DNA of 64,000 bases from Streptomyces griseofuscus (lineage in GTDB: Bacteria > Actinomycetota > Actinomycetes > Streptomycetales > Streptomycetaceae). Below are positions 1 to 64,000 of the stretch, in pieces (within the stretch, counting starts at the first letter, position 1; each line of letters starts with the position of its first letter). The position numbers and the translations under genes are program-made. The stretch spans positions 1,984,001 to 2,048,000 of the forward strand of contig NZ_CP051006.1 in assembly GCF_014673495.1 (NCBI RefSeq), read 5' to 3'. The notes under the pieces were generated by a model, which did not search any database, was not told the DNA's origin, and saw only the letters and a list, made by a program, of their open reading frames with translations.

Positions 1-817
1 CATGACCCTGCGGCAACTGCTGACCATGTCCTCCGGCCTCGCCGGCTCGAAGGAGCACGAACGGATGCAGCGGGTGTACCGGGCGGCGGGTGTTCTGCCG
101 TACGACTACACCGAACGCGGGTACGCCACCGACGAGACCGACTTCCTGCGGCGGATATTCGGCTGCGAACCGTCCGCCGCGCCCGGTACCCAGTGGGAGT
201 ACGGCCGCTCGGCGGACGTCGCCGGACTGCTGCTCCAGCACCACCTCGGCACACCGCTGGACGCCCTGTTCCGCACCTGTGTCTTCGAGCCGCTCGGGAT
301 GACGTCGAGCGGGTTCTTCCTGCCGCCGGGCCTGCCGCCGGACGTGGTGCTCCAGCCGCCGTTCGATCCGCCGACCGGTGAGGCGCTGGCCGATGTGCGG
401 CGCACGAGCGGATTCCGGTCCGCGGGCAGCGGGGGCCTGGCGAGCCTGCGGGACTATCTGGCCTTCCTCCAGGCAGTGTTCTTCCCCGCACCGGATTCCG
501 GCTTCCTCAGCGCGTCCGCGCGCGCGGAACTGCTGACGGACCAGATATCCGGGCTGCACGACACCGGGCCCGACTACATTCCCGGGCCCGGCTGGGGATT
601 CGGGCTGAATTTCAAGATCTCGCCCCGAAACTGCGGACCCGGCAACGCCCGCCGCGTCGCCTGGCTCGGCCGGGCGGGCACCAGTTTCCTCGTCGATCTG
701 GAGAAAGAGTTGATCCTGCTGTTCGCCGCGCCCTCCTACGGTCAGACCAGAATCCTCCAGGCGAAATTCACGGAACTCGCCGACCGGCGGCTGCCGCAGG
801 TGGCGAGCGCCCGATGA
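1..817 (+). CDS. Serine hydrolase of the beta-lactamase/EstB class, 5'-truncated by the window edge
   Basis: Partial protein of at least 271 residues. The first visible residues, MTLRQLLTMSSGL, match the conserved stretch that normally follows the catalytic SxxK of class C beta-lactamase-like esterases and DD-peptidases, so the start and the nucleophile lie outside the window. The second motif is degenerate (WEYGRS where Y-x-N is usual) and the C-terminal KTG/HxG box appears as LGRAGTS. Members hydrolyse esters or amides and are often cluster tailoring or resistance proteins. The next gene overlaps its stop by four bases, so it probably belongs to the same operon. Function beyond serine hydrolase is not decidable here. 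Confidence 0.75.
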   Translation, partial: MTLRQLLTMSSGLAGSKEHERMQRVYRAAGVLPYDYTERGYATDETDFLRRIFGCEPSAAPGTQWEYGRSADVAGLLLQHHLGTPLDALFRTCVFEPLGMTSSGFFLPPGLPPDVVLQPPFDPPTGEALADVRRTSGFRSAGSGGLASLRDYLAFLQAVFFPAPDSGFLSASARAELLTDQISGLHDTGPDYIPGPGWGFGLNFKISPRNCGPGNARRVAWLGRAGTSFLVDLEKELILLFAAPSYGQTRILQAKFTELADRRLPQVASAR

Positions 818-1431
818 CCACACCCCCCATCGTCGCGTTCATCGGTCTGGACGGCGCCGGAAAGAGCACCCAGATCGAGATGCTGAAGGCCGCCTACGAG
901 GCCCGCGGTCTGTCGGTGTTCGTGCATCCCAACCCGAGCCTCCAGGGGCTGTCGGCCCGGCTGGACGAGGTCGCCGTGGAGCACGGGTACGACGACCGGT
1001 TCGCGATGCTCGGACCCGACACGCACAAGATCATGACGGCGGCCGTGAAGTGGATGGCGATGTCCTCGCTGGGCACCGCGCCCGAGGGCACCGATCTGAT
1101 CATCGCGGACCGGTACGCGTACTGCCAGATCGCCGCCGCCGACGCGCTGGGCGCGAGCAACCGCTGGCTGATCGAGGGCCTGTTCCGGGGGCTGCCCGAG
1201 CCGACGCTCACCCTGTTCATGGACCTCGACCCGGCGCTGTCCGTGGCCCGGGTCAAGGCGCGGGACCCGCAGGAGTGGATCGACCACGGCTTCCTCACCC
1301 GGATGCGGGCCGCGTACGCCGCGCTCCCGCAGGCGTCGGCGTGGACGTGGATCGACGCGGACGCGACGTTCGAGGAGGTGCACCGGCGCGTGCTCGCGGC
1401 GGTCGAGGCGAAGCTGGGGGAGGCGCGATGA
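814..1431 (+). CDS. Thymidylate-kinase-like P-loop kinase
   Basis: A 205-residue protein with a clear Walker A motif near the start (GLDGAGKST) and a DRY-type motif (ADRYAYCQ) around residue 95, both typical of dTMP kinases. The overall length also fits that family. It sits in an operon of biosynthetic genes and is joined to both neighbours by four-base ATGA overlaps, so a housekeeping role in dTTP synthesis is unlikely. It more probably phosphorylates a pathway intermediate or a nucleotide conjugate. That is inference from context; the sequence itself only shows the fold and nucleotide-binding motifs. Confidence 0.7.
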   Translation: MTTPPIVAFIGLDGAGKSTQIEMLKAAYEARGLSVFVHPNPSLQGLSARLDEVAVEHGYDDRFAMLGPDTHKIMTAAVKWMAMSSLGTAPEGTDLIIADRYAYCQIAAADALGASNRWLIEGLFRGLPEPTLTLFMDLDPALSVARVKARDPQEWIDHGFLTRMRAAYAALPQASAWTWIDADATFEEVHRRVLAAVEAKLGEAR

Positions 1432-2303
1432 AGGTCGTCACCACGGCCCGGGAACTGGCCGCCGAGTGGGAGGCCGGGCGCCGCGCGGGCGCCGTCATCG
1501 GCTATGTGCCCACCATGGGAGCGCTGCACGAGGGACATCTGAGCCTGGTCGACCTGGCCCGCGCGGAGTGCGACCTGGTCATCTGTAGCATCTTCGTCAA
1601 CCCGCTCCAGTTCGGCCCGGACGAGGACTTCGAGTCGTATCCGCGGCCCGTGGAACGCGACCTCGAACTCCTGACGGCCCGGGGCACCGATGTCGCGTTC
1701 CTGCCGAGCTGGACGGAGATCTTCCCCGGCGGCGAGCGGGTGCTCGACGACTTCGGCACCCATGTCTCGGTGCCCCGGCTGAGCCACCAGCTGTGCGGAC
1801 GCTCGCGCGCGGGCCACTTCGACGGCATGGTCACCGAGAGCCTGCTCTTCCTGAACCTGGTACGGCCCGACCGTACGTACTGGGGCGAGAAGGACTTCCA
1901 GCAGCTGCGGATCATCGAGACGCTGGTCGCCGACATGCGGCTGCCGGTGACCGTGGTCCGGGGCGCCACCCGGCGCGAGCCCGACGGCCTCGCGATGTCC
2001 TCCCGCAACAAGAACCTCGACCCGGCGGCGCGCACCATAAGTCCCGCCCTGCGCAAGGGGCTTGAGGAGATGCGGGCCCAGGTGCTGGCCGGCGGACCGC
2101 TGCCCGCGGTGCTCGCGGCCGGCCGGGAGCGGCTCGGATCGCTGGGGTTCGAGGTGGAGTACCTGGTGGCCTGCGAGGAGGAGGCGCTGACCGAGGTGGC
2201 GGACGTGGACGGGCCGGTGCCGGTACGGCTGTTCGCCGCGGCGCGGCTCGGTGGCGTACGGCTGCTCGACAACATCCCGTTGAGCGGGGCGCACCATGGC
2301 TGA
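1428..2303 (+). CDS. panC: Pantoate-beta-alanine ligase (PanC) homologue
   Basis: The 291-residue protein has the full PanC pattern: the nucleotidylyltransferase HxGH-type motif in PTMGALHEGHLSLV (about residue 28), WGEKDFQQL near residue 150, and REPDGLAMSSRN near residue 183. PanC adenylates D-pantoate and joins it to beta-alanine. The start ATG overlaps the kinase stop (ATGA), and its own end overlaps the aminotransferase by eight bases. Such tight coupling inside a biosynthetic operon suggests a dedicated copy. It may make pantothenate for carrier-protein arms, or act as an amide ligase joining a hydroxy acid to an amino acid made by neighbouring enzymes. No catalytic residue is visibly lost. 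Confidence 0.85.
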   Translation: MKVVTTARELAAEWEAGRRAGAVIGYVPTMGALHEGHLSLVDLARAECDLVICSIFVNPLQFGPDEDFESYPRPVERDLELLTARGTDVAFLPSWTEIFPGGERVLDDFGTHVSVPRLSHQLCGRSRAGHFDGMVTESLLFLNLVRPDRTYWGEKDFQQLRIIETLVADMRLPVTVVRGATRREPDGLAMSSRNKNLDPAARTISPALRKGLEEMRAQVLAGGPLPAVLAAGRERLGSLGFEVEYLVACEEEALTEVADVDGPVPVRLFAAARLGGVRLLDNIPLSGAHHG

Positions 2304-3642
2304 GCTGGCGACGGAACCGATCGTCTACTCCTTCACCGACCACCGTGTGTACCGGGAGGAGTCGCCGCTGGTCATCGCCGAGGGCGAGGGCATCCGCATC
2401 CGGGACACGGCCGGCAAGGAGTACATCGACGCGCTGTCCGGGCTGTGGCACGCCAACCTCGGCTTCTCCGACACGGAGCTGATCGAGGCCGCCACTTCGG
2501 CGTACCGCCGACTGCCCGCGTTCCCCTGCGCGTTGGGCCGGGGCAGCGCCGAAGCCGAGGCACTCGCCCATGAGTTGCTCGCCGCCGCCGAGGGGCGGTT
2601 CAGCTCGGTGTACTTCGCCGCCTCGGGATCCGAGGCCGTCGAGTCGGTGCTCAAGTTCCTGTGGCTGGCGAGCAACGCGGACGGGGCACCGGACCGGAAG
2701 CTGGTCGTCACCCGGGACTCCGGCTTCCACGGCACCACCCTCGGCGCCGCCTCGCTGGCCGGGATACCGAACCAGCACGCGGGGTTCGATCTGCCGCTGC
2801 CGTTCACCGTGCGGGTGCCCCGGGCGCACTACTACCGCGATCACCTCGACGGCGAGTCGCGCGCGGAGTACGTCGACCGGATCGTGCGGACCACCCGCAG
2901 CAGGATCGAGGAGGCAGGCCCGGAGAACGTGGCCGCCATGGTCGCCGAACCGGTCATGGCGGCGGGCGGGGTCCTGGTGCCGCCCGAGGAGTACTGGCCG
3001 GCGATGGACCGGCTGCTCACCGACCTCGGGATCCCGCTGGTGGCGGACGAGGTGGTGTGCGGGTTCGGGCGGCTCGGGCCGCTCTTCGGGCACCGGCGCT
3101 TCGGGCTGCGGCCCGCGGCGGTCACGGTGGCCAAGGGCATCACCGCCGGGTACGCCCCGCTGGGCGCGGTCCTGCTGGGCCCTGACCTGACCCGTTCGGT
3201 GGCCGGGGCGGCGGAGTCGTACGGCGTCCTCGGGCACGGTTCGACCTTCGGCGGCCACCCGGTCGCGGCGGCCGTCGCCCGCGCCAATCTGCGGGCCCTC
3301 GCCGAGCGCGGCATCGAGGCACGCGTCGCCGCGCTGGAGGCGTCGCTGCGCGCCTGCCTGGAGGGGCTGCTGGAGCTCCCCGTGGTCGGGGAGGTGCGGT
3401 GCGTGGGCGGGCTCGCGGCGGTGGAGCTGATGGCCGACGGGGCGAGTCGCCGGCCCTTCGACCCGGAGCGCCGCATCGGCCGACGGGTCGCCCGCAAGGC
3501 CCGTGAACTGGGGCTCATCGTCCGTGACTTGGGTGATGTGCTGGCTCTGTGTCCGCCGCTGATCACCGATGCGGGCGATGTCGCCGAGATCGTCTCGCGG
3601 CTGCGCGCCGCCATCACGGCCACCCTGAAGGAGGAGACATGA
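2296..3642 (+). CDS. Class III PLP-dependent aminotransferase
   Basis: A 448-residue fold-type I enzyme. The cofactor-binding signature LVADEVVCGFGRLG lies near residue 250, and the Schiff-base lysine is in TVAKGITAGYAPLGAV at about residue 280. The family transfers amino groups from omega-amino acids or amines to keto acids or aldehydes, as in beta-alanine:pyruvate and adenosylmethionine transaminases. It starts inside the end of panC and its stop overlaps the next gene by ATGA. Next to a PanC homologue it could make or consume beta-alanine or a related amine such as an aminoalkylphosphonate. The substrate is not readable from sequence. Confidence 0.85.
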   Translation: MAELATEPIVYSFTDHRVYREESPLVIAEGEGIRIRDTAGKEYIDALSGLWHANLGFSDTELIEAATSAYRRLPAFPCALGRGSAEAEALAHELLAAAEGRFSSVYFAASGSEAVESVLKFLWLASNADGAPDRKLVVTRDSGFHGTTLGAASLAGIPNQHAGFDLPLPFTVRVPRAHYYRDHLDGESRAEYVDRIVRTTRSRIEEAGPENVAAMVAEPVMAAGGVLVPPEEYWPAMDRLLTDLGIPLVADEVVCGFGRLGPLFGHRRFGLRPAAVTVAKGITAGYAPLGAVLLGPDLTRSVAGAAESYGVLGHGSTFGGHPVAAAVARANLRALAERGIEARVAALEASLRACLEGLLELPVVGEVRCVGGLAAVELMADGASRRPFDPERRIGRRVARKARELGLIVRDLGDVLALCPPLITDAGDVAEIVSRLRAAITATLKEET

Positions 3643-4415
3643 CGCGACTCCCCGCCAAGGCCCATGCCTGGGACCTCGTCAGCGGCAGCTACTGGAACTC
3701 GGGCTACTACGGCGGCCCCGCCCCCGAACACGACGCCGTCTTCGCCGGGTTGATGCGGGCCGGTGCCCCGACCGCCGTGGTCGGCGCCAGTACCGTCTCC
3801 CTGTCCAGGGCCGCCCAGGACGCCGGGGCGGAGCTGCATGTGCTGGACTTCGCGCCCGGCATCCTGCGGGAGGCGGGCGAATGGCTCGGGCTGCCGGAGG
3901 AACGGCGGCACCTGGTGGATGTGACCGGGGAGCTGCCCGAGCGGCTGCGCGGCCGGTACCACCTGGTGGTCGCCGACCGACTGGTGAACCGGTTCAGCGC
4001 GGCCGACCTGCCCGGCGGACTGCGCGGGCTGCGGGATCTGGTGGCCGAGGGCGGGACGCTCGCCCTCACCGTCCGGTTCGGCTGGTACGACCGCGACCGG
4101 CAGATCCATGACGCGCTCACCCCGGCCGAGCAGCGGCTCTTCTGGCGGCCCGACGTCGGTGAGATCGACTACGCGGCACTGCCCGACCGGGACATCCCGC
4201 TGCCCACCTGGGGCGGCATCTCCGGCCAGGTCATGCGCGAGCACATCCGCGGCAGGGGGCGCGAGGCCCGCTTCCACCAGGACGAACTGCTCGCCGCGAT
4301 CGCCGACCTGGGCGGCCTCGACCGTACGGACCTCGTCGAGGCCGCCAACGGCACCGCGCTCGTCGTACTCAGGAAAGCCGCCCTCCGGAAAGGTGAGCAC
4401 CATGACCCTGCCTGA
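3639..4415 (+). CDS. Methyltransferase-like protein with a degenerate SAM motif
   Basis: The 258-residue protein resembles class I SAM-dependent methyltransferases: an aromatic N-terminus (WDLVSGSYWNSGYYGG), a Rossmann beta strand ending in VVGASTVSLSR at about residue 45, then LHVLDFAP, where the acidic residue of motif II normally binds the ribose. The glycine-rich motif I (usually DxGxGxG) is reduced to GAST, so either cofactor binding is unusual or the activity differs. It is coupled by ATGA to the aminotransferase, and its end overlaps the dioxygenase by 14 bases. A methyltransferase role is plausible but not assured. Confidence 0.6.
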   Translation: MTRLPAKAHAWDLVSGSYWNSGYYGGPAPEHDAVFAGLMRAGAPTAVVGASTVSLSRAAQDAGAELHVLDFAPGILREAGEWLGLPEERRHLVDVTGELPERLRGRYHLVVADRLVNRFSAADLPGGLRGLRDLVAEGGTLALTVRFGWYDRDRQIHDALTPAEQRLFWRPDVGEIDYAALPDRDIPLPTWGGISGQVMREHIRGRGREARFHQDELLAAIADLGGLDRTDLVEAANGTALVVLRKAALRKGEHHDPA

Positions 4416-5442
4416 CCCGCCGCAGGCGATCCGCACCGAGCCGATCACCGGCCCGACGGCGTGGCTGGCCGCGGAGCTGCCGGTGCCCGAGGGCGTCGTG
4501 CACGAACTCACCCCGGCGCACCTGGACGAGATCGCGGCCCTCACCAAGGCGTTGCGCACCGAACCGCTCCCCCTCCTCGCGGACCGCGAGCCCTGGCGGG
4601 AGCTGGCCCGCCGGACCATGCCCCTGCTCTCCGAACTGGCGCACTCGACGGCGCACCGCACCGAGACCCATATCGGTACGGCGGTGCTCCGGGGCCTTCC
4701 GGTGGCCGACCTGGCGCCGGACGAGATCCGCGGCCTCTACCGGGCGCTGGGCGCCGTGATGGGCACCGCCGTCTCGCAGAACACCCGGGGCGAGTACATC
4801 GCGGACGTCCGCGACTACGGCAACGGCGGCCTGGACAACAGCACGGTGCGCGGCCACCAGACGACGTCCGCGCTGCGCTTCCACTCGGACGACGGCGACC
4901 TCGCGCTGCTGCTGTGCGTACGGCCCGCCGCGGACGGCGGCACCTCGCTGATCGCCAGCGCCATGACGATCTACAACGAACTGCTGCGCCGGGCTCCGCA
5001 CTTGCTGGGGCTCTACTACAACGGGTTCGTCTACGAGAACCGCGACGAGGAGGACCCGCCGGCCTACCGCAACGCCGTCTTCGGCTACTACCACGGCCAG
5101 TTGACGTGCCGCTACTTCCTCCGCGACTACGTCGACTCCTCCCCCGCCGTGACGCATGTACCGGTGAGCGATCTGGAGCGCCACGCCCTCGATCTGTTCG
5201 AGGCGCTCGCGGCGCGGCCGGGCGCCGCGACCGAGTACGCGCTGCGCGCCGGGGACCTCCAGCTGGTCAACAACAACATCGTGGTCCACGCGCGCCGTTC
5301 GTTCAGCGACGGCACCGGGGGCGCGGGCGGGGGACGGCTGCTGCTGCGGCAGTGGGTCAACCTGGACGGGGGACGGCAGTTCCCGACGACGCTGTGCCGC
5401 CATCGCTACGGCATGCGGAAGAAGCCCGATGTCCGCGACTGA
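4402..5442 (+). CDS. TauD/clavaminate-synthase-like Fe(II)/2-oxoglutarate dioxygenase
   Basis: A 346-residue non-heme iron dioxygenase. The facial triad is visible as HxD in RFHSDDGDL (about residue 157) and the distal histidine in NNNIVVHARRSF near residue 296; the 2-oxoglutarate arginine is probably in LLLRQWVN. This clade includes amino acid beta-hydroxylases such as VioC and AsnO and the cyclising clavaminate synthase. I chose the ATG preceded by AAGGTGAGC within the end of the previous gene; the longer reading frame would only add low-quality sequence. With an MppP-like arginine hydroxylase in the same cluster, hydroxylation of an arginine-type substrate is a reasonable guess. Confidence 0.8.
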   Translation: MTLPDPPQAIRTEPITGPTAWLAAELPVPEGVVHELTPAHLDEIAALTKALRTEPLPLLADREPWRELARRTMPLLSELAHSTAHRTETHIGTAVLRGLPVADLAPDEIRGLYRALGAVMGTAVSQNTRGEYIADVRDYGNGGLDNSTVRGHQTTSALRFHSDDGDLALLLCVRPAADGGTSLIASAMTIYNELLRRAPHLLGLYYNGFVYENRDEEDPPAYRNAVFGYYHGQLTCRYFLRDYVDSSPAVTHVPVSDLERHALDLFEALAARPGAATEYALRAGDLQLVNNNIVVHARRSFSDGTGGAGGGRLLLRQWVNLDGGRQFPTTLCRHRYGMRKKPDVRD

Positions 5443-6358
5443 GCGCCGGCTGCTGCTCACCGCCCGGCTCCCCGGGCTCCCGGACGCGCTGCCCGCGAAC
5501 CTGATCCCGGCCCGCTGGCCCGGTGGCGACCGCGGGAGTCTGCTGCGGGCGGTGGCCGGGAGCACGGCACTGCTGGTGACCGCCAACGAGCCGGTGGACG
5601 AGGACCTGATCCGGGCGGCGGGCCCCGGCCTGCGGGTGGTCGGCACGTACTCCACCGGCGTCGACCACATCGAGGTGGAAGCCTGCCGGCGCGCGGGGAT
5701 CCAGGTCGTCACGGCGGCCGGCGCCCTCGCCCCCGCCGTCGCGGAGCACACCCTGGGCCTGCTGCTGGCCTGCGCCCGGCGGATCGTGGAGGCGGACCGG
5801 TTCGTCCGCTCCGGCGCCGACTGGCGCTGGGAGGCCGATGCCTTCCTCGGCGCCCAGTTGCACGGCCGCCGCCTCGGCATTCTGGGCCTGGGCGCCATCG
5901 GCACCGAGGTGGCCCGCCGCGCCGCGGCCTTCGGCATGGAGGTCCACGCCCTCCCCCACCGCCCCGGCACACCGCTCCCCCCAGGGATGATCCCCCACCG
6001 GGACCTGGTCGGTCTGATGCGGGTGAGCGACTTCCTGACCCTGCATGTCCCCCTCACCCCCGAGACCGACCATCTGATCGACAAAGCCCTGCTCACCGAG
6101 CTGCCCCCCGGCGCCATCGTGGTCAACACCTCCCGCGGCCGGGTCCTGGACCAGTCCGCCCTCCTCGAACTCCTGGCCGCGGGCCATCTCGCGGGCGCCG
6201 CCCTGGACGTCTACGAGGACGAACCGCATGTACCGCCCGAGCTGCGCCGGCACCCTCGTACCGTCCTCACCCCGCACATCGGCAGCGCGACGACGGCGGC
6301 CCGCCGGACCATGACGGCGGCGGTGCTGCGGAGAATAGGGGCGGCGCTGGAGGGGTGA
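5429..6358 (+). CDS. D-isomer-specific 2-hydroxyacid dehydrogenase
   Basis: The 309-residue protein has the two-domain layout of the family. The NAD-binding glycine motif is in LGILGLGAIGTEVARRAAAF near residue 148. A DxxE-type acid lies in LDVYEDEP, and the catalytic histidine is in LTPHIGSATTAARR. GTYSTGVDHIE carries the conserved substrate-binding segment. It reduces 2-keto acids or oxidises D-2-hydroxy acids with NAD(P)H. It is last in the first operon, overlapping the dioxygenase by 14 bases, and could feed a hydroxy acid to the PanC-like ligase. This is one of three different 2-hydroxyacid dehydrogenases in the cluster. Confidence 0.85.
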   Translation: MSATERRLLLTARLPGLPDALPANLIPARWPGGDRGSLLRAVAGSTALLVTANEPVDEDLIRAAGPGLRVVGTYSTGVDHIEVEACRRAGIQVVTAAGALAPAVAEHTLGLLLACARRIVEADRFVRSGADWRWEADAFLGAQLHGRRLGILGLGAIGTEVARRAAAFGMEVHALPHRPGTPLPPGMIPHRDLVGLMRVSDFLTLHVPLTPETDHLIDKALLTELPPGAIVVNTSRGRVLDQSALLELLAAGHLAGAALDVYEDEPHVPPELRRHPRTVLTPHIGSATTAARRTMTAAVLRRIGAALEG

Positions 6359-6378
6359 GCGGCCCCGCGCCAGCCCCC

Positions 6379-7293
6379 TCAGTCCCCCAACTGCTCCAGC
6401 AACGCGAAGCCGCTCCGGTCCAGTTGATAGAACACCTGTCCGCCGAGCCGCCTGCGCCACACCACGCCCGTCTCGGTCAGGACTCCCAGGTGCTGGGAGA
6501 CCGTGCTCTTCGCGAGGCCCAGGGAGTGGGCGAGGGCGGTGGTGGTGCGGGGGGCCTGGAGGGCGCGGATGACCTTGGCGCGGCCGGGGCCGATCAGCAG
6601 GGCGAGGCGGTCGGTGGGGGGTTCGGTGGGGCGGTCCGGTGTGACGGAGTGCAGGAAGCCGGTCGTCCTGGCCTGGTAGGACATGGCGGTGACCTGGGCG
6701 TCGGAGGTGAAGACGCGGGTCGCGGCGGAGAACATGCTGGGCACCAGGACCAGTCGGGAGCGCCGCACCTCACGGGTGAGGTCCAGGTGGTACGGCGCGG
6801 TCAGGCGCGGCCGCTGCCACAGCACCCGGCCCTCCAGTTCCGCCAGCATCGCCTCGGGCCCGTTGACGGCCAGGGTCCGGCCGCGGAAGAGGACCTCCTC
6901 CTCCAGGGAGGCGCGCAGGGCGGGCCAGTAGGGGTGCAGCGCGTGGTTCCAGTAGTCCTCGATCAGCGCGGCGGTCCGCTCGTCCCCGGCGCGCTCGAAC
7001 CGTTCGCGCAGGAAGTCGAGTTCGTCCTGGAGGGAGGTGCGCGCGGGGTCGGGGACGTAGGCGTGCGCGTGGCGCAGGAACGGGGTGTCGCGGCGGTGGG
7101 CCAGCTGGACGACGGTGTCCATCAGCTTCGGCGGCACCGCGCGCCGGGCCCCCCGGACCCAGCCCGTGTACGGCGTGGGCACGGCCCCCCGGTAGCGCGC
7201 GAGGAGCGCGAGGCTGCCGAGGGTCTCCCACAGCGGGCTGAGGGCCAGCCGGATCGAGCGCAGGCTCTCCTCGTCGACGTCCAGGCGGATCAT
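6379..7293 (-). CDS. ArsR-type winged-helix regulator with DUF5937-like N-terminal region
   Basis: A 304-residue regulator. The last 70 residues form a winged helix-turn-helix of the ArsR/SmtB kind (TTALAHSLGLAKSTVSQHL then GGQVFYQLD). The long N-terminal region, without visible metal ligands, resembles the DUF5937 sensor part found in actinomycetes. I start at MIRLDVDEESLRS because the longer frame only adds a Ser/Thr-rich stretch that would overlap the upstream gene. It is 28 bases downstream of the PqqD-like gene and probably co-transcribed with it. It is a good candidate for local control, perhaps through the inverted repeat at 8483-8498. Confidence 0.75.
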   Translation of the reverse strand: MIRLDVDEESLRSIRLALSPLWETLGSLALLARYRGAVPTPYTGWVRGARRAVPPKLMDTVVQLAHRRDTPFLRHAHAYVPDPARTSLQDELDFLRERFERAGDERTAALIEDYWNHALHPYWPALRASLEEEVLFRGRTLAVNGPEAMLAELEGRVLWQRPRLTAPYHLDLTREVRRSRLVLVPSMFSAATRVFTSDAQVTAMSYQARTTGFLHSVTPDRPTEPPTDRLALLIGPGRAKVIRALQAPRTTTALAHSLGLAKSTVSQHLGVLTETGVVWRRRLGGQVFYQLDRSGFALLEQLGD

Positions 7294-7321
7294 GAGGAGG
7301 AGGGCGGCGGCGCGAGGGGCG

Positions 7322-7603
7322 TCACCACTGGAAGATCCCGCTGTCGTCGTGGTCCCCGAGGAACTCCAGGACATCGGCGAGGGCTTCGGCGCGGTCGATG
7401 CCGTACTCCTCGGCGACCCCGTCGGCGATGTCGGTGACCGTGCGGGCGCCGTCGGCCAGCCGGTAGATCAGCTCGGCGGGTCCGTCCAGCAGCATCGCCT
7501 GGTCGCGGTACCCGAGCAGCAGCCCGTCGGGGACGCGGCGGATGCGGATGCCGAGGGTCCTGCGCGGGACGTCGAGGGGGCCGGGGCCCGGCAGGCCGCT
7601 CAC
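7322..7603 (-). CDS. PqqD-like peptide-binding (RRE-type) protein
   Basis: A 93-residue protein with the PqqD pattern: a short beta hairpin (RRVPDGLLLGYRDQAMLLD) followed by helices (GPAELIYRLADGARTVTDIAD, then EALADVLEFLGDH). PqqD domains bind precursor peptides and present them to modifying enzymes in many RiPP pathways, including lasso peptides. The GTG start overlaps the upstream nucleotidyltransferase stop (GTGA), so the two are translationally coupled. A second PqqD-like segment is fused to the asparagine synthetase across the divergent promoter. Its likely partner is the 22-residue peptide at 8628; binding is inferred, not shown. Confidence 0.75.
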   Translation of the reverse strand: MSGLPGPGPLDVPRRTLGIRIRRVPDGLLLGYRDQAMLLDGPAELIYRLADGARTVTDIADGVAEEYGIDRAEALADVLEFLGDHDDSGIFQW

Positions 7604-8388
7604 GAGACCTCCACGCGCATGGCTATGTCCTGGCAGATCGTCAGCACCTGGTTGATCCAGGGCCGGGGGTCCTCGGGGTCGTAGTCCCGCATGGTCTCCA
7701 GGGCCCAGTAGTCCTCGAAGGAGAGGGCGTCGGGGCGGGCGGCCCGGAAGCGCTGGGGCCGCCACTTGGGCGCCTGGCTGCCGAACTGGCCGAGCCCTTC
7801 GAGCAGCGCGTCGACGCTGGAGCCGAGCGCGGCGCGCGCGGAGAGGGTGGCGCTCTCCAGGTTGCCGGACTTCATCTGGCCGAGCGCGTCCTCGACACAG
7901 TTGTCGGAGGCGCCGAGCGAGCGGGCGATCATGAAGGACCGGAAGGCGGACCCGGCCACCTGTGCGCGCCGGGCCTCGAACCACGGCTCGCCCGCGAGGA
8001 TCACACAGCTGTCCAGGCGGCCGAGGGCCAGCTCCTCCCGGGCGGCCAGCACCCGGGCGGGCGCGACGCCCCGGTTGTACTCGTCCCGGGAGACCTTGGC
8101 GAGCATCTGGTCGTAGTGGCCGTCCAGCCAGTACGTCACCTCCCAGCGCCGCTCCCCCAGATAGAACGACTGGCTGCGCACCCGGGGCGGGTTGAGCGGC
8201 ATGGTGATGCTCGACCCGTCCGCGAACTCCGGCTCCCGCTCGGTGACGACGTAGAAGTCGTAGTCGCTGCGCTCGTTGTGCCAGCCGTGTGCCACCGAGC
8301 CGACGAGACTGACCGCGAGGGTGTCCCCCGGGATCAGCCCGCGGTCCCGAAGGACCCGAAGCCACTGGCCGGATTCGTTCTCCTGCAC
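7600..8388 (-). CDS. Nucleotidyltransferase-domain protein
   Basis: A 262-residue protein. The minimal nucleotidyltransferase motif is clear near the start: LVGSVAHGWHNERSDYDFYV gives GS followed by DxD, the metal-binding acids. The rest is helical and is not recognised beyond this family. I use the GTG at 8388 (AGGGG upstream); an in-frame ATG at 8448 would add 20 residues but overlaps a good minus-strand -10 (TATGAT). Nucleotidyltransferases occur in some lasso-type and other RiPP clusters, where they may adenylate a peptide or small molecule. It is coupled to the PqqD-like gene, strengthening a peptide-modification role. Confidence 0.75.
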   Translation of the reverse strand: MQENESGQWLRVLRDRGLIPGDTLAVSLVGSVAHGWHNERSDYDFYVVTEREPEFADGSSITMPLNPPRVRSQSFYLGERRWEVTYWLDGHYDQMLAKVSRDEYNRGVAPARVLAAREELALGRLDSCVILAGEPWFEARRAQVAGSAFRSFMIARSLGASDNCVEDALGQMKSGNLESATLSARAALGSSVDALLEGLGQFGSQAPKWRPQRFRAARPDALSFEDYWALETMRDYDPEDPRPWINQVLTICQDIAMRVEVS

Positions 8389-8627
8389 CCGAACACCCCT
8401 CGTTTGCGACGCCGTTGCCAACCCCGAGACAGGGAGTGCGGTGATCATAGACCGGTGGACGGCACCCTGGCACGGTGCGGTGTTCGGTGGAAACCGAATC
8501 CGTAGGCCGCCCGGCCGTGCTCGGTTAGGGTGATCGCCAGCCGGGCTGAAGTGGCCGGAAACAGGCCGCAGCGTCCCGCTGAATTCTCCGGTGAACACAC
8601 CGAGTTGCTGGAGGGAGGTGGGTCAGA
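8389..8627. promoter_or_regulatory. Divergent promoter region between the nucleotidyltransferase and mini-peptide genes
   Basis: This 239-base gap separates the minus-strand regulator operon from the plus-strand peptide operon. It holds a near-consensus minus-strand -10, TATGAT (8449-8444), without a convincing -35. It also holds a perfect inverted repeat TTCGGT-GGAA-ACCGAA at 8483-8498, and TAGGGT at 8526-8531 as a possible plus-strand -10. The repeat is a candidate operator for the ArsR-type protein encoded next door. No other gene is seen here. Confidence 0.5.
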
Positions 8628-8696
8628 ATGCAGAAGTACAGCAAGCCGACGAAGAAGACCGTCAGCCAGGGCACCTCTTTGATGACTCTCGCCTGA
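8628..8696 (+). CDS. 22-residue ribosomal mini-peptide (candidate RiPP precursor or carrier peptide)
   Basis: A very short gene, ATG to TGA, preceded by the strongest Shine-Dalgarno in the area (GGAGGGAGG, nine bases before the ATG). Of 21 codons after the start, 19 end in G or C, as in real genes here. The peptide begins MQKYSKPTKK and ends GTSLMTLA. The Y-x-x-P near the start followed later by G and T loosely recalls lasso-peptide leaders, but nothing follows that could be a ring-forming core. It has five Lys and no Asp or Glu, so the C-terminal Ala is its only carboxylate. Neighbours are two PqqD-like domains, an asparagine synthetase and a nucleotidyltransferase. It could instead be an attenuator leader, but the codons give no sign of that. 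Confidence 0.65.
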   Translation: MQKYSKPTKKTVSQGTSLMTLA

Positions 8697-8724
8697 TCGA
8701 GCGAGCGCCCGAGACACGACAGCG

Positions 8725-8755
8725 GGCGGGGGCTTCGCACTCCGGAGCCCCCGCC
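8725..8755 (+). promoter_or_regulatory. Intercistronic hairpin between mini-peptide and asparagine synthetase genes
   Basis: A 13-base-pair stem (one G-T wobble) around a five-base loop, with GCGGGGGCTTCG pairing CGGAGCCCCCGC. No U-run follows, so it is more like a partial terminator or mRNA-stabilising element. Placed directly after a tiny peptide gene, it could keep peptide expression above enzyme expression, as in many RiPP operons. Confidence 0.6.
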
Positions 8756-8802
8756 TTCGCCCGGCTCACGCACGGCACCGGGCGGTGGCCGAGGAACAAG
8801 AC

Positions 8803-10965
8803 ATGTGTGGAATAGCAGGAATCGCCCGTCTGGGCAGCCGGACGCTCGGCGCCGGGACGGACGCCGTTCTCGACCGGCTGGCCGACATCCTCGACCACCG
8901 GGGTCCGGACGAGCGGGAGATCCTCCGCGACGACGCGGTCGGACTGGTCTTCACCCGCCTCGCGCTGGTCAACCCGGAGGACGGCAGCCAGCCCCTGGTC
9001 AGCGATGACGGCTCGCTCGTCCTGGTGGCCAACGGCGAGGTCTACAACCACCGGGAACTGGCCGCCGCGCTGCCCGGTGGGGCACGGATGCGGACCGGGT
9101 CGGACTGCGAGGTCCTGCTTCATCTCTACCGCCACCACGGGCTGGACTTCCTGCGCGACGTACGGGGCATGTTCGCCCTGATCCTGTGGGACCGGAACAG
9201 GAACCAACTCGTCCTGGCCCGTGACCGGTTCGGCATCAAGCCGCTCTACTACCACCGCGACGACGCGCGCATCGTGCTCTCCTCGGAGATCAAGGGACTG
9301 TTCGCCGACCCGGCGACCCCCCGCCGCTTCGACTGGGAACGGTCTCTCGCGACCCCCCTGCTGGCCGCCGCCGGCACCTTCAACGAGGCACCGCCGACCA
9401 CCTGGTTCGAGGGCGTCGAACTGGTCCCCGCGGCCACCGTGGTGCGCCTCGACCTCGCCGACGGCCGGACCACGGAGCACCGTTACTGGGAGCTGCCCGA
9501 GGACGCCGACGAGGACGCCGACGCGGCGGAGTTGATCGGGCGGTACGGCGAGATCCTGGAGCACTCCGTGCAGGAGTGCGTCACCGCCGACACCGAGCTG
9601 GGGCTGTTCCTCTCCGGTGGCATCGACTCCTCCGCCGTCCTCGCCCTGGCCGGTGACCGGCGCGCGGGCATGCACACGTTCACCGCGCTCACCGGGGGCA
9701 CCGCGGACAACGGGGACGCGGAGCACGCCGCCTGGATCGCGCGCGAACTGGGCGTGCCCAACCACCAGGTGGCGTTTCCGGCCGAGCTGACGCCGACGCC
9801 GGAGCAGTGGCTGCGGCTGCTGTGGCTCACCGAGACCCCGATGTGCGGTCCCGAGGTGTACTACAAGCACGAACTGCACCGCTTCGCGCGCGAGGCCCGG
9901 CCGGGACTGCGGGGCATGCTCCTCGGCGCGGCCAGCGACGAGTTCAACGGGGGCTACGCCCAGGACATGGGCGCCGAGGACTGGCCGTCGTTCCTGGACC
10001 TCCTCTCCCAGCTCGACCGCGGCACCCGCCTCGCGCGCCGCCCGGCCCTGCGGCACTGGTGGGCGCAGGAGCCCTGCTTCCTCGCCGCGAAGGCCCTCGA
10101 CGGTCTGGAGCCGGACCCGGACCGGATCTACCGCGCCTATCTCAGGTCCGAGTACTGGCAGATCCAGCAGTACAACGTCTGGCACGAGGACCGTACGGCG
10201 GCCGGCAGCGGGGTCGAGGCCCGGGTGCCGTTCCTGGACCACCGTCTGGTCGAGCTGTGCGCACGGATCCCGGAGCGGCTGCGCCCCGAACTGCTGTGGA
10301 ACAAGCGGATATTGCGGGAGGCGGTCGCCTCCCGGCTGCCGCGGCGGATCGCCGAGCGCCCCAAGGTCCCCTTCTTCTACGGAGAGGGCACGTACCACTC
10401 GTACCGGATGCTGGTCCGGCTGATGCGCGCGGACTCCGGCGCCCTCGTGGAACGGGCGCTCGCCGCCCCGGGGGCCGCGGACTTCATCGACGGGGACCGG
10501 GTGCGCGCCCATCTCGCCGAGATCGGCGAGGGCAGGACCGACGCGCCGTCCGTGGAGATGCTGATGCGCGTCCTGAACATGGGGCTGCTGGCGGAACTGG
10601 CCGTGAACGCGCCACGCCTGGAGGACACTTCGGCGGGCGCGGTGCTCCAGGAGATCACCGGCGGCGAGCCGGTGGCCGATACGGTGGCCGCCCGTCCCGA
10701 GCTGCCCGGCGACGCGGTTTTGGCGTTCGCGGAGAATGTGCTGCTGCTCACCGATCCCGCGGGTTCCGACTGGTACCTGATCAAGGACGGGGAGATCGAG
10801 TTCGTGCTCCAGGCGGGCTCGCCGACGCTCGCGGTGCTGCGGGCGGTCGACGGCAAGAGCGCGCTGGCCGAGCTGCTGGCTCCGGTGGGCGCGGAAGGGG
10901 ACGAGGAGGCGCGCGCCGACCTGGGCAATCTGCTGGACCTCGGCTTCCTGGCCTGGACCGGCTGA
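8803..10965 (+). CDS. Asparagine synthetase (glutamine-hydrolysing type) with a PqqD-like C-terminal extension
   Basis: A 720-residue protein. The N-terminal glutaminase domain keeps the catalytic Cys2 (MCGIAG) and RLALVNPEDGSQPL. The AMP-forming synthetase domain has the pyrophosphate loop LFLSGGIDSSAVLAL at about residue 270 and VEARVPFLDHRLVEL near 470. Beyond the usual end, roughly residues 630-720 (AENVLLLTDPAGSDWYLIKD, then ELLAPVG and LGNLLDLGFLAWTG) look like another PqqD-type peptide-binding unit. Lasso cyclases belong to this family but lack the Cys nucleophile; here it is kept, so ammonia transfer to an activated carboxylate is expected. A GAGGA ribosome site supports the ATG used. 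The stop overlaps the next start by one base. Confidence 0.85.
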   Translation: MCGIAGIARLGSRTLGAGTDAVLDRLADILDHRGPDEREILRDDAVGLVFTRLALVNPEDGSQPLVSDDGSLVLVANGEVYNHRELAAALPGGARMRTGSDCEVLLHLYRHHGLDFLRDVRGMFALILWDRNRNQLVLARDRFGIKPLYYHRDDARIVLSSEIKGLFADPATPRRFDWERSLATPLLAAAGTFNEAPPTTWFEGVELVPAATVVRLDLADGRTTEHRYWELPEDADEDADAAELIGRYGEILEHSVQECVTADTELGLFLSGGIDSSAVLALAGDRRAGMHTFTALTGGTADNGDAEHAAWIARELGVPNHQVAFPAELTPTPEQWLRLLWLTETPMCGPEVYYKHELHRFAREARPGLRGMLLGAASDEFNGGYAQDMGAEDWPSFLDLLSQLDRGTRLARRPALRHWWAQEPCFLAAKALDGLEPDPDRIYRAYLRSEYWQIQQYNVWHEDRTAAGSGVEARVPFLDHRLVELCARIPERLRPELLWNKRILREAVASRLPRRIAERPKVPFFYGEGTYHSYRMLVRLMRADSGALVERALAAPGAADFIDGDRVRAHLAEIGEGRTDAPSVEMLMRVLNMGLLAELAVNAPRLEDTSAGAVLQEITGGEPVADTVAARPELPGDAVLAFAENVLLLTDPAGSDWYLIKDGEIEFVLQAGSPTLAVLRAVDGKSALAELLAPVGAEGDEEARADLGNLLDLGFLAWTG

Positions 10966-11990
10966 TGTACCGGGAGCGGGCGACCGAACCGCTCCTCGCG
11001 GCGCGGACGGGGCCGGAGGCGGGGCTGGAGCCGACCACCGAGTCAGGCGAGCCCGGCGGCTACACCGGTGGCTTCGGCCGCTGGGACCGCCTCGCCGGTG
11101 TCCGCAACCGGCCCCAACGGCCGTTCACGGAACCGGGATCGCTCTACTTCCCGCCCGAGCTGCACCCGGTCGCCCTGCACCCCCTGGTCACGGCCGGTGG
11201 CCCGGAGCAGGTGGAGTGGCTGCTGCTGCGCCGGCTCCACGACTACCTCGACTTCACCACCCAGCTCGAAGCCCTCGCGGTCATCCCGGTGGTGACCGCG
11301 ATCAGCCGGGGCCGCTCGGGTCTGCGGCTGCCGGAGGCCATGCGGGCGGACGCGTTCAAGATCGTCACGGACGAGGCCTGGCATGCGCAGGTCTCGTACG
11401 ACTTCGCGCGGCAGGTGGCGCGGGCGACCGGGGTGCCCGCCGAGCGGCCGGACGGCGGGGGCCCGCCCGCGTTCACGGAGCGCCTCGACGCCATCCGGGA
11501 CCGGCTGCCGCACGAGCTGAGGGGAGTCGAGGCACTGCTCTTCGCGATCGTCAGCGAGACCCTGATCTCCGGGATCCTCGCGGAGATCCCCCGGGACGAG
11601 CGGCTGCCCGGGTCGCTGCGGGAGCACGTCCGCGACCATGCCGAGGACGAGGGGCGCCACCATGTCTACTTCCGCGCCGTGCTCCGCCATCTGTGGGCCG
11701 CACTGACACCGGCCGAGCGCGGGGCCGTCGGGCCGCAGGTCCCGGCGGCGATCCAGGCGTTCCTGGCGCCCGATCTCGCCCGAGCGGCCGAGGACCTGCG
11801 GGCGCTGGGACTGCCGGAGCGCAGCGTCGACCAGGTCCTCGCGGAATCCTGGCCCGCGGAAAAGATCGCGGCCGACATGGCGGGGGCCGCGCGTTCCCTC
11901 GTGCGCTATTTCGGCGAGGCGGGAGCACTGGACGATCCGGCCACCCGGGACTCCTTCGAGAGCGCCGGACTCCTCTGTTCCGACGGCTAG
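10965..11990 (+). CDS. AurF-type diiron N-oxygenase
   Basis: A 341-residue ferritin-fold protein. All seven AurF-type metal ligands appear present: Glu in TTQLEALAV, ExxH in DEAWHAQVSYDF, Glu in IVSETLISG, and H-x3-E-x2-H in HAEDEGRHHVYF. Family members oxidise aromatic or aliphatic amines to hydroxylamines, nitroso or nitro groups. It overlaps the asparagine synthetase stop (TGATG), so the two are made together; the amide or amine made by the synthetase, or an amine bound to the peptide, is a natural candidate substrate. The 141-base gap after it separates this operon from the phosphonate-type genes. Confidence 0.85.
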   Translation: MYRERATEPLLAARTGPEAGLEPTTESGEPGGYTGGFGRWDRLAGVRNRPQRPFTEPGSLYFPPELHPVALHPLVTAGGPEQVEWLLLRRLHDYLDFTTQLEALAVIPVVTAISRGRSGLRLPEAMRADAFKIVTDEAWHAQVSYDFARQVARATGVPAERPDGGGPPAFTERLDAIRDRLPHELRGVEALLFAIVSETLISGILAEIPRDERLPGSLREHVRDHAEDEGRHHVYFRAVLRHLWAALTPAERGAVGPQVPAAIQAFLAPDLARAAEDLRALGLPERSVDQVLAESWPAEKIAADMAGAARSLVRYFGEAGALDDPATRDSFESAGLLCSDG

Positions 11991-12030
11991 TTCACGGAAT
12001 TCCCCGACCACCGGCCCGCAGTTTTCGATC

Positions 12031-12036
12031 TTGACA
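12031..12036 (+). promoter_or_regulatory. Consensus -35 hexamer upstream of the HEPD/MPnS-like gene
   Basis: TTGACA matches the -35 consensus exactly, about 100 bases before the chosen GTG start. No equally good -10 is spaced 16-19 bases away, so the promoter is tentative. It argues against the upstream in-frame GTG at 12051, which would lie inside the promoter. Confidence 0.35.
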
Positions 12037-12131
12037 GATTACGTTCTGGCGTGATCACATGCTGGTCATTTGACGGCCCCTGTGCTGTCCAGAGCGCTCT
12101 TCGACGACCACAGAGGGACAGGGGGCACCTC

Positions 12132-13493
12132 GTGCGGCCAGAGGACGATTTCACCCGGCGTGCCGGAGCGCTGCTGCGCGCCGCCGCCAATGATCTCAAG
12201 CGGGACGACGAGAACGCCGAGCGTGAGCTCGGTCTGGAGAAGGGCTCGTTCGCGGAGTTCGCGGCCGGAACCCGGCCGGTGACCTGGGAGTTGATGCGGC
12301 GCGCGGCCGAGGTGTGGCCGCTGAACGAGCGGGATCTGCTGCCCGGCCACGACGACTGCCCGGCCGGTGTACGCATCACCCGGCACAAGGAGTCCGTGGC
12401 GAGCGGGCGGGTGCTCAGCCGGGGCGGGGAGCCGTACTACGAGTACCGGGACACCGCGATGTCCCGGATCGCCTCCTACCGCCCCGAGTGGATCCGGATG
12501 CTGCGGGTGGTCGAGGACGACGACCCGGACAACCCTCTTGTCCAGTGGAATCGCGGCCATCTTCTGTACCAGTTCACGTACTTCATCGGTCCGGTCAACT
12601 ACTACTACCGGTGGAACGGCGTCTCGCACTGCGTCCCCATGGACACCGGCGACTCCGTGTGGGGGCTGCCCTTCGCGCCGCACTCCTTCACCTCCCGGTC
12701 GAAGACCGAGCCCGCCTGCATCCTCGCCCTGACCTACGGCGGCTCCCTGCTCGGCGACGCCCAGCGCGAACTGGCGGTCCTGGGCAACGCCACGACCCGG
12801 GCCCTCGCGGTCCCGCTGGAGGGGGCGGCGCACCGGCCGGGGGCGATGATCCGGTCCTTCATGGACGCGGGCGCGGTCACGGTGGCCGAGCTCGCCGACC
12901 GTACGGGCCTCGCGCGGGAGCGCGCCGAGGAGCTGGCCGGGGGCGCCGTATCCCCCGAGCCCGAGGAACTCGACCTGCTGGCGGTCGCGTTGGGCGTGTC
13001 CGTACGCGATCTGCTGCCGCCGCGCACCGGGACGGCCGACGGGGTGTCCCTTCAGTTCGCCCGGGACGCCCGCAGCTGGGTGTGGCCCGACGAGGGCGCA
13101 CCGGCCTACCGGATGACCCGGCTCGCCGGCGACCCCCTGCATCCGCACACGTCCGCCCTCCAGGTCGACGTCCTCGCGGACGGCGCCGAGCGGTCGGCGC
13201 CGCTGACCACGTACCAGCACCAGTACCTGTACGTCCTCGGTGCCGAACCGGTCTCGCTGAGCTGGGAGTTCGGGGGGCGGCGCGTCGAGGAGACGCTCGC
13301 GCCGGGCGACTCGGCGTACGTGCGGCCGCAGGTGCCGGTCACGTTCGCGGCGGCCGAGGAGGGGCGGCAGGCCCAGATCCTGCTGCTGCGGATCTCCGGG
13401 TCGGTCACTCCGGAGGTGCGGTACGCGGTGGGCACCATGGCGGCGGGCGGCGTCGACCGGTACGTGGCCGAGGACCGGCTGTGGTACAGCTGA
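12132..13493 (+). CDS. HEPD/MPnS-like non-heme iron oxygenase (phosphonate-processing family)
   Basis: A 453-residue protein built as helical domain-cupin-helical domain-cupin, the architecture of 2-hydroxyethylphosphonate dioxygenase (HEPD) and methylphosphonate synthase (MPnS). An automatic reading may call it an XRE/cupin regulator because of the helical domains. HEPD phosphonate-binding features align by eye: SRGGEPYYEYRD, WNRGHLL, and IGPVNYYYRW. Likely iron ligands are His143, Gln147 and His184; the HEPD Glu position holds Gly (GDSVWGLPFAPH). A His-x3-Gln...His pattern is that of MPnS rather than HEPD. GTG 12132 follows an AGGGGG ribosome site. Substrate is probably 2-hydroxyethylphosphonate or an analogue. 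Confidence 0.75.
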   Translation: MRPEDDFTRRAGALLRAAANDLKRDDENAERELGLEKGSFAEFAAGTRPVTWELMRRAAEVWPLNERDLLPGHDDCPAGVRITRHKESVASGRVLSRGGEPYYEYRDTAMSRIASYRPEWIRMLRVVEDDDPDNPLVQWNRGHLLYQFTYFIGPVNYYYRWNGVSHCVPMDTGDSVWGLPFAPHSFTSRSKTEPACILALTYGGSLLGDAQRELAVLGNATTRALAVPLEGAAHRPGAMIRSFMDAGAVTVAELADRTGLARERAEELAGGAVSPEPEELDLLAVALGVSVRDLLPPRTGTADGVSLQFARDARSWVWPDEGAPAYRMTRLAGDPLHPHTSALQVDVLADGAERSAPLTTYQHQYLYVLGAEPVSLSWEFGGRRVEETLAPGDSAYVRPQVPVTFAAAEEGRQAQILLLRISGSVTPEVRYAVGTMAAGGVDRYVAEDRLWYS

Positions 13494-13542
13494 CCGCCGC
13501 CCGGTGCGGCCACCGGCCCGCCGCGGGCCCGGGGACGTGCCG

Positions 13543-14760
13543 ATGAGCGAGTCGCTGCTCGCCCTCCAGGAGCGCCCGGCGCTCCCGGAGACGCTGTCCG
13601 CGGATCTCCAGCCGCTGCCCGGGCATCCGGCCGCCTATCTGGGCGAGGGCGCGGCGGCGCGGCTGGGCTCGGTGATCGAGGCGCTCGGCGGCCGCCGGGT
13701 GCTGTTCGTGCACGGCCCCACGTCCTACCGGCGCTCCGGTGTCGGGGAGTTGGTGGAGAGATGGGCGGGCCGGTACCGGGTCGAGCACTTCGACGGGGTG
13801 CGGCCCAACCCGCGGATCGCGCAGGTCCGGGAGGGGGTGGCGCTGGCCCGGCGGTTCGGCCCGGACGTGGTGGTGGGGGTCGGCGGCGGCAGCAGCCTGG
13901 ACGTGGCCAAGGCGGTCGCGGTGCTCGGCGCGCAACCGGCCGACCCGCTGGACTGTCTGCGCGACCCCGGCCTGGTGACCCGGCCGCGGTCCGCCGCGCT
14001 CGTACTGCTGCCCACCACCGCGGGATCCGGCAGTGAGATGACCCGGTTCGCCACCGTGTACGTCGAGGGCCGCAAGCACTCCCTGGATCTCGCCCAGGCC
14101 CGCGCGGACCTCGTCCTCGTGGATCCCCGGCTCACCTCCTCGCTGCCCCGCCGGGACTCCGTCGCCAGCGGCCTGGACGCGCTGGCGCAGGCCGTCGAGT
14201 CGTACTGGTCGGTCTCGGCCGACGCCGGCTCCCGGGCGCTGGCCCGCGCCGCCCTGGAACGGCTGCTCCCGCCGCTCGCGCACGCCGCCAGGACGGGCTC
14301 CTTCACCGATCCGGGCGTCCGTACCGGTCTGGCCCACGGCGCCTCGCTGGCCGGTGCCGCGATCGACCTCACGCGGACGACGGCGGCCCACGCGCTGTCG
14401 TACGAGCTGACCGCGCGTCTCGGTCTGGCCCATGGCACCGCGGTCGCGCTGCACCTGGACTGGCTGATGGCCCGGCATGCCGCGCTGACCGAGGCCGAGT
14501 GCCGGCACCCGGAGGGCGCGCCGGGGGTGCGGCGGCGGGTGGAGACCGTCCAGCGGCTCGCCGAGGAGGCCACCGGCGGGAGTGTGGAGCTGCTGGTACG
14601 GCGGCTGCTGACCCTCGGTGGGCAGCCGGCCGGGCTGCGGGAGCTGGCCCTTCCCGCGCGGAGCTGGCGGCAGCCGCTGACCGCCGCGCTCGCCTCGAAC
14701 CGGGCAGGGAACAACCCGTGCGTCCTCACCGAGGACGACGTCCTTCGCTTCCTCGTCTGA
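13543..14760 (+). CDS. Iron-dependent alcohol dehydrogenase, phosphonoacetaldehyde-reductase type
   Basis: A 405-residue group III alcohol dehydrogenase. The dinucleotide motif VVVGVGGGSSLDVAKAVAVL lies near residue 110, followed by LPTTAGSGSEMTRFATVY. The stretch ESYWSVSADAGSRALARAAL is typical of phosphonoacetaldehyde reductases (PhpC/FomC/DhpG), which make 2-hydroxyethylphosphonate. Metal ligands are partly changed: the usual D-x3-H is DALAQ, so one His is Gln, while the later histidines (AHALSY and LAHGTAVALHL) remain. It sits between the HEPD/MPnS-like gene and a PhpE-like dehydrogenase, a trio matching early phosphonate steps. Confidence 0.75.
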   Translation: MSESLLALQERPALPETLSADLQPLPGHPAAYLGEGAAARLGSVIEALGGRRVLFVHGPTSYRRSGVGELVERWAGRYRVEHFDGVRPNPRIAQVREGVALARRFGPDVVVGVGGGSSLDVAKAVAVLGAQPADPLDCLRDPGLVTRPRSAALVLLPTTAGSGSEMTRFATVYVEGRKHSLDLAQARADLVLVDPRLTSSLPRRDSVASGLDALAQAVESYWSVSADAGSRALARAALERLLPPLAHAARTGSFTDPGVRTGLAHGASLAGAAIDLTRTTAAHALSYELTARLGLAHGTAVALHLDWLMARHAALTEAECRHPEGAPGVRRRVETVQRLAEEATGGSVELLVRRLLTLGGQPAGLRELALPARSWRQPLTAALASNRAGNNPCVLTEDDVLRFLV

Positions 14761-14794
14761 ATCCGATCGTTCCCGCCGTCAAGGAGGAACCCCT

Positions 14795-15832
14795 GTGTCC
14801 CGACCCCGCGTGCTCTACACCGACCCGCCGTGGCTGGTCGAGGACGGCCGCCCCGATCCCGCGCTGGCCACCGTGGAGCGCGACGTGCTCGGCCCCGACG
14901 TGGAGTTGGTCTTCGGACCGCACGACGGCACGAAGTACCTGACCACCGACGCGCAGATGCTGGAGCGGGCGGCCGGGATCGATGTGCTCGTGGTCTACCG
15001 CACCCAGGTGACCGAGGAGTTGCTCGACGCGGCCGGCAAGGGCCTGAAGGTGGTGGTCCGCCAGGGCGTCGGCGTCGACAACCTCAACGCCGCCCTGCTC
15101 ACGGACCGCGGGCTGCCCGCCTACAACGTGCCCGACTACTGCGTGGACGAGGTCTCCACCCACACGGCCGCGCTGGCCCTCGCCCTGGAACGGCAGGTGG
15201 TGCCGCAGCACCGGACGCTCGTGGGCGGCACCTTCGACATCTACGCGGGCGGCACCCCGCACCGCACCAACCGCCGCACCCTGGGCATCGTGGGCTTCGG
15301 CCGGATCGGCCGGGCGGTCGCGCGCCGCCTCGGCGCCTTCTACGGCCGGGTCCTGGTGTACGACCCGTACGTGGGCCGCGATCTCGCCGAGGGGTACGGC
15401 GCGCTCGCCGTCGACACCCTGGAGGAGCTGCTGGCCCAGTCCGACCTGGTCACCCTGCACTGCCCGCTGACCCCGGAGACCGAGTCGCTGATCGACGAGG
15501 CGGCGCTGCGCCACATGAGGCCGGGCGCCTATCTGGTCAACGCGGCCCGGGGCAGACTGGTGGATCCCGAGGGCCTGCACCGGGCGCTGGACGGAGGCTG
15601 GATCGCGGGGGCCGGACTGGATGTCTTCTCCCCCGAGAACCCGCACCAGGACCCCCGCTGGCACCCGGTCCTCGCGCATCCCTCGGTGGTCGTGACGAGC
15701 CACCGGGCGTTCCTCTCCGAGGAGGCCGAGGCCAGCAGCCGGCGCCGGGTCGCCGAACTGGTCCGCGCGGCGCTGGAGGGGCGTACGCACGGGCTGGTCG
15801 GAAGGGTGACCCCGGCGGATTCCGGTCGCTGA
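14795..15832 (+). CDS. D-3-phosphoglycerate-dehydrogenase-like 2-hydroxyacid dehydrogenase (PhpE-like context)
   Basis: A 345-residue enzyme of the CtBP/PGDH type. Visible features are VVRQGVGVDNLNAALL, the NAD motif LGIVGFGRIGRAVARRLGAF near residue 165, NAARGRLVDPEGL, and a C-terminal active-site histidine in VVTSHRAFLSEEAEAS. An AAGGAGGA ribosome site precedes the GTG. In phosphinothricin-type clusters a homologue (PhpE) next to HEPD oxidises hydroxymethylphosphonate. The gene order here suggests a similar oxidation or reduction of a phosphonate alcohol, but homology alone does not fix the substrate. The operon ends at the perfect hairpin just downstream. Confidence 0.75.
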   Translation: MSRPRVLYTDPPWLVEDGRPDPALATVERDVLGPDVELVFGPHDGTKYLTTDAQMLERAAGIDVLVVYRTQVTEELLDAAGKGLKVVVRQGVGVDNLNAALLTDRGLPAYNVPDYCVDEVSTHTAALALALERQVVPQHRTLVGGTFDIYAGGTPHRTNRRTLGIVGFGRIGRAVARRLGAFYGRVLVYDPYVGRDLAEGYGALAVDTLEELLAQSDLVTLHCPLTPETESLIDEAALRHMRPGAYLVNAARGRLVDPEGLHRALDGGWIAGAGLDVFSPENPHQDPRWHPVLAHPSVVVTSHRAFLSEEAEASSRRRVAELVRAALEGRTHGLVGRVTPADSGR

Positions 15833-15839
15833 GAACGGA

Positions 15840-15875
15840 GTCGTGCCGGGCCCGGTTCGACGGGCCCGGCACGAC
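15840..15875. terminator. Bidirectional terminator hairpin between convergent operons
   Basis: A perfect 15-base-pair stem (GTCGTGCCGGGCCCG pairing with its complement) around the six-base loop GTTCGA. It lies between the stops of the convergent dehydrogenase (plus) and FemAB-like (minus) genes, with no U-tract, as is usual in streptomycetes. Confidence 0.8.
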
Positions 15876-15916
15876 GTCCGGGGCGCACCGTCAACCGGCC
15901 CGGTACGCCATCTGGT

Positions 15917-17035
15917 TCACGCCGTCCACGGATGCCGCCAGTCCTCAGGGGCCACGGCGCACCCGTGGTCGTCGCGCCAGGAGGTGAGCTCGACGGGGGC
16001 CGGGCGGGGCGTGTCGGCGGGGTCGTCGGCGAGTGCAACGGTCCACAGCGGGACCAGGCGCGCCCCGCGCTTGACCTTCGCCGAGTAGGCACCGATGCCC
16101 AAGTGCAGTGCGGTCAGGCCCCGTTCGCTCATGTAGTCGATGGGCAGGTAGTAGCACAGGCCGTAGTACTCGTAGGCGCCGCGCAGTGCCGTGTAGTCGA
16201 AGCCGGTGGCGCGGGCGTAGAGCGTGCCGCGCCACTCGTACATGACGGAGACGCCGATGAGCCGGCCGGCCCGGCGCGCGGTGAACACCACGGACCGGTC
16301 GTCCAGGGTGGCCGCCTGGTCGGCGAAGGTGCGGTGGATCTCCGCCGCGCCGGTCGAATGCCCGTACTTCGCCTGGAGGTTGGCCAGCAGCGGGACCGCC
16401 TCCTCCAGGCACTCCCCGAGCCGCTGCCGGCCCAGCTCGTACCCGGCGGCCAGGAAGCGGGCGTACTCGCTCTTGAGGGCGATCCGGCGGCGGCTGACCA
16501 GCGTGCCGCAGTAGTCCGCGAAGTCCGCTCCCCCGGTGTGCAGGGTGGCGTCACCGCAGTCGAAGTCGACGGCGGCCCCGCGCCGGTGCAGGGCCGCCGC
16601 CGTGCGGTTGGTGGCGAACAGGAACAACGAGCCCGTGCGGGAAGCGGGGTTGAGCCTCGCCCGCGCGTCCAGCAGCAGATCGAGGACGGCGTCGGCGTAC
16701 TCCGCCGCCCTCGGTATCCCGCAGCTGTAGCCCCGGTGCGAGCCCGCGACCCCCCACTCGCCGCCCGCGCCCATCTGGTCCAGGCGCGGCTTACGGGCGT
16801 AGAACTTGTTGTGCTCGTGCTCGATCTCGTACAGCGGCAGCCCGCCCACCAGCCGGTCGCCCGCGTAGGCGAGGAGGTAGGTCACCGCGGCGCCGCTCTC
16901 GCGTTCCACCGCGCGCAACCAGCCGTGGGAGAGGTAGAAGCCCTCGGGTTCGGCGAGGGTGTCCCAGTCCTCGGCGGCCACCTTGTCCAGGGTGGTCGCG
17001 GTCTCCAGTCGAAGACCGCCCGGGGTGTGGTGCAT
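15917..17035 (-). CDS. FemAB/GNAT-fold acyl- or aminoacyltransferase (copy 1)
   Basis: A 372-residue protein of the GNAT/FemAB-like family often labelled peptidoglycan biosynthesis protein. Recognisable blocks are DWDTLAEPEGFYLSHGWLRA near the start, SRRRIALKSEYARF in the middle and YEYYGLCYYLPIDYM near residue 300. It is a clear paralogue of the protein at 24793, sharing these blocks in order. Related enzymes transfer an aminoacyl group from tRNA or an acyl group onto an amine. It is the last gene of the minus-strand operon, starts after a GGAGG site, and ends at the convergent hairpin. A peptide-bond-forming role is likely but unproven. Confidence 0.7.
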   Translation of the reverse strand: MHHTPGGLRLETATTLDKVAAEDWDTLAEPEGFYLSHGWLRAVERESGAAVTYLLAYAGDRLVGGLPLYEIEHEHNKFYARKPRLDQMGAGGEWGVAGSHRGYSCGIPRAAEYADAVLDLLLDARARLNPASRTGSLFLFATNRTAAALHRRGAAVDFDCGDATLHTGGADFADYCGTLVSRRRIALKSEYARFLAAGYELGRQRLGECLEEAVPLLANLQAKYGHSTGAAEIHRTFADQAATLDDRSVVFTARRAGRLIGVSVMYEWRGTLYARATGFDYTALRGAYEYYGLCYYLPIDYMSERGLTALHLGIGAYSAKVKRGARLVPLWTVALADDPADTPRPAPVELTSWRDDHGCAVAPEDWRHPWTA

Positions 17036-17097
17036 CGCGTCCTCCGCCTCGGCTGCACGGGATCGATCGGGGGGAACAGGTGGGCCGGCGCCCCGGG

Positions 17098-18261
17098 TCA
17101 CGGACGGGCGCGCACCGCGTCCACCAGGGCACGGGCGGCCCGGACCACGTCCTCGCCGGAGCGGGCCAGCGCGAGGCGGACCTGGCGCACGCCGTCCTGC
17201 GGCCGGTCCCAGTGGAAGGGGCCGCAGGGCAGGACATGGGTGCCGCGCCGCACCAGCTCGTCGTAGAGGGCGACGGCGTCCGGGCCGTCCTCGGGCAGGG
17301 TCACCCGGGCCACGCTGATCCGGGCGTCGGGGTCGGTGAGCCGCACCGGGCCGCCGTCGAGGACCTCGGCCAGGGCGCGCCGGTTGCGGGCGATCAGGCC
17401 GTGCAGTTCGGCGTAGCCGCCGCGCTCGGCGTCCTGCGCGAACCGGGTCAGCATCAGCAGCACGAGCGGCGACACGGACAGGAGCACATCGCTGAAGTAC
17501 TCCAGCAGCGGCAGGTCGGTGTGCTCGCCCCAGGCCAGGAAGCCCGCCTTCAGCTCCAGGGTGGGCCACAGCTTGCCGGTGTCCTCGATGACCACCCACT
17601 GCGCGCCCGACTCCTCCAGGATCGCGTAGGTGTCGTACTGCGCCCGCTCGTCCTGCGCGCGGAAGCAGGTGTCCATGGCCAGGACGCGGCCGGTGCGGGC
17701 GCAGAAGGCCGCGAGGCGGCGCAGTCCGTCCTCCGACAGGACCCAGCCGGTGGGGTTGTTGGGCGTGGTGACGAACACCGCGCCCACCTCGTCCGGGAGT
17801 TCGGGTTCGCCGCCCGCCAACTCGGCCTCGGGCACGGGCAGCAGCTTCAGGCCCCGGCCCCTGAGCAGGTCCGGGATGTTGTCGAAGGTGGGGTGCACCA
17901 GGGCGATCGTGTCCGTGCGGTGCGCGAGCGCGCGGGCGGTGATGTCCATCGCGACGGACGAGGAGTAGCAGCTGACCAGCCGGCCGGTGCCGATGGGCGC
18001 CCGGTGCTGGCCGATGCCGTGCAGGAACGTCTGCTGGGCCTCGGCCTCGATCTCCTCGAAGACCCGCTTCTCGGCCTCGTCGAAGAGGGCCGGCAGGCTG
18101 TCCACGATGGCGCGCTGCGCGGTGGTGAGCGGCATCCGGGGATGCCCGTCGGACACATTGAGGCCGCCGACCAGCGCGTCGGTCTCCATGGAGGTCAGAT
18201 TGCGGCGGTCCGGCTCGGCGCCGGATGGGATGTGCGCGGTGGTGCCGGTCGTGCTGGCCAT
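17098..18261 (-). CDS. PLP-dependent L-arginine oxidase/hydroxylase, MppP/RohP type
   Basis: A 387-residue fold-type I PLP protein that aligns closely with MppP of enduracididine biosynthesis rather than with true aminotransferases. Shared segments include NLTSMETDALVGGLNVSDGH, VSCYSSSVAMDITARAL, ALVHPTFDNIPDLLRG, VFVTTPNNPTG and VIEDTGKLWPTLELKAG. The residues matching MppP Thr12, Glu15 and the oxygen-handling His29 are Thr23, Glu26 and His40; the PLP lysine is in LELKAG. MppP and RohP use O2 to turn L-arginine into 4-hydroxy-2-ketoarginine. The start overlaps the ureohydrolase stop by one base. This marks arginine as a probable precursor of the product. Confidence 0.85.
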   Translation of the reverse strand: MASTTGTTAHIPSGAEPDRRNLTSMETDALVGGLNVSDGHPRMPLTTAQRAIVDSLPALFDEAEKRVFEEIEAEAQQTFLHGIGQHRAPIGTGRLVSCYSSSVAMDITARALAHRTDTIALVHPTFDNIPDLLRGRGLKLLPVPEAELAGGEPELPDEVGAVFVTTPNNPTGWVLSEDGLRRLAAFCARTGRVLAMDTCFRAQDERAQYDTYAILEESGAQWVVIEDTGKLWPTLELKAGFLAWGEHTDLPLLEYFSDVLLSVSPLVLLMLTRFAQDAERGGYAELHGLIARNRRALAEVLDGGPVRLTDPDARISVARVTLPEDGPDAVALYDELVRRGTHVLPCGPFHWDRPQDGVRQVRLALARSGEDVVRAARALVDAVRARP

Positions 18262-19250
18262 CAGTGTTCCTCCCCCGTCTCGGCCGCCCGCGTCCGGCCG
18301 GAGCGCAGCGCGACCTGTCCCAGCAGTTCGAATGCGACCACGGACGCGGCGTGGCTGGTGATGTCCGCGTGGTCGTACGGCGGCGCGACCTCGACGATGT
18401 CCAGGCCCCGGTAGTTCAGCGGCCCCAACGCCCGTATGTAGCGCAGGGTTTGATAAGAGGTCGGCCCGCCCACCTCGGGCGTGCCGGTGCCCGGCGCGTA
18501 CGCCGGGTCGATGAAGTCGATGTCGAAGGAGACCATCACCGGGCGGTCGCCGACCCGCTCGCGCACCCTGCGTCCGAACTCCTCGGGTGTGAGGTCCACC
18601 AGTTCGTCCCAGCCGATGACGTCGTAGCCGAGCGCCTTGCCCGAGTCGACGTCGTCGGGGTGCACCGAGCCTCGCATGCCGACCTGGACGCTGGTGTGCG
18701 GGTCGACCACGCCCTCCTCCACACCGCGCCGGAACATCGTGCCGTGGAAGTGCTTGACGCCGTAGTAGTCGTCCAGGACGTCCCCGTGCGCGTCGAAGTG
18801 GACGACGCTGACCGGCCCGAGATGGCGGGCCATGGCGCGCATCTCCGCCATGACCAGGCTGTGGTCGCCGCCGAGCAGCAGCGGCACGATGCCCCGCTCG
18901 TACAGCGGGGCCAGGAAGTCCTCCAGTCGCTGAAGGGTCAGCTCGTGGTAGCCGGGGACCACGGGCGCGTCGCCCGCGTCGACCATGGACAGGACCCGGG
19001 TGACGTCCACACCGGTGGCCGGGTTGTGGTCGCGCAGCAGGATGCTGGCCGCGCGGATCGCCTCGGGTCCGAAGCGGGCCCCGGACCGGTAGGAGACCGC
19101 CGAGTCGGTGGGCACGCCGACGACCGCCACGTCGATACGGCCCTCGGCGGTCAGGGGGTCGTCCACCCAGGGCAGCCGCATGAAGGTGCGCGGGCCGGAC
19201 GCGATACGCGGTTTGGTCATGCTGTCCCGCGGGCGGTAGTGCTCGCTCAC
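18261..19250 (-). CDS. Ureohydrolase (agmatinase/guanidinobutyrase-like)
   Basis: A 329-residue arginase-superfamily enzyme. Both manganese-binding motifs are intact: LLLGGDHSLV and VHFDAHGDVLDD in the middle, and SFDIDFIDPAYAPGTGTPEVGG-type sequence later (SFDIDFID then GTGTPEVGG). Such enzymes cleave a guanidino group to an amine and urea. The GTG start overlaps the methyltransferase stop (GTGA), and its own stop overlaps the MppP-like start. Following an arginine hydroxylase, it may strip urea from a hydroxylated keto-arginine or later intermediate, unmasking an amine for cyclisation or ligation. That order of steps is inference. Confidence 0.85.
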   Translation of the reverse strand: MSEHYRPRDSMTKPRIASGPRTFMRLPWVDDPLTAEGRIDVAVVGVPTDSAVSYRSGARFGPEAIRAASILLRDHNPATGVDVTRVLSMVDAGDAPVVPGYHELTLQRLEDFLAPLYERGIVPLLLGGDHSLVMAEMRAMARHLGPVSVVHFDAHGDVLDDYYGVKHFHGTMFRRGVEEGVVDPHTSVQVGMRGSVHPDDVDSGKALGYDVIGWDELVDLTPEEFGRRVRERVGDRPVMVSFDIDFIDPAYAPGTGTPEVGGPTSYQTLRYIRALGPLNYRGLDIVEVAPPYDHADITSHAASVVAFELLGQVALRSGRTRAAETGEEH

Positions 19251-20269
19251 GCGTCGGCCTTCCGCAGCACCCAGCCCACGCAGAAACCGGTGGAGTCCAT
19301 CGCCGGGTCGGTGGTGTCGTAGGCGTCGATCCGCAGCCCGCACTCGGTGAACAGCTTCTCCCACCACTGCCTGGACTCCAGGCGCTGGCTGGTGAAGGGG
19401 TGCATCAGCAGATAGGCGTTGTAGTACGCCTGCGCCAGCGGCTGGGACATCGCCGCGCGGTCGGCCGACTTCAGGTCGATGTCGATGACGGCCAGGGTGA
19501 GTTCGGGCGATTCGCTGAACAGCTTGGTGAGCATGCGGCGCACGCCCTCCTCGCCCTCCTGCCCCAGCACCTCGTGGATCACGAAGGCGTAGACGGCGAG
19601 GTCGGGCTTGTCCTCGGTGTTCTCGATCCACCGGACCGCGTCGACCTGCTCGATGGTCACCCGGTCCGCGGTGGGCTGCCCGGCCACCCAGGCGCGCGCG
19701 GCGGCGGCGCCGTCGGCGTCCGGCTCGATGCCGACGGCCGTCATCTGTGGGTAGTCCGCGCACAGTTCGGTCAGATAGACGCCGCTGCCGCAGCCGAGGT
19801 CGACCAGCCGCCGGTAGTCGCGGCCGTCCTCGGCGAGCAGCTTGCGCAGCAGCGGCAGCGAGTCGTGCATGCTGATGCCGCAGCTGCCGCTGCCTACGTA
19901 GCCGCCGCGCCGGGGGGCCGGTCCGGTGCCCTCGGCCAGATGGTCGCCGAGCGCCAGGAACGTCTGGCCGTAGCCGCCGACCATCATCTCGTACCAGGGG
20001 CGCGCCTCCTCGTAGGCGCGGGCGAGGTCGGTGAGGGTGAGCACGCCGTCCGCGGAGCGGTCGAGCAGCCCGGCGGCGACCCAGTAGTCGGCCATGGCGG
20101 CAAGGCGCGCCCGGTCCAGCTTCTTCGCGCCGGCCAGGGCGTCGACGGTGGTGCCGGCCGCGAACTCCTCCTGGAGGCCGGACTGCTGGAGGGTGAAGAT
20201 CATGGTGCTGAGGACGTAGCCCCTGAACGGTTCAAGGGCACGTACGAGGTGGGACTCGCGAATGGGCAT
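19247..20269 (-). CDS. SAM-dependent methyltransferase with N-terminal winged-helix dimerisation domain
   Basis: A 340-residue methyltransferase. The N-terminal 100 residues form a helical/winged-helix segment as in O-methyltransferases and keto-acid C-methyltransferases. SAM motif I is VDLGCGSGVYLTELC near residue 155, followed by GIEPDADG and VIHEVLGQEGEEG. MppJ and MrsA, which methylate alpha-keto acids including keto-arginine, share this layout, and the neighbouring MppP-like enzyme would make such a keto acid. Methylation at carbon 3 of keto-arginine is therefore an attractive idea, though an O-methylation is equally possible from the sequence. Confidence 0.75.
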   Translation of the reverse strand: MPIRESHLVRALEPFRGYVLSTMIFTLQQSGLQEEFAAGTTVDALAGAKKLDRARLAAMADYWVAAGLLDRSADGVLTLTDLARAYEEARPWYEMMVGGYGQTFLALGDHLAEGTGPAPRRGGYVGSGSCGISMHDSLPLLRKLLAEDGRDYRRLVDLGCGSGVYLTELCADYPQMTAVGIEPDADGAAAARAWVAGQPTADRVTIEQVDAVRWIENTEDKPDLAVYAFVIHEVLGQEGEEGVRRMLTKLFSESPELTLAVIDIDLKSADRAAMSQPLAQAYYNAYLLMHPFTSQRLESRQWWEKLFTECGLRIDAYDTTDPAMDSTGFCVGWVLRKADA

Positions 20270-20335
20270 GGCGATCCAATCGGTGTCGGTACCTACGCGG
20301 TACGGCGGCGGACCGGGTGCTCCCGGCGCCGGAGG

Positions 20336-21763
20336 TCAGCCGTCGAGGCCGTCCAGCACGGGGCTGTCGACGGAGCGGCCGGCTGCGAAGATGTCGTAGA
20401 ACTTGGCCTGGAACGTCTCGGGCGGGCCGAGGAAGAGCCGTTCGTAGAGGACTTGGCGGGTGCCGAAGCGGTTCATGGTGAGGTCGGCGGCGGCGCGCAG
20501 CAGCCTGCCGTGCGCCAGACCGTCGACGCCGGCGCCGGTGAAGTAGGTCCGCATGAAGGCGTGCCCGGCCGATTCGGGGTCCTCGTCGGCGGTGACGGGG
20601 TGCATCACCAGGCCGCTGCTGGCAATCGCCTGGAGCAGCTCGATCGCGCGGGGGTAGAGCCGGGCGTTGAGCATCCCGGACGCGGCGAGGGGCACCGGGT
20701 CGCAGACATGCTGGCCGAACCCGTCGGGCCGGGTACCGGTCTCGGCGGAGACCACGAGACCCCTCAACGTCTCGACGATACCCCCGAGTTCACCCAGCTG
20801 CTGGCGCACCAGCGGCTGCCGGTCGCGGCCGCTGACCTTGGCGCAGCGGGCGGCCAGGTCGTACACGGTCTCCGCCTTGATCCAGGCGCGGACCGCGGAC
20901 TGGTGCCAGGCGTAGGAGGTCATGCCGGTGCCGGGGCGCAGGTTGTTGGCGGCGGCCACGTCGCCGTGGATGAAGACGCGGTCCCAGGGGATCAGCACGT
21001 CGTCGAAGTGGCAGACCGCGTCCAGCTCGTCGAAGCGGCCGGCGAGCGGCCCGTCCCCGGCGGGGGTCGAGGCGTACGACGGCCGGGAGTACAGGGTGAG
21101 TCCTGGCGTGGCGACCGGGACGGCGAAGCACAGGGCCTGGTCGGTCTCGTTCTCACCGAGCGGGCGGAACGGGTAGACGACCAGGTCGTCGGCGAACGGG
21201 GAGAGCGTGGCGAGCATCTTGGCGCCGCGTACGACGACTCCCTCGTCGGTGGTGCGGATCGCGCGCAGCGCCTGCACCTCGCCGTTCGGGCCGGGGCCGA
21301 GGTGGCGGTCGGCGGGCGGGTCGCTGATGGCGTGGGTGAGCAGGAGGTTGGCGGAGCGGGCGTGCCGCCAGTAGGCGCGGACGTGCTCGGCGTAGGGGCC
21401 GAAGTGGTCGGCGGCGCCGGCCCAGGCGGTGAGGACGGTGGCGACGAAGTCGGGGCTGCGCCCCATCAGTCCGCCGCTGAGCCGGGCGATCCGGGCGAAG
21501 GCCCGGCCCCGCGCGCGCACCTCGTCGCCCGAGTGGGCCAGGGAGTAGGCGAGGGGGTGCCCGTCGGGTCCGGTCAGCTCGCCGTCCGGGCGGTGCTCGT
21601 CGAGCAGCTCCGCGAGGAAGGCGGCCATGCGCTCGGTCCTCGGGTCATGGGCCAGGTCGGCGACCGGTTCGCCCGCGAGGTACACCCGTCGGCCGTCGGC
21701 GAGGCCGTCCAGGTACGACGTGCCGGTCCGGCCTGCGTTCGGCGGTGCGGTACTGGTGGCCAT
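20336..21763 (-). CDS. HpaB-type flavin-dependent monooxygenase
   Basis: A 475-residue protein of the 4-hydroxyphenylacetate 3-monooxygenase large-subunit family: SYLDGLADGRRVYLAGEPV at the start, then a helical flavin-binding middle (LLLTHAISDPPADR, VPWDR-type motif as LIPWDRVFIHGD) and a C-terminal bundle. Such enzymes use reduced FAD from a partner reductase to hydroxylate phenols; relatives also oxidise nitrogen. No reductase partner gene is visible nearby. I use the ATG at 21763, preceded by TTGGAG; the longer frame begins in the intergenic region. The substrate is unknown. Confidence 0.8.
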   Translation of the reverse strand: MATSTAPPNAGRTGTSYLDGLADGRRVYLAGEPVADLAHDPRTERMAAFLAELLDEHRPDGELTGPDGHPLAYSLAHSGDEVRARGRAFARIARLSGGLMGRSPDFVATVLTAWAGAADHFGPYAEHVRAYWRHARSANLLLTHAISDPPADRHLGPGPNGEVQALRAIRTTDEGVVVRGAKMLATLSPFADDLVVYPFRPLGENETDQALCFAVPVATPGLTLYSRPSYASTPAGDGPLAGRFDELDAVCHFDDVLIPWDRVFIHGDVAAANNLRPGTGMTSYAWHQSAVRAWIKAETVYDLAARCAKVSGRDRQPLVRQQLGELGGIVETLRGLVVSAETGTRPDGFGQHVCDPVPLAASGMLNARLYPRAIELLQAIASSGLVMHPVTADEDPESAGHAFMRTYFTGAGVDGLAHGRLLRAAADLTMNRFGTRQVLYERLFLGPPETFQAKFYDIFAAGRSVDSPVLDGLDG

Positions 21764-21844
21764 GCGTTCTCCAAGCTCCGGGCTGATGGACGGGGGGACG
21801 ATCCTCTTGGGTTCAGGCACCGCCGGCGGCCGGGCCGCCGGGGC

Positions 21845-23083
21845 TCACGCGCCGCACCACGCCGCCGTGGCCGCGGTCCGTACGTCGGCGGCCAGGACGT
21901 CCGGGTCGGTGTGCCACAGCAGCACCGAGACGCCGAGGGCTCCCGAGGCACCGGTGTGGGTTCGCTGAGCGGCCCGGCGGATGTGCACGAGATGCTTGCT
22001 CGTCGTCTCGGGGGTGTGCCGGTACCGCTCGCCCGGCATGACGGGGATCCACACCCACGCGGCCTGGACGCCCGTGGGCTGCGGCTCCGGGACGGGCAGG
22101 TCGGCCTGGAGGGCGAGGTTGGCCTCCTCCAGGTTCAACCCCGCGTGCAGGCCGGCCAGTTCGGAGACCAGGGCGCCGGGCGCTCGCCCCGCGACCTCCA
22201 CCACGACCAGTTCGCCGTCACCGTTGACCGAGAACTCCGTGTGGACGACGAAGGCTCCCTCGGCGCCGAGGGCGGCGACCACGGCGCGGTTCAACTCATG
22301 GGCGCGGCGGGACAGTTCGCTGTCGTACGGGACGGTCCAGCCGCCGAGCCTGCGGCCGTCGGGCAGGTCGAGCAGCGGGCCGAGATAGGTGCCGGTCTGC
22401 ACCGGGGTGGGCACGCCGTCGCGGACCAGGCTGTTGACGTGGTGGAAGGTGCCGTCCAGGAACTCCTCGACCTGCCAGCCCTGTTCACCCCGGTGCCCGG
22501 CGAGCCAGTCCCGCAGTTCGGGCTCCGTGCGCAGGATGGCGACACCACGGGAGTTGGCCTCCCGACGGGGCTTGACGACGGCCGGCAGGCCGATGGTCCC
22601 GGTGACCAGGGCGAGTCCGGCCCCCGGTTCCGGTACCCCTTCGGTGAGGGCGAGGAAGCGCGGCACGCGCACACCGGCCGCGGCAAGGCGCTCCTTCATC
22701 AGCACCTTGTCGATGTAGTGCGCGGGCCGGGCCGGGTGGCGTACGGGCAGCCCGAACTCGGCGCGCAGTTCGGCACAACCGATGAGGCAGTACTCGTCAT
22801 TGGTGACGATCTGCACCGCACGGCCCCCGGCGAGCCGCCGGATCTCCGCGGCCCAGGTGTCGCGCGGCGCCCGGTGGACGGCCGGTGCCCCGCCCGGCGC
22901 GTCCTCGCGCATCACCGCGTCGGCCCCGCCGTCGGCGTCGGTGAGGACGACGGTCTCCCAGCGCGCCGGGTCGAACGTGGCCGCGGGGTCGGTGGTGAGG
23001 GGCTGCCGGGAGTGCAGAAGCACCGCCAGGGGGCGCGGGTCGGCCGCTTCCGAGGGACGGTGACGGGTGGGGGAACTGGTCAT
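21845..23083 (-). CDS. ATP-grasp ligase
   Basis: A 412-residue protein with the ATP-grasp layout. There is a pre-grasp N-terminal domain, the ATP-binding lysine in PAVVKPRREANSRGVA near residue 180, QVEEFLDGTF, and the Mg-site segment VVEVAGRAPGALVSE around residue 285. The usual Asn after the last Glu is Ala here. Relatives join two amino acids or attach an amine to a carboxylate through an acyl phosphate. It is second in the minus-strand operon, so it probably forms an amide between arginine-derived and other building blocks. Confidence 0.8.
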   Translation of the reverse strand: MTSSPTRHRPSEAADPRPLAVLLHSRQPLTTDPAATFDPARWETVVLTDADGGADAVMREDAPGGAPAVHRAPRDTWAAEIRRLAGGRAVQIVTNDEYCLIGCAELRAEFGLPVRHPARPAHYIDKVLMKERLAAAGVRVPRFLALTEGVPEPGAGLALVTGTIGLPAVVKPRREANSRGVAILRTEPELRDWLAGHRGEQGWQVEEFLDGTFHHVNSLVRDGVPTPVQTGTYLGPLLDLPDGRRLGGWTVPYDSELSRRAHELNRAVVAALGAEGAFVVHTEFSVNGDGELVVVEVAGRAPGALVSELAGLHAGLNLEEANLALQADLPVPEPQPTGVQAAWVWIPVMPGERYRHTPETTSKHLVHIRRAAQRTHTGASGALGVSVLLWHTDPDVLAADVRTAATAAWCGA

Positions 23084-23180
23084 GATCGGCCTGTCGTGTC
23101 GGCGCCGTTGCGGGGGGTGGGGGTGGTCGGGGGGTGGATGCCGGTGATGGGGGCGCGGGTGGTCGCGGTGGGGGTGCCGG

Positions 23181-24512
23181 TCACGACCGGCCCGGCGTCA
23201 GGAGGGCGCGCACGGCGGCTCGGGCGCGTCTCCCGGTCGTCGGCGGCACGAGACCGGGGATGACGGCGTCGAGGGCGCGGGCGTCCGGCATGGGGGCACT
23301 GGGGGCGGGGGCGGCGGGCGCGGGGGCGCCGGGAGCGGAGACGGCGGGCACGGGGGCGCCCGGAGCAGGCGCGCCGGGCGCGGGGACAGCGGGCACGGGA
23401 ACGCCCGGAGCGGAGACATCCGAGATGCCGGGGGCATGCGAGATGCCGGGGGCGTGCGAGGAGTGAGGGTCGGCCGAGGAGTCGGCGGTCGCCGAGGGGT
23501 CGGGAGCCGCCGAGGAGTCGGCGGCGGCCAGCGTCGCCCAGATCGTGGCGAAGTCGTCGGCGAACGCCGCGTCGCTGTCACGGCTGCGCCATGCCACATG
23601 CGGGGAGAGCCGTACGGTGGGCAGCGACCGCAGCGGATGCCCGGTCGGCAGGGGTTCCGGGTCGGTGACGTCCAGGGTGGCGAACAGCCGCCCCGCCGCG
23701 CAGAGTTCGGTGAGCGCGTCCTGGTCGACGATGGCCGCGCGGGAGACGTTGACGAGATGCAGGCCCGGACGGGCCCGGCCGAGCGCGGCCCGGTCGAACA
23801 GGTGCCGGGTGCCCGCGGTCAGGGGCAGCGCCACCACCAGGTGGTCGGCGTCCAGGGCCCGGCCGAGGTCGGAGGTCTGATGGAAGGGGGAGCCCGGTGC
23901 GGGGCTGCGCCGCAGCACGGTCACCCGGGCGCCGAGCGCGTCGAGGACGGTGGCGAGGCGCTGTCCCACCGCGCCCCATCCGGCCACGGTGACCTCGGCA
24001 CCCCACAGCCCCGTCCCGCCCCCCGTGCTGGCTCCCGCCGGGACCGGCGGGGCGTCCGGCGCCGGTGCCGAGCGGGTGTCCCGCTCCTGCCAGGGCGCGC
24101 CGCGCCGCCACTCATGGGTGAGCACGGCATGCAGGGCGTACTCGGCGAGCGGCGCCGCATAGCAGCGCCAGCTGCGGGTGAGCAGGGTGTCGGCGGGCCA
24201 CTCGGCGAGGTCGATGAAGTCGGCGCCGGCGGAGGTGAGATGGACCCAGGACCAGCGGGCGGACCGCAGGACCTCGGCACGCCGGCCCGCGGACAGCTCG
24301 TGCGGGGCCATCAGCAGGACCCCGTCGCGCTCCGGGGCCTCCCGCCAGGGGCGGAGTTCCACCGAGGGGCCGAATGCCGACCGGAGCCGCGGAAGGGAAA
24401 GCCGCGAAAGTTCCCCGGTGAGAGCCGTGTGCACCACCGGCCCGACGGGGCTTGCAGACGTGCAGTCGCCGTCGATGATTCCCCCCAAGCCTATGGACCT
24501 GTCAAGACGCAC
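23181..24512 (-). CDS. 2-hydroxyacid dehydrogenase-like protein with a long Pro/Ala/Ser-rich tail
   Basis: A 443-residue protein, first in the minus-strand operon. Residues up to about 330 form a D-2-hydroxyacid dehydrogenase, with the NAD motif VTVAGWGAVGQRLATVLDAL near residue 175, NVSRAAIVDQDAL, and the C-terminal histidine in RLSPHVAWRS. The last 110 residues are low complexity, with repeated units such as APGAP, VPAV and SHAPGIS, ending in a basic stretch. Such tails are rare in the family and may be a linker or a slippage product. The GTG at 24512 has a close GGAG; a later GTG near 24437 is possible. Confidence 0.7.
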   Translation of the reverse strand: MRLDRSIGLGGIIDGDCTSASPVGPVVHTALTGELSRLSLPRLRSAFGPSVELRPWREAPERDGVLLMAPHELSAGRRAEVLRSARWSWVHLTSAGADFIDLAEWPADTLLTRSWRCYAAPLAEYALHAVLTHEWRRGAPWQERDTRSAPAPDAPPVPAGASTGGGTGLWGAEVTVAGWGAVGQRLATVLDALGARVTVLRRSPAPGSPFHQTSDLGRALDADHLVVALPLTAGTRHLFDRAALGRARPGLHLVNVSRAAIVDQDALTELCAAGRLFATLDVTDPEPLPTGHPLRSLPTVRLSPHVAWRSRDSDAAFADDFATIWATLAAADSSAAPDPSATADSSADPHSSHAPGISHAPGISDVSAPGVPVPAVPAPGAPAPGAPVPAVSAPGAPAPAAPAPSAPMPDARALDAVIPGLVPPTTGRRARAAVRALLTPGRS

Positions 24513-24792
24513 GAGCTCCGGCCGTTATCACCGGGAGTTAAGCATCCCCGTTCGGCCGAGGCAAGCAATTAATCCGGCGGCGATTCACGGGGCACTGCGT
24601 ATTGGTTGCCGCAGGATGCCGATGACGTTTCGGGGCCATTGGTACATACCGGGGGGTGTGTGACCTGGGTCACTGCGATGTGCCGTCGCTGCCTGGCTAA
24701 TATGAAGTTCTGTCGGGGGACGGTGCTCCTTTCCTCTGCGCTGGGTTTCCCTCTGTTGAGGCGAAATCTCTGATGGGTTCCTGCAATGAACC
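24513..24792. promoter_or_regulatory. Divergent promoter region of the two main biosynthetic operons
   Basis: A 280-base gap with no gene, noticeably richer in A+T than its surroundings. It contains a perfect palindrome GTGACC-TG-GGTCAC at 24660-24673 and, 25 bases further, TAATAT at 24698-24703, a plausible plus-strand -10 without a good -35. The palindrome sits where an activator or repressor would act on the NRPS/PKS operon. Confidence 0.5.
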
Positions 24793-25983
24793 ATGTCGAG
24801 CGGAAGAGGGTGCGCCTTGCCGATCACGTTCGAGGTGCGAGCCGTGCCGTCCCTGACGGAGATCGCGGCGACCGAGTGGGACACCCTCGCCGCACCCGGG
24901 GGGTTGTACGCGTCGCACGCATGGCTCGGCTCGGTCGAGCGCGAGCCCGGAGCCGGCGTCGAGTACCTCCTCGCCCGGCGCGCCGACCAGCCCGGACGAT
25001 TGGCCTGCGCCCTCCCGCTGTACGACGTGGAGACCGAGTACAACCCGTACTACGCACACCGCCGGCATCTCGATCTGCTGGGCCTGGACGGCAGTTGGAC
25101 GCTCGCCGGGGCCCGCCGCGGATACCGGTACGAACTGCCCGCCGCCCCGGACACCGGCCCGGAGCTGGACGCGCTGCTCGCCGCGGCGCTGGAGCGGGCC
25201 GCCGCCCGCGGCGCACGCGGGCTGCTGTTCCCCTTCGCCACCACCCGCACCGCCCGGCTGCTGTGGGAGCGCGGCGCGGCGGTCGCCCTGGACGGTGCCG
25301 ACGCGACGGTGACCACCGACGGCGCACCCTTCGACGAATACCTGCGGAAACTCAGCAGTAAACGGAGGATCGCCGTCCGTCACGAGTTCTCCACGTTCCG
25401 TGCCGCCGGGTATGAACTGGGCCTCGAAAAACTGGCGGACTGTTACACGGAGGCCGCACCCCTACTTGGGCAGATCCAGCGGAAATACGGCCATGAGGCG
25501 CATGACGAGGGAATGCGGGAATATCTCGCCGGACAGGCCGAAGCGCTCGGAAAATATTCCAGAGTCTTCACCGCCCGCCGTTCCGGACGACTCGTCGGAT
25601 TCTCCCTCATGTATGAATTCGGCGACACGCTGTACGCGCGAGCGGTGGGTTTCGACTACGCGGAGACCGGAAAAGCCTTCGAGTATTACGCGCTCTGTTA
25701 CTACCTGCCCGTCGAATACATGCACCGGCAGGGCCTGCGCAGGCTCCACCTCGGAATGGAGACGTACGAGGCGAAGCTGGCGCGCGGTGCCCGGCTCGGT
25801 CCGCTGTGGTCGGTCGCGCTGCCCGTGCCCGGCTCGCAGCTCCCCGAGAGAGAGCCGGCGGACACCTCCGAGTGGCCGCGCCGGTTCGGGCGGCGGGCAC
25901 TGCCGGAGGAGGAGTGGCAGCAGCCGTGGGCCGCGCCCTGGGAAGGGTGCGGGGCGCCGGGCGCGCGGGAGGTGGCGCGGTGA
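24793..25983 (+). CDS. FemAB/GNAT-fold acyl- or aminoacyltransferase (copy 2)
   Basis: A 396-residue paralogue of the protein at 15917. Shared blocks in the same order are EWDTLAAPGGLYASHAWLGS, SSKRRIAVRHEFSTFRAAGY, FEYYALCYYLPVEYM and LHLGMETYEAKLARGARLGP. The region around 25330-25720 is less G+C-rich than the flanks, hinting at a different history for this part. An in-frame TTG at 24817 with an AGAGGG site is an alternative start. It opens the transporter-NRPS-PKS operon and its stop overlaps the ABC ATPase (GTGA). Probably adds an amino acid or acyl group to an amine. Confidence 0.7.
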   Translation: MSSGRGCALPITFEVRAVPSLTEIAATEWDTLAAPGGLYASHAWLGSVEREPGAGVEYLLARRADQPGRLACALPLYDVETEYNPYYAHRRHLDLLGLDGSWTLAGARRGYRYELPAAPDTGPELDALLAAALERAAARGARGLLFPFATTRTARLLWERGAAVALDGADATVTTDGAPFDEYLRKLSSKRRIAVRHEFSTFRAAGYELGLEKLADCYTEAAPLLGQIQRKYGHEAHDEGMREYLAGQAEALGKYSRVFTARRSGRLVGFSLMYEFGDTLYARAVGFDYAETGKAFEYYALCYYLPVEYMHRQGLRRLHLGMETYEAKLARGARLGPLWSVALPVPGSQLPEREPADTSEWPRRFGRRALPEEEWQQPWAAPWEGCGAPGAREVAR

Positions 25984-26954
25984 CGCCGCCCGCCCTGGTC
26001 GTGGACGGCGTGGGCCGTGACTACGTCGACCGGAAGAAGGTCGTCACCGCGCTGTCCGAGGTGTCCTTCACCGTCGGCCGCGGGGAGATCGTCGGCCTGC
26101 TGGGTGTCAACGGCGCCGGGAAGACCACCCTGTTGCGCATCATCGCCACCCTGCTGACGGCGACCCGGGGCAGGGTGCTGGTCGACGGTGTGGACGTGGC
26201 GGCCGATCCGCGGGCCGTCCGTACCCGGCTGTCCGTGGTCTTCGGCGGTGACCGGGGGCTCTACCCGCGGCTGTCCGCCCTGGACAACGCCATGCTGTTC
26301 GGCTCCCTGTCGGGCCTGCCGAGCAAGACTCTCGCCCCCGCGGCGCGCGACGCGCTCGCCTCGGTGGGACTGCTCGATGTGGCGGACCGCTCGGTCGGCG
26401 CGTTCAGCAAGGGCATGAAGCAGCGGCTGCATCTCGCGGTCGGCCTCATGGCCCGCCCGGCGCTGATGATGCTCGACGAGCCCACGGTGGGCCTGGACCC
26501 GCTGGAGACGGAGCGGCTGCGCTCCGTCGTCGCCAAGCTGCCCGAGGAGGGGGTGGGCGTCCTGCTCACCAGCCACAATCTCCAGGACATCGAGCGGCTG
26601 GCGTCGCGGGTGGTGATCCTGCGCGGCGGTGCCGTCAGCCACGATCTGCCGCTCGCCGCGCTGCTGGAGCAGAGCGGCGCCGCGACCACCGTCGTGGTCC
26701 TGTCCGACTCCCCCTGCCCGGTCTCGGCGGACGGGGACGGCCAATCCGGCATCCGGACCCTGTCCAGCGAGCGCGCGGGCGAAGAGGCGCTGTGGCGCAC
26801 CGAGTTCGAGGTCGCCGAGTGGACCGCGGAGTCCCTGCGCGAGCTGTCCCGGCTGTGGCCCGCGGGCGCGATCAGGGACGTACGGGTCCAACCGGTCGGT
26901 CTGGAGCAGGTGTTCAGCCGGCTGGCGGGTCCCCGCACCGGGGAGGACGGATGA
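25980..26954 (+). CDS. ABC transporter ATP-binding protein (export type)
   Basis: A 324-residue ATPase of the drug-exporter type. Walker A is LLGVNGAGKTTLLR near residue 42; the signature is degenerate as AFSKGMKQRLHLA; Walker B is LMMLDEPTVGLDPLE. The segment where the Q-loop glutamine is expected reads VVFGGDRGLYPRL, without Gln. The last 100 residues form the C-terminal extension common in this subfamily. The GTG start overlaps the previous gene and the end overlaps the first permease. It probably powers export of the cluster product, giving self-protection. Confidence 0.9.
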   Translation: MTPPALVVDGVGRDYVDRKKVVTALSEVSFTVGRGEIVGLLGVNGAGKTTLLRIIATLLTATRGRVLVDGVDVAADPRAVRTRLSVVFGGDRGLYPRLSALDNAMLFGSLSGLPSKTLAPAARDALASVGLLDVADRSVGAFSKGMKQRLHLAVGLMARPALMMLDEPTVGLDPLETERLRSVVAKLPEEGVGVLLTSHNLQDIERLASRVVILRGGAVSHDLPLAALLEQSGAATTVVVLSDSPCPVSADGDGQSGIRTLSSERAGEEALWRTEFEVAEWTAESLRELSRLWPAGAIRDVRVQPVGLEQVFSRLAGPRTGEDG

Positions 26955-27739
26955 TGTCGGGGTCCGGTCCGCGCGCCCACCTGTCCGTGCTGCGGCACAC
27001 GATGGTCTTCCAGCTCCGCCAGCAGCACATCCTCAGCGCGGTGATTCCCGGCTGTGTGGTGCCGGCGGCGCTGTGCCTGGCCACCCTGCTCGCCCGCGGC
27101 CCGCACTCCCTGCTGACCGCCCGGCAGATCGAACTGGGCTGCGGCGTACTGGCGTTGTGGAGCTGCGCCATCTGGCAGACCGGTCTGATCCTGCGCGAGG
27201 AACTGGCACAGGGCACGCTGCCCGGCATCCTCACCCGGCGGACCGGCCTCGGCACGGTGCTGTTCGGCAAGACGCTCGGTACGGCCCTGCGCTGCGCCCT
27301 GCTGATCGCCGTGACCATCGGCTGCGTCGGCCTGCTCACCGGTGAGCCGCTGCGCATCGCCGACCCGGCCGTCTTCGTCCTGGCCGCCCTCGCCACGTTC
27401 GGCTCGGCCCTGGTCCTCGGCGCGCTGCTGAGCTGCCTGTTCCTGCTGACGCCCGCCGCCATGCGGATCGCGGAGGCGCTGGTCTACCCCATGTCGCTGC
27501 TCGGCGGCATGATCGTACCGATCCGGCTGCTGCCCGGCTGGCTGCGGCATGTGCCCGATGTGATCTCACTGCGCTGGGCGACCGAGGTGCTCACCGCCGC
27601 CGCGGAGGGCCGGGCGCAGAGCGCCGCCGCGTGGCTGTGTCTGTGTGCCACCACGGGCGGTTACGCGCTGCTGGCCCGCTGGGCGTTCCGCACGGTGCTG
27701 CACCGGGCCAGGGAACGAGGCACCCTTGCGCTCTCCTGA
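26951..27739 (+). CDS. ABC-2 type transporter permease 1
   Basis: A 262-residue membrane protein with about six hydrophobic segments, including HILSAVIPGCVVPAALCLAT, LALWSCAIWQTGLIL and ALVLGALLSCLFLLTPAAM. EELAQGTLPGIL matches the conserved cytosolic E-x2-x-G-T motif of ABC-2 permeases. The ATG overlaps the ATPase stop (ATGA), and the next permease starts inside its end. It forms the channel with the second permease. Confidence 0.85.
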   Translation: MMSGSGPRAHLSVLRHTMVFQLRQQHILSAVIPGCVVPAALCLATLLARGPHSLLTARQIELGCGVLALWSCAIWQTGLILREELAQGTLPGILTRRTGLGTVLFGKTLGTALRCALLIAVTIGCVGLLTGEPLRIADPAVFVLAALATFGSALVLGALLSCLFLLTPAAMRIAEALVYPMSLLGGMIVPIRLLPGWLRHVPDVISLRWATEVLTAAAEGRAQSAAAWLCLCATTGGYALLARWAFRTVLHRARERGTLALS

Positions 27740-28511
27740 ACGCCTGCGCGGGCTGACGACGGTCGCCGGGGCGGCCCGCCGCGACTATCTGGCCGTGTAC
27801 GGGGTGAAGACCCTGATCGGCTCCACCGTGCCCCGGTCGGTGCTCCAGCCCCTGTTCCTCGCCTATCTCGGCTATCTCGCGGGCGGCCTCGCGGGGCGGC
27901 GGTTCGCGATCGTCGGCGCCTGTGTGCACGTCCTGTCGCTCGCGGCGGTCGTCAAGGCGGCCGACAGCATGACCGAGGACCTGGCCGCCGGCACCCTGTA
28001 CCGGGTGCGGATCAGCGGGCCCGGACTGCCCCTGGTCCATCTCACCCGGTGCTGGATCTATGTCGTGGAGGCGGTGGTCTCGGCGCTGGTGGCGGTGGTC
28101 GGCGTGTGCGCCTTCTTCCAGGAGTGGCGGCTGATGGGCGCGCTGCTCCAGGGCTCCGGTCTGTTCGTGCTCACCGCGCTCAGCGCCACCGCGTTCGGCC
28201 TCGCCGTCGCCGCGGTCGCCGCCCTGCACCCCGCCTCCCCCGTCCTGACCAACCTCGCCGTGTACGCGCTGCTCGTGCTGTGCGGCATCATCGCGCCGAC
28301 CGACCGGCTGGTCGCGCCCGTGCGCTGGGTGTCGCAGCTGCTGCCCCTCACCCATGGCGCCCAGTCGCTGCGGGCCCTGGCCGACGGCCGGCCCTGGGCG
28401 GCGCAGGCGGCCCTGGAGGCACTGGTCGGCGCCGTCTGGCTGATTGCCGGACTGATGCTGCTGCAGCGCAACGACCGCAGGGCGCGCCGCCTCGCGACGG
28501 ACGGCGGCTGA
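27726..28511 (+). CDS. ABC-2 type transporter permease 2
   Basis: A 261-residue membrane protein with several hydrophobic helices (IVGACVHVLSLAAVVKAA, YVVEAVVSALVAVVGVCAFF, NLAVYALLVLCGIIAPTD). EDLAAGTLYRVRISG is the ABC-2 permease motif, parallel to the first permease. I start at the TTG at 27726, overlapping the previous gene by 14 bases with GAGG upstream; upstream sequence in this frame is Cys/Arg-rich and not permease-like. The start codon is therefore unusual but best supported. Confidence 0.8.
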   Translation: MRSPERLRGLTTVAGAARRDYLAVYGVKTLIGSTVPRSVLQPLFLAYLGYLAGGLAGRRFAIVGACVHVLSLAAVVKAADSMTEDLAAGTLYRVRISGPGLPLVHLTRCWIYVVEAVVSALVAVVGVCAFFQEWRLMGALLQGSGLFVLTALSATAFGLAVAAVAALHPASPVLTNLAVYALLVLCGIIAPTDRLVAPVRWVSQLLPLTHGAQSLRALADGRPWAAQAALEALVGAVWLIAGLMLLQRNDRRARRLATDGG

Positions 28512-28572
28512 CGCCCCGTCTCTCGACCGGGCCGGCTCCGCCCCCACCTCATCGCTCTGGAAGGGAATGCGC

Positions 28573-31500
28573 ATGGACGGCTCGACGGCCGAGGCCAGCG
28601 GTGCGATCCTGCGAGGCCCGGAACGGGACCGCCCGGCGCCCCACGGCGTGCCGGGGCTCGTCCGGGCCGTCTCCACCGCCGCGCCGGACGCCGTGGCGCT
28701 CGTCGACGCTTCGGGGTCGGTCACGTACGCCGAGCTGGAGGCCGCCTCCGACGCGGTCGCCCGGCTGTTGTCCGGGGCCGGTGGCCGCCCGGGGGACGTC
28801 GTGGCCGTCTGTGTGCCGCGCGGGCGCGCCCTGGTGTGCGCGCTGCTCGGCGCGTTGAAGGCGGGCCTGCCCTATCTGCCGCTGGCCCCGGAGGACCCGC
28901 GCGAGCGGCGGCTCGGCATTCTACGGCGCTCGGGGGCGCGGCTCGCGCTGGTCACCGGGGAGACGGCGGACAGCCTGGCCGGCGGCGAGGAGGACGCCGT
29001 ACGGGTGCTGCGCCTGGACCCGGTGGATCTGGTGGGGCCGGTGCCCGCGGCGCCGCGGGTGCCGCTCCTCGATGTCGCCGACGACCACCCGGCCTACGTC
29101 CTGTTCACCTCCGGCTCCACCGGCGAGCCCAAGGGCGTCGTCGTCCCCTCCGGCGCCCTGTGCAACCGGCTGCTGTGGATGTGCGAGACGTACGGGTTCG
29201 GCCCCGCGGACCGGATTCTCCAGAAGACGCCCGCCACGTTCGACGTGTCCGGCTGGGAGCTGCTCGGCCCGCTGGTGTGCGGCGCCACCGAGGTGCTGAT
29301 GCCTCCCGGCGCACACCGCGATCCGGGCGAGGTCATGGACCAGGTGGTCCGGCACGCCGTCACGGTCTGCCACTTCGTGCCGTCGATGCTGGCGGAGTTC
29401 CTGCGCTGGCCGGGTGTGGAGCGGTGTGTCTCGCTGCGCGCGGTCGTGTGCAGCGGGGAGGCCCTGACACCCGGTCTCGTACGACGCTTCCATGCCGTGC
29501 TCGACGCCGAGCTGCACAATCTGTACGGCCCGACGGAGGCGGCCATCGACGTCACGGCGTGGCAGTGTCCGCCGGACCCGGACACCGTGCTGATCGGCGG
29601 CCCCATCGACAACTGCACGCTGGTCGTCCTGGACGCGGAGCTGCGCCCGGTGCCGCGGGGCGAGGCAGGTCAACTCGCGATCGGCGGCGTCCCGTTGGCC
29701 CTCGGGTATCTGAACAGGCCCGACCTCACCGAGGCGGCGTTCGTGGCGGCACCCGCGTGGTGTCCGGTGCCCCGGCTCTATCTGACCGGCGATCTGGTGC
29801 GCAGGCGCGGCGACGCCCTGGAGTACCTGGGCCGTATGGACCACCAGGTGAAGATCCGCGGCCAGCGGGTGGAGCTGCGGGAGACCGAGGACGTGCTGCG
29901 GGACCTCGCGCCGGTGCGGGACGCCGCGGTGGTCGCGGCGCCGGGTCCGGACGGCGCGGCGACCGTGTGCGCGTTCGTCGTGCCCGCGCCGGGGACGGAG
30001 GCGGACGAGGCGCTGTGGCGCGGGCTGCGGGACCGGGTGGCCGCCGCGCTGCCCGAGGCGTTCGTGCCGGCGCTGTTCACCGCCGTCGGGGCAGTGCCGC
30101 TCACCGGCAGCGGCAAGCAGGACACCAAGGCGCTGCGGGCGCTGGCGGAGGAACGGCTGGCCGCGCCGGTCCAGCTCAGTGGTCCCGCCGACGATCTGGC
30201 CAACTGCTGGGCGGAGGCCACCGGTTCCCTGCCCGACGACGAGGGGCGCGGCTTCCTCGACGCGGGCGGGCACAGCCTGGCCGCGGCCCGGCTCGCCGGA
30301 CGGATCCTCGGCAGGTGGGGCGTACGGCTGCCGCTGTCGGTGTTCCTGCGGGACAACGTGTCGCTCGCCGACCTGCGGGCCCGGCTGCCCGAGAGGGAGC
30401 TGGACCGCGCCCGGCCCACGCCCCCGGGGCCCGGCAGCGGTGACGGCCCGGCCGCCCCCGAGCAGCGGCGGCTGTGGCTCTGGCAGCAGGTGTTCCCGGA
30501 CTGCCCGGCGTACAACGTGGTGGGGGTGCTGCGGGTGCGCGGCGCGCTCGACTCGGTCGTCCTGCGGGCGGCGTGCGGTGATCTGGTCGCCCGCCATGAG
30601 TCGTTGCGTACGGTCCTGGAGCCTTCCGGGGAGCCTCGGCGACGCGTCCTGGCGCCGGGCGGGCCCGAGTTGTTCACCGTGCGCACGCTCGGGGCCGTCA
30701 CCGACGCGGTGGTACGGGACTTCGTCGCCGAGATCGCGGACGTGCCCTTCCCGCCCGACCGGCTTCCCCGGCTCGCGGTCGGGCTGCTCCGCCAAGAGGC
30801 CGATGACACCTCGTGGTTGGTGCTCAGTGTCGACCATCTGGTCAGCGACCAGCGCTCCCTGGACGTGCTTCAGCACGATCTCGCCGAGCTGTACGCGGCG
30901 CGGGTCGAGGGACGCCCCGCGCGGCTGCCGGAGCCGGTCGGGTTCGGCGCCGCGCTGGCCTCGGCGCCCGAGGAGGCGGGGGGCACCGGGACCGCCGAAC
31001 GGCGGGCGGCCGACCGGGAGTTCTGGCGTTCCTGGCTCGACGGCGCCCCGCAGCGCCTCGGGCTGCCGCACGCCCGGCCGCGCACCGGGCTCCCGGACCA
31101 CCGCGGGTCGGCGGCACTGGCCGATCTCGACGCGGGGACCAGCCGCCGTCTCGACGAGGTGTGCCGGGCGGAACGGGTCACCGTCGCCACCCTCGCCCTC
31201 GCCGCCTACGCCCGGGCCCTCACCGCCTGGACCGGGCAACGCGGTGTGCTCGTGGGCGTGCCGATGTCGGGGCGGGAGACGGACGAACAGCACGAGGCCG
31301 TCGGCTTCTTCATGCGTACCGTGCCCGTGCGCGTGGACGTGCCCGCGGATGCCGGGACGCGTGCGCTGCTCGGGCCGGTGGCCGAGGCGGTGCTCACCGC
31401 GGCCGATCATCTGGCGGTCACGTTCGACGAGATCGTGGCGGAGGTCGGCGCGGAGCGGTCCCCGCAGGAGAACCCGTTGTTCCAGGCGTGGTTCAACGAT

Positions 31501-33642
31501 CTGACCCAGGCGGCGCCGCCCACCGCCCTCGGTGGCCACCCGGCCGTCGCCGAGGAACCCCCGGCCCGCTGGTCCCTGTTCGACCTCGGGCTCTACCTCT
31601 CACGCCGCCCCGACGGGGGCTACCGGCTGCGACTCGTCCACGCCACGGACTTCTGGGATGCGGACACGGCCGGGGACTTCCTCCAGGCGTGCCGGGAAGC
31701 CCTGTTGTCGGTGCTCGGCGAGTCCGAGGCGCCCGCCGCCTCGCTGACTCCGGCCCCCGAGCCCCGTCGTACCTGCTCCGACCTGGTCCGTGCCGTGCTG
31801 GCCCAGGCCGAGCGGGGGCCGGGGCGGCCCGCGCTGGTCGGGGCCGAGGAGACGGTCACGTACGCGGAACTGGCCGACCGGGTGCGCCGGGTCGGCGCCC
31901 TGGTACGGGAGCGGACCGAGCCGGGCCGGACCGTCGCGGTGCTGGCCCGCCGTACCGCGGGGCTCGCCGTGGCGCTGCTCGGCGCCTGGTACGCCGGGTG
32001 CCCGGTGCTGCTGGTGGACGCGGAGGCACCCGCGCCGTGGCGCCGGGAGGTGCTGGACGCGGCGGATGCCGCCCTGGTGCTGGGGACGGGCCCGGAGACG
32101 GTGCCGGGAGTGCCGTACGAGCGTGTCGACCGGCCCCTGTCGACACAACCGGGTGCCGGACAGCAGGAGTTCGCGCCGAACGCGCCCGGTCATCTCATCG
32201 TCACCTCCGGGACGTCGGGGAGCCCGGCGCCGGTGGTGCTGCCCGCCGACGCGCTGCCCGAGCCGCTGGCCTGGTACGCGGCCGAGCTGGGCCTGGGCGG
32301 CGACGATGTCTTCTGCCTGACGACACCGCCCGCCCACGACCCCGTACTGCGGACCCTGCTGCTGCCGCTGACCCTCGGCGCCCAGGTCCGGCTGCCGGGC
32401 CCCGGACAGGCGGAACGTCCGGATCACCACCTGGAGTTGCTGGCCGGGGCAGGTGCCACCGTGCTGCATCTGACGCCCTCGCAGGCCGGCATCCTCGCCG
32501 CCGTCGCCGGCGGCCGCGTCCTGCCCTCGGTGCGGGCCGTGGTGTTCCACGGCGAGCCCCTGCACGACACCCGCGCCGAGGAGACCGGCCGACTCGCCCC
32601 CGGAGCCGCCCTGTTCAACCTCTACGGCACCACCGAGACCCCGCAGGCCAGCAGCCTGCACCGGTGGACCCCGCAGGACGAACCGCGCGCCACCGTGCCC
32701 ATCGGACGGGGCACCCCGTACCGCAGGCTGGAGATCGTCACCGCGTCGGGGCGCCCGGCACTCACCGGTGAGGTGGGGGAACTCGTCGTGACGGGAAGGG
32801 CCTTGTCCCCCGGCTATCTGAACGCACCCGGCCGACGGGCCGGTACGGACCTCGGGGACGGCCTGCGCCGGTACCCGACCGGGGATCTGGCCCGCCGCGA
32901 CCGGCACGGTGCCGTGACCCTGGTGGGCCGTGCCGACCGGCAGGTCAACCTCGGTGGTCACCGGGTCGAACTGGACGCGGTGGAGGGTGCCGTGGCCCGG
33001 CTGCGCGGTGTCGAGCACTGTGCCGTGGCCATCGACCCGGACCACCCCGGGAGCCTTCTCGCCTGGGTCGCGGGCACCGCCCTCGGCGGCACCGACGAGC
33101 TGGCGGCCGAACTCGCCCGGACCCTGCCGCGCTGGCAGCACCCCGCGCACTGGATCCGGTTGTCCGCCCTCCCCCTGAACCGAAACGGCAAGGCCGACGT
33201 CCCGCATCTGCTGAGGGAGTTGAAGGGCAGACGCGGTGAGAGCCCCACCGACGCGCCCGGAAGCCCGGCGCTCGGCGCTGCGGCCGGGGAGCGCCGCGAC
33301 CTCGCCCGGCTGATCACCGAGCGCGCCCGGAGCCTGTGCCCGCCCGGCCGCGAACTCACCCCCGACACCGTCTATTTCGACGCGGGCATGGTGTCGATGA
33401 GCCTGCTCCAGCTGTACCACCGGCTGGTCTCGGCGGACGGGCTCGCGCTCACCCTGGCGGACGTCTTCCGCTTCCCGACACCCCGGGCCCTCGCCGCCCA
33501 CCTCGGCAGGGACACCACCACCATCACCCCACCCGTCCAGGCACCACGCCGCGAAGCGACGCCGCACTCGGCGGCCGACGAGCGCGACGCCCGCCGCGCG
33601 GTCCGCTCCGCTCTGCGCCGAGGGCGCCAGAACAAGCGCTGA
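28573..33642 (+). CDS. Non-ribosomal peptide synthetase, A-PCP-C-A-PCP
   Basis: A 1689-residue NRPS without a starter C domain or thioesterase. A1 (about residues 30-540) has TSGSTGEPKG near 178 and the A10 lysine in TGSGKQDTK near 512. Its specificity code reads D-V-W-H-V-S-L-I-D-K, the serine code. PCP1 Ser is in GGHSL (about 566). The C domain (about 625-1060) has DHLVSDQ instead of HHxxxDG, keeping the second His and the Asp. A2 (about 1080-1555) has a weak core 3 (TSGTSGSPAPV, no Lys) but an intact A10 (LNRNGK); its code D-P-R-H-V-H-L-Q-A-K matches nothing I know. The last carrier has Ser in GMVSMSL. ATG 28573 has a better-spaced GGAAGGGA than ATG 28567. Confidence 0.9.
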   Translation: MDGSTAEASGAILRGPERDRPAPHGVPGLVRAVSTAAPDAVALVDASGSVTYAELEAASDAVARLLSGAGGRPGDVVAVCVPRGRALVCALLGALKAGLPYLPLAPEDPRERRLGILRRSGARLALVTGETADSLAGGEEDAVRVLRLDPVDLVGPVPAAPRVPLLDVADDHPAYVLFTSGSTGEPKGVVVPSGALCNRLLWMCETYGFGPADRILQKTPATFDVSGWELLGPLVCGATEVLMPPGAHRDPGEVMDQVVRHAVTVCHFVPSMLAEFLRWPGVERCVSLRAVVCSGEALTPGLVRRFHAVLDAELHNLYGPTEAAIDVTAWQCPPDPDTVLIGGPIDNCTLVVLDAELRPVPRGEAGQLAIGGVPLALGYLNRPDLTEAAFVAAPAWCPVPRLYLTGDLVRRRGDALEYLGRMDHQVKIRGQRVELRETEDVLRDLAPVRDAAVVAAPGPDGAATVCAFVVPAPGTEADEALWRGLRDRVAAALPEAFVPALFTAVGAVPLTGSGKQDTKALRALAEERLAAPVQLSGPADDLANCWAEATGSLPDDEGRGFLDAGGHSLAAARLAGRILGRWGVRLPLSVFLRDNVSLADLRARLPERELDRARPTPPGPGSGDGPAAPEQRRLWLWQQVFPDCPAYNVVGVLRVRGALDSVVLRAACGDLVARHESLRTVLEPSGEPRRRVLAPGGPELFTVRTLGAVTDAVVRDFVAEIADVPFPPDRLPRLAVGLLRQEADDTSWLVLSVDHLVSDQRSLDVLQHDLAELYAARVEGRPARLPEPVGFGAALASAPEEAGGTGTAERRAADREFWRSWLDGAPQRLGLPHARPRTGLPDHRGSAALADLDAGTSRRLDEVCRAERVTVATLALAAYARALTAWTGQRGVLVGVPMSGRETDEQHEAVGFFMRTVPVRVDVPADAGTRALLGPVAEAVLTAADHLAVTFDEIVAEVGAERSPQENPLFQAWFNDLTQAAPPTALGGHPAVAEEPPARWSLFDLGLYLSRRPDGGYRLRLVHATDFWDADTAGDFLQACREALLSVLGESEAPAASLTPAPEPRRTCSDLVRAVLAQAERGPGRPALVGAEETVTYAELADRVRRVGALVRERTEPGRTVAVLARRTAGLAVALLGAWYAGCPVLLVDAEAPAPWRREVLDAADAALVLGTGPETVPGVPYERVDRPLSTQPGAGQQEFAPNAPGHLIVTSGTSGSPAPVVLPADALPEPLAWYAAELGLGGDDVFCLTTPPAHDPVLRTLLLPLTLGAQVRLPGPGQAERPDHHLELLAGAGATVLHLTPSQAGILAAVAGGRVLPSVRAVVFHGEPLHDTRAEETGRLAPGAALFNLYGTTETPQASSLHRWTPQDEPRATVPIGRGTPYRRLEIVTASGRPALTGEVGELVVTGRALSPGYLNAPGRRAGTDLGDGLRRYPTGDLARRDRHGAVTLVGRADRQVNLGGHRVELDAVEGAVARLRGVEHCAVAIDPDHPGSLLAWVAGTALGGTDELAAELARTLPRWQHPAHWIRLSALPLNRNGKADVPHLLRELKGRRGESPTDAPGSPALGAAAGERRDLARLITERARSLCPPGRELTPDTVYFDAGMVSMSLLQLYHRLVSADGLALTLADVFRFPTPRALAAHLGRDTTTITPPVQAPRREATPHSAADERDARRAVRSALRRGRQNKR

Positions 33643-33683
33643 CCCCACGGCCCCCCTTCCCCAGCGAGAAAGGCACCGGAGCA

Positions 33684-36600
33684 GTGAGCACTGACGCCAT
33701 CGCGGTCATCGGACTGTCCGTGCGGGCCCCCGACGCGGGCGACGCCGACGAGTTCTGGCGCAACCTCCTCGCGGGACGCAACAGCATCCACCGGCTCAGC
33801 GAAGAACAACTGCTGGCCGCGGGCGAGGACCCGGCCCTGATCAAGGACCCGCACTACATAGCCGCCCGGCCCCTGCTGGACGACGTGGGCGGCTTCGACC
33901 ACACCTACTTCGGCATCTCCCCGCGCGAGAGCGAACTGCGCAACCCGCAGCACCGGCTCTTCCTCGAACTGTGCTCGACCGCGCTCCAGCACGCCGGCTA
34001 CGAACCCTCCCGCTACGACGGGGAGATCGGCGTCTACGGCGGCTGCGCCAGCGACACCTACGTGGACGACCACATCCGCGCCGACCCCGAACTCCTCGCC
34101 CAGGTCGGCGACATGGTCGCCCTGGTCTCCAACAACATCGACTACCTGGCCACGTACACGTCCTACCGGCTCGGCCTCGACGGTCCCAGCCTGAATGTGC
34201 GCACCGCCTGCTCCACCTCCCTGGTCGCCACCCATCTGGCCTGCCAGGCGCTCCGGCTCGGCGACTGCGACATCGCGCTCGCGGGCGGCGTGGAGATCGA
34301 GACGCCGTACGGGCGCGGCTACCGCCATGTGGCCGGTGGCATCGACTCCGCCGACGGGTACTGCCGGCCGCTCGACTCCGAGGCGAGCGGCACGGTCTTC
34401 GGCAGCGGCGGCGGTGTGGTGGTCCTCAAGCGGCTCGCCGACGCGCTCGCCGACGGCGACCCGGTGCACGCCGTGATCAGGGGCTCCGCCGTCAACAACG
34501 ACGGTGCCGCGCGCCCCGGCTTCACCGCGCCCAGCTCCGAGGGGCAGAGCCGGGTCATCGCCGAGGCCCTCGCCGTCGCCGGGGTGGCCCCGGACACCGT
34601 GTCGTACGTCGAACTGCACGGCACCGGAACCCAGATGGGCGACCCCGTCGAGGTGCACGGGCTGCACCAGGCCATGCTGGCGGTGGCCGACGGCGAGCTG
34701 CGGACCGGAAGTTGCGCGATCGGCTCGGTCAAGTCGAACCTGGGCCATCTGGGTCCGGCCTCCGGCATCGTCGGCCTGATCAAGACGGTGCTGGCACTGC
34801 GCCACGAGAGCATCCCGCCCACGATCAACGTGCGTACGCCCAACCCGCAACTGCGCCTGGAGGAAACCCCGTTCAAGGTGGCCGACACGGTGCTGCCCTG
34901 GCCGCGCACGGCCGGGGCCCCGCGCCGCGCCGGCGTCAGCTCCTTCGGCTTCGGCGGCACCAACGCCCATGTGGTCCTGGAGGAGGCCCCGAGCCCCGCC
35001 CCGCAGCCCGAGCGCCCGGAGCGCACCGAACTGCTGGTGTGGAGCGGCACCGACCGGGAGGCGGAGGGCGCGGTGCGGGCCCGGCTGGCCACGTCGCTGG
35101 CCGCGCTGCCGGACGGGGCCGCGGCCGATGTGGCCCTCACCGCGCAGACGGGACGCCGGGCGCTGCCCGTGCGCGCCGCGCTGACCTTCACCCGCCCGGC
35201 CGAGGCCGCCCGGCTGCTCGGCGACCCGGACACGGCGCCCACCGCCCTGTCGGACGGCACGCCCCGGCGCCCGGTGTTCGCCCTCCCCGGGCAGGGCTCA
35301 CAGCATCCACGGGCCGCGGCGGGCCTCGCCGCCGAGCTGCCCGACTTCGACACCCGGGTGCGCGAGTGCCTGGGGATGTTCTCCGACGCCCTCGGCACCG
35401 ACCTGATCACGATGTGGCAGGAGGAGACCGACCCCGCGGCCGTGGCCCGTACGGTGCACGCCCAACCCCTGTTGTTCAGCGTCGAGTTCGCGCTCGCCCG
35501 GAGTCTCGGTGTGCTCGGTGTGGAGCCCGCCGCGCTCGTCGGGCACAGCGTGGGCGAGGTGGTGGCCGCCACGCTCGCCGGGGTGCTGCCGCTCGCGGAC
35601 GCGGTACGGTTCGTCGCCCGCCGGGCGGAGCTGATGCAGGGCATGCCGCCCGGCCGCATGCTCGCCGTGGCCGCCGGCGAGGACGTGGTGCGCGAGCTGC
35701 TCGTCCCCGGGGTCGCGGTGTCCGCCGTCAACGGCCCGGGACAGGTGGTGGTCGGCGGCCCGGCCGAGTCCGTCGCGGCCTTCCGGGAGATCCTCGCCGG
35801 GCGCGGGGTGCAGGGCAGGCTGCTGTCCACCTCGCACGCCTTCCACACCCCGATGATGGCGCCCGCGGTCGCGGAACTGACCGATCTGCTGGCGGGCTGC
35901 GCGCTGCGCGCCCCGGAGATCCCGGTGCTCTCCGCCGCCACCGGCCGCCCGCTCACGGACGCGCAGGCCACCTCGCCCCGGTTCTGGGCCGAACAGCTGG
36001 TGGAACCGGTGCTGTTCGGGCACGCCCTGGACACCCTCGCGGGCGAGGAACCGGCCCGGATCCTCGAAGTGGGCCCGGGACAGGCCCTGTCCAGCCTGAT
36101 CCGCCGCCACCCCGGACTGCGCGACGCCGGCCATCGCGCCGCCGGCTGCCTGCCCAGGCCCGCCGACGCGGCCGACGGCGACCGGACCGCGTTCCTGACG
36201 GCGCTGGCCCACGCGTGGTGCGACGGAGCCGATGTGGAGTGGGAGGCGCTGCCGCGCCCCAAGGACGCGCACCGGGTGGTGCTGCCCGGGTATCCGTACC
36301 GGCGGCGGGAGTTCTGGCTGCCGTACGCGGCGGGCGGGCGACCGGCGGCGGCACCCTCCGCGGCAGGGGACGCGCGGGATGTCGTACCGGAGCAGGCCCC
36401 GCGCGAGGCCGTACCGGAGGAACCGGCACGGGAGGCCCCGGCCCCCGGGCGTCCCGTCCTCGCGCTGCCCGGCTGGCGGCCCGACCGCCATGTACCGGCC
36501 GCCGCGCGCCGCACCCCCGGCAGCCGTGGGCACGCCCTGGTGCTCACCCCCGAAGAGCCGGACGCGGCACGGGAGTTGCTGACCGCCGTCCAACTGGCGG

Positions 36601-39080
36601 GCTACCGGGCCGTCCCGGTCGCCGAGGGCGATACGTACGAGGCCGCCGACTACCGGGGAACGCTACGGCGCGGACACCCCGAGGACGTCACCGCCTATCT
36701 GGACCACCTGGCCCAACACTCCGTGGACGTCAGCCTGTTGGTACACGGCCGCGCCTTCGCCGAGCCACTCCCGGACACGTCAGGCCCGGCGGGCGGGACG
36801 TCCCGGACGGCGTTGGACGCATCCCTGTGGTCCCTCGTCGAACTGTTCCAGGCGGCCGCCGGGCGCCGGGACCCGGACAACCGTCCGCTGCCCCTCGCGG
36901 TCCTCACCCGGTCCGCCGTGGACGTGACCGGCGCCGAGCCGCTGAGCCCGGCGCGCGCCGCCGCCTGCGCGCTGGCACGGTCGGCGGCGCTGGAGACGGG
37001 CGCCGGGCAGGTGCGGCTGATCGATGTCGGCCATGTGCCCGCGGCCGTGCTCGCCGCCGAACTCGCCGCCCCCGCCACGGCCGACGCGGCCGTGGCCCTG
37101 CGCGGGGCCCGCCGCTGGCTGCCGGACCGCACGGAGTACCCGGCCGACGGACCGGTCGGCACCCTGCTGGAGGAGCGCGGCGTCTACCTCGTCACCGGCG
37201 GGCTCGGCGCCCTCGGGCTCGCGGTGGCCCGGGCGCTGGCCCACACCGGGCTGCGTCCGCGCCTCGCCCTGCTGGGCCGCGGCGCCGACCGGCCCGAGCG
37301 GCGAGAGCGGATCGCCTCGACGGTCGCCGCGCTGGAGGCGGCCGGGGCCGAGGTCACGCTGCACGCGGCCGACGTCTGCGACGCGGCGGCCATGCGCGGC
37401 GTCTTCGCCGCGCTGCGCGCCCGGTACGGCGCCGTGCACGGTGTGCTGCACACCGCGGGCGTCGCGGGCGGCGGGCTGCTGCGCACCCGTTCCCGGGCGG
37501 ACATGGAGGCGGTCCTCGCCGCCAAGGTGACCGGCACCCTGGTGCTGCGCGAGCTGGTCGCCACCACACCCGGCGTCCGGTTCCTGACCCTGTTCTCCAG
37601 CCGGGCCGCCCTCAACGGCCTGCTGGGCAGCGCCGATTACGCCGCGGCGAACGCCTTCATGGACGCGGTCGCCATCGGCACCCCGCCCGGCGCCCCGGTC
37701 TCCGTGAGCGTCAACTGGCCCGCCTGGCACGGCATCGGCATGGCCGGCACCACCCCGGACCACCCGGCACCGGACGGCGGGACCCACTGGCGCACCGTCC
37801 TCGCGCCCGACGACTGGCTGGTGGCAGAACACCGCCTCCGGGGACGGGCGTTGCTGCCCGGCGCCGCGTACTTCGACCTCCTCGTACGAGCCGTGCGGGA
37901 GGCGGGCGGCGCCGACGGCCTCGACCCCGTCGTCATCGAGGACCTGATGCTGTCCGAGCCGCTCTTCGTCGCGGAGCCGACCGATCTCACCGTCACCCTT
38001 ACGGAGACCGCCGAGGGTGCCTGGCAGGCGACGGTCCTGGCCGCGACCGGCGGGGCAGCGCCGACCACCCACGCGCGGGCCCGGGTCCGTGTGGACCGCG
38101 CCCTGACCGCTGACCGGCCGGGCACCGACCCGGCCACGCTTGGCGCGGGCTGGCCGGCCGTCACCCCCGGGGCGCCCGAGGGCGCGACCACGGAGTTCGT
38201 GTTCGGGGAGCGGTTCGGCTGCGTCCGCGCCGCCCACCGGGAGACCGAGGTGACGGTGGGCCGCCTGGAACTGGCCGCCGAGCACCTCGCCGACCTCGAC
38301 ACCCACCCCGTCCACCCGGTCCTGCTCGACCGCTCCCTGGCCCTGAACCTGCCGGCCGGCGACTTCGTGCCGTTCACCTGCCGCAGGGCGGTCGTCTACG
38401 GCGAGCTGCCGGGGCGGCTCACGGCCCGTATGGTGCGCCGCCCGGAGCGGACCGGCCGCTCCACCGTGGACGCCGAGCTGTACGACGACCTGGGCCGGGC
38501 GGTGGTCGTGGTCAGCGGTTACACCAAGATCGCGCTCACCGGGGAGACACCCGCACCGGCCGTCCGGGGCGTGCCGTCCCCCGAGGAGCCGCCGATCGGA
38601 CTGACCTCGGGCATCACCCTGGACGAGGGCATCGACGCGCTGATGCGGCTGCTGACCGAGCACGTACCGGCGCAGGTGGCGGTGGTCCCCGCGGAGGAGT
38701 GGGCACCGGTCGCACCGGACGACCGGAGCGCCCCGGTCGAAGAGGCCCACGGAATCAGGGCGGCGGCGCCCGAAGCAGTGGTCGTACGACCGGAGTCGCC
38801 CGTCGAGGCGGAGCCCGCGCCGCTGCCCCCCGCGCCCGAGCCCGACGACGCCGTCTCCGCCGTCGTACGCCTGCTCGGCGAGACACTCGGCGCGGGTGAG
38901 ATCAAACCCGACGACGATTTCTTCGCCCTCGGCGGTGATTCGCTCACCGCGGTGCAGCTGGCGTCCCGGCTCCAGGACCGGTTCGGGGTGGCCGTGAGCG
39001 TCGCCGACCTCTTCGACGCCCCTACCCCGGCGGCGCTCGCCGAGGTCGTCGTGGCCCGGCGGCAGGAGGCGGGAGCATGA
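33684..39080 (+). CDS. Type I polyketide synthase, KS-AT-KR-DH-ACP
   Basis: A 1798-residue single-module PKS. KS residues are intact: TACSTS (Cys about 176), HGTGTQMGDP (about 312) and KSNLGH (about 350). AT has GHSVGE (about 619) and HAFH near 718, the malonyl-CoA type. KR has TGGLGALG near 1171 and the Ser/Tyr/Asn triad in FSSRAALNG and DYAAANAF. DH has HRLRGRALLPG near 1383 and HPVLLDRS near 1545. ACP Ser is in GGDSL near 1753. The KR lies before the DH, the reverse of the common modular order, and no thioesterase follows. It should extend the NRPS dipeptide by two carbons, leaving an alkene. GTG start after AAAGG; the longer frame overlaps the NRPS. Confidence 0.9.
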   Translation: MSTDAIAVIGLSVRAPDAGDADEFWRNLLAGRNSIHRLSEEQLLAAGEDPALIKDPHYIAARPLLDDVGGFDHTYFGISPRESELRNPQHRLFLELCSTALQHAGYEPSRYDGEIGVYGGCASDTYVDDHIRADPELLAQVGDMVALVSNNIDYLATYTSYRLGLDGPSLNVRTACSTSLVATHLACQALRLGDCDIALAGGVEIETPYGRGYRHVAGGIDSADGYCRPLDSEASGTVFGSGGGVVVLKRLADALADGDPVHAVIRGSAVNNDGAARPGFTAPSSEGQSRVIAEALAVAGVAPDTVSYVELHGTGTQMGDPVEVHGLHQAMLAVADGELRTGSCAIGSVKSNLGHLGPASGIVGLIKTVLALRHESIPPTINVRTPNPQLRLEETPFKVADTVLPWPRTAGAPRRAGVSSFGFGGTNAHVVLEEAPSPAPQPERPERTELLVWSGTDREAEGAVRARLATSLAALPDGAAADVALTAQTGRRALPVRAALTFTRPAEAARLLGDPDTAPTALSDGTPRRPVFALPGQGSQHPRAAAGLAAELPDFDTRVRECLGMFSDALGTDLITMWQEETDPAAVARTVHAQPLLFSVEFALARSLGVLGVEPAALVGHSVGEVVAATLAGVLPLADAVRFVARRAELMQGMPPGRMLAVAAGEDVVRELLVPGVAVSAVNGPGQVVVGGPAESVAAFREILAGRGVQGRLLSTSHAFHTPMMAPAVAELTDLLAGCALRAPEIPVLSAATGRPLTDAQATSPRFWAEQLVEPVLFGHALDTLAGEEPARILEVGPGQALSSLIRRHPGLRDAGHRAAGCLPRPADAADGDRTAFLTALAHAWCDGADVEWEALPRPKDAHRVVLPGYPYRRREFWLPYAAGGRPAAAPSAAGDARDVVPEQAPREAVPEEPAREAPAPGRPVLALPGWRPDRHVPAAARRTPGSRGHALVLTPEEPDAARELLTAVQLAGYRAVPVAEGDTYEAADYRGTLRRGHPEDVTAYLDHLAQHSVDVSLLVHGRAFAEPLPDTSGPAGGTSRTALDASLWSLVELFQAAAGRRDPDNRPLPLAVLTRSAVDVTGAEPLSPARAAACALARSAALETGAGQVRLIDVGHVPAAVLAAELAAPATADAAVALRGARRWLPDRTEYPADGPVGTLLEERGVYLVTGGLGALGLAVARALAHTGLRPRLALLGRGADRPERRERIASTVAALEAAGAEVTLHAADVCDAAAMRGVFAALRARYGAVHGVLHTAGVAGGGLLRTRSRADMEAVLAAKVTGTLVLRELVATTPGVRFLTLFSSRAALNGLLGSADYAAANAFMDAVAIGTPPGAPVSVSVNWPAWHGIGMAGTTPDHPAPDGGTHWRTVLAPDDWLVAEHRLRGRALLPGAAYFDLLVRAVREAGGADGLDPVVIEDLMLSEPLFVAEPTDLTVTLTETAEGAWQATVLAATGGAAPTTHARARVRVDRALTADRPGTDPATLGAGWPAVTPGAPEGATTEFVFGERFGCVRAAHRETEVTVGRLELAAEHLADLDTHPVHPVLLDRSLALNLPAGDFVPFTCRRAVVYGELPGRLTARMVRRPERTGRSTVDAELYDDLGRAVVVVSGYTKIALTGETPAPAVRGVPSPEEPPIGLTSGITLDEGIDALMRLLTEHVPAQVAVVPAEEWAPVAPDDRSAPVEEAHGIRAAAPEAVVVRPESPVEAEPAPLPPAPEPDDAVSAVVRLLGETLGAGEIKPDDDFFALGGDSLTAVQLASRLQDRFGVAVSVADLFDAPTPAALAEVVVARRQEAGA

Positions 39081-40546
39081 GCACAAGCACGAACACGATG
39101 ACGGTGTACGACGAGCGCGCGCGGGCCCTGGGCGCCGGTTCGGCCTGGCGGGCCTCGCTCGGGCAGGAGCGGCACTGGGCGTACCAGGCGCGGCTCCCGG
39201 AGTCGGCGGCGTTCAACGTGCCGATCGCGGTGCTGCTGCGCGGCCCGGTGGACCTGGACACGCTGGAGCGGGCGCTGCGGGCGGTGGTGACCCGGCACGA
39301 GTCGCTGCGGGCGTCCTTCGAAGAGTCGGCGGGACGGCTCAGCGCACTGCTGCACGACCCCGGTGACATCCCCGTGCTCCGCCACGATCTGCGCCCGCTG
39401 CCCGAGGCCGAACGGCTGCGGCGGCTGCGGGAGATCGGGACGGCGGAGGCCGCGCGCCCCTTCGAGTTGCGGGCCGAGCCCACCACCCGGGCCCATCTGG
39501 TGCGCCTGGCGGCGGAGGAGACGGTGGTGGTCGTCAACTTCCATCACATCGCCTTCGACGGCTGGTCTTCCCCCGTCTTCTTCGAGGACCTGGCGGACCG
39601 CTACGACGCGCTGTCGTCGGGGTCGTCCGGGCGCCCGGCGCCCGCGCACCGGTACGTGGACTTCGCGGTGTGGCAGCGCCGCCGGATCGCCCGGGGCCTG
39701 CACGATGCCCAACTCGACTACTGGCGCGAGCTGTTGGCCGACCCGGCCCCGCCCCTGCCCTGGCCGCAGGACGGCCGGGACCCCGAATCCCCCTGGTGGG
39801 CCGGGGACATGGCGTGGCTGGGGCTGCCGCAGAGCCTGGTCCAGGACGCTCAGCAGGCGGCACGGGCGTGCGGTACGTCGTTCTTCGTCCTGGGGCTCGC
39901 CGTCTATCAGTTGGCGCTGCGGCGGCTGACCGGATGCGACCGGCTCGCCGTCGGCACGCCCTTCGCGGGCCGCACCGATCCGCGCTGGGCGGAGGTGGTC
40001 GGCTTCTTCGTGAACACGCTGGTGATGCCGTACACGTTCCGGCCCGAGGTGCCGGTGGGCCGGCTGGTGGAGGACACGCACCGCCTGGTCATGGCGGCCC
40101 ACGAGAACCAGGACCTCCCCTACGGTGTGCTGCTCGACCAGTTGGCGCCGCCGGTGGAGCCGGAGCGCACGCCCTGCTTCCAGACCATGTTCATTCTCCA
40201 GAACACCCCGTCCCCCACCCGGAGTTTCGGGTCCGGGACGCTCGCCACGAACAAGCTGGTGACCGGTTCGGCACGCTACGACGTCACGTTCTCGCTGGGC
40301 CGGCGGCACGGCGAGCTGGCCCTGGAGCTGGAGAACAGGCCACGGCTCGTCGGACAGGAGACGGCGATCGAGCTGGCGCGTGCGTTCTTCGGCCTGCTGG
40401 CGGCCGCGACGGCGGATCTCACCACGCCGGTCGGCGCGCTGGAGCCCGCGCCGGTGCCGCTGTCGGTGCGGCGCCGGGGCGAGCTGGAGCCGGGCGTGGA
40501 CGGGCTGTTCCGCGGCATGATCGGGGACTGGAGAGCGCCGGTATGA
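39077..40546 (+). CDS. Free-standing NRPS condensation domain
   Basis: A 489-residue stand-alone C domain. The catalytic motif is intact as FHHIAFDGWS near residue 160; ASLGQERHWAYQAR (C1-like), RHESLRASF and VGFFVNTLVM are further family motifs. It overlaps the PKS stop (ATGA). With no thioesterase in either synthetase, this domain is the best candidate for releasing the chain by condensation with a free amine or alcohol, possibly an arginine-derived or phosphonate amine. That role is inferred. Confidence 0.85.
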   Translation: MSTSTNTMTVYDERARALGAGSAWRASLGQERHWAYQARLPESAAFNVPIAVLLRGPVDLDTLERALRAVVTRHESLRASFEESAGRLSALLHDPGDIPVLRHDLRPLPEAERLRRLREIGTAEAARPFELRAEPTTRAHLVRLAAEETVVVVNFHHIAFDGWSSPVFFEDLADRYDALSSGSSGRPAPAHRYVDFAVWQRRRIARGLHDAQLDYWRELLADPAPPLPWPQDGRDPESPWWAGDMAWLGLPQSLVQDAQQAARACGTSFFVLGLAVYQLALRRLTGCDRLAVGTPFAGRTDPRWAEVVGFFVNTLVMPYTFRPEVPVGRLVEDTHRLVMAAHENQDLPYGVLLDQLAPPVEPERTPCFQTMFILQNTPSPTRSFGSGTLATNKLVTGSARYDVTFSLGRRHGELALELENRPRLVGQETAIELARAFFGLLAAATADLTTPVGALEPAPVPLSVRRRGELEPGVDGLFRGMIGDWRAPV

Positions 40547-41301
40547 CCGCGCGGTTCGCGGGGCGGGTCACCCTCGTCACCGGGGGCGGCTCGGGGATCG
40601 GCCGGGCCACGGCGGTGGAGTTCGCCCGCCGGGGAGCGGCGGTCGTGGTGGCCGGTCGTACCGCCGAGAGCCTGAAGCGTACGGTGGCGGCGATCCGGGC
40701 GGAGGGCGGCGAGGCGACGGCCGTGCCCTGCGATGTGCGCTCCGAGGACGAGGTGCGCGCTCTGGTCGGCGCCACCGTGGCCGCGTACGGCGCGCTGGAC
40801 ATCGCCTTCAACAACGCGGGCGTCTCCCTGGTCGGCTCGCTCACCGAGTTCTCCGTCGCCGAGTGGGACGAGGTGATCTCGACCAATCTCACCGGCACGT
40901 TCCTGCTGATGAAGCACGAGATCATCCAGATGCGGCGGGCCGGTGGGGGCGTCATCGTCAACAACGCGTCGAACGCCGCCCATATGACGGTCCCGCCGCT
41001 CGCCGCCTACTCCGCGTCCAAGGCCGCCGTCCTGTCCCTCACCCGGGCCGCGGCACGGGAGTTCCTCCCCGAGGGCGTCCGGATCAACGCGATCTCGCCC
41101 GGCCCGGTGGACACCCCCATGTGGGCGACCCGGCCGGGCGAGACCCTGGAGGACCGGCACCGGCGGATGGCGGCGGAGAGTCCGGCCGGGGTGGTGGGTT
41201 CCGCCGAGCAGATCGCACGGACCGTGCTGTGGCTGGCCTCGCCGGAGGCGGGGTATGTGGCGGGGCACGATCTGGTGGTGGACGGGGCGATGAGCAGCTG
41301 A
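40543..41301 (+). CDS. Short-chain dehydrogenase/reductase
   Basis: A 252-residue classical SDR. The cofactor motif is TGGGSGIGRA near residue 13, NNAGVS near 90, the catalytic YSASK near 155 and SPGPVDTP near 185. NAGRTAES-type positions suggest NADP(H). The ATG overlaps the condensation gene, and it ends the long plus-strand operon. It probably reduces a ketone or oxidises an alcohol on the released product. Its last codons (ATG AGC AGC TGA) form the first copy of a 23-base tandem repeat. Confidence 0.9.
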   Translation: MTARFAGRVTLVTGGGSGIGRATAVEFARRGAAVVVAGRTAESLKRTVAAIRAEGGEATAVPCDVRSEDEVRALVGATVAAYGALDIAFNNAGVSLVGSLTEFSVAEWDEVISTNLTGTFLLMKHEIIQMRRAGGGVIVNNASNAAHMTVPPLAAYSASKAAVLSLTRAAAREFLPEGVRINAISPGPVDTPMWATRPGETLEDRHRRMAAESPAGVVGSAEQIARTVLWLASPEAGYVAGHDLVVDGAMSS

Positions 41302-41381
41302 TCGTTTGGATGATGAGCGGATGATAATTGGGGTGATGAGCGGCTGATCCGCTGGATGATGAACGGCTGATCTTGTGAACG
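41290..41381 (+). repeat. 23-base tandem repeat, four copies, at the end of the biosynthetic cluster
   Basis: Four imperfect copies start at 41290, 41313, 41336 and 41359, an exact 23-base period. Each begins ATGAGC(A/G)GCTGATC or a close variant (ATGAACGGCTGATC in the last). Copy one contains the stop codon of the SDR gene, so the array looks like replication slippage of the gene end. The rest of the 180-base gap before the phosphatase gene holds nothing else I can identify. Confidence 0.85.
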
Positions 41382-41479
41382 GGGCCGCCCGGCGTGCTGG
41401 GGGCCGTCCGGCGCAATCCGTACTGCGGGCCGTGGTCCCCCGTGGCACGGTGCTGCCAGACGAGCGGGAAGGCGCGGGG

Positions 41480-42079
41480 ATGGGTGACCTCTTTCTCGTC
41501 CGGCATGGTGAGACCGAGTGGTCGCGGTCCGGACGGCACACCGGCTGGACCGACGTACCGCTGACCGAACACGGCCGCCAGGAGGCGCGCCGGCTGGCGC
41601 CGCTGATCCGCTCGCACCACATCGGCGCCGCCTTCGTCAGCCCCCTGCGCCGGGCCCGGGAGACCGCCGAGCTGATCGGCGTCCCCGACGCCCGGGTCGA
41701 CGCCGACCTGCGCGAATGGGACTACGGCGGCTACGAGGGCGTCACCACGCCGGAGATCCAGCGCACCCGCCCCGACTGGTTCCTGTTCACCGACGGCGTC
41801 GCGCCGGGCCCGCCCGAGCATCCCGGCGAGAGCCCGGAACAGGTCGGCGAGCGCGCCGATCGCATGCTGGCCAAGGTCGACGCCGCCCTGTGCGACACCG
41901 AGGGCGTCGTGCTCCTCGTCGCCCACGGCCACTTCCTGCGCGTCCTGACCGCCCGCCACCTCGGCCTGCCCGCCGGGCACGGCGCCCTGTTCCAACTGGC
42001 CACGGGCACGTTGTGCCGCCTCGGCACGGAGCACGGGCGACCGGTGGTGGCGGGGTGGAACATCCGGCCGCCGGGTTGA
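41480..42079 (+). CDS. Histidine phosphatase (phosphoglycerate-mutase-like)
   Basis: A 199-residue member of the histidine phosphatase family. The phosphohistidine motif is FLVRHGETEWS at the start; SPLRRARETAEL and the second histidine in VLLVAHGHFLRVL complete the site. It removes phosphate from small phosphometabolites; the actual substrate is unknown. It follows the tandem repeat and appears to lie outside the biosynthetic cluster. Confidence 0.85.
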   Translation: MGDLFLVRHGETEWSRSGRHTGWTDVPLTEHGRQEARRLAPLIRSHHIGAAFVSPLRRARETAELIGVPDARVDADLREWDYGGYEGVTTPEIQRTRPDWFLFTDGVAPGPPEHPGESPEQVGERADRMLAKVDAALCDTEGVVLLVAHGHFLRVLTARHLGLPAGHGALFQLATGTLCRLGTEHGRPVVAGWNIRPPG

Positions 42080-42213
42080 ACGCGGCCGGCGCGGGGTGCC
42101 CTCCTCCGAGCCGACCGTCCTCGCGGCCCCCGTTGTCAGACCCTCGTCCTACGCTTCCCTTCGAGTCGCCGAACCGGCGGCCGTACCCGGCGACACCCCG
42201 AGGGGAGCGCACC

Positions 42214-42864
42214 GTGAGCCGAGAGCCGACCGCCGCCCAGCGGCGGGTGATCGAGGCGGCCGACCCGGTCACCGGCCGGTTGCGCGGTACGCAGGCGCAG
42301 CTCACGGCGCTGGTCCGGCGGGGCCTCGCCTTCCGGCACCCGCGCCCGCCGCACGACCACTTCCTGACCCCGGCGGGCCATCGAATACGCGAGGGCTCAC
42401 CCGGGACACCGGAGCGGCAGGAACAGCAGGAGCAACCCCGGCGACCGGCGCCCTCCACCGGTGTCTTCGCGGCTCGCGTCGGCGGGGCGCGGGAGGCGGA
42501 GCCGCCCTCGGAGGCCGGGCGGCTGCGGGAGGTGCTCGGTGCGTGGCAGGGCCTGCTGGAGCTGCGCCGGATGACCAACCCGGACGGCTCGACGGACCGC
42601 CCGTGCGGCTGGGAACGCGGTCATCTGGTGCGGGCCGCCGCCCTCGCCCTGGAGGCGGCCGGACACCGGCCGGAGACGGCGTCCACCCCCGGCTACCGGG
42701 TGCGTACGACCCCGCAGCCGGAGGCGGTCGCCGTGTACGCGCCGGACGCGACGGCCCTGTCGGCCTGCGCGGACACGCTGGAGCGGGCGGGGTGGCAGCC
42801 GGGCGAGTACACCGAGCCGCGGACCCGCGCGCGGTACCTGCTGGCGTCCCCGCGCCGCACCTGA
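42214..42864 (+). CDS. Hypothetical actinobacterial protein
   Basis: A 216-residue protein I do not recognise. The N-terminal part (AAQRRVIEAADPVTGRLRG, then LVRRGLAFRHPRPPHDHFLT) resembles a small winged-helix or zinc-free DNA-binding segment. The C-terminal half (GYRVRTTPQPEAVAVYAPD, then CADTLERAGWQPGEY) looks like a compact alpha/beta domain. Pro/Glu-rich linker sequence separates them. The GTG start follows a good AGGGGAG ribosome site, supporting a real gene. Confidence 0.65.
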   Translation: MSREPTAAQRRVIEAADPVTGRLRGTQAQLTALVRRGLAFRHPRPPHDHFLTPAGHRIREGSPGTPERQEQQEQPRRPAPSTGVFAARVGGAREAEPPSEAGRLREVLGAWQGLLELRRMTNPDGSTDRPCGWERGHLVRAAALALEAAGHRPETASTPGYRVRTTPQPEAVAVYAPDATALSACADTLERAGWQPGEYTEPRTRARYLLASPRRT

Positions 42865-42961
42865 CCCGGGGACGCCGCTTTCGCCGCGCGTGGAAGGATC
42901 ACCGGGTGGGCGGCGCCGCCGTACCGGAGCAGCCGCCGCACCGGAGCAAGAGGGGAAAGCC

Positions 42962-43384
42962 GTGAGCGAACCGTTCTCCGTCCGCGTCACCGTCCGCGGG
43001 TACGAGACCGATGTGCAGGGCCATCTGAATCAGGCCGTGTACCTCCAGTACGCCGAGCACGCCCGCTGGTCGCTGCTCCAGGCCGCCGGCATCGGCCAGA
43101 CCGCTCTGGTGCGCACCGGTGTCGGCCCGGTGGTCCTGGAGACGACGATCCGCTATCGGCGGGAACTCCTCGCCGGTGACGAGGTGGATGTGACCTGCGT
43201 CTTCGAGTGGACCTCCGGCAAGACCTTCACGATGCGCCAGGAGATGCGCAAGGCCGACGGCACCCTGGCCGCCGAGGTCACCGGCGTCGGCGGCCTGCTG
43301 GACCTGAAGGAACGCAGGCTGGTCGCCGACCCGGCCGAGGTCTTCCGGGAACTCGCCTCCGACCCGGCCCTGTTCGGCCTGTAG
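42962..43384 (+). CDS. Acyl-CoA thioesterase, 4HBT hot-dog family
   Basis: A 140-residue hot-dog fold protein. Near the start, YETDVQGHLNQAVYLQYAEHAR is the classic 4-hydroxybenzoyl-CoA thioesterase signature with the catalytic Asp in the D-x-x-G-H-x-N context. The GTG start has an AGAGGGGAA site. It hydrolyses acyl thioesters; its specific substrate is unknown. It faces the NmrA-like gene across 35 bases. Confidence 0.85.
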   Translation: MSEPFSVRVTVRGYETDVQGHLNQAVYLQYAEHARWSLLQAAGIGQTALVRTGVGPVVLETTIRYRRELLAGDEVDVTCVFEWTSGKTFTMRQEMRKADGTLAAEVTGVGGLLDLKERRLVADPAEVFRELASDPALFGL

Positions 43385-43419
43385 CCACGCGGGGGCGGGG
43401 CGGGGGCAAGGCATCTCGG

Positions 43420-44277
43420 TCAGGCGGCGCGGAACGCCCCCTGGTGGTCCTCGGCCCACTGCCGGAAGGACCGGGCGGGGCGGCCCAGCACCCGGGGGAC
43501 GTCCTCGGTGACCAGCGCGTTGCCGCCGTCACGGACGTACCGCATCCCGGCGAGCGCGTGGTCCGCCCGGGTGTCGTCGAAGCCCCAGACGGTGCGCAGG
43601 AACGTCCGGGCCTCGTCCGGCGTCAGATCCCGTGTGCCCACCGGGCGCCCGAGGACCGCGGCGAGGACGGCGGCCTGGCCCGGGACGCTGATCGCCTCGG
43701 GGCCGGTCAGCGTGTACGTCCGGCCGCCGTGCCCGGCATCGAGCAGCGCCGCGACGGCCACCTCCGCGATGTCGTGCGGGTCGACGACACCCGAGGCCCC
43801 GTCACCGGTGAGGTTGGGCACCGGTTCCCCGGCGCGGACCGCCGCCGCCCAGCCGAGGGAGTTGGCGGCGAAGGAGGACGGCCGCAGCACGGTCCACGCC
43901 GCGCCGCTCTCCCGTACGGCCCGCTCCCCTTCCTCGTGCCAGCCGCCGAACCGGCCGACCTCGGGATCACCGGTGCCGATGGCGGAGAGCTTCACCAGCC
44001 GCCCGGCACCCGCCGCACGGGCCGCCGACACGAGCGCCGTGTCGTACCGGGCCGCGTCGGGGCCGGGCGGCGTCACCAGGAACACCGCGCTCACCCCGGC
44101 CGTCGCGGCGGTCAGGGAACCCGGGTCGGCGTAGTCCCCGCGCACCACCTCCACACCAGGGGGCAGGTCGGCCCGCGCCGGATCCCGGGTGAGCGCCCGT
44201 GTCCTCTCCCCGCGCGCCGCGAGCTGTCGTACGACCGCGCCGCCGATGGTGCCCGTGGCACCCGTCACAAGAATCAT
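43420..44277 (-). CDS. NmrA-like NAD(P)-binding protein
   Basis: A 285-residue atypical SDR. The Rossmann motif is at the start (MILVTGATGTIGGAVVRQLA), followed by VVRGDYADPGSLTAA and LRPSSFAANSLGWA. This family includes quinone-reductase-like and redox-sensing proteins. It is divergent from an AraC-type regulator, a common pairing in which the regulator controls the oxidoreductase. The shared gap is 96 bases. Confidence 0.85.
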   Translation of the reverse strand: MILVTGATGTIGGAVVRQLAARGERTRALTRDPARADLPPGVEVVRGDYADPGSLTAATAGVSAVFLVTPPGPDAARYDTALVSAARAAGAGRLVKLSAIGTGDPEVGRFGGWHEEGERAVRESGAAWTVLRPSSFAANSLGWAAAVRAGEPVPNLTGDGASGVVDPHDIAEVAVAALLDAGHGGRTYTLTGPEAISVPGQAAVLAAVLGRPVGTRDLTPDEARTFLRTVWGFDDTRADHALAGMRYVRDGGNALVTEDVPRVLGRPARSFRQWAEDHQGAFRAA

Positions 44278-44373
44278 GCCGTCCACGATGGGCCGGGCGG
44301 GGTGCCGGTCTCTTGGAGATTCCGGCACGGTTCGACGGCCCGGCCGGGCCCCCGGCGCGCTTACCGTGGAGGG

Positions 44374-45165
44374 GTGCCGAACACCATCGCCGGTCAGGCG
44401 CCGCCCGCGCCCGAGTCCCTGCGCCCCTGGTTCACCGGGGTGCGCGCGTTCTCCCCCGCCGGGCGGCCCGAGGAGACCCTCGTCCATCTGCCCGCCGCCG
44501 CCACCAAGGTGGTGCTGCGAATGCGCGCGGACGGCCGGCGCGATGTGCTCGCCGTGGGCCCGCGTGTGCGGGCCTCGTACCACGCGGGCAAACAGGGCTT
44601 CTCCTGCGTCGAGTTGTGGCTCGCGCCGGGCGCGGTCCGGCCGCTGCTGGGCGTCGCGGCCACCGAACTGGTGGGCCGTGCGATCACCTTGCCCGCGCTC
44701 CCCGGCGCGGCCGCGTCCCGGCTCGCGGCCGCGCTGCACCGCCTGGATGCGCGCGACCCCCTGCCGGAACTCACCGAGACACTGCCCGCGTCGCTGCCCG
44801 CCGTGGACCCCGTCCGTACGGCGCTGCTGCGAGCCGGGGTCGACGCGCTGTCCGTGCACCCGGACCGGGCGCCCGCCCGGGTCCATGAGGTGGCTGGTGA
44901 ACTGGCCGTCAGCGAACGTCAGTTGCGCAATCTCTTCGCCGACGGCGTCGGTGTCTCCCCCAAGCACTACGCCCGCATCGACCGCGTCCGCACGATCATC
45001 ACCCGCGCCCCCACCACGCCCTGGTCCCAACTCGCCGCCGCCACCGGCTACTACGACCAGTCCCACATGACCACCGACTTCCGCGCCCTGATGGGCGTCC
45101 CACCCCGCGCCTACTTCACCGACCGCCTCCCGGCGCGCTCCTCCTGCGGGGCGCGCCTCGGCTGA
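44374..45165 (+). CDS. AraC-family transcriptional regulator
   Basis: A 263-residue regulator. The C-terminal third is an AraC-type double helix-turn-helix: VHEVAGELAVSERQLRNLF, then VSPKHYARIDRVR and the second helix pair WSQLAAATGYYDQSHMTTDF, with the conserved FxxxxGxxPxxY ending as FRALMGVPPRAYF. The N-terminal domain is DUF6597-like. The GTG used has GGAGG very close, so the true start might differ slightly. Probably controls the divergent NmrA-like gene. Confidence 0.85.
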   Translation: MPNTIAGQAPPAPESLRPWFTGVRAFSPAGRPEETLVHLPAAATKVVLRMRADGRRDVLAVGPRVRASYHAGKQGFSCVELWLAPGAVRPLLGVAATELVGRAITLPALPGAAASRLAAALHRLDARDPLPELTETLPASLPAVDPVRTALLRAGVDALSVHPDRAPARVHEVAGELAVSERQLRNLFADGVGVSPKHYARIDRVRTIITRAPTTPWSQLAAATGYYDQSHMTTDFRALMGVPPRAYFTDRLPARSSCGARLG

Positions 45166-45275
45166 GACGCCATGGCGCGCCGGGCCCGTCGTACCGCACG
45201 CCACACGGACACACTCGTCCGGAGCACGAAGACGATCTCCGCCCCGTGCTGGTCGATGAACTGAACGATGTGCAT
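45111..45275 (-). CDS. Small hypothetical protein, 54 residues
   Basis: A short gene with a very strong ribosome site (AGGGAGGAA) eight bases before the ATG. The product starts MHIVQFIDQHGAEIVFVL, is hydrophobic there, and then turns strongly basic (Arg-rich). Its 3' end overlaps the AraC gene on the other strand by 55 bases, which makes it less certain. I do not recognise it; a small DNA- or membrane-associated protein is possible. Confidence 0.45.
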   Translation of the reverse strand: MHIVQFIDQHGAEIVFVLRTSVSVWRAVRRARRAMASQPRRAPQEERAGRRSVK

Positions 45276-45322
45276 CGTCCGTTCCTCCCTCTCTCCATCC
45301 AAATCCACTGCTCGGGGCCGCT

Positions 45323-45477
45323 GTCCGGCCTCGTGACTCCGGTCTAGGGGGCGTACCTGTCCGGCCGGGAGCTCGTTCGGACAGGGCTCGGACAAGGTGG
45401 TCGTGAGCTGCGGACGGCGCACGCCGTCCGGGTGTCCGAGGTGTCCGCGTGCGGACATGCGCGGTCGTCGGGCGGAC
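45323..45477. promoter_or_regulatory. Array of CGGAC/GTCCG half-sites with two palindromes upstream of the STAND gene
   Basis: Ten copies of CGGAC or its complement occur in 155 bases, eight of them in the last 100. Two pairs form perfect palindromes: CGGACGGCG-CA-CGCCGTCCG at 45411-45430 and TGTCCGC-GT-GCGGACA at 45442-45457. The array ends 55 bases before the start of the STAND gene and looks like a multi-site operator. No regulator is identified. Confidence 0.55.
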
Positions 45478-45532
45478 GTGTGCGCCGACCACGTAGGCTC
45501 GGTCGACAGGCACGACGGGGTGGAGGGGCGGT

Positions 45533-48484
45533 ATGACGACGAGCCGGGAGCGGAGGCCGTCGACGGGGGGACTCGCGCTGAAGCCCCTCGATCCGCAGGC
45601 TCCGGAGCCGATGCGGACGTTGGCTCAGCGGCTGCGGGACCTGCTGGCCGAGGCGGGGTTCACGGGTGTCCGGGACATCGCGGCCACCTGCGGTCTGGGC
45701 AGAAGTACCGTCTCCGACGCGCTGTCGGGCTCGCGCGCGCCGACCTGGACCACCGTGGCGGCGCTGCTCAGGGTGGGCGGGGCGGCTGCCAGTACCCGGT
45801 GGCAGCGCGCCGTGGAGGAGGCGAAGGAGAGCGAGCGGGAGTGGAAGAGCGCCCGGCGGGGCCGCTCGGACGGCACCGGGGCGGCGGCCCTCGGGATCAC
45901 GGCGGCCGCGCGCGGGGCGGCCGGTACCGGGCCCGGAACCTTCTCGGTCCGCGCGCCGTACGGTGAACTGCCGGGCCGGGTCCGCGGGCGCGACGAGCTG
46001 CTGGCCGCGCTCGAAAGGGACGTGACCGAGGGCTGCGACCGGATCCAGGTGCTGTACGGGCTGGGCGGCTGCGGCAAGACCACCGTGGCCCTGCGGTTGG
46101 CACGGTTCGCGCACGGCCTGGGCCACCATGTCTTCTGGATCTCCGGCGCCTCCCGGGACCGGCTCAGCACCGGGATGCGTCAGGTCGCGCGCGAGCTGGG
46201 GGTGTCCGAGCACGAGATCGACGCCGCGTGGTCCGGCCGGTCGAGCGCGACCGACCTGGTGTGGCGCGCCCTCGACGGCGCGGAGCGGCCCTGGCTGCTG
46301 GTGGTCGACAATCTGGACGAGCAGTCGGTGGCCTCGACCGAGGACGGCATGGTGGGTGACGGCACGGGATGGATCCGGGCCGGCACCGCCGGGCTCACCG
46401 TGGTCACGTCACGGATCGGCAATCCGGCGCTGTGGGGCGGCGCGGCGGCCTGCCGTCCGGTGGACACGCTGGCGGCGCAGGACGGTGCGGCCGTCCTGAT
46501 CGACCTCGCGGGCGAAGCAGGGAGCGAGGCGGATGCTCGGCGGCTCGCGGAACAACTCGGGGGTCTGCCACTGGCGTTGCGGCTGGCCGGTTCGTTCCTC
46601 GCCCGGGCACGGCGGGGAATCGGGCTGCTCACCGCGGGAGGCGACGGCGGCCCGGTGCGGGACTTCGCCGGATACATGCGGGAGTTGGAGCGGCTGGGAG
46701 CCGAACTGCTCGATCGCGGCGAGCGTTCGGACGGCCTCGCGGACGAACGCCGGCTGCGACGCCTGGTCGGCCGTACCTGGGAGATGAGCCTCGACCTGCT
46801 GGCCGGGCAGGGCATACCCGAGGCCCGGCCGCTGATGCGGCTGCTCTCCTGCTTCGGGCGGGCGCCCTTCCCGATGGACCTGTTGCGCGCCGCTCTGGAG
46901 AAGGATCCCGAGCTGCTGCCCGGCGACGCGGCACGCTGCGAGGCCGCCATCGAGGCCCTGGTGGACCTGAGCCTGCTGGGCGTGGAGGACATACCACTGG
47001 CCTTCGACCACGGGACGGAGTCGGTCGCCGTCCTGACCTGTCTGACGGCCCACCCCCTGGTCCTGGAGACGAACGCCCTCCAGATCCGCAACGCCCCGGA
47101 GCGTACCCGGACCCGCCTGTGGCGGTCGGCCTCGGTGATCGCCACCCTGCTGGCCCTGGTCGGGACCGGCCCGGAGACATGGAAGATCTGGCAGCTTCTG
47201 ATTCCGCATGTGCGGGCGGGCCTGCGCCAGGTGCCCGACGCCCCCGAGGACGCGCTCGTCGCCTTCCTGCGCGCGGGTATGGCGGCGCGCAATTACGCGG
47301 CCGGGTCCAACAATCACGCGCTCATGCGGGAATTGGCCTCGGCACTGAGCGAGCGGGCCCCGGCCCTGCCCGAGGGGCATCCGACCCGACTGGCCGCCCG
47401 GCGCATCAGCTATGACCACTGGGACGACAGCGACCGCTCCGCCGAGGCGAAGCAGGTGTACGAGGCATACATCCGGCACTACGGCGCCGCCGACGAACGC
47501 ACGGTGTCGGCCCGCCGGGCGTGGGCGACGGCGCTGCGCCGGGCCGGCCGGGTGGCTGAGGCCGAACGGGAACTGCGCGCGATGGCCGAGGCCGCGCGTC
47601 AACTGTCCCAGCCCAAGCCGGTGCTGGTCATCGCCGATCTCGTGCAGGTTCTGGTGAAGCAGGGCAGGGCGGACGAAGCGGCTGAACAGGCACGTGAGTT
47701 GCTGGCCGCGCCCGACGGACCGGAAGCCACGCTCGACATCCCCCTCGCCCACCAGGCCGCCCACGCCCTGGATGCCGCGGGTCTGCTCACCGGGGCGGAG
47801 ACGTACTACCGCAGAATCCTCGTACGGCTGGAGGAAGCCGCCGAGGAGGGCTCGCCGCTCTACCGCGACATGATCCGGCACCTGGCGGACAACCTCGCCC
47901 AGCAGGACCGCGCGGACGAGGCGGTGGACCTGCTCGACGGGCTGCTGGACTGGTACCGGGCGAACACCGCCACCGCCACCAACCGCGTCAACACCCTGGT
48001 GCGGTTCGCCGAGAAGCGGTCGCGCCTCCAGGTCGTATCGGACCAGCCGGAGCGGGCGGAGGCCGGGCTGCGGGACCTCCTGACCGAGGAGTTCGCGCAG
48101 CTCGATCCCGCCGACGCGAACGTGATACGCCTCCGATTCCTGCTGGTGGACGTCCTGCTCGTCCAGAATCGGTGCGCGGAGGCCGAGCGGATGCTGGACG
48201 AGGCCGAGAGGGACCTGACCGAGGCAGGCGGCAATCCGGCGGTACCGCAATGGGTCCTGCCCCTGTGGCGGGCCCGCTGCCGCTGTGCGCACGGCAGATG
48301 CGACCAGGCCGTGGTGATCTACGACGAACTCCTCGCAGCTGTCGCCGGCCATGAGGAACTCACCGCGACCATCGCGGCGGAGGCCGGTGAATGCCGACAG
48401 GCCCTGGCGGACCCGGACCCGCCGCCCGCCCCCACCCTCACTGCACCGGCGCCAGCTCCTCCCCCGCCTCCATCGGATGCGTGA
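45533..48484 (+). CDS. STAND NTPase: helix-turn-helix, NB-ARC-like ATPase and TPR repeats
   Basis: A 983-residue protein. Residues about 30-90 form an HTH (DIAATCGLGRSTVSDALSGS). The NB-ARC-type ATPase follows, with Walker A in VLYGLGGCGKTTVALRL near residue 183 and Walker B in WLLVVDNLDEQSV near 262. GGLPLALRLAGSFLARA near 345 matches the GxP motif. From about residue 620 to the end there are repeated helix pairs typical of TPR (EAKQVYEAYIRHYG, RAGRVAEAERELRAMA, GRADEAAEQARELL). Such proteins are signalling switches: transcription regulators or, in related forms, phage-defence sensors. No effector nuclease or toxin domain is seen, so I favour regulator. Confidence 0.8.
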   Translation: MTTSRERRPSTGGLALKPLDPQAPEPMRTLAQRLRDLLAEAGFTGVRDIAATCGLGRSTVSDALSGSRAPTWTTVAALLRVGGAAASTRWQRAVEEAKESEREWKSARRGRSDGTGAAALGITAAARGAAGTGPGTFSVRAPYGELPGRVRGRDELLAALERDVTEGCDRIQVLYGLGGCGKTTVALRLARFAHGLGHHVFWISGASRDRLSTGMRQVARELGVSEHEIDAAWSGRSSATDLVWRALDGAERPWLLVVDNLDEQSVASTEDGMVGDGTGWIRAGTAGLTVVTSRIGNPALWGGAAACRPVDTLAAQDGAAVLIDLAGEAGSEADARRLAEQLGGLPLALRLAGSFLARARRGIGLLTAGGDGGPVRDFAGYMRELERLGAELLDRGERSDGLADERRLRRLVGRTWEMSLDLLAGQGIPEARPLMRLLSCFGRAPFPMDLLRAALEKDPELLPGDAARCEAAIEALVDLSLLGVEDIPLAFDHGTESVAVLTCLTAHPLVLETNALQIRNAPERTRTRLWRSASVIATLLALVGTGPETWKIWQLLIPHVRAGLRQVPDAPEDALVAFLRAGMAARNYAAGSNNHALMRELASALSERAPALPEGHPTRLAARRISYDHWDDSDRSAEAKQVYEAYIRHYGAADERTVSARRAWATALRRAGRVAEAERELRAMAEAARQLSQPKPVLVIADLVQVLVKQGRADEAAEQARELLAAPDGPEATLDIPLAHQAAHALDAAGLLTGAETYYRRILVRLEEAAEEGSPLYRDMIRHLADNLAQQDRADEAVDLLDGLLDWYRANTATATNRVNTLVRFAEKRSRLQVVSDQPERAEAGLRDLLTEEFAQLDPADANVIRLRFLLVDVLLVQNRCAEAERMLDEAERDLTEAGGNPAVPQWVLPLWRARCRCAHGRCDQAVVIYDELLAAVAGHEELTATIAAEAGECRQALADPDPPPAPTLTAPAPAPPPPPSDA

Positions 48485-49835
48485 CGTCCTGCGCGTCCCG
48501 GCCGCGGCCGAGGTGGTTGAAGACCAGGTTGAGCAGGACCGCCGTGACACAGCCGGTGGAGATGCCCGAGTCCAGGACGATCCGGGCGGTGTCCGGGAAG
48601 GCGTGGTAGAAGTCCGGGGTCGTGATCGGGACGATGCCGACGGCCAGGGAGACCGCGACGATCAGGACGTTGTTGTCCTTGTCCAGGCCGGCGCGGACCA
48701 GGGTCTGGATGCCGCTCGCGGCGACCGAGCCGAAGAGAACGACACCCGCGCCGCCGAGGACGGGGCGGGGGACGACGGCGATCAGGGACGCGGCCGCCGG
48801 ACACAGGCCCATCAGGACGAGGAAGCCGCCGCCGAAGGCGACCACGAAGCGGCTGCGGATGCGGGTCATGGCGACCAGGCCGATGTTCTGGGCGAAGGCG
48901 CTGCACATGAAGCCGTTGAAGAAGGGGCTGAGGGCGGAGCCCAGGGTGTCGGCGCGCAGGCCGGCCGCGATGGTCCGCTCGTCCGAGGGCCGTTCGACGA
49001 TCTCGCCGAGGGCCAGCATGTCGGCGGTGGACTCGGTCATCGAGACCACCATCACCACGCACATCGACAGGATCGCGGCGACGTGGAACTGCGGGGCACC
49101 GAAGTGGAAGGGCGTCGGGAAGCCGATCAGGTCGGCCGACGCGACCGGGGAGAAGTCGGTGGCCCCGAACGGGATCGCGATCAGCGTCCCGGCGACCAGG
49201 CCGAGCAGCACCGCGATCTGCTTGACGAACCCCCTGGTGAAGCGGCGCAGCAGCAGCACGATGAGCAGGGTGATGCCGGCCAGGGTGAGGTTGGTGGTCG
49301 AGCCGTAGTCATGGGCCGACGGGTCGGGGCCCTGGGCCCAGCCGAAGGCGACCGGGAGCAGGGAGACACCGATCAGGGTGATGACCGTACCGGTGACGAC
49401 CGGCGGGAAGAAGCGGACGGCCTTGCAGAACACCGGGGCGGCGAGGAAGCCGAGGAGTCCGGCGACCATGACCGCGCCGAAGATCATCGGCAGGGCGTCG
49501 GACTTGTCCTTGGCCGAGGCGATGATCGCCGTCATGGGGGCGACCCCGGCGAAGGTGACGCCGTTGACGAAGGGCAATCGGGCGCCGATCTTCCAGACGC
49601 CGAGGGTCTGGAGGAACGTGGCGAGCCCCGCGGTGAACAGACAGGCGCCGGTGAGGAAGGTGAGGTCGGTGCCGGACAGACCGGCGGCGGCGCCGACGAT
49701 CAGGGGCGGGGCGACGACCCCCGCGTACATGGCGGCCACATGCTGGAGGCCGCTGGTCGCCATCTTCAGGGCGGGGAGTTTCTCGTCCACCGGGTGGACG
49801 GGGACTGGCGCTGCTTCGGCGGATTGGGCGGACAC
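48438..49835 (-). CDS. NCS2-family nucleobase (xanthine/urate) permease
   Basis: A 465-residue membrane transporter with about 12-14 hydrophobic segments. The NCS2 signature appears as CSAFAQNIGLVAMTRI near residue 325, and GLQHVAAMYAGVVAPPLIVG marks the first helix. It imports purines by proton symport; its place beside 8-oxoguanine deaminase and uricase points to xanthine or urate. I use the GTG at 49835, six bases after GGAGGAG; an ATG nine codons earlier places that ribosome site inside the gene. Its end overlaps the STAND gene by 47 bases in convergent orientation. Confidence 0.9.
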   Translation of the reverse strand: MSAQSAEAAPVPVHPVDEKLPALKMATSGLQHVAAMYAGVVAPPLIVGAAAGLSGTDLTFLTGACLFTAGLATFLQTLGVWKIGARLPFVNGVTFAGVAPMTAIIASAKDKSDALPMIFGAVMVAGLLGFLAAPVFCKAVRFFPPVVTGTVITLIGVSLLPVAFGWAQGPDPSAHDYGSTTNLTLAGITLLIVLLLRRFTRGFVKQIAVLLGLVAGTLIAIPFGATDFSPVASADLIGFPTPFHFGAPQFHVAAILSMCVVMVVSMTESTADMLALGEIVERPSDERTIAAGLRADTLGSALSPFFNGFMCSAFAQNIGLVAMTRIRSRFVVAFGGGFLVLMGLCPAAASLIAVVPRPVLGGAGVVLFGSVAASGIQTLVRAGLDKDNNVLIVAVSLAVGIVPITTPDFYHAFPDTARIVLDSGISTGCVTAVLLNLVFNHLGRGRDAQDVTHPMEAGEELAPVQ

Positions 49836-49993
49836 GGCGGGCTCCTCCGGTCGGTTAAACACGTCGGCTGTGGACGTGGGTGTCAGGGAGGTGGTGCGCG
49901 ACGGTCGTGCGGGACCGGGGGGACCTCGGGGGTCGTGGACGGGGAACCGTAAGGGTCCTGGTGGGAGCCGTAGGGGTCCTGGTGGGGAACCGT

Positions 49994-50025
49994 TCCGGGG
50001 CGCGCACGCTCGCGCGCGCCCCGGA
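49994..50025 (-). terminator. Terminator-like hairpin downstream of the deaminase gene
   Basis: A perfect 12-base-pair stem (TCCGGGGCGCGC pairing its complement) with an eight-base loop. It lies in the 264-base gap between the deaminase stop and the permease start, both on the minus strand. Apart from this hairpin I see nothing else in the gap. Confidence 0.65.
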
Positions 50026-50099
50026 GCCGGCCGCCATGGGCCCCGCTCGGGTCCACGGCTGCCGGCCGGGAGCCGTCCCTCCCGGCCGGAGTCGGGGGG

Positions 50100-51479
50100 T
50101 CAGCGCTGAGCGGCGAGCTGCGCCAGGCGCCGGGCCTCGTCGCGGGTGGCGCGCGCGACGGCGTCCTCGTCGACGGTCAGCAGGCGTCCGTCCGCCACGA
50201 TCTGACGGCCGTTCACGAAGGACGCGGTGACCGGGGCGGCCGCGCCGAAGACCAGGGCGGTCACCGGATCGGCGATGGACGCATGGGCCAGGGTGTCCAG
50301 CTTCCACAGCACCACGTCGGCCAGCTTGCCCGCCTCCAGCGAGCCGGTCTCGGCGGCCCGGCCGAGGACGCGGGCGCCGCCGTGGGTGCCGAGCCGCAGG
50401 GCCTGGCGGGCGTTGAGCGCGGACTCCTTGTGGGCGCCGAGCCGGTTGATGAGCAGGGCGTTGCGCAGCTCGGTGTGGAGTTCGCCGGACTCGTTGGAGG
50501 CGGTGCCGTCGACGCCGAGGCCGACCGGGACACCGGCGGCGAGCATGTCCGGGACCCGGGCGATGCCCGCGGCGAGCCGGGCGTTGGACGAGGGGCAGTG
50601 GGCGACGCCGGTACCGGTGCGGGCGAAGGCGGCGATGTCGGAGTCGTTCATATGGACGCAGTGCGCCATCCACACGTCCTCGCCCAGCCAGCCGGTGGAC
50701 TCGAAGTAGTCGGTCGGGCCCATCCCGAACAACTCGTGGCAGAACTTCTCCTCCTCCACGGTCTCCGAGCCGTGCGTGTGCAGCCGTACGCCGAGCCGAC
50801 GGGCCAACTCGGCCGCGTTGCGCAGCAGTTCGGTGGAGACGGAGAAGGGGGAGCAGGGGGCGACGGCGACCTGGGTCATGGCGTCGAAGGAGGGGTCGTG
50901 GTGCTCCTTGACGGTGGCCTCGGTCGCGGCGAGCGCGCCGTCCAGGCTCTCCACGGCGAAGTCCGGGGGCAGTCCGCCGTCCGACTCGCCGCGGTCCATG
51001 GAGCCGCGGGCGAGGGTGAAGCGGACGCCCGTCTCGTGGGCGGCGCGGATGATCGCGCCGGACAGGTCGCCGGTGCCGCGCGGGTAGACGTAGTGGTGGT
51101 CCATGGCGGTGGTGACCCCGCCGCGGGCCATCATGGCGAGCGAGCCCCGGGCCGCCGTGTAGGCCATGGGTTCGTCGATGCGCGCCCAGATCGGGTAGAG
51201 CGCCACCAGCCAGTCGAACAGGTTGTGGTCGGTGGCCAGGCCCCGGGTGATCCACTGGTAGAAGTGGTGGTGGGTGTTGATCAGGCCGGGGGTCGCGAGA
51301 TGTCCGGTGGCGTCGATCCGGCGGACCACGTTCTCCAGGCCCTCGGGTGCCGATCCCGCGCCGAGCGCCTCGATGCGGTTGCCGGCGAGGACGAGGTACC
51401 CGGAGGCGTACTCGGTGTCGTCGGCGTCGACGGTCGCGATCGAACAGTTCTCGATGACGATGCGCTGGGCTGCTGCCAT
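50100..51479 (-). CDS. 8-oxoguanine deaminase-type amidohydrolase
   Basis: A 459-residue metal-dependent amidohydrolase. Motifs are ATPGLINTHHHFYQWITRGL (HxH metal site) near residue 60, RLHTHGSETVEEE near 225, WMAHCVHM near 260 and the metal Asp in VGLGVDGTASNES near 315. The Q-W-x-T-R-G-L form after HxH is typical of the 8-oxoguanine deaminase/ATZ-TRZ subgroup, which converts 8-oxoguanine to urate. That fits its place upstream of the permease and downstream of uricase. Start ATG has AAGGACG. Confidence 0.85.
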   Translation of the reverse strand: MAAAQRIVIENCSIATVDADDTEYASGYLVLAGNRIEALGAGSAPEGLENVVRRIDATGHLATPGLINTHHHFYQWITRGLATDHNLFDWLVALYPIWARIDEPMAYTAARGSLAMMARGGVTTAMDHHYVYPRGTGDLSGAIIRAAHETGVRFTLARGSMDRGESDGGLPPDFAVESLDGALAATEATVKEHHDPSFDAMTQVAVAPCSPFSVSTELLRNAAELARRLGVRLHTHGSETVEEEKFCHELFGMGPTDYFESTGWLGEDVWMAHCVHMNDSDIAAFARTGTGVAHCPSSNARLAAGIARVPDMLAAGVPVGLGVDGTASNESGELHTELRNALLINRLGAHKESALNARQALRLGTHGGARVLGRAAETGSLEAGKLADVVLWKLDTLAHASIADPVTALVFGAAAPVTASFVNGRQIVADGRLLTVDEDAVARATRDEARRLAQLAAQR

Positions 51480-51547
51480 GGTGCGTCCTTTTCGCTCAGC
51501 GGACTTCTGTGGGGAGGGCACGGCAGGACCCTGGGGAGATTTGAGTG

Positions 51548-51587
51548 CCGCGGCCGGGCTCCGGTGGGGGTGGTACCCCGGCCGCGG
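51548..51587 (-). terminator. Terminator-like hairpin after the uricase operon
   Basis: An 11-base-pair perfect stem (CCGCGGCCGGG with its complement) around an 18-base loop, beginning about 40 bases past the uricase stop. It probably ends the OHCU decarboxylase-HIU hydrolase-uricase transcript. Confidence 0.55.
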
Positions 51588-51624
51588 GTGCCGAAAAGGA
51601 GGTCGATCAGGTGCGGGGGGTGAA

Positions 51625-52572
51625 TCAGAGGTTGGTGAGGTCCACCGGGATCCGCGGTTCGCAGCCGTCCCGCAGGATCGTCGCCTCGATCAGGCCGTAG
51701 GGCCGGTCGGCGGCGAAGTAGACCTCGTTGTCGTTCTTGAGCCCGAACGGCTCCAGGTCGACCAGGAAGTGGTGCTTGTTCGGCAGTGAGAAGCGGACCT
51801 CGTCGATCTCGCTGCGGTGGTTGATGATGCGCGCACCCATCTGGTACATCGTCTGCTGGAGGGAGAGCGAGTAGGTCTCCGCGAACGCCTGGAGCATGTG
51901 CTTCTTGACCTGCTCGTACGACTTCTCCCAGTGCGGCATCTTCTGCTCGTCGTCGGTCCAGTTGAACCGCCAGCGGCCGGAGACGGAGGTCGCCAGGATG
52001 CGGTCGTGGGCCTCCTGGAGGGTCGTGTACTTGTCCTTGACGTAGCCCCAGAACTCGGAGTTGGTCGAGTTCATGACGGTGAGGTCCTTGAGGCCGGAGA
52101 CAACCTCCCAGGACGAGCCGTCGTAGGTGATCTGGGTCAGCCGGGTCTCCTGGCCCTTGCGGACGAAGGAGTGCTTGACCTCGTCGGCGCCGATGAACTG
52201 GGAGTTCGCCTCTGAGGTGGCGATCCGCTCCCAGGCGTACTCCTCGATCCGGATCCGGGCGCGCTGGATCGGCTCCTGCGAGGTGACGAAATGCCGGGCG
52301 AGATGGATGCCGAACTGCTCGGCGGACTCGATGCCGTGCTCCTTGGCGAACGCGAACACCGTGTTCTTGGTGGTGTCGGTCGGCAGCACATGGGCGTTGG
52401 AGCCGGAGTAGTGGACGTCCTCCATGTCACCGCTCAGCGCCACCGAGACGTTGAGGTCCTTGATGTGATGGGTGGCGCCGTCCCGCGTGATCTTGACGAC
52501 TCGGTTCTCGGCCTTGCCGTACTGGTTCTGTCCCAGGATCACAGGGCGGCCAGGGCGGGAATTGACGGTCAT
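51625..52572 (-). CDS. Urate oxidase (uricase)
   Basis: A 315-residue cofactor-free urate oxidase. Visible family features are ILGQNQYGKAENRVVKI at the start with the catalytic Lys, the TDTTKNTVFAFAKEHG segment with the catalytic Thr near residue 67, and NSEFWGYVKDKYTTL. NKHHFLVDLEPF near 270 contains a His of the active site. It oxidises urate to 5-hydroxyisourate and releases H2O2. It is the third gene of a tight operon (four bases after HIU hydrolase), downstream of a promoter shared in design with the catalase gene. Confidence 0.95.
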   Translation of the reverse strand: MTVNSRPGRPVILGQNQYGKAENRVVKITRDGATHHIKDLNVSVALSGDMEDVHYSGSNAHVLPTDTTKNTVFAFAKEHGIESAEQFGIHLARHFVTSQEPIQRARIRIEEYAWERIATSEANSQFIGADEVKHSFVRKGQETRLTQITYDGSSWEVVSGLKDLTVMNSTNSEFWGYVKDKYTTLQEAHDRILATSVSGRWRFNWTDDEQKMPHWEKSYEQVKKHMLQAFAETYSLSLQQTMYQMGARIINHRSEIDEVRFSLPNKHHFLVDLEPFGLKNDNEVYFAADRPYGLIEATILRDGCEPRIPVDLTNL

Positions 52573-52576
52573 ATAG

Positions 52577-52984
52577 CTAGCTCCCTCGGTAAACGGAGTA
52601 GCCGAACGGGTTGAGCAGCAGCGGTACGTGGTAGTGCTCGCCCGGTACGACGGCGAAGGTGATCGCCACCTCGGGGAAGAACACGGCCGGTCCGCTGTCC
52701 CGATTCGCGGGGGCGTCCTGCTGCGCATCGGCTTGCTGGTTCGCTGATTGCTCTCGGAAATACGGCTCCACGGCGAAGTCGAGCCGTACCTGGGTGGTAC
52801 CCACCGGTGGCGTCGGCAGGTCCTTGCACCGGCCGTCGGTGTCGGTCGCGGAGCCGCCGAGCGCCTGCCAGTCCGCGTCTCCGCCCGGCCGGGCGGAGAG
52901 GTGGACGGCGACGCCCGCGGCGGGGCGGCCGATCGAGGTGTCCAGGATGTGCGTGGACACGGAGGCGGTGGTGCTGGTGCTCAT
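52577..52984 (-). CDS. 5-Hydroxyisourate hydrolase (transthyretin-like)
   Basis: A 135-residue protein with the conserved N-terminal STHILDTSIGRPAAG and the C-terminal signature ending PFGYSVYRGS, both diagnostic of HIU hydrolase. Between YFREQ and FFPEV there is an insertion of about 20 polar residues rich in Gln, Asn, Asp and Ala that usual members lack. It hydrolyses 5-hydroxyisourate to OHCU, the second step of urate breakdown. It starts three bases after the OHCU decarboxylase stop. Confidence 0.95.
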   Translation of the reverse strand: MSTSTTASVSTHILDTSIGRPAAGVAVHLSARPGGDADWQALGGSATDTDGRCKDLPTPPVGTTQVRLDFAVEPYFREQSANQQADAQQDAPANRDSGPAVFFPEVAITFAVVPGEHYHVPLLLNPFGYSVYRGS

Positions 52985-52987
52985 GGG

Positions 52988-53500
52988 TCAGGCGTCCTCT
53001 TCGACGAGTCGGGCCAGTCGGATGCGGTTGATCTTCCCCAGCTCGGTGCGGACGATCTCCCGCTCCCGCTCCGGCGCGTTGCCCAGCCGCTCCTTGACCG
53101 CGTCCCGCATCCGCTCGCCGGTCAGACCGGTGGCGCAGATCAGGAAGACATGCCCGAACTTCTCCTGGTAGGCCAGGTTGAGTTCGAGCATCTCGGCCTT
53201 GAGTTCCTCAGGCGCGCCGGCCATGCCGCGCTGCTCGCGGGCGGAGGCCGGATCGCCCGGCCGGGGCCGCCCGATCGGCGGGTGCCCGGCCATCGCCTCC
53301 GCCAGATCGGCGGCGGTCAGCTCGGCCAGGGCGGCATCGCTCGCGGCGTAGAGCGCGTCGGCGGTGGCGTAGGGGCGGGCGGCGGTCAGCCGTCGCACCC
53401 ATGTCATGGAGGCGCACGCCTCGTGCAGGGCGGCGACGGCCGCCCGCTCCTCCAGATCGTTGAACCGGGCCAGGCCCGGGGGCGTGAAAGTCGACGTCAC
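52988..53500 (-). CDS. OHCU decarboxylase
   Basis: A 170-residue helical protein. The family motifs are visible: LAEAMAGHPPIGRP with the catalytic His near residue 73, the SAREQRGMAGAP stretch with a conserved Glu-Gln, and KFGHVFLICATG near 115. It decarboxylates 2-oxo-4-hydroxy-4-carboxy-5-ureidoimidazoline to S-allantoin. It is the first gene of the uricase operon, 42 bases downstream of the predicted transcript start. Confidence 0.95.
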   Translation of the reverse strand: MTSTFTPPGLARFNDLEERAAVAALHEACASMTWVRRLTAARPYATADALYAASDAALAELTAADLAEAMAGHPPIGRPRPGDPASAREQRGMAGAPEELKAEMLELNLAYQEKFGHVFLICATGLTGERMRDAVKERLGNAPEREREIVRTELGKINRIRLARLVEEDA

Positions 53501-53548
53501 GGGAGCCTCCGTGGCCGGATTCGGCCTATGTGCTGAACGGGCTGCCGA

Positions 53549-53589
53549 TAGCTAACGCCCCCGGAAACGCCACGTCAACACTTTGTTGA
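53549..53589 (-). promoter_or_regulatory. Promoter and operator of the uricase operon
   Basis: On the minus strand TTGACG (53578-53573) and TAGCTA (53554-53549) are 18 bases apart, an excellent promoter for the OHCU decarboxylase-uricase operon. The -35 overlaps the perfect palindrome TCAACA-n3-TGTTGA at 53575-53589. The same layout appears before the catalase gene (56354-56394), so both are probably bound by one regulator. Confidence 0.75.
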
Positions 53590-53637
53590 AAAATCTGCGT
53601 TACGAGGCGTTACGGACGACGGCGGCCCCCGGCGGCC

Positions 53638-54000
53638 TCAGCTGCCCTTCTCTCGGTTGAGGTAGTTGTAGACGGTGAAGCGGCTGACGCCCAGCGCGCT
53701 CGCCACGGTCTCCACTCCGTGCCGCACGGCGAAGGCGCCCCGCGCCTCCAGTATCCGCACGACCTCCTGCTTGGCCCTGCGGTCCAGGTCGGACAGCGGC
53801 CGCCCCTCCCTGCGCTCCATCGCGGCGAGGATGTGATCGAGGGAGTCGGCGAGCTGGGGCAGTCGTACGGCGACGACGTCGGCGCCCTCCCAGGCGAGCA
53901 CGACATCCTCCGGGCCGGCCTCGTCGGGCGGCACCATCGTCCCGCCCATGGCGTCGACCAGCGGCTTCACGGCCGCGATGAAGGGCTCCTCCCCGGTCAT
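53638..54000 (-). CDS. Small helix-turn-helix regulator
   Basis: A 120-residue protein. The C-terminal 45 residues form a helix-turn-helix (TVASALGVSRFTVYNYLNRE) of the FIS/PucR-like type; the N-terminal part (VVLAWEGADVVAVRLPQLAD) is a short sensor-like domain. It lies immediately upstream of the uricase operon in the same direction and is the natural candidate to bind the TCAACA-n3-TGTTGA operator. Its start overlaps the upstream gene stop (ATGA). Confidence 0.8.
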   Translation of the reverse strand: MTGEEPFIAAVKPLVDAMGGTMVPPDEAGPEDVVLAWEGADVVAVRLPQLADSLDHILAAMERREGRPLSDLDRRAKQEVVRILEARGAFAVRHGVETVASALGVSRFTVYNYLNREKGS

Positions 54001-54296
54001 CTATCGCCCTCCCCGTCACCACGGCCGCCCCCGTCGCCGTCATCGCCCTCGTCGCCCAGCACATTGACCTGGAGCGAGATCCGGGTGGCGCCGGCCGCGA
54101 GGCTCCTGCGCAGCAGCGCGTCCACCGCGGTGAGCACGCGCTCGGCGCCGCCCTCGGCGGTGTTGCCGAACGGGCCGACGTCCACGGCGTCCAGGGCCGC
54201 GGTCTCGATGACCTCGCGCGCCGCCAGGGCATGCGCGGGGGCCTCTTCCAGGTCGAAGGGTTCGGTCGTGAACTCCACTCTCAATCGCACGCGCAC
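53997..54296 (-). CDS. DUF77/thiamine-binding-like small protein
   Basis: A 99-residue protein coupled by ATGA to the HTH regulator. The segment VGPFGNTAEGGAERVLTAVD followed by AGATRISLQVNVL resembles the DUF77 (MTH1187/YkoF-like thiamine-binding) fold. The last 17 residues are an Asp/Gly-rich tail without structure. Its role beside purine-catabolic genes is unknown. Confidence 0.6.
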   Translation of the reverse strand: MRVRLRVEFTTEPFDLEEAPAHALAAREVIETAALDAVDVGPFGNTAEGGAERVLTAVDALLRRSLAAGATRISLQVNVLGDEGDDGDGGGRGDGEGDR

Positions 54297-54355
54297 AACC
54301 TAACGCGCCGTGTGCGCCCCGGGGTGCCCCCGCGGGAACCGACCCCCGGACCCCC

Positions 54356-54420
54356 TTGACAAGGACCGACACACGGCGGCAATCTTCCAATACGCAGAAA
54401 CGAACTTCCGTAATGCGGAA
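54356..54420 (+). promoter_or_regulatory. Promoter and operator of the hydroxypyruvate isomerase gene
   Basis: A consensus -35 TTGACA (54356) with a weaker -10 CAATCT 18 bases later. Downstream, in the leader, lies the inverted repeat TTCCG-TAATG-CGGAA (54406-54420). A near-identical site, TTCCG-TATTG-TGGAA, precedes gcl, suggesting a common repressor such as an AllR/IclR-type protein encoded elsewhere. Confidence 0.65.
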
Positions 54421-54450
54421 ATACTACCACGGAAGGGAGCGCGGACCGAC

Positions 54451-55308
54451 ATGCCAGGTTTCGACTGGGGCACAGCCGCAGACCAGCGCTTCAACGTCAA
54501 CCTGTCGATCCTCTTCACGGAACTCCCGCTCCTGGAGCGCCCCGCGGCCGCTGCCGCGGCGGGCTTCACCGCGGTCGAGCTGTGGTGGCCCTGGGTCGAC
54601 TCACCCACCCCCGAGCAGTCCCGCCTCGACGCCCTGAAACGGGCGATCGAGGACGCGGGCGTACGACTGACGGGGCTGAACTTCTACGCCGGGCAGCTTC
54701 CGGGCCCGGACCGCGGCGCCCTGTCCGTCCCCGGCGAGGAGTCCGAGCGGTTCCGCGCCAATATCGAGGTGACCGCGGACTTCGCGGCATCCTTCGGCTG
54801 CACGGCGCTCAACGCGCTCTACGGCAACCGCGTGGACGGCGTGGACCCGGCCGAGCAGGACGCGCTCGCCCTGGAGAACCTGGTCCTCGCGGCCCGCGCC
54901 GCCGACCGGATCGGCGCGACACTGCTGATCGAGGCGCTGAACGCGCCCGAGTCGCCGCGCTATCCGCTGGTGTCGGCGCCGGCCGCCGTCGAGGTCGTCG
55001 ACCGGGTCAACGCGGCGACGGGCCTCCAGAACGCGTCGTTCCTGATGGACCTGTACCACCTGGCCATGAACGGCGAGGACCTGCCCGCGGTGATCGACCG
55101 GTACGCGGCGCGGACCGGCCATGTCCAGATCGCCGACAACCCTGGCCGCGGCGCCCCCGGCACGGGCTCGCTCCCGCTGGCGGAGCTGCTCGACCGGCTG
55201 CGGAAGGCCGGCTACGAGGGCTGGGTGGGCCTGGAGTACAAGCCGGGCGACCGCCCGAGCGCCGAGGCCTTCGACTGGCTCCCCCGCGAGGCGCGCCCGG
55301 CGCGCTGA
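54451..55308 (+). CDS. hyi: Hydroxypyruvate isomerase
   Basis: A 285-residue TIM-barrel isomerase. FNVNLSILFTELPLLERPAAA at the start, ALNALYGNR near residue 125, LLIEALNAPESPRYPLV near 155 and the C-terminal GLEYKP match Hyi, with metal-binding Glu and Asp in IEALN and MDLYHLAM. It interconverts hydroxypyruvate and tartronate semialdehyde, the product of glyoxylate carboligase. It is followed 45 bases later by tartronate semialdehyde reductase, forming a small operon. Confidence 0.9.
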   Translation: MPGFDWGTAADQRFNVNLSILFTELPLLERPAAAAAAGFTAVELWWPWVDSPTPEQSRLDALKRAIEDAGVRLTGLNFYAGQLPGPDRGALSVPGEESERFRANIEVTADFAASFGCTALNALYGNRVDGVDPAEQDALALENLVLAARAADRIGATLLIEALNAPESPRYPLVSAPAAVEVVDRVNAATGLQNASFLMDLYHLAMNGEDLPAVIDRYAARTGHVQIADNPGRGAPGTGSLPLAELLDRLRKAGYEGWVGLEYKPGDRPSAEAFDWLPREARPAR

Positions 55309-55353
55309 ACTCCCCAGACTTCGCACGGCAGTTGAGAGAGGCAACCCCCGAAC

Positions 55354-56247
55354 ATGAGCAAGACACTCCCGAAGATCGCCTGGATCGGCCTCGGCATCAT
55401 GGGCTCCCCCATGTCCGAGAACCTGATCAAGGCGGGTTACGACGTCACCGGCCACACCCTGGAACAGGCGAAGCTGGACCGGCTGGCCGCCGCCGGCGGC
55501 ACCGCGGCCCCCTCGATCGCCGAGGCCGTGCGGGACGCCGATGTGGTGATCACGATGGTGCCCGCGTCCCCGCAGGTGGAGGCCATCGCCTACGGCCCGG
55601 ACGGCATCCTGGAGAACGTCCGCCCCGGCACCCTGCTGATCGACATGTCCTCGATCACCCCGGGGACCTCGATCGAGCTGGCGGCCGCCGCGAAGGAGAA
55701 GGGCGTCCGGGTGCTGGACGCCCCGGTGTCCGGCGGCGAGGCCGGTGCGGTCGAGGCGGTGCTGTCCATCATGGTCGGCGGTGAGCAGGCCGACTTCGAC
55801 GAGGCGAAGCCCCTCTTCGAGGCGCTCGGCAGGACCATCGTGCTGTGCGGCCCGCACGGCTCGGGGCAGACCGTGAAGGCGGCCAACCAGCTGATCGTCG
55901 CCGTCAACATCCAGGCGTGCGCCGAGGCCGTGGTCTTCCTGGAGAAGTCCGGCGTGGACCTCGCCGCCGCGCTCGATGTGCTGAACGGGGGCCTCGCGGG
56001 CTCGACGGTGCTGACCCGCAAGAAGGACAACTTCCTGAACCGGGACTTCGCGCCGGGCTTCCGGATCGATCTGCACCACAAGGACATGGGCATCGTGACC
56101 GACGCCGCCCGCAGCGTGGGCGCGGCCCTGCCGGTCGGCGCCGTGGTCGCCCAGCTGGTGGCGTCGCTGCGCGCCCAGGGCGACGGAGGCCTGGACCACT
56201 CGGCCCTGCTGCGGTCGGTGGAACGGCTCTCGGGCGCCCAGGTCTGA
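55354..56247 (+). CDS. glxR: Tartronate semialdehyde (2-hydroxy-3-oxopropionate) reductase
   Basis: A 297-residue beta-hydroxyacid dehydrogenase. The NAD motif is [17 protein letters not shown] near residue 8; [11 protein letters not shown] near 123 and [15 protein letters not shown] near 170 (catalytic Lys) are diagnostic. It reduces tartronate semialdehyde to D-glycerate, completing glyoxylate salvage. It lies between hyi and the catalase promoter. Confidence 0.92.
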
Positions 56248-56353
56248 CGCCTCGCCAGGACCGGCCCCCGGGCCCCCTTCGAGACTTCCGGGTCGCGGTG
56301 CCGCTGACACCTGTCCCGTCGCGCCCAAGTGGTACCGCGGCCCGGAACCAAAT

Positions 56354-56394
56354 TCAACAAACTGTTGACGCCCCGTTCACCCCACTTCTAGGCT
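56354..56394 (+). promoter_or_regulatory. Promoter and operator of the catalase gene
   Basis: TTGACG (56365) and TAGGCT (56389) are 18 bases apart. The -35 overlaps the perfect palindrome TCAACA-n3-TGTTGA (56354-56368), identical in sequence and placing to the uricase-operon site. A 15-base direct repeat ACTTCTAGGCTCCAC (56384 and 56403) duplicates the -10 region. Confidence 0.75.
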
Positions 56395-56462
56395 CCACGC
56401 AGACTTCTAGGCTCCACAAAGCGGAAGACGATTTCCGCTGCCACCCGCATGGAAGGTCCACG

Positions 56463-57920
56463 ATGTCGCAGCGCGTGCTCACGACAGAGTCCGGCGCCCC
56501 GGTCGCCGACAACCAGAACTCCGCCACCGCCGGCGTCGGTGGCCCGCTCCTGCTCCAGGACCAGCACCTCCTGGAGAAGCTCGCGCGCTTCAACCGCGAG
56601 CGGATCCCGGAGCGGGTGGTGCACGCCCGGGGCTCCGGCGCGTACGGCCACTTCGAGGTGACCGACGACGTCACCGCGTACACCCACGCCGCCTTCCTCG
56701 GCGAGATCGGCAAGCGCACCGAGGTGTTCGCGCGGTTCTCCACGGTCGCGGACAACCTCGGCGGCGCGGACGCGGTGCGCGACCCGCGCGGCTTCGCGCT
56801 CAAGTTCTACACCGAGGAGGGGAATTACGACCTCGTCGGCAACAACACCCCGGTGTTCTTCATCAAGGACCCGCTGAAGTTCCCCGACTTCATCCACTCG
56901 CAGAAGCGGGACCCGTTCACCGGCAAGCAGGAGCCGGACAACGTCTGGGACTTCTGGGCGCACGCCCCCGAGGCCACGCACCAGGTGACCTGGCTGATGG
57001 GCGACCGCGGCATTCCGGCGTCGTACCGGCACATGAACGGCTACGGCTCGCACACCTACCAGTGGACGAACGCGGCCGGAGATGCCTTCTTCGTCAAGTA
57101 CCACTTCAAGACCAACCAGGGCATCCGCTGCCTGTCCACCGAGCAGGCGCAGGAGCTGGCGGGCAAGGACCCCAACTCCCACCAGACGGACCTGCTCCAG
57201 GCGATCGAGCGGGGCGTGCACCCCTCGTGGACGCTGTACGCGCAGATCATGCCGGCGGCGGACGCGGCGGAGTACCGCTTCAACCCGTTCGACCTGACGA
57301 AGGTCTGGCCGCACCGGGACTACCCGCTCCAGCGGGTGGGCCGCCTGGTCCTGGACCGCAACCCGGACAACGTCTTCGCCGAGGTCGAGCAGGCCGCGTT
57401 CTCCCCGAACAACTTCGTCCCCGGCATCGGTCCCTCGGCGGACAAGATGCTCCAGGGCCGGCTGTTCGCCTACGCGGACGCCCACCGGTACCGGCTGGGC
57501 GTCAACCACACCCAGCTCGCCGTGAACGCGCCCCGGGCGACGACGGCGGACAACTACGGGCGCGACGGTCTGATGGCGGCCAACTCCCAGGGCCGGTACG
57601 CCAAGAACTACGAGCCGAACTCGTACGACGGCCCCGCCGAGACCGGCCGCCCGCTCGCGGCGCCGCTGCCCGTCACCGGCCACACCGGCACCCATGCCGC
57701 GCCGCAGCACACCAAGGACGACGACTTCTACCAGGCGGGCGAGCTGTACCGGCTGATGTCCGAGGAGGAGAAGCGGCGCCTGGTCGCGAACATCTCCGGG
57801 GGTCTCGCCCAGGTCTCCCGTGACGATGTGATCGAGAAGAACCTCGCGCACTTCCACGCGGCCGACCCTGAGTACGGCAGGCGCGTACGGGAAGCGGTCG
57901 AGGCCCTGCGCGAGGACTGA
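56463..57920 (+). CDS. Monofunctional heme catalase
   Basis: A 485-residue small-subunit catalase. The catalytic His is in [12 protein letters not shown] near residue 55, the Asn in [12 protein letters not shown] near 129, and the heme tyrosine in [14 protein letters not shown] near 335. It decomposes H2O2, cytoplasmic. Its promoter shares the operator of the uricase operon, whose enzyme produces H2O2, so co-induction with urate breakdown is likely. Confidence 0.95.
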
Positions 57921-58420
57921 GGGCATCGATCAGCAGGCGGCGTGCGGGGTCTGACGGGAGGTCATACCCGCGCACGCGGCCCGCGCCGCACCGGACGGCC
58001 CGGTTTGAGGGGTGGCCGTCCGGGGCGGACGCGGGCAGGGCGAGGACCGCGGCGGCGTGCGAGCCAGTGCGGTGGTCAAGGTGCCGGGCCTCTTCTCGAC
58101 CAGAGTGAAGAGACCCCGTCGCCATCACACCCCCGCGGTCCCACCCACCCACACCCGTCCGGCGGCGCGACCTACCTGTCGCGCCCAGCGCCGCGCCGCC
58201 GGACGGCACCACCAGCACGCTCCCTACGCCGGGCCGAGGCCCACGGCGAGGGAGCGTTCGGCGTTGTCCACGAGGTCCTGCGACGCGCAGGTCACCCGGG
58301 GCCGCCGAAGATCCGGCTCCGGGCGGCCGGCGGTACGGCGCCGCGGTTCGGCGGCCTGGTGGATCAGCCGCCCGTCGTGGCCGGCGTGCACGACGGCCGC
58401 GGGCGTCGCACGCTGAATCC
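57921..58420. other. Intergenic region with a terminator-like hairpin
   Basis: Five hundred bases without a convincing gene. CCGGACGGCC (57991-58000) pairs perfectly with GGCCGTCCGG (58014-58023) across a 13-base loop, probably ending the catalase transcript. Open frames here lack ribosome sites and have unnatural composition. Nothing else is evident. Confidence 0.5.
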
Positions 58421-58654
58421 ATGGGACATCCGACGCAGCACCCCCACATCGTCGTCCACGCCCCCGCCCTGGACGGCTCCCGGCGGGTCACCGAGGGGGA
58501 GGTGACGCTGGGCCTTGCGTCGCATCTGGACGATGTCGTGGAGATCCTTCGACTGGCCGATCTGGACCGGGTCGAGGTGGAGGAGGACGACCTCATCGAG
58601 TGGCAGGGCGGCGGGCCCGAGGACTGGCCGGGGCTCTCGGAGCACGAGGTGTAG
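58421..58654 (+). CDS. Small conserved-type hypothetical protein, 77 residues
   Basis: An acidic 77-residue protein starting MGHPTQHPHIVVHAPALDGS. It has a short beta-like N-terminal segment and an amphipathic helix (GLASHLDDVVEILRLADLD). There is no clear ribosome site, but codon use is typical and a strong hairpin follows the stop. I do not recognise a function. Confidence 0.6.
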   Translation: MGHPTQHPHIVVHAPALDGSRRVTEGEVTLGLASHLDDVVEILRLADLDRVEVEEDDLIEWQGGGPEDWPGLSEHEV

Positions 58655-58670
58655 GAGCGCGCACAGGACA

Positions 58671-58705
58671 AAGGGGCGGCCCGTCCGGTGGACGGGCCGC
58701 CCCTT
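58671..58705. terminator. Bidirectional terminator between the small gene and gcl
   Basis: A perfect 16-base-pair stem (AAGGGGCGGCCCGTCC with its complement) and a three-base GGT loop, lying between the convergent stops of the small plus-strand gene and gcl. The A-run and T-run at its ends suit termination in either direction. Confidence 0.9.
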
Positions 58706-58720
58706 CTCGCGGGGGCCGTG

Positions 58721-60508
58721 TCAGCCCTTCAGTGCGCCGATCGCCGTCGGCGCGTGGGACGCCTCCGTGGCGAGGGGTTCGAACTCGGTGACGTCGCTGA
58801 TGTCCATCGTGCGGCTCATCGAGATGTTCGTGATCCGCTCCAGGATCGCCTCGACCACGACCGGCACCCGGTACCGCGCGGCCAGCTTCTTCGCCTCCTC
58901 GAAGGCGGGGCCCAGCTGATCCGGCTCGGTGACCCGCAGGGCCTTGCAGCCCAGGCCCTCGGCGACCTTGACGTGGTCCACGCCGTAGACACCGATCTCA
59001 GGAGTGTTGATGTTCTCAAACTCCAGATTGACCTGGAAGTCGATGTCCAGGCCGAGCTGCGCCTGGCGGATCAGGCCCAGGTAGGCGTTGTTGACCAGGA
59101 CGTGCACATAGGGGATGCGGTGCTGGGCGGCGACCGCCAGTTCCTCGATCAGGAACTGGAAGTCGTAGTCGCCGGACAGCGCGACCACCGCGGCGTCCGG
59201 GTCGGCCTTGGCGACGCCGATCGCGGCCGGGATCGTCCAGCCGAGCGGTCCCGCCTGGCCGCAGTTGATCCAGTGCCGGGGCTTGTAGACGTGCAGCATC
59301 TGCGCGCCGGCGATCTGGGAGAGGCCGATCGTGGTGACGTACCGCGTCTCGGGCCCGAAGGCCCGGTTCATCTCCTCGTACACCCGCTGCGGCTTCATCG
59401 GCACATCGTCGAAGTGGGTACGGCGCAGCAGCGTGGCCTTGCGCTCCTGGCAGGAGGAGATCCAGTCCGCACGGTCCGGGAGCCGGCCCGCCCCCTTCAG
59501 TTCCCGCGCCACCTGGACGAACAGCTCCAGCGCCGCCCGCGCGTCGGACACCACGCCGTAGTCGGGCGGGAAGATCCGGCCGATCTGGGTGGGCTCGATG
59601 TCCACATGCACGAAGGTGCGGCCCTCGCGGTAGACGTCCAGCTTGTAGCCGGTGTGCCGGTTCGCCCAGCGGTTGCCGATGCCGAGGACGAAGTCGGACT
59701 CCAGGAAGGTGGCGTTGCCGTAGCGGTGCGCGGTCTGCACGCCGACCATGCCCGCGTTCAGCTCATGGTCGTCGGGCAGCGCCCCCCAGCCCATCAGGGT
59801 CGGGATGACGGGGGTGCCGGTCAGCTCGGCGAACTCGGTCAGCAGGGCGCACGCGTCCGCGCCGATGACACCGCCGCCCGCCACGAGGACGGGCCGCTCG
59901 GCGGCGAGCAGGTACGACATCGCCTTCTCGATCTGCGCGCGGGTCGCGGCCGGCTTGTACACCGGCAGCGGCTCGTACGTCTCCGGGTCGAACTCGATCT
60001 CCGTGAGCTGGACGTCGATCGGCAGGTCGATCAGCACCGGGCCCGGCCGGCCGGAGCGCATCAGATGGAACGCCTGCTGGAAGACGCCGGGGACCTGGGC
60101 CGCCTCCAGCACGGTCACCGCCATCTTGGTCACCGGGCCCGCGATCGCGGCGATGTCGACGGCCTGGAAGTCCTCCTTGTGGATCACATGGGTGGGCGCC
60201 TGCCCGGTGATGCACAGGATCGGGATCGAGTCGCCGGAGGCCGAGTACAGACCGGTGATCATGTCGGTGCCGGCCGGTCCCGATGTGCCGACGCACACGC
60301 CGATGCTGCCGGGCCGCGCGCGGGTGTAGCCCTCGGCCATGTGCGAGGCGCCCTCGACATGGCGGGCGAGGGTGTGCTGGATGCCGCCGCCCTCCTTGAG
60401 GGCCTTGTAGAACGGGTTGATCGCGGCGCCCGGCACACCGAAGGCGTCACTGACGCCCTCAGCCTTGAGGATCTCAACTGCCGCGCGGGCAGCGGTCATA
60501 CGAGCCAT
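58721..60508 (-). CDS. gcl: Glyoxylate carboligase
   Basis: A 595-residue thiamine-diphosphate enzyme. [20 protein letters not shown] and [18 protein letters not shown] near the start are diagnostic of Gcl; Val replaces the usual catalytic Glu, as in this family. The ThDP motif [18 protein letters not shown] is near residue 450. It condenses two glyoxylates to tartronate semialdehyde and CO2. The ATG follows AGGAG. It is divergent from the next gene, and an operator-like palindrome lies 80 bases upstream. Confidence 0.95.
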
Positions 60509-60587
60509 CGAGTACTCCTGCCTCGGTGTCGGATGCGTACTCCCGGCGCGCCCCGCGGTGAGCACTGATCCCAGATGATTCCGGTGA

Positions 60588-60602
60588 TTCCGTATTGTGG
60601 AA
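60588..60602 (-). promoter_or_regulatory. Operator-like palindrome upstream of gcl
   Basis: TTCCG-TATTG-TGGAA closely matches TTCCG-TAATG-CGGAA upstream of hyi. Both precede glyoxylate-salvage genes, consistent with one repressor controlling the pathway. Confidence 0.6.
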
Positions 60603-60761
60603 TTTAGTTTCTACTATCTGGAAGCAATGTAGGGCTGAGTACGGGCCTCGTCAAGAGACACAAAGACACCGGCAAGTGGTGTGGGAATGCCGGACAAACG
60701 CGGTACGGCGGGAGCACCATGGGAGCGGTGTCCCGAGGTGTCGTGCGAGAGTGAGTGGGCC

Positions 60762-61499
60762 ATGCCCGAGAGCGTGTCGGTGCGCTGTCCGGCCTGTCGG
60801 CGTGAGCATGTCTACACCGCCCCGGCGTATCCCTGCGCCTGCGGAACCCCGGCCGCCCCGCGGCTGGACCGGGTCGCCGCGCCGGTGGTGGCCGGGCACC
60901 GCTCCTGGGCGGACGACTGGATCGGCGCCGCGTGCGCCGTCTGCGGGCGGCTCAACCACTGGCCGCGCCCGGAGGTGGGCTGCCCCTGCGGCACGGTGCT
61001 GCGGATCCCGGTCCTGGAGACGGGCCCGGACCCCGACCCGGACCCGGCGCCGGCCCGCACCGAGCCGTCCCCCGATACCGCCCCGCCCCGCCGCGCCTTC
61101 CAGCCGCATGCCGTGCGTACCGCGCGGGACGCCGTCACGGCGACCGCGCTGTATCTGCGCTGGCTCGGGTACGGGGACATCCGGCGCGCCGACCAGCGGC
61201 CGGTGCACGGCATCGGGCTGGCCGCCCGGGGGCTGCTCGCCCAGGTGGATCCGACGGTACGGCCCGCCGCGCCACGGGACGTGGAGTGCCTGTGGCTGAC
61301 CGCGATGACGGAGTCCGCCGACTGCGTCTACTTCTCCCTCGCCGGGTACACCGACGCCGCCCGCGCCTGCGCGGACTCGCTCGGCGTACCCCTGTTCGTC
61401 CTCGACCTCGCGGGCGTCCCGCAGCCGGTGAACGACCCCGCGGAGGCCCTGAACGCCGACGGCGCCCCGGAACCGGGGCGCCGCGCGCGACGGGGCTGA
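60762..61499 (+). CDS. Zinc-ribbon protein with a restriction-endonuclease-like C-terminal domain
   Basis: A 245-residue protein. Four Cys pairs form two zinc-ribbon-like units (CPAC with CACG, then CAVC with CPCG) in the first 90 residues. After an Asp/Pro-rich linker, the C-terminal part (ATALYLRWLGYGDIRRAD, then GLLAQVDPTVRP and CVYFSLAGYT) resembles Mrr-type endonuclease folds. The catalytic D...QxK pattern is lost (GIG and QVD), so it is probably not an active nuclease. ATG 60762 is preferred because the protein family-like sequence begins there. Confidence 0.6.
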   Translation: MPESVSVRCPACRREHVYTAPAYPCACGTPAAPRLDRVAAPVVAGHRSWADDWIGAACAVCGRLNHWPRPEVGCPCGTVLRIPVLETGPDPDPDPAPARTEPSPDTAPPRRAFQPHAVRTARDAVTATALYLRWLGYGDIRRADQRPVHGIGLAARGLLAQVDPTVRPAAPRDVECLWLTAMTESADCVYFSLAGYTDAARACADSLGVPLFVLDLAGVPQPVNDPAEALNADGAPEPGRRARRG

Positions 61500-61508
61500 G
61501 GCAGCGGC

Positions 61509-63136
<1,628 letters not shown>

Positions 63137-63140
<4 letters not shown>

Positions 63141-64000
63141 CGGAAGTCCTCCTCGCGGTACTCGTCCGCCGAGCCCTGCGCGGTGGCCTCGCGCAGTTCG
63201 ATGCGACGGATCTTGCCGGAGACGGTCTTGGGCAGCGCGCCGAACTCCAGGCGGCGGACGCGCTTGTAGGGGGCGAGCACCCGGCGGGAGTGCTCGAAGA
63301 TCATCTTGGCCGTGTCGGGTCCCGGCTCATAGCCCTCGGCGAGCACGATGTACGCCTTGGGCACCGCGAGCCGCAGCTCGTCCGGGGCGGGCACCACGGC
63401 GGCCTCGGCCACCGCCGGGTGCTCCAGCAGCGCGCTCTCCAGCTCGAAGGGGCTGATCTTGTAGTCGGACGCCTTGAAGACGTCGTCGGCGCGGCCGATG
63501 TAGGTGAGGTAGCCGTCCTCGTCGCGGGCCGCGATGTCGCCGGTGCGGTAGTAGCCGCCCGCCATGGCCTCGGCGGTGCGGTCCGGGTCGCCGTGGTAGC
63601 CGGCCATCAGACCGATGGGCGGCTCGGCGAGGTCGAGCGCGATCTCGCCCTCGGTGGCGCCGGGCGCGCCGGTGACCGGGTCGAGGAGCTCCACCTTGTA
63701 GCCGGGGCTGGGGCGGCCCATGGAGCCGGTCTTCAGCCGCTGGCCGGGGGCGTTGGAGACCTGGACCGCGGTCTCGGTCTGCCCGAAGCCGTCCCGGATC
63801 GTCAACCCCCAGGCGCGGCGCACCTGTTCGATGACCTCGGGATTGAGCGGCTCGCCCGCGGCCACCACCTCGCGTGGCGGCGTGCGCAGTTGGCCGAGGT
63901 CGGCTTGGATGAGCATGCGCCACACGGTCGGTGGGGCGCAGAAGGTGGTGACCCCGGCGCGGTCCATCTCGGCCATCAGCCGACCCGCGTCGAACCTCGT
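63137..64000 (-). CDS. Acyl-CoA synthetase (medium-chain/acetoacetyl-type), 5'-truncated by the window edge
   Basis: The C-terminal 288 residues of an AMP-forming synthetase; the start lies beyond the right edge. [55 protein letters not shown] and the C-terminal [13 protein letters not shown] are typical. The form of the hinge ([12 protein letters not shown]) is like the medium-chain AcsM group rather than the neighbouring synthetase. It ends overlapping the next gene by four bases. Confidence 0.88.

Follow-up and report, generated by a model that had tools for sequence, protein, structure and literature searches.

A conserved 22-residue peptide gene beside an AsnB-like synthetase and an AurF-family oxygenase in Streptomyces griseofuscus points to a RiPP-type pathway

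In this work, we analyzed a window of 64,000 nucleotides of Streptomyces griseofuscus DNA, in which an open reading frame of 22 codons stands in front of genes for an asparagine-synthetase-like protein and a diiron oxygenase. Does this frame encode a ribosomal precursor peptide and, if so, what would its neighbors do to it? The genes of the set, all found where the sequence-only reading of this DNA had placed them, and the associated features are the following:

7322..7603, minus strand: stand-alone PqqD-like RiPP recognition element (RRE); PF05402, E 1.1e-10 (Pfam)
7600..8388, minus strand: nucleotidyltransferase (NTase) with a GS..GW.N..SD.D motif and a HEPN-like helical C-terminal half
8610..8619, plus strand: Shine-Dalgarno sequence of the peptide gene, GGAGGGAGGT, identified from sequence
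8628..8696, plus strand: putative 22-residue precursor gene, MQKYSKPTKKTVSQGTSLMTLA, downstream of GGAGGGAGGT; leader-like residues 1-18 with YxKP, tail 19-22 MTLA
8722..8760, plus strand: predicted strong, attenuator-like hairpin in the stretch that separates the peptide and AsnB genes; RNAfold z -3.7 for this gap
8803..10965, plus strand: asparagine-synthetase-like AsnB, glutaminase Cys2 present, whose C-terminal domain (about 10684-10962) is PqqD-like
10965..11990, plus strand: AurF-family diiron oxygenase; PF11583, E 2.5e-21 (Pfam)

The PqqD and NTase genes share 4 bp, and AsnB starts at an ATG (MCG...) six codons into the ORF listed from 8785. The Pfam scan covered 31 window proteins, including every called gene between 2 and 33,642, and an Rfam search of the window returned no matches.

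The sequence-only reading took the small frame for a real gene and looked to its conservation beside homologous synthetases, and such conservation is what we found. Among 33 loci with an AsnB of this family, the 22-codon YxKP peptide gene occurs in 32, the AurF, NTase and PqqD genes in 31 each and all five genes together in 30, whereas AurF, NTase, PqqD and peptide were all absent from 20 loci with other AsnB proteins (from the same genome and its relatives) and from 75 taxonomically broad AsnB loci among the matches listed. This broad control comprises 75 of the 80 AsnB loci kept from a genome scan (among the matches listed); the other five (L070-L074) belong to the family, of which L070 and L073, duplicates of L049 and L035, are left out of the 33. 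That the ORF arose by chance beside an ordinary amide or hydroxamate cassette could be argued from its 22 codons, from its absence from the gene tables of three annotated plasmid records (tables stated to be incomplete) and from short ORFs that match the looser [YFW]xxP motif, chance examples of which turn up in 24 of the 95 control loci (including the 75 among the matches listed) and six times in the 33 family loci. Because the looser motif also matches controls by chance, it is the strict YxKP motif that carries the contrast, with 0/95 in the same controls. In addition, 33 distinct peptides align gap-free over 22 residues, and the gap between peptide and AsnB is short and conserved, with RNAfold z <= -1.5 in 29 of 30 gaps (60 shuffles each). 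On these three grounds we rejected a chance ORF, which we regard as barely conceivable. The motif was chosen after the family had been seen and the final scan required it, so that the invariance of YxKP is partly built in; the scan of the other loci also required a Shine-Dalgarno-like sequence. The peptide counts leave out alternative in-frame GTG starts of one and the same peptide as well as the six chance [YFW]xxP ORFs, and looser motif scans of the AsnB-family loci gave no other plausible peptide.

The gene set and the conservation of its peptide point to a previously undescribed RiPP-type pathway. The sequence-only reading knew of no described pathway with this set, and our literature search (mainly open-access and without preprints, which makes absence a weak result) likewise found no paper describing it. 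In 16 close comparisons, 35 of 64 sites in residues 19-22 were changed, alongside 4 synonymous changes, and the corresponding figures for residues 2-18 were 45 of 272 sites and 43 synonymous changes, while two peptide copies within one locus (L041) differ in three of their four tail residues. The fast change of residues 19-22, the slow change of 1-18 and the differing L041 copies thus suggest a leader followed by a variable core that enters the product. Across 24 loci, the distance between leaders follows that between the AsnB proteins (Mantel r 0.57, P 0.0002), and the distance between tails does so more weakly (r 0.40, P 0.0002). Two general RiPP features, a precursor gene conserved beside modifying enzymes and a conserved leader joined to a variable core, are found here, and judged by sequence the system resembles a RiPP whose core has four residues, residues 1-18 being the putative leader, rather than a constant scaffold.

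Such a scaffold was the suggestion of the sequence-only reading: the peptide would be a reusable, PEARL/pearlin-like carrier, on whose C-terminus a small molecule is built and then cut off, leaving no peptide in the product. In the scaffold-peptide pathways to 3-thiaglutamate and ammosamide, a short ribosomal peptide is modified at its C-terminus, as proposed here. The family length of 22 would fit a carrier, as would the constrained last residue, limited to A, V, R, T or K (5 kinds against 10.5 with shuffled tails, P < 1/20,000; P 0.0014 when 19 clade representatives are taken), the presence of an MFS protein close by in 19 of the 33 loci, and the very different neighboring genes. However, the tails diversify fast, even between the L041 copies, and no LanB-like peptide aminoacyl-tRNA ligase (PEARL) was found by Pfam in the 31 window proteins, two points that also separate this set from the 3-thiaglutamate and ammosamide pathways. 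The leader/variable-core pattern leaves the constant scaffold less supported, and we consider it unlikely.

The leader-like part carries a motif of the W/Y/LxxP type, described as RRE recognition sequences in the available part of one study (PMC12710340). Two PqqD-like domains had been proposed from sequence, and both are borne out: besides the stand-alone protein with its PF05402 match, AsnB residues ~628-720, for which Pfam gave no PqqD match, align with the PqqD family in hhalign at a probability of 95.1% (P 3e-8); three other segments of AsnB reached 0.2-0.6%. The synthetase does retain its glutaminase Cys, as had been noted (Cys2 in 24/24 family AsnB proteins), together with the PPi loop SGG.DS. 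A YxxP leader motif, a PqqD-type RRE and an AsnB homologue are shared with lasso peptides, and NTase genes occur in some lasso clusters, so AsnB might be imagined as the cyclase of a lasso-like or other macrolactam peptide. Nevertheless, AsnB scores 179.8 bits with the NCBIfam lasso cyclase model NF033535, whose cut-off is 525, Cys2 is kept, and most tails lack a ring acid: the leader-like part leaves just four residues, where a lasso would have Asp or Glu at core position 7-9, and the 132 tail residues include 2 Asp and not one Glu. No lasso leader peptidase B2 was found among the 31 window proteins (Pfam), nor is one named in the three incomplete plasmid tables. In agreement with the sequence-only reading, which had remarked on the missing leader protease, we rejected a lasso peptide; a macrolactam of either kind appears very improbable.

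Which reaction would AsnB then perform? Its best NCBIfam model is an ordinary glutamine-hydrolysing asparagine synthase (E 8.7e-96), and PHROGs holds no named function close to it. The predicted structure, of moderate quality (pLDDT 67, 6-sequence alignment), has the hydroxyamidotransferase TsnB9 as its best PDB match by Foldseek (E 1.5e-23), whereas phmmer puts E. coli AsnB first, above TsnB9, and VIA-align leaves the two about tied (Z 24.1 for TsnB9 and 23.0 for E. coli AsnB; residues 2-611). The diiron N-oxygenase named in the sequence-only reading appears intact, since its presumed metal ligands, assigned by alignment to residues that we take to be the AurF-family ligands, are invariant in 22/22 sequences. 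An AurF homologue and a hydroxyamidotransferase make hydroxamates in the trichostatin and benzohydroxamic acid pathways, according to the available parts of two reports (PMC11160463, PMC13418202). In those cassettes (TsnB6/7/9; SaAmOx-AS, SaAmOx, SaHAT), too, the oxygenase of the AurF family neighbors an AsnB-like transferase that has a glutaminase Cys; in contrast, the AsnB described here adds a C-terminal PqqD-like domain and is accompanied by a peptide gene, PqqD and NTase. It counts against a hydroxamate that no candidate for a TsnB6-like accessory subunit was seen, by annotation, among the annotated neighbors of a compact plasmid set.

From the conserved set we infer reactions, an order for them, release and export as follows. 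The peptide would consist of an 18-residue leader and a 4-residue core, and the leader motif YxKPxAKKV would be bound both by the RRE that ends AsnB and by the stand-alone PqqD, the putative partner of the NTase. AsnB would adenylate the free C-terminal carboxylate and transfer nitrogen onto it. AurF would either provide the donor in N-hydroxylated form, as glutamyl hydroxamate like that of the trichostatin pathway, or oxidise the amide once it has formed, so that the C-terminus would end as a hydroxamic acid (or amide); AurF could instead act on another amine. The NTase-PqqD pair would nucleotidylate the modified C-terminus, as an activation step or as the final group, and the short peptide would be freed by a protease from outside the set. 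The MFS protein common to many loci is a candidate exporter, although two ABC-transporter families, recurrent at seven loci each, count against fixing this role. Taken as a whole, from hydroxamate and NTase step to release and export, this best explanation has in our judgment about an even chance of being right.

Alternatively, amidation might come first, with AsnB using glutamine-derived ammonia to form a C-terminal carboxamide, or a nitrile as PesC does, and AurF oxidising some other nitrogen, e.g. of a Lys/Arg side chain or of the released amide; the product would be an amidated or nitrile short peptide. The AsnB-like enzymes PesC, TsrC and ScdTA amidate or nitrilate RiPP C-termini, as stated in the available part of PMC13060819. 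These precedents (PesC in nitrilobacillins) are likewise expected to adenylate a RiPP C-terminal carboxylate, and the top NCBIfam model and the structural tie with E. coli AsnB also favor amidation; here, by comparison, AurF and NTase are partners, the precursor has 22 residues with a four-residue tail, and an RRE ends AsnB. Amidation first leaves the retention of AurF in 31/33 loci unexplained, as some tails (MTLA, STVV) have no side-chain amine, and we consider this order, with AurF acting on another nitrogen, possible but doubtful. If the hydroxamate mechanism is true, AurF/hydroxyamidotransferase chemistry, described for small acids in the available portions of the literature, would extend to ribosomal peptides and provide a genetically encoded route to short peptide hydroxamates. 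Hydroxamates are known to inhibit metalloproteases. The product would be programmed by the last four codons, and variants could therefore be picked out in genome sequences and taken straight to testing.

As for the NTase, no Pfam match was obtained at 0.001 (PF01909 gave E 0.0012, below its cut-off), and PHROGs returned none. Its predicted model (pLDDT 89) finds ANT(4'')/kanamycin NTase (KNTase) first in Foldseek, with VIA-align Z 11.1-12.1 and rmsd 4.5-4.7 over 220-223 aligned residues, and the protein is thus predicted to have an aminoglycoside-adenylyltransferase fold; identity to ANT(4'')/KNTase is 10-13%, and the enzyme is here paired with PqqD and a peptide gene. Its helical half matches HEPN with Z up to 12.8, a value that is uninformative for helical bundles. 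NTase homologues are also present where the fetched stretch has no family AsnB. Such stretches (L039, L047, L055-L058, L060, L169, L171, L173-L177) lie outside the 33 and contain no YxKP peptide; scanning <=2.5 kb around the NTase in all of them except L176 gave a sole candidate, a 22-aa YxxP ORF beside PqqD in L058. At L184, peptide, NTase and PqqD occur without AsnB or AurF within 24.7 kb, and at L072 it is AurF and AsnB that occur, while NTase, PqqD and a YxKP peptide are missing; L178-L180 are extra stretches without module genes. Given L184 and the NTase homologues without family AsnB, the NTase step need not come after hydroxamate formation.

Tentatively, and as something we hold to be rather improbable, a new RiPP class may be envisaged in which a fast-evolving tetrapeptide would become a leader-bound C-terminal hydroxamic acid and would then be O-nucleotidylated by the aminoglycoside-type NTase, the cassette being placed in phosphonate, cyclitol and other clusters. 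If this reading is true, the product would be a non-hydrolysable acyl-nucleotide, i.e. a ribosomal Trojan-horse inhibitor, or alternatively an activated N-O species that would serve in a Lossen rearrangement or in forming an N-N bond. In a peptide nucleotide of the microcin C kind, with the NTase as the candidate for nucleotidylating the C-terminus, an additional aminoacyl-tRNA synthetase might confer self-resistance. The adjacency of trpS to a distant Corynebacterium set prompted a search for self-resistance synthetases (Ala, Val, Thr, Arg, Lys and Trp, six of about 20) in 54 records, with about 20 kb per locus, in which the sole match was trpS on L184, the Trp query itself; aminoacyl-tRNA synthetase self-resistance is thus not supported for the AsnB family.

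A phosphonate-type cluster surrounds the module in the window. The adjoining phosphonate-type genes, the ArsR-like regulator and the thymidylate-kinase-like gene did not figure in the earlier reading:

814..1431, plus strand: thymidylate-kinase-like protein, recurrent neighbor (14/33 AsnB-family loci); PF02223, E 2.9e-20
6379..7374, minus strand: ArsR-type HTH regulator, recurrent neighbor (11/33 AsnB-family loci)
12051..13493, plus strand: hydroxyethylphosphonate dioxygenase (HEPD) homologue, context outside the core module; PDB 6b9r, E 1.8e-174
13543..15832, plus strand: iron alcohol dehydrogenase and 2-hydroxyacid dehydrogenase, context, which we take to be PhpC/PhpE-like

The HEPD homologue recurs in 2 of 30 stretches around NTase matches (L032, L033), and the surroundings of the module differ widely among loci, with phosphonate, cyclitol or NRPS genes. 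A K-26-like phosphonopeptide reading was dropped, the available part of the K-26 literature offering no gene cluster for comparison. The thymidylate-kinase-like gene also adjoins the distant Corynebacterium set. The set reveals a family of very small precursors, missing from three plasmid gene tables; of 392 genomes sampled from the genus, 28 contain homologues of its NTase. It is also plasmid-borne, with loci on three linear Streptomyces plasmids, and one of these, L182 of S. scopuliridis, is compact, holding genes for the peptide, AsnB, AurF, MFS, PqqD, NTase and an HTH protein, flanked by lanM and transposases.

The window occupies positions 1984001-2048000 of a 9.1-Mb genome. Re-reading its sequence, together with Pfam and NCBIfam searches of the window, recovered at 7322-11990 the genes that the sequence-only reading had listed: a peptide gene, two PqqD-like domains (one closing the asparagine-synthetase-like protein AsnB), a nucleotidyltransferase (NTase) and an AurF-type diiron oxygenase. 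The PqqD and NTase genes overlap by 4 bp, and the most probable start codon of AsnB is the ATG at 8803 (MCGIAGIARL...), downstream of GAGG. The peptide gene lies as follows:

8628-8696, + strand: peptide ORF, preceded by GGAGGGAGGT

Across the genus, 28 of 392 genomes yielded NTase homologues at E <= 1e-10; in 25 of these the match reached E 2.4e-49 or lower. Thirty 20-kb stretches were taken around NTase matches (L032-L061; two overlap); 23 contained a family AsnB, and all 23 of these the peptide. At E <= 1e-15, only 3/394 genomes matched class-wide (own genome counted; one match distant) and 14/293 order-wide (three distant; several repeat earlier genomes), and the set is therefore patchy in distribution. 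Adding three loci reached via an AsnB search (L071, L072, L074), three (L168, L170, L172) of ten stretches taken from class-wide and order-wide matches, three linear plasmids (L181-L183) and the window gave 33 AsnB loci. AsnB was the selection criterion, and the NTase count (31) is partly by construction because most loci were reached via NTase, but the counts for the peptide (32), AurF (31) and PqqD (31) are free of selection; all five genes occur together in 30. The predicted presence of peptide homologues beside related synthetases was thus borne out in 32/33 family loci versus 0/95 control AsnB loci: neither the 75 AsnB loci of other bacteria among the matches listed nor 20 further AsnB loci from the own genome and from relatives contained AurF, NTase, PqqD or the peptide.

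Recurrent neighbours of the 33 loci encode MFS (19), thymidylate-kinase-like (14) and ArsR-like (11) proteins. The set on linear plasmid L182 is compact, lies between lanM and transposases and may therefore suffice by itself there; on linear plasmid L183 it adjoins streptomycin-like cyclitol genes. Two proteins of 381 and 227 aa without a Pfam match co-occur in ten loci (L034, L042-L045, L049-L051, L054, L059); seven of these also encode an NDK-like protein, and seven a HAD hydrolase. In Agreia bicolorata (L072, 8834-12184) an AurF-AsnB pair stands without NTase, PqqD or YxKP peptide, and AurF is preceded by a short ORF whose ribosome site is strong.

The 34 peptides first collected comprise 30 different amino-acid sequences encoded by 31 different DNA sequences; three plasmid peptides bring the number of distinct peptides to 33. 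All read as 22 residues from ATG, with an extra in-frame ATG two codons upstream in L054. Y4, K6 and P7 are invariant, YxKP having been required in the final collection; K10 is retained in 29/31 and V/I12 in 31/31. A looser earlier scan of the module loci ([YFW].[KRAQ]P, 18-29 residues, ribosome site required) found, apart from YxKP peptides, only chance-looking ORFs. The still looser [YFW]xxP gave chance matches in 24/95 control loci and in six ORFs of the 33 loci; none of the control matches was YxKP. Peptide and AsnB genes are co-directional in every locus compared, and the copy nearest to AsnB lies 79-173 bp away, except in L041 (about 4.9 kb); about 6 kb separates the two genes in L168. 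L038 has three peptide copies and L041 two. The gap is predicted to be strongly folded (z <= -1.5 in 29/30 and <= -3 in 22/30; 60 shuffles per gap, with three L038 gaps nested in one another). Attenuators commonly lie after precursor genes, and the predicted fold resembles them.

Leader and tail differ in their variation. Across 16 close pairs, one made up of the two L041 copies and the others having at least 75% AsnB identity, residues 2-18 differed at 45/272 positions, with 43 synonymous codon changes, versus 35/64 positions and 4 synonymous changes in residues 19-22 (Fisher P 1.7e-9, a guide only because pairs share members). Both segments correlate with AsnB distance over 24 loci, the tail less so (Mantel r 0.57 for the leader, 0.40 for the tail; both P 0.0002). 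The final residue of 33 peptides is A (11), V (10), R (6), T (4) or K (2), five kinds against a mean of 10.5 on within-tail shuffling (P < 1/20,000; P 0.0014 with one member for each of 19 clades). The tail sequence is therefore free but its end constrained, as would be expected if the C-terminus were the reaction site.

In AsnB, Cys2 is present in 24/24 members, and the PPi-loop residues, E380 and Y385 are invariant in the same alignment. The latter pair shares its spacing with a putative counterpart in PesC, where Glu363 and Tyr368 are reported to form a dyad (PMC13060819). The C-terminal domain matched the PqqD family (hhalign 95.1%, P 3e-8, 45 columns; control segments 0.2-0.6%) and is modelled as strands followed by helices (pLDDT 79-89). 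With the whole model, of moderate quality (pLDDT 67), Foldseek ranked TsnB9 (7ylz) first (E 1.5e-23), and VIA-align placed TsnB9 (Z 24.1, rmsd 4.4, 515 aligned) and E. coli AsnB (Z 23.0, rmsd 4.4, 457 aligned) about equal; by sequence, E. coli AsnB slightly outscores TsnB9. AurF residues E102, E137, H140, E198, H225, E229 and H232 are invariant in 22/22 and align with positions that we take to be the AurF metal ligands.

In trichostatin biosynthesis, an AurF homologue is reported to oxidise glutamine to glutamyl hydroxamate, from which TsnB9 moves hydroxylamine onto a carboxylate (PMC11160463; PMC13418202). An alternative order, amide formation first and N-oxidation second, would give the identical hydroxamate.

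The NTase model (pLDDT 89) best matched ANT(4'') and kanamycin nucleotidyltransferase (Foldseek E 2e-6 to 6e-6; VIA-align Z 11.1-12.1, rmsd 4.5-4.7, 220-223 aligned). Its helical half resembles HEPN proteins (Z up to 12.8), a score that carries little weight where a helical bundle is concerned. Of the GS..SD.D motif, S31, D42 and D44 are each retained in 90% or more of 31 sequences. The genomes of L060, L047 and L061 hold three or more NTase paralogues of the module family, some without one acidic residue of the GS..SD.D motif. A distant set on Corynebacterium glyciniphilum plasmid pCgly1 (L184, 9910-15468) combines a YRKP peptide of 23 residues, ending in AWPG, with NTase, PqqD and a thymidylate-kinase-like protein; AsnB and AurF were not found in the 24.7-kb stretch that contains it. 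Because NTase, PqqD and peptide are paired there without AsnB or AurF, we read the NTase as acting on the peptide. L184 also carries an extra trpS, two GNATs and a protein annotated as MFS that did not match the MFS profile used.

RiPP recognition elements (RREs), C-terminal chemistry by AsnB-like enzymes and hydroxamates made through AurF are already known one by one. Literature searches aimed at the set did not find RRE, AsnB and AurF acting together on a precursor of 22 residues alongside an NTase of ANT fold, and we rate the set as an apparently new variant within RiPPs. If the chemistry is confirmed, it probably deserves a class of its own.

Downstream of the module (12051-15832) lie genes for a hydroxyethylphosphonate dioxygenase (HEPD; E 1.8e-174 to PDB 6b9r), an iron alcohol dehydrogenase of phosphonate type (PhpC-like) and a PhpE-like 2-hydroxyacid dehydrogenase, a block shared with 2/30 stretches (L032, L033). 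In L033 (about 2264-4300, - strand), a PEP mutase with EDKLFPKINS and a protein that we read as a putative phosphonopyruvate-decarboxylase-like TPP enzyme lie between HEPD and the PhpC-like alcohol dehydrogenase. Neither gene lies between HEPD and alcohol dehydrogenase in the window; the own genome has, about 550 kb away, a gene for a member of the PEP mutase superfamily with EDNVFPKRNS. The neighbourhood is therefore a phosphonate-type cluster. Beside it, at 16127-17017 in L031 and 1428-2303 in the window, a putative PanB-like and a pantoate-beta-alanine-ligase-like gene (PF02569) adjoin genes resembling aldehyde and alcohol dehydrogenases. At 28567-40546 of the window, an ABC transporter and NRPS genes possibly form a separate cluster.
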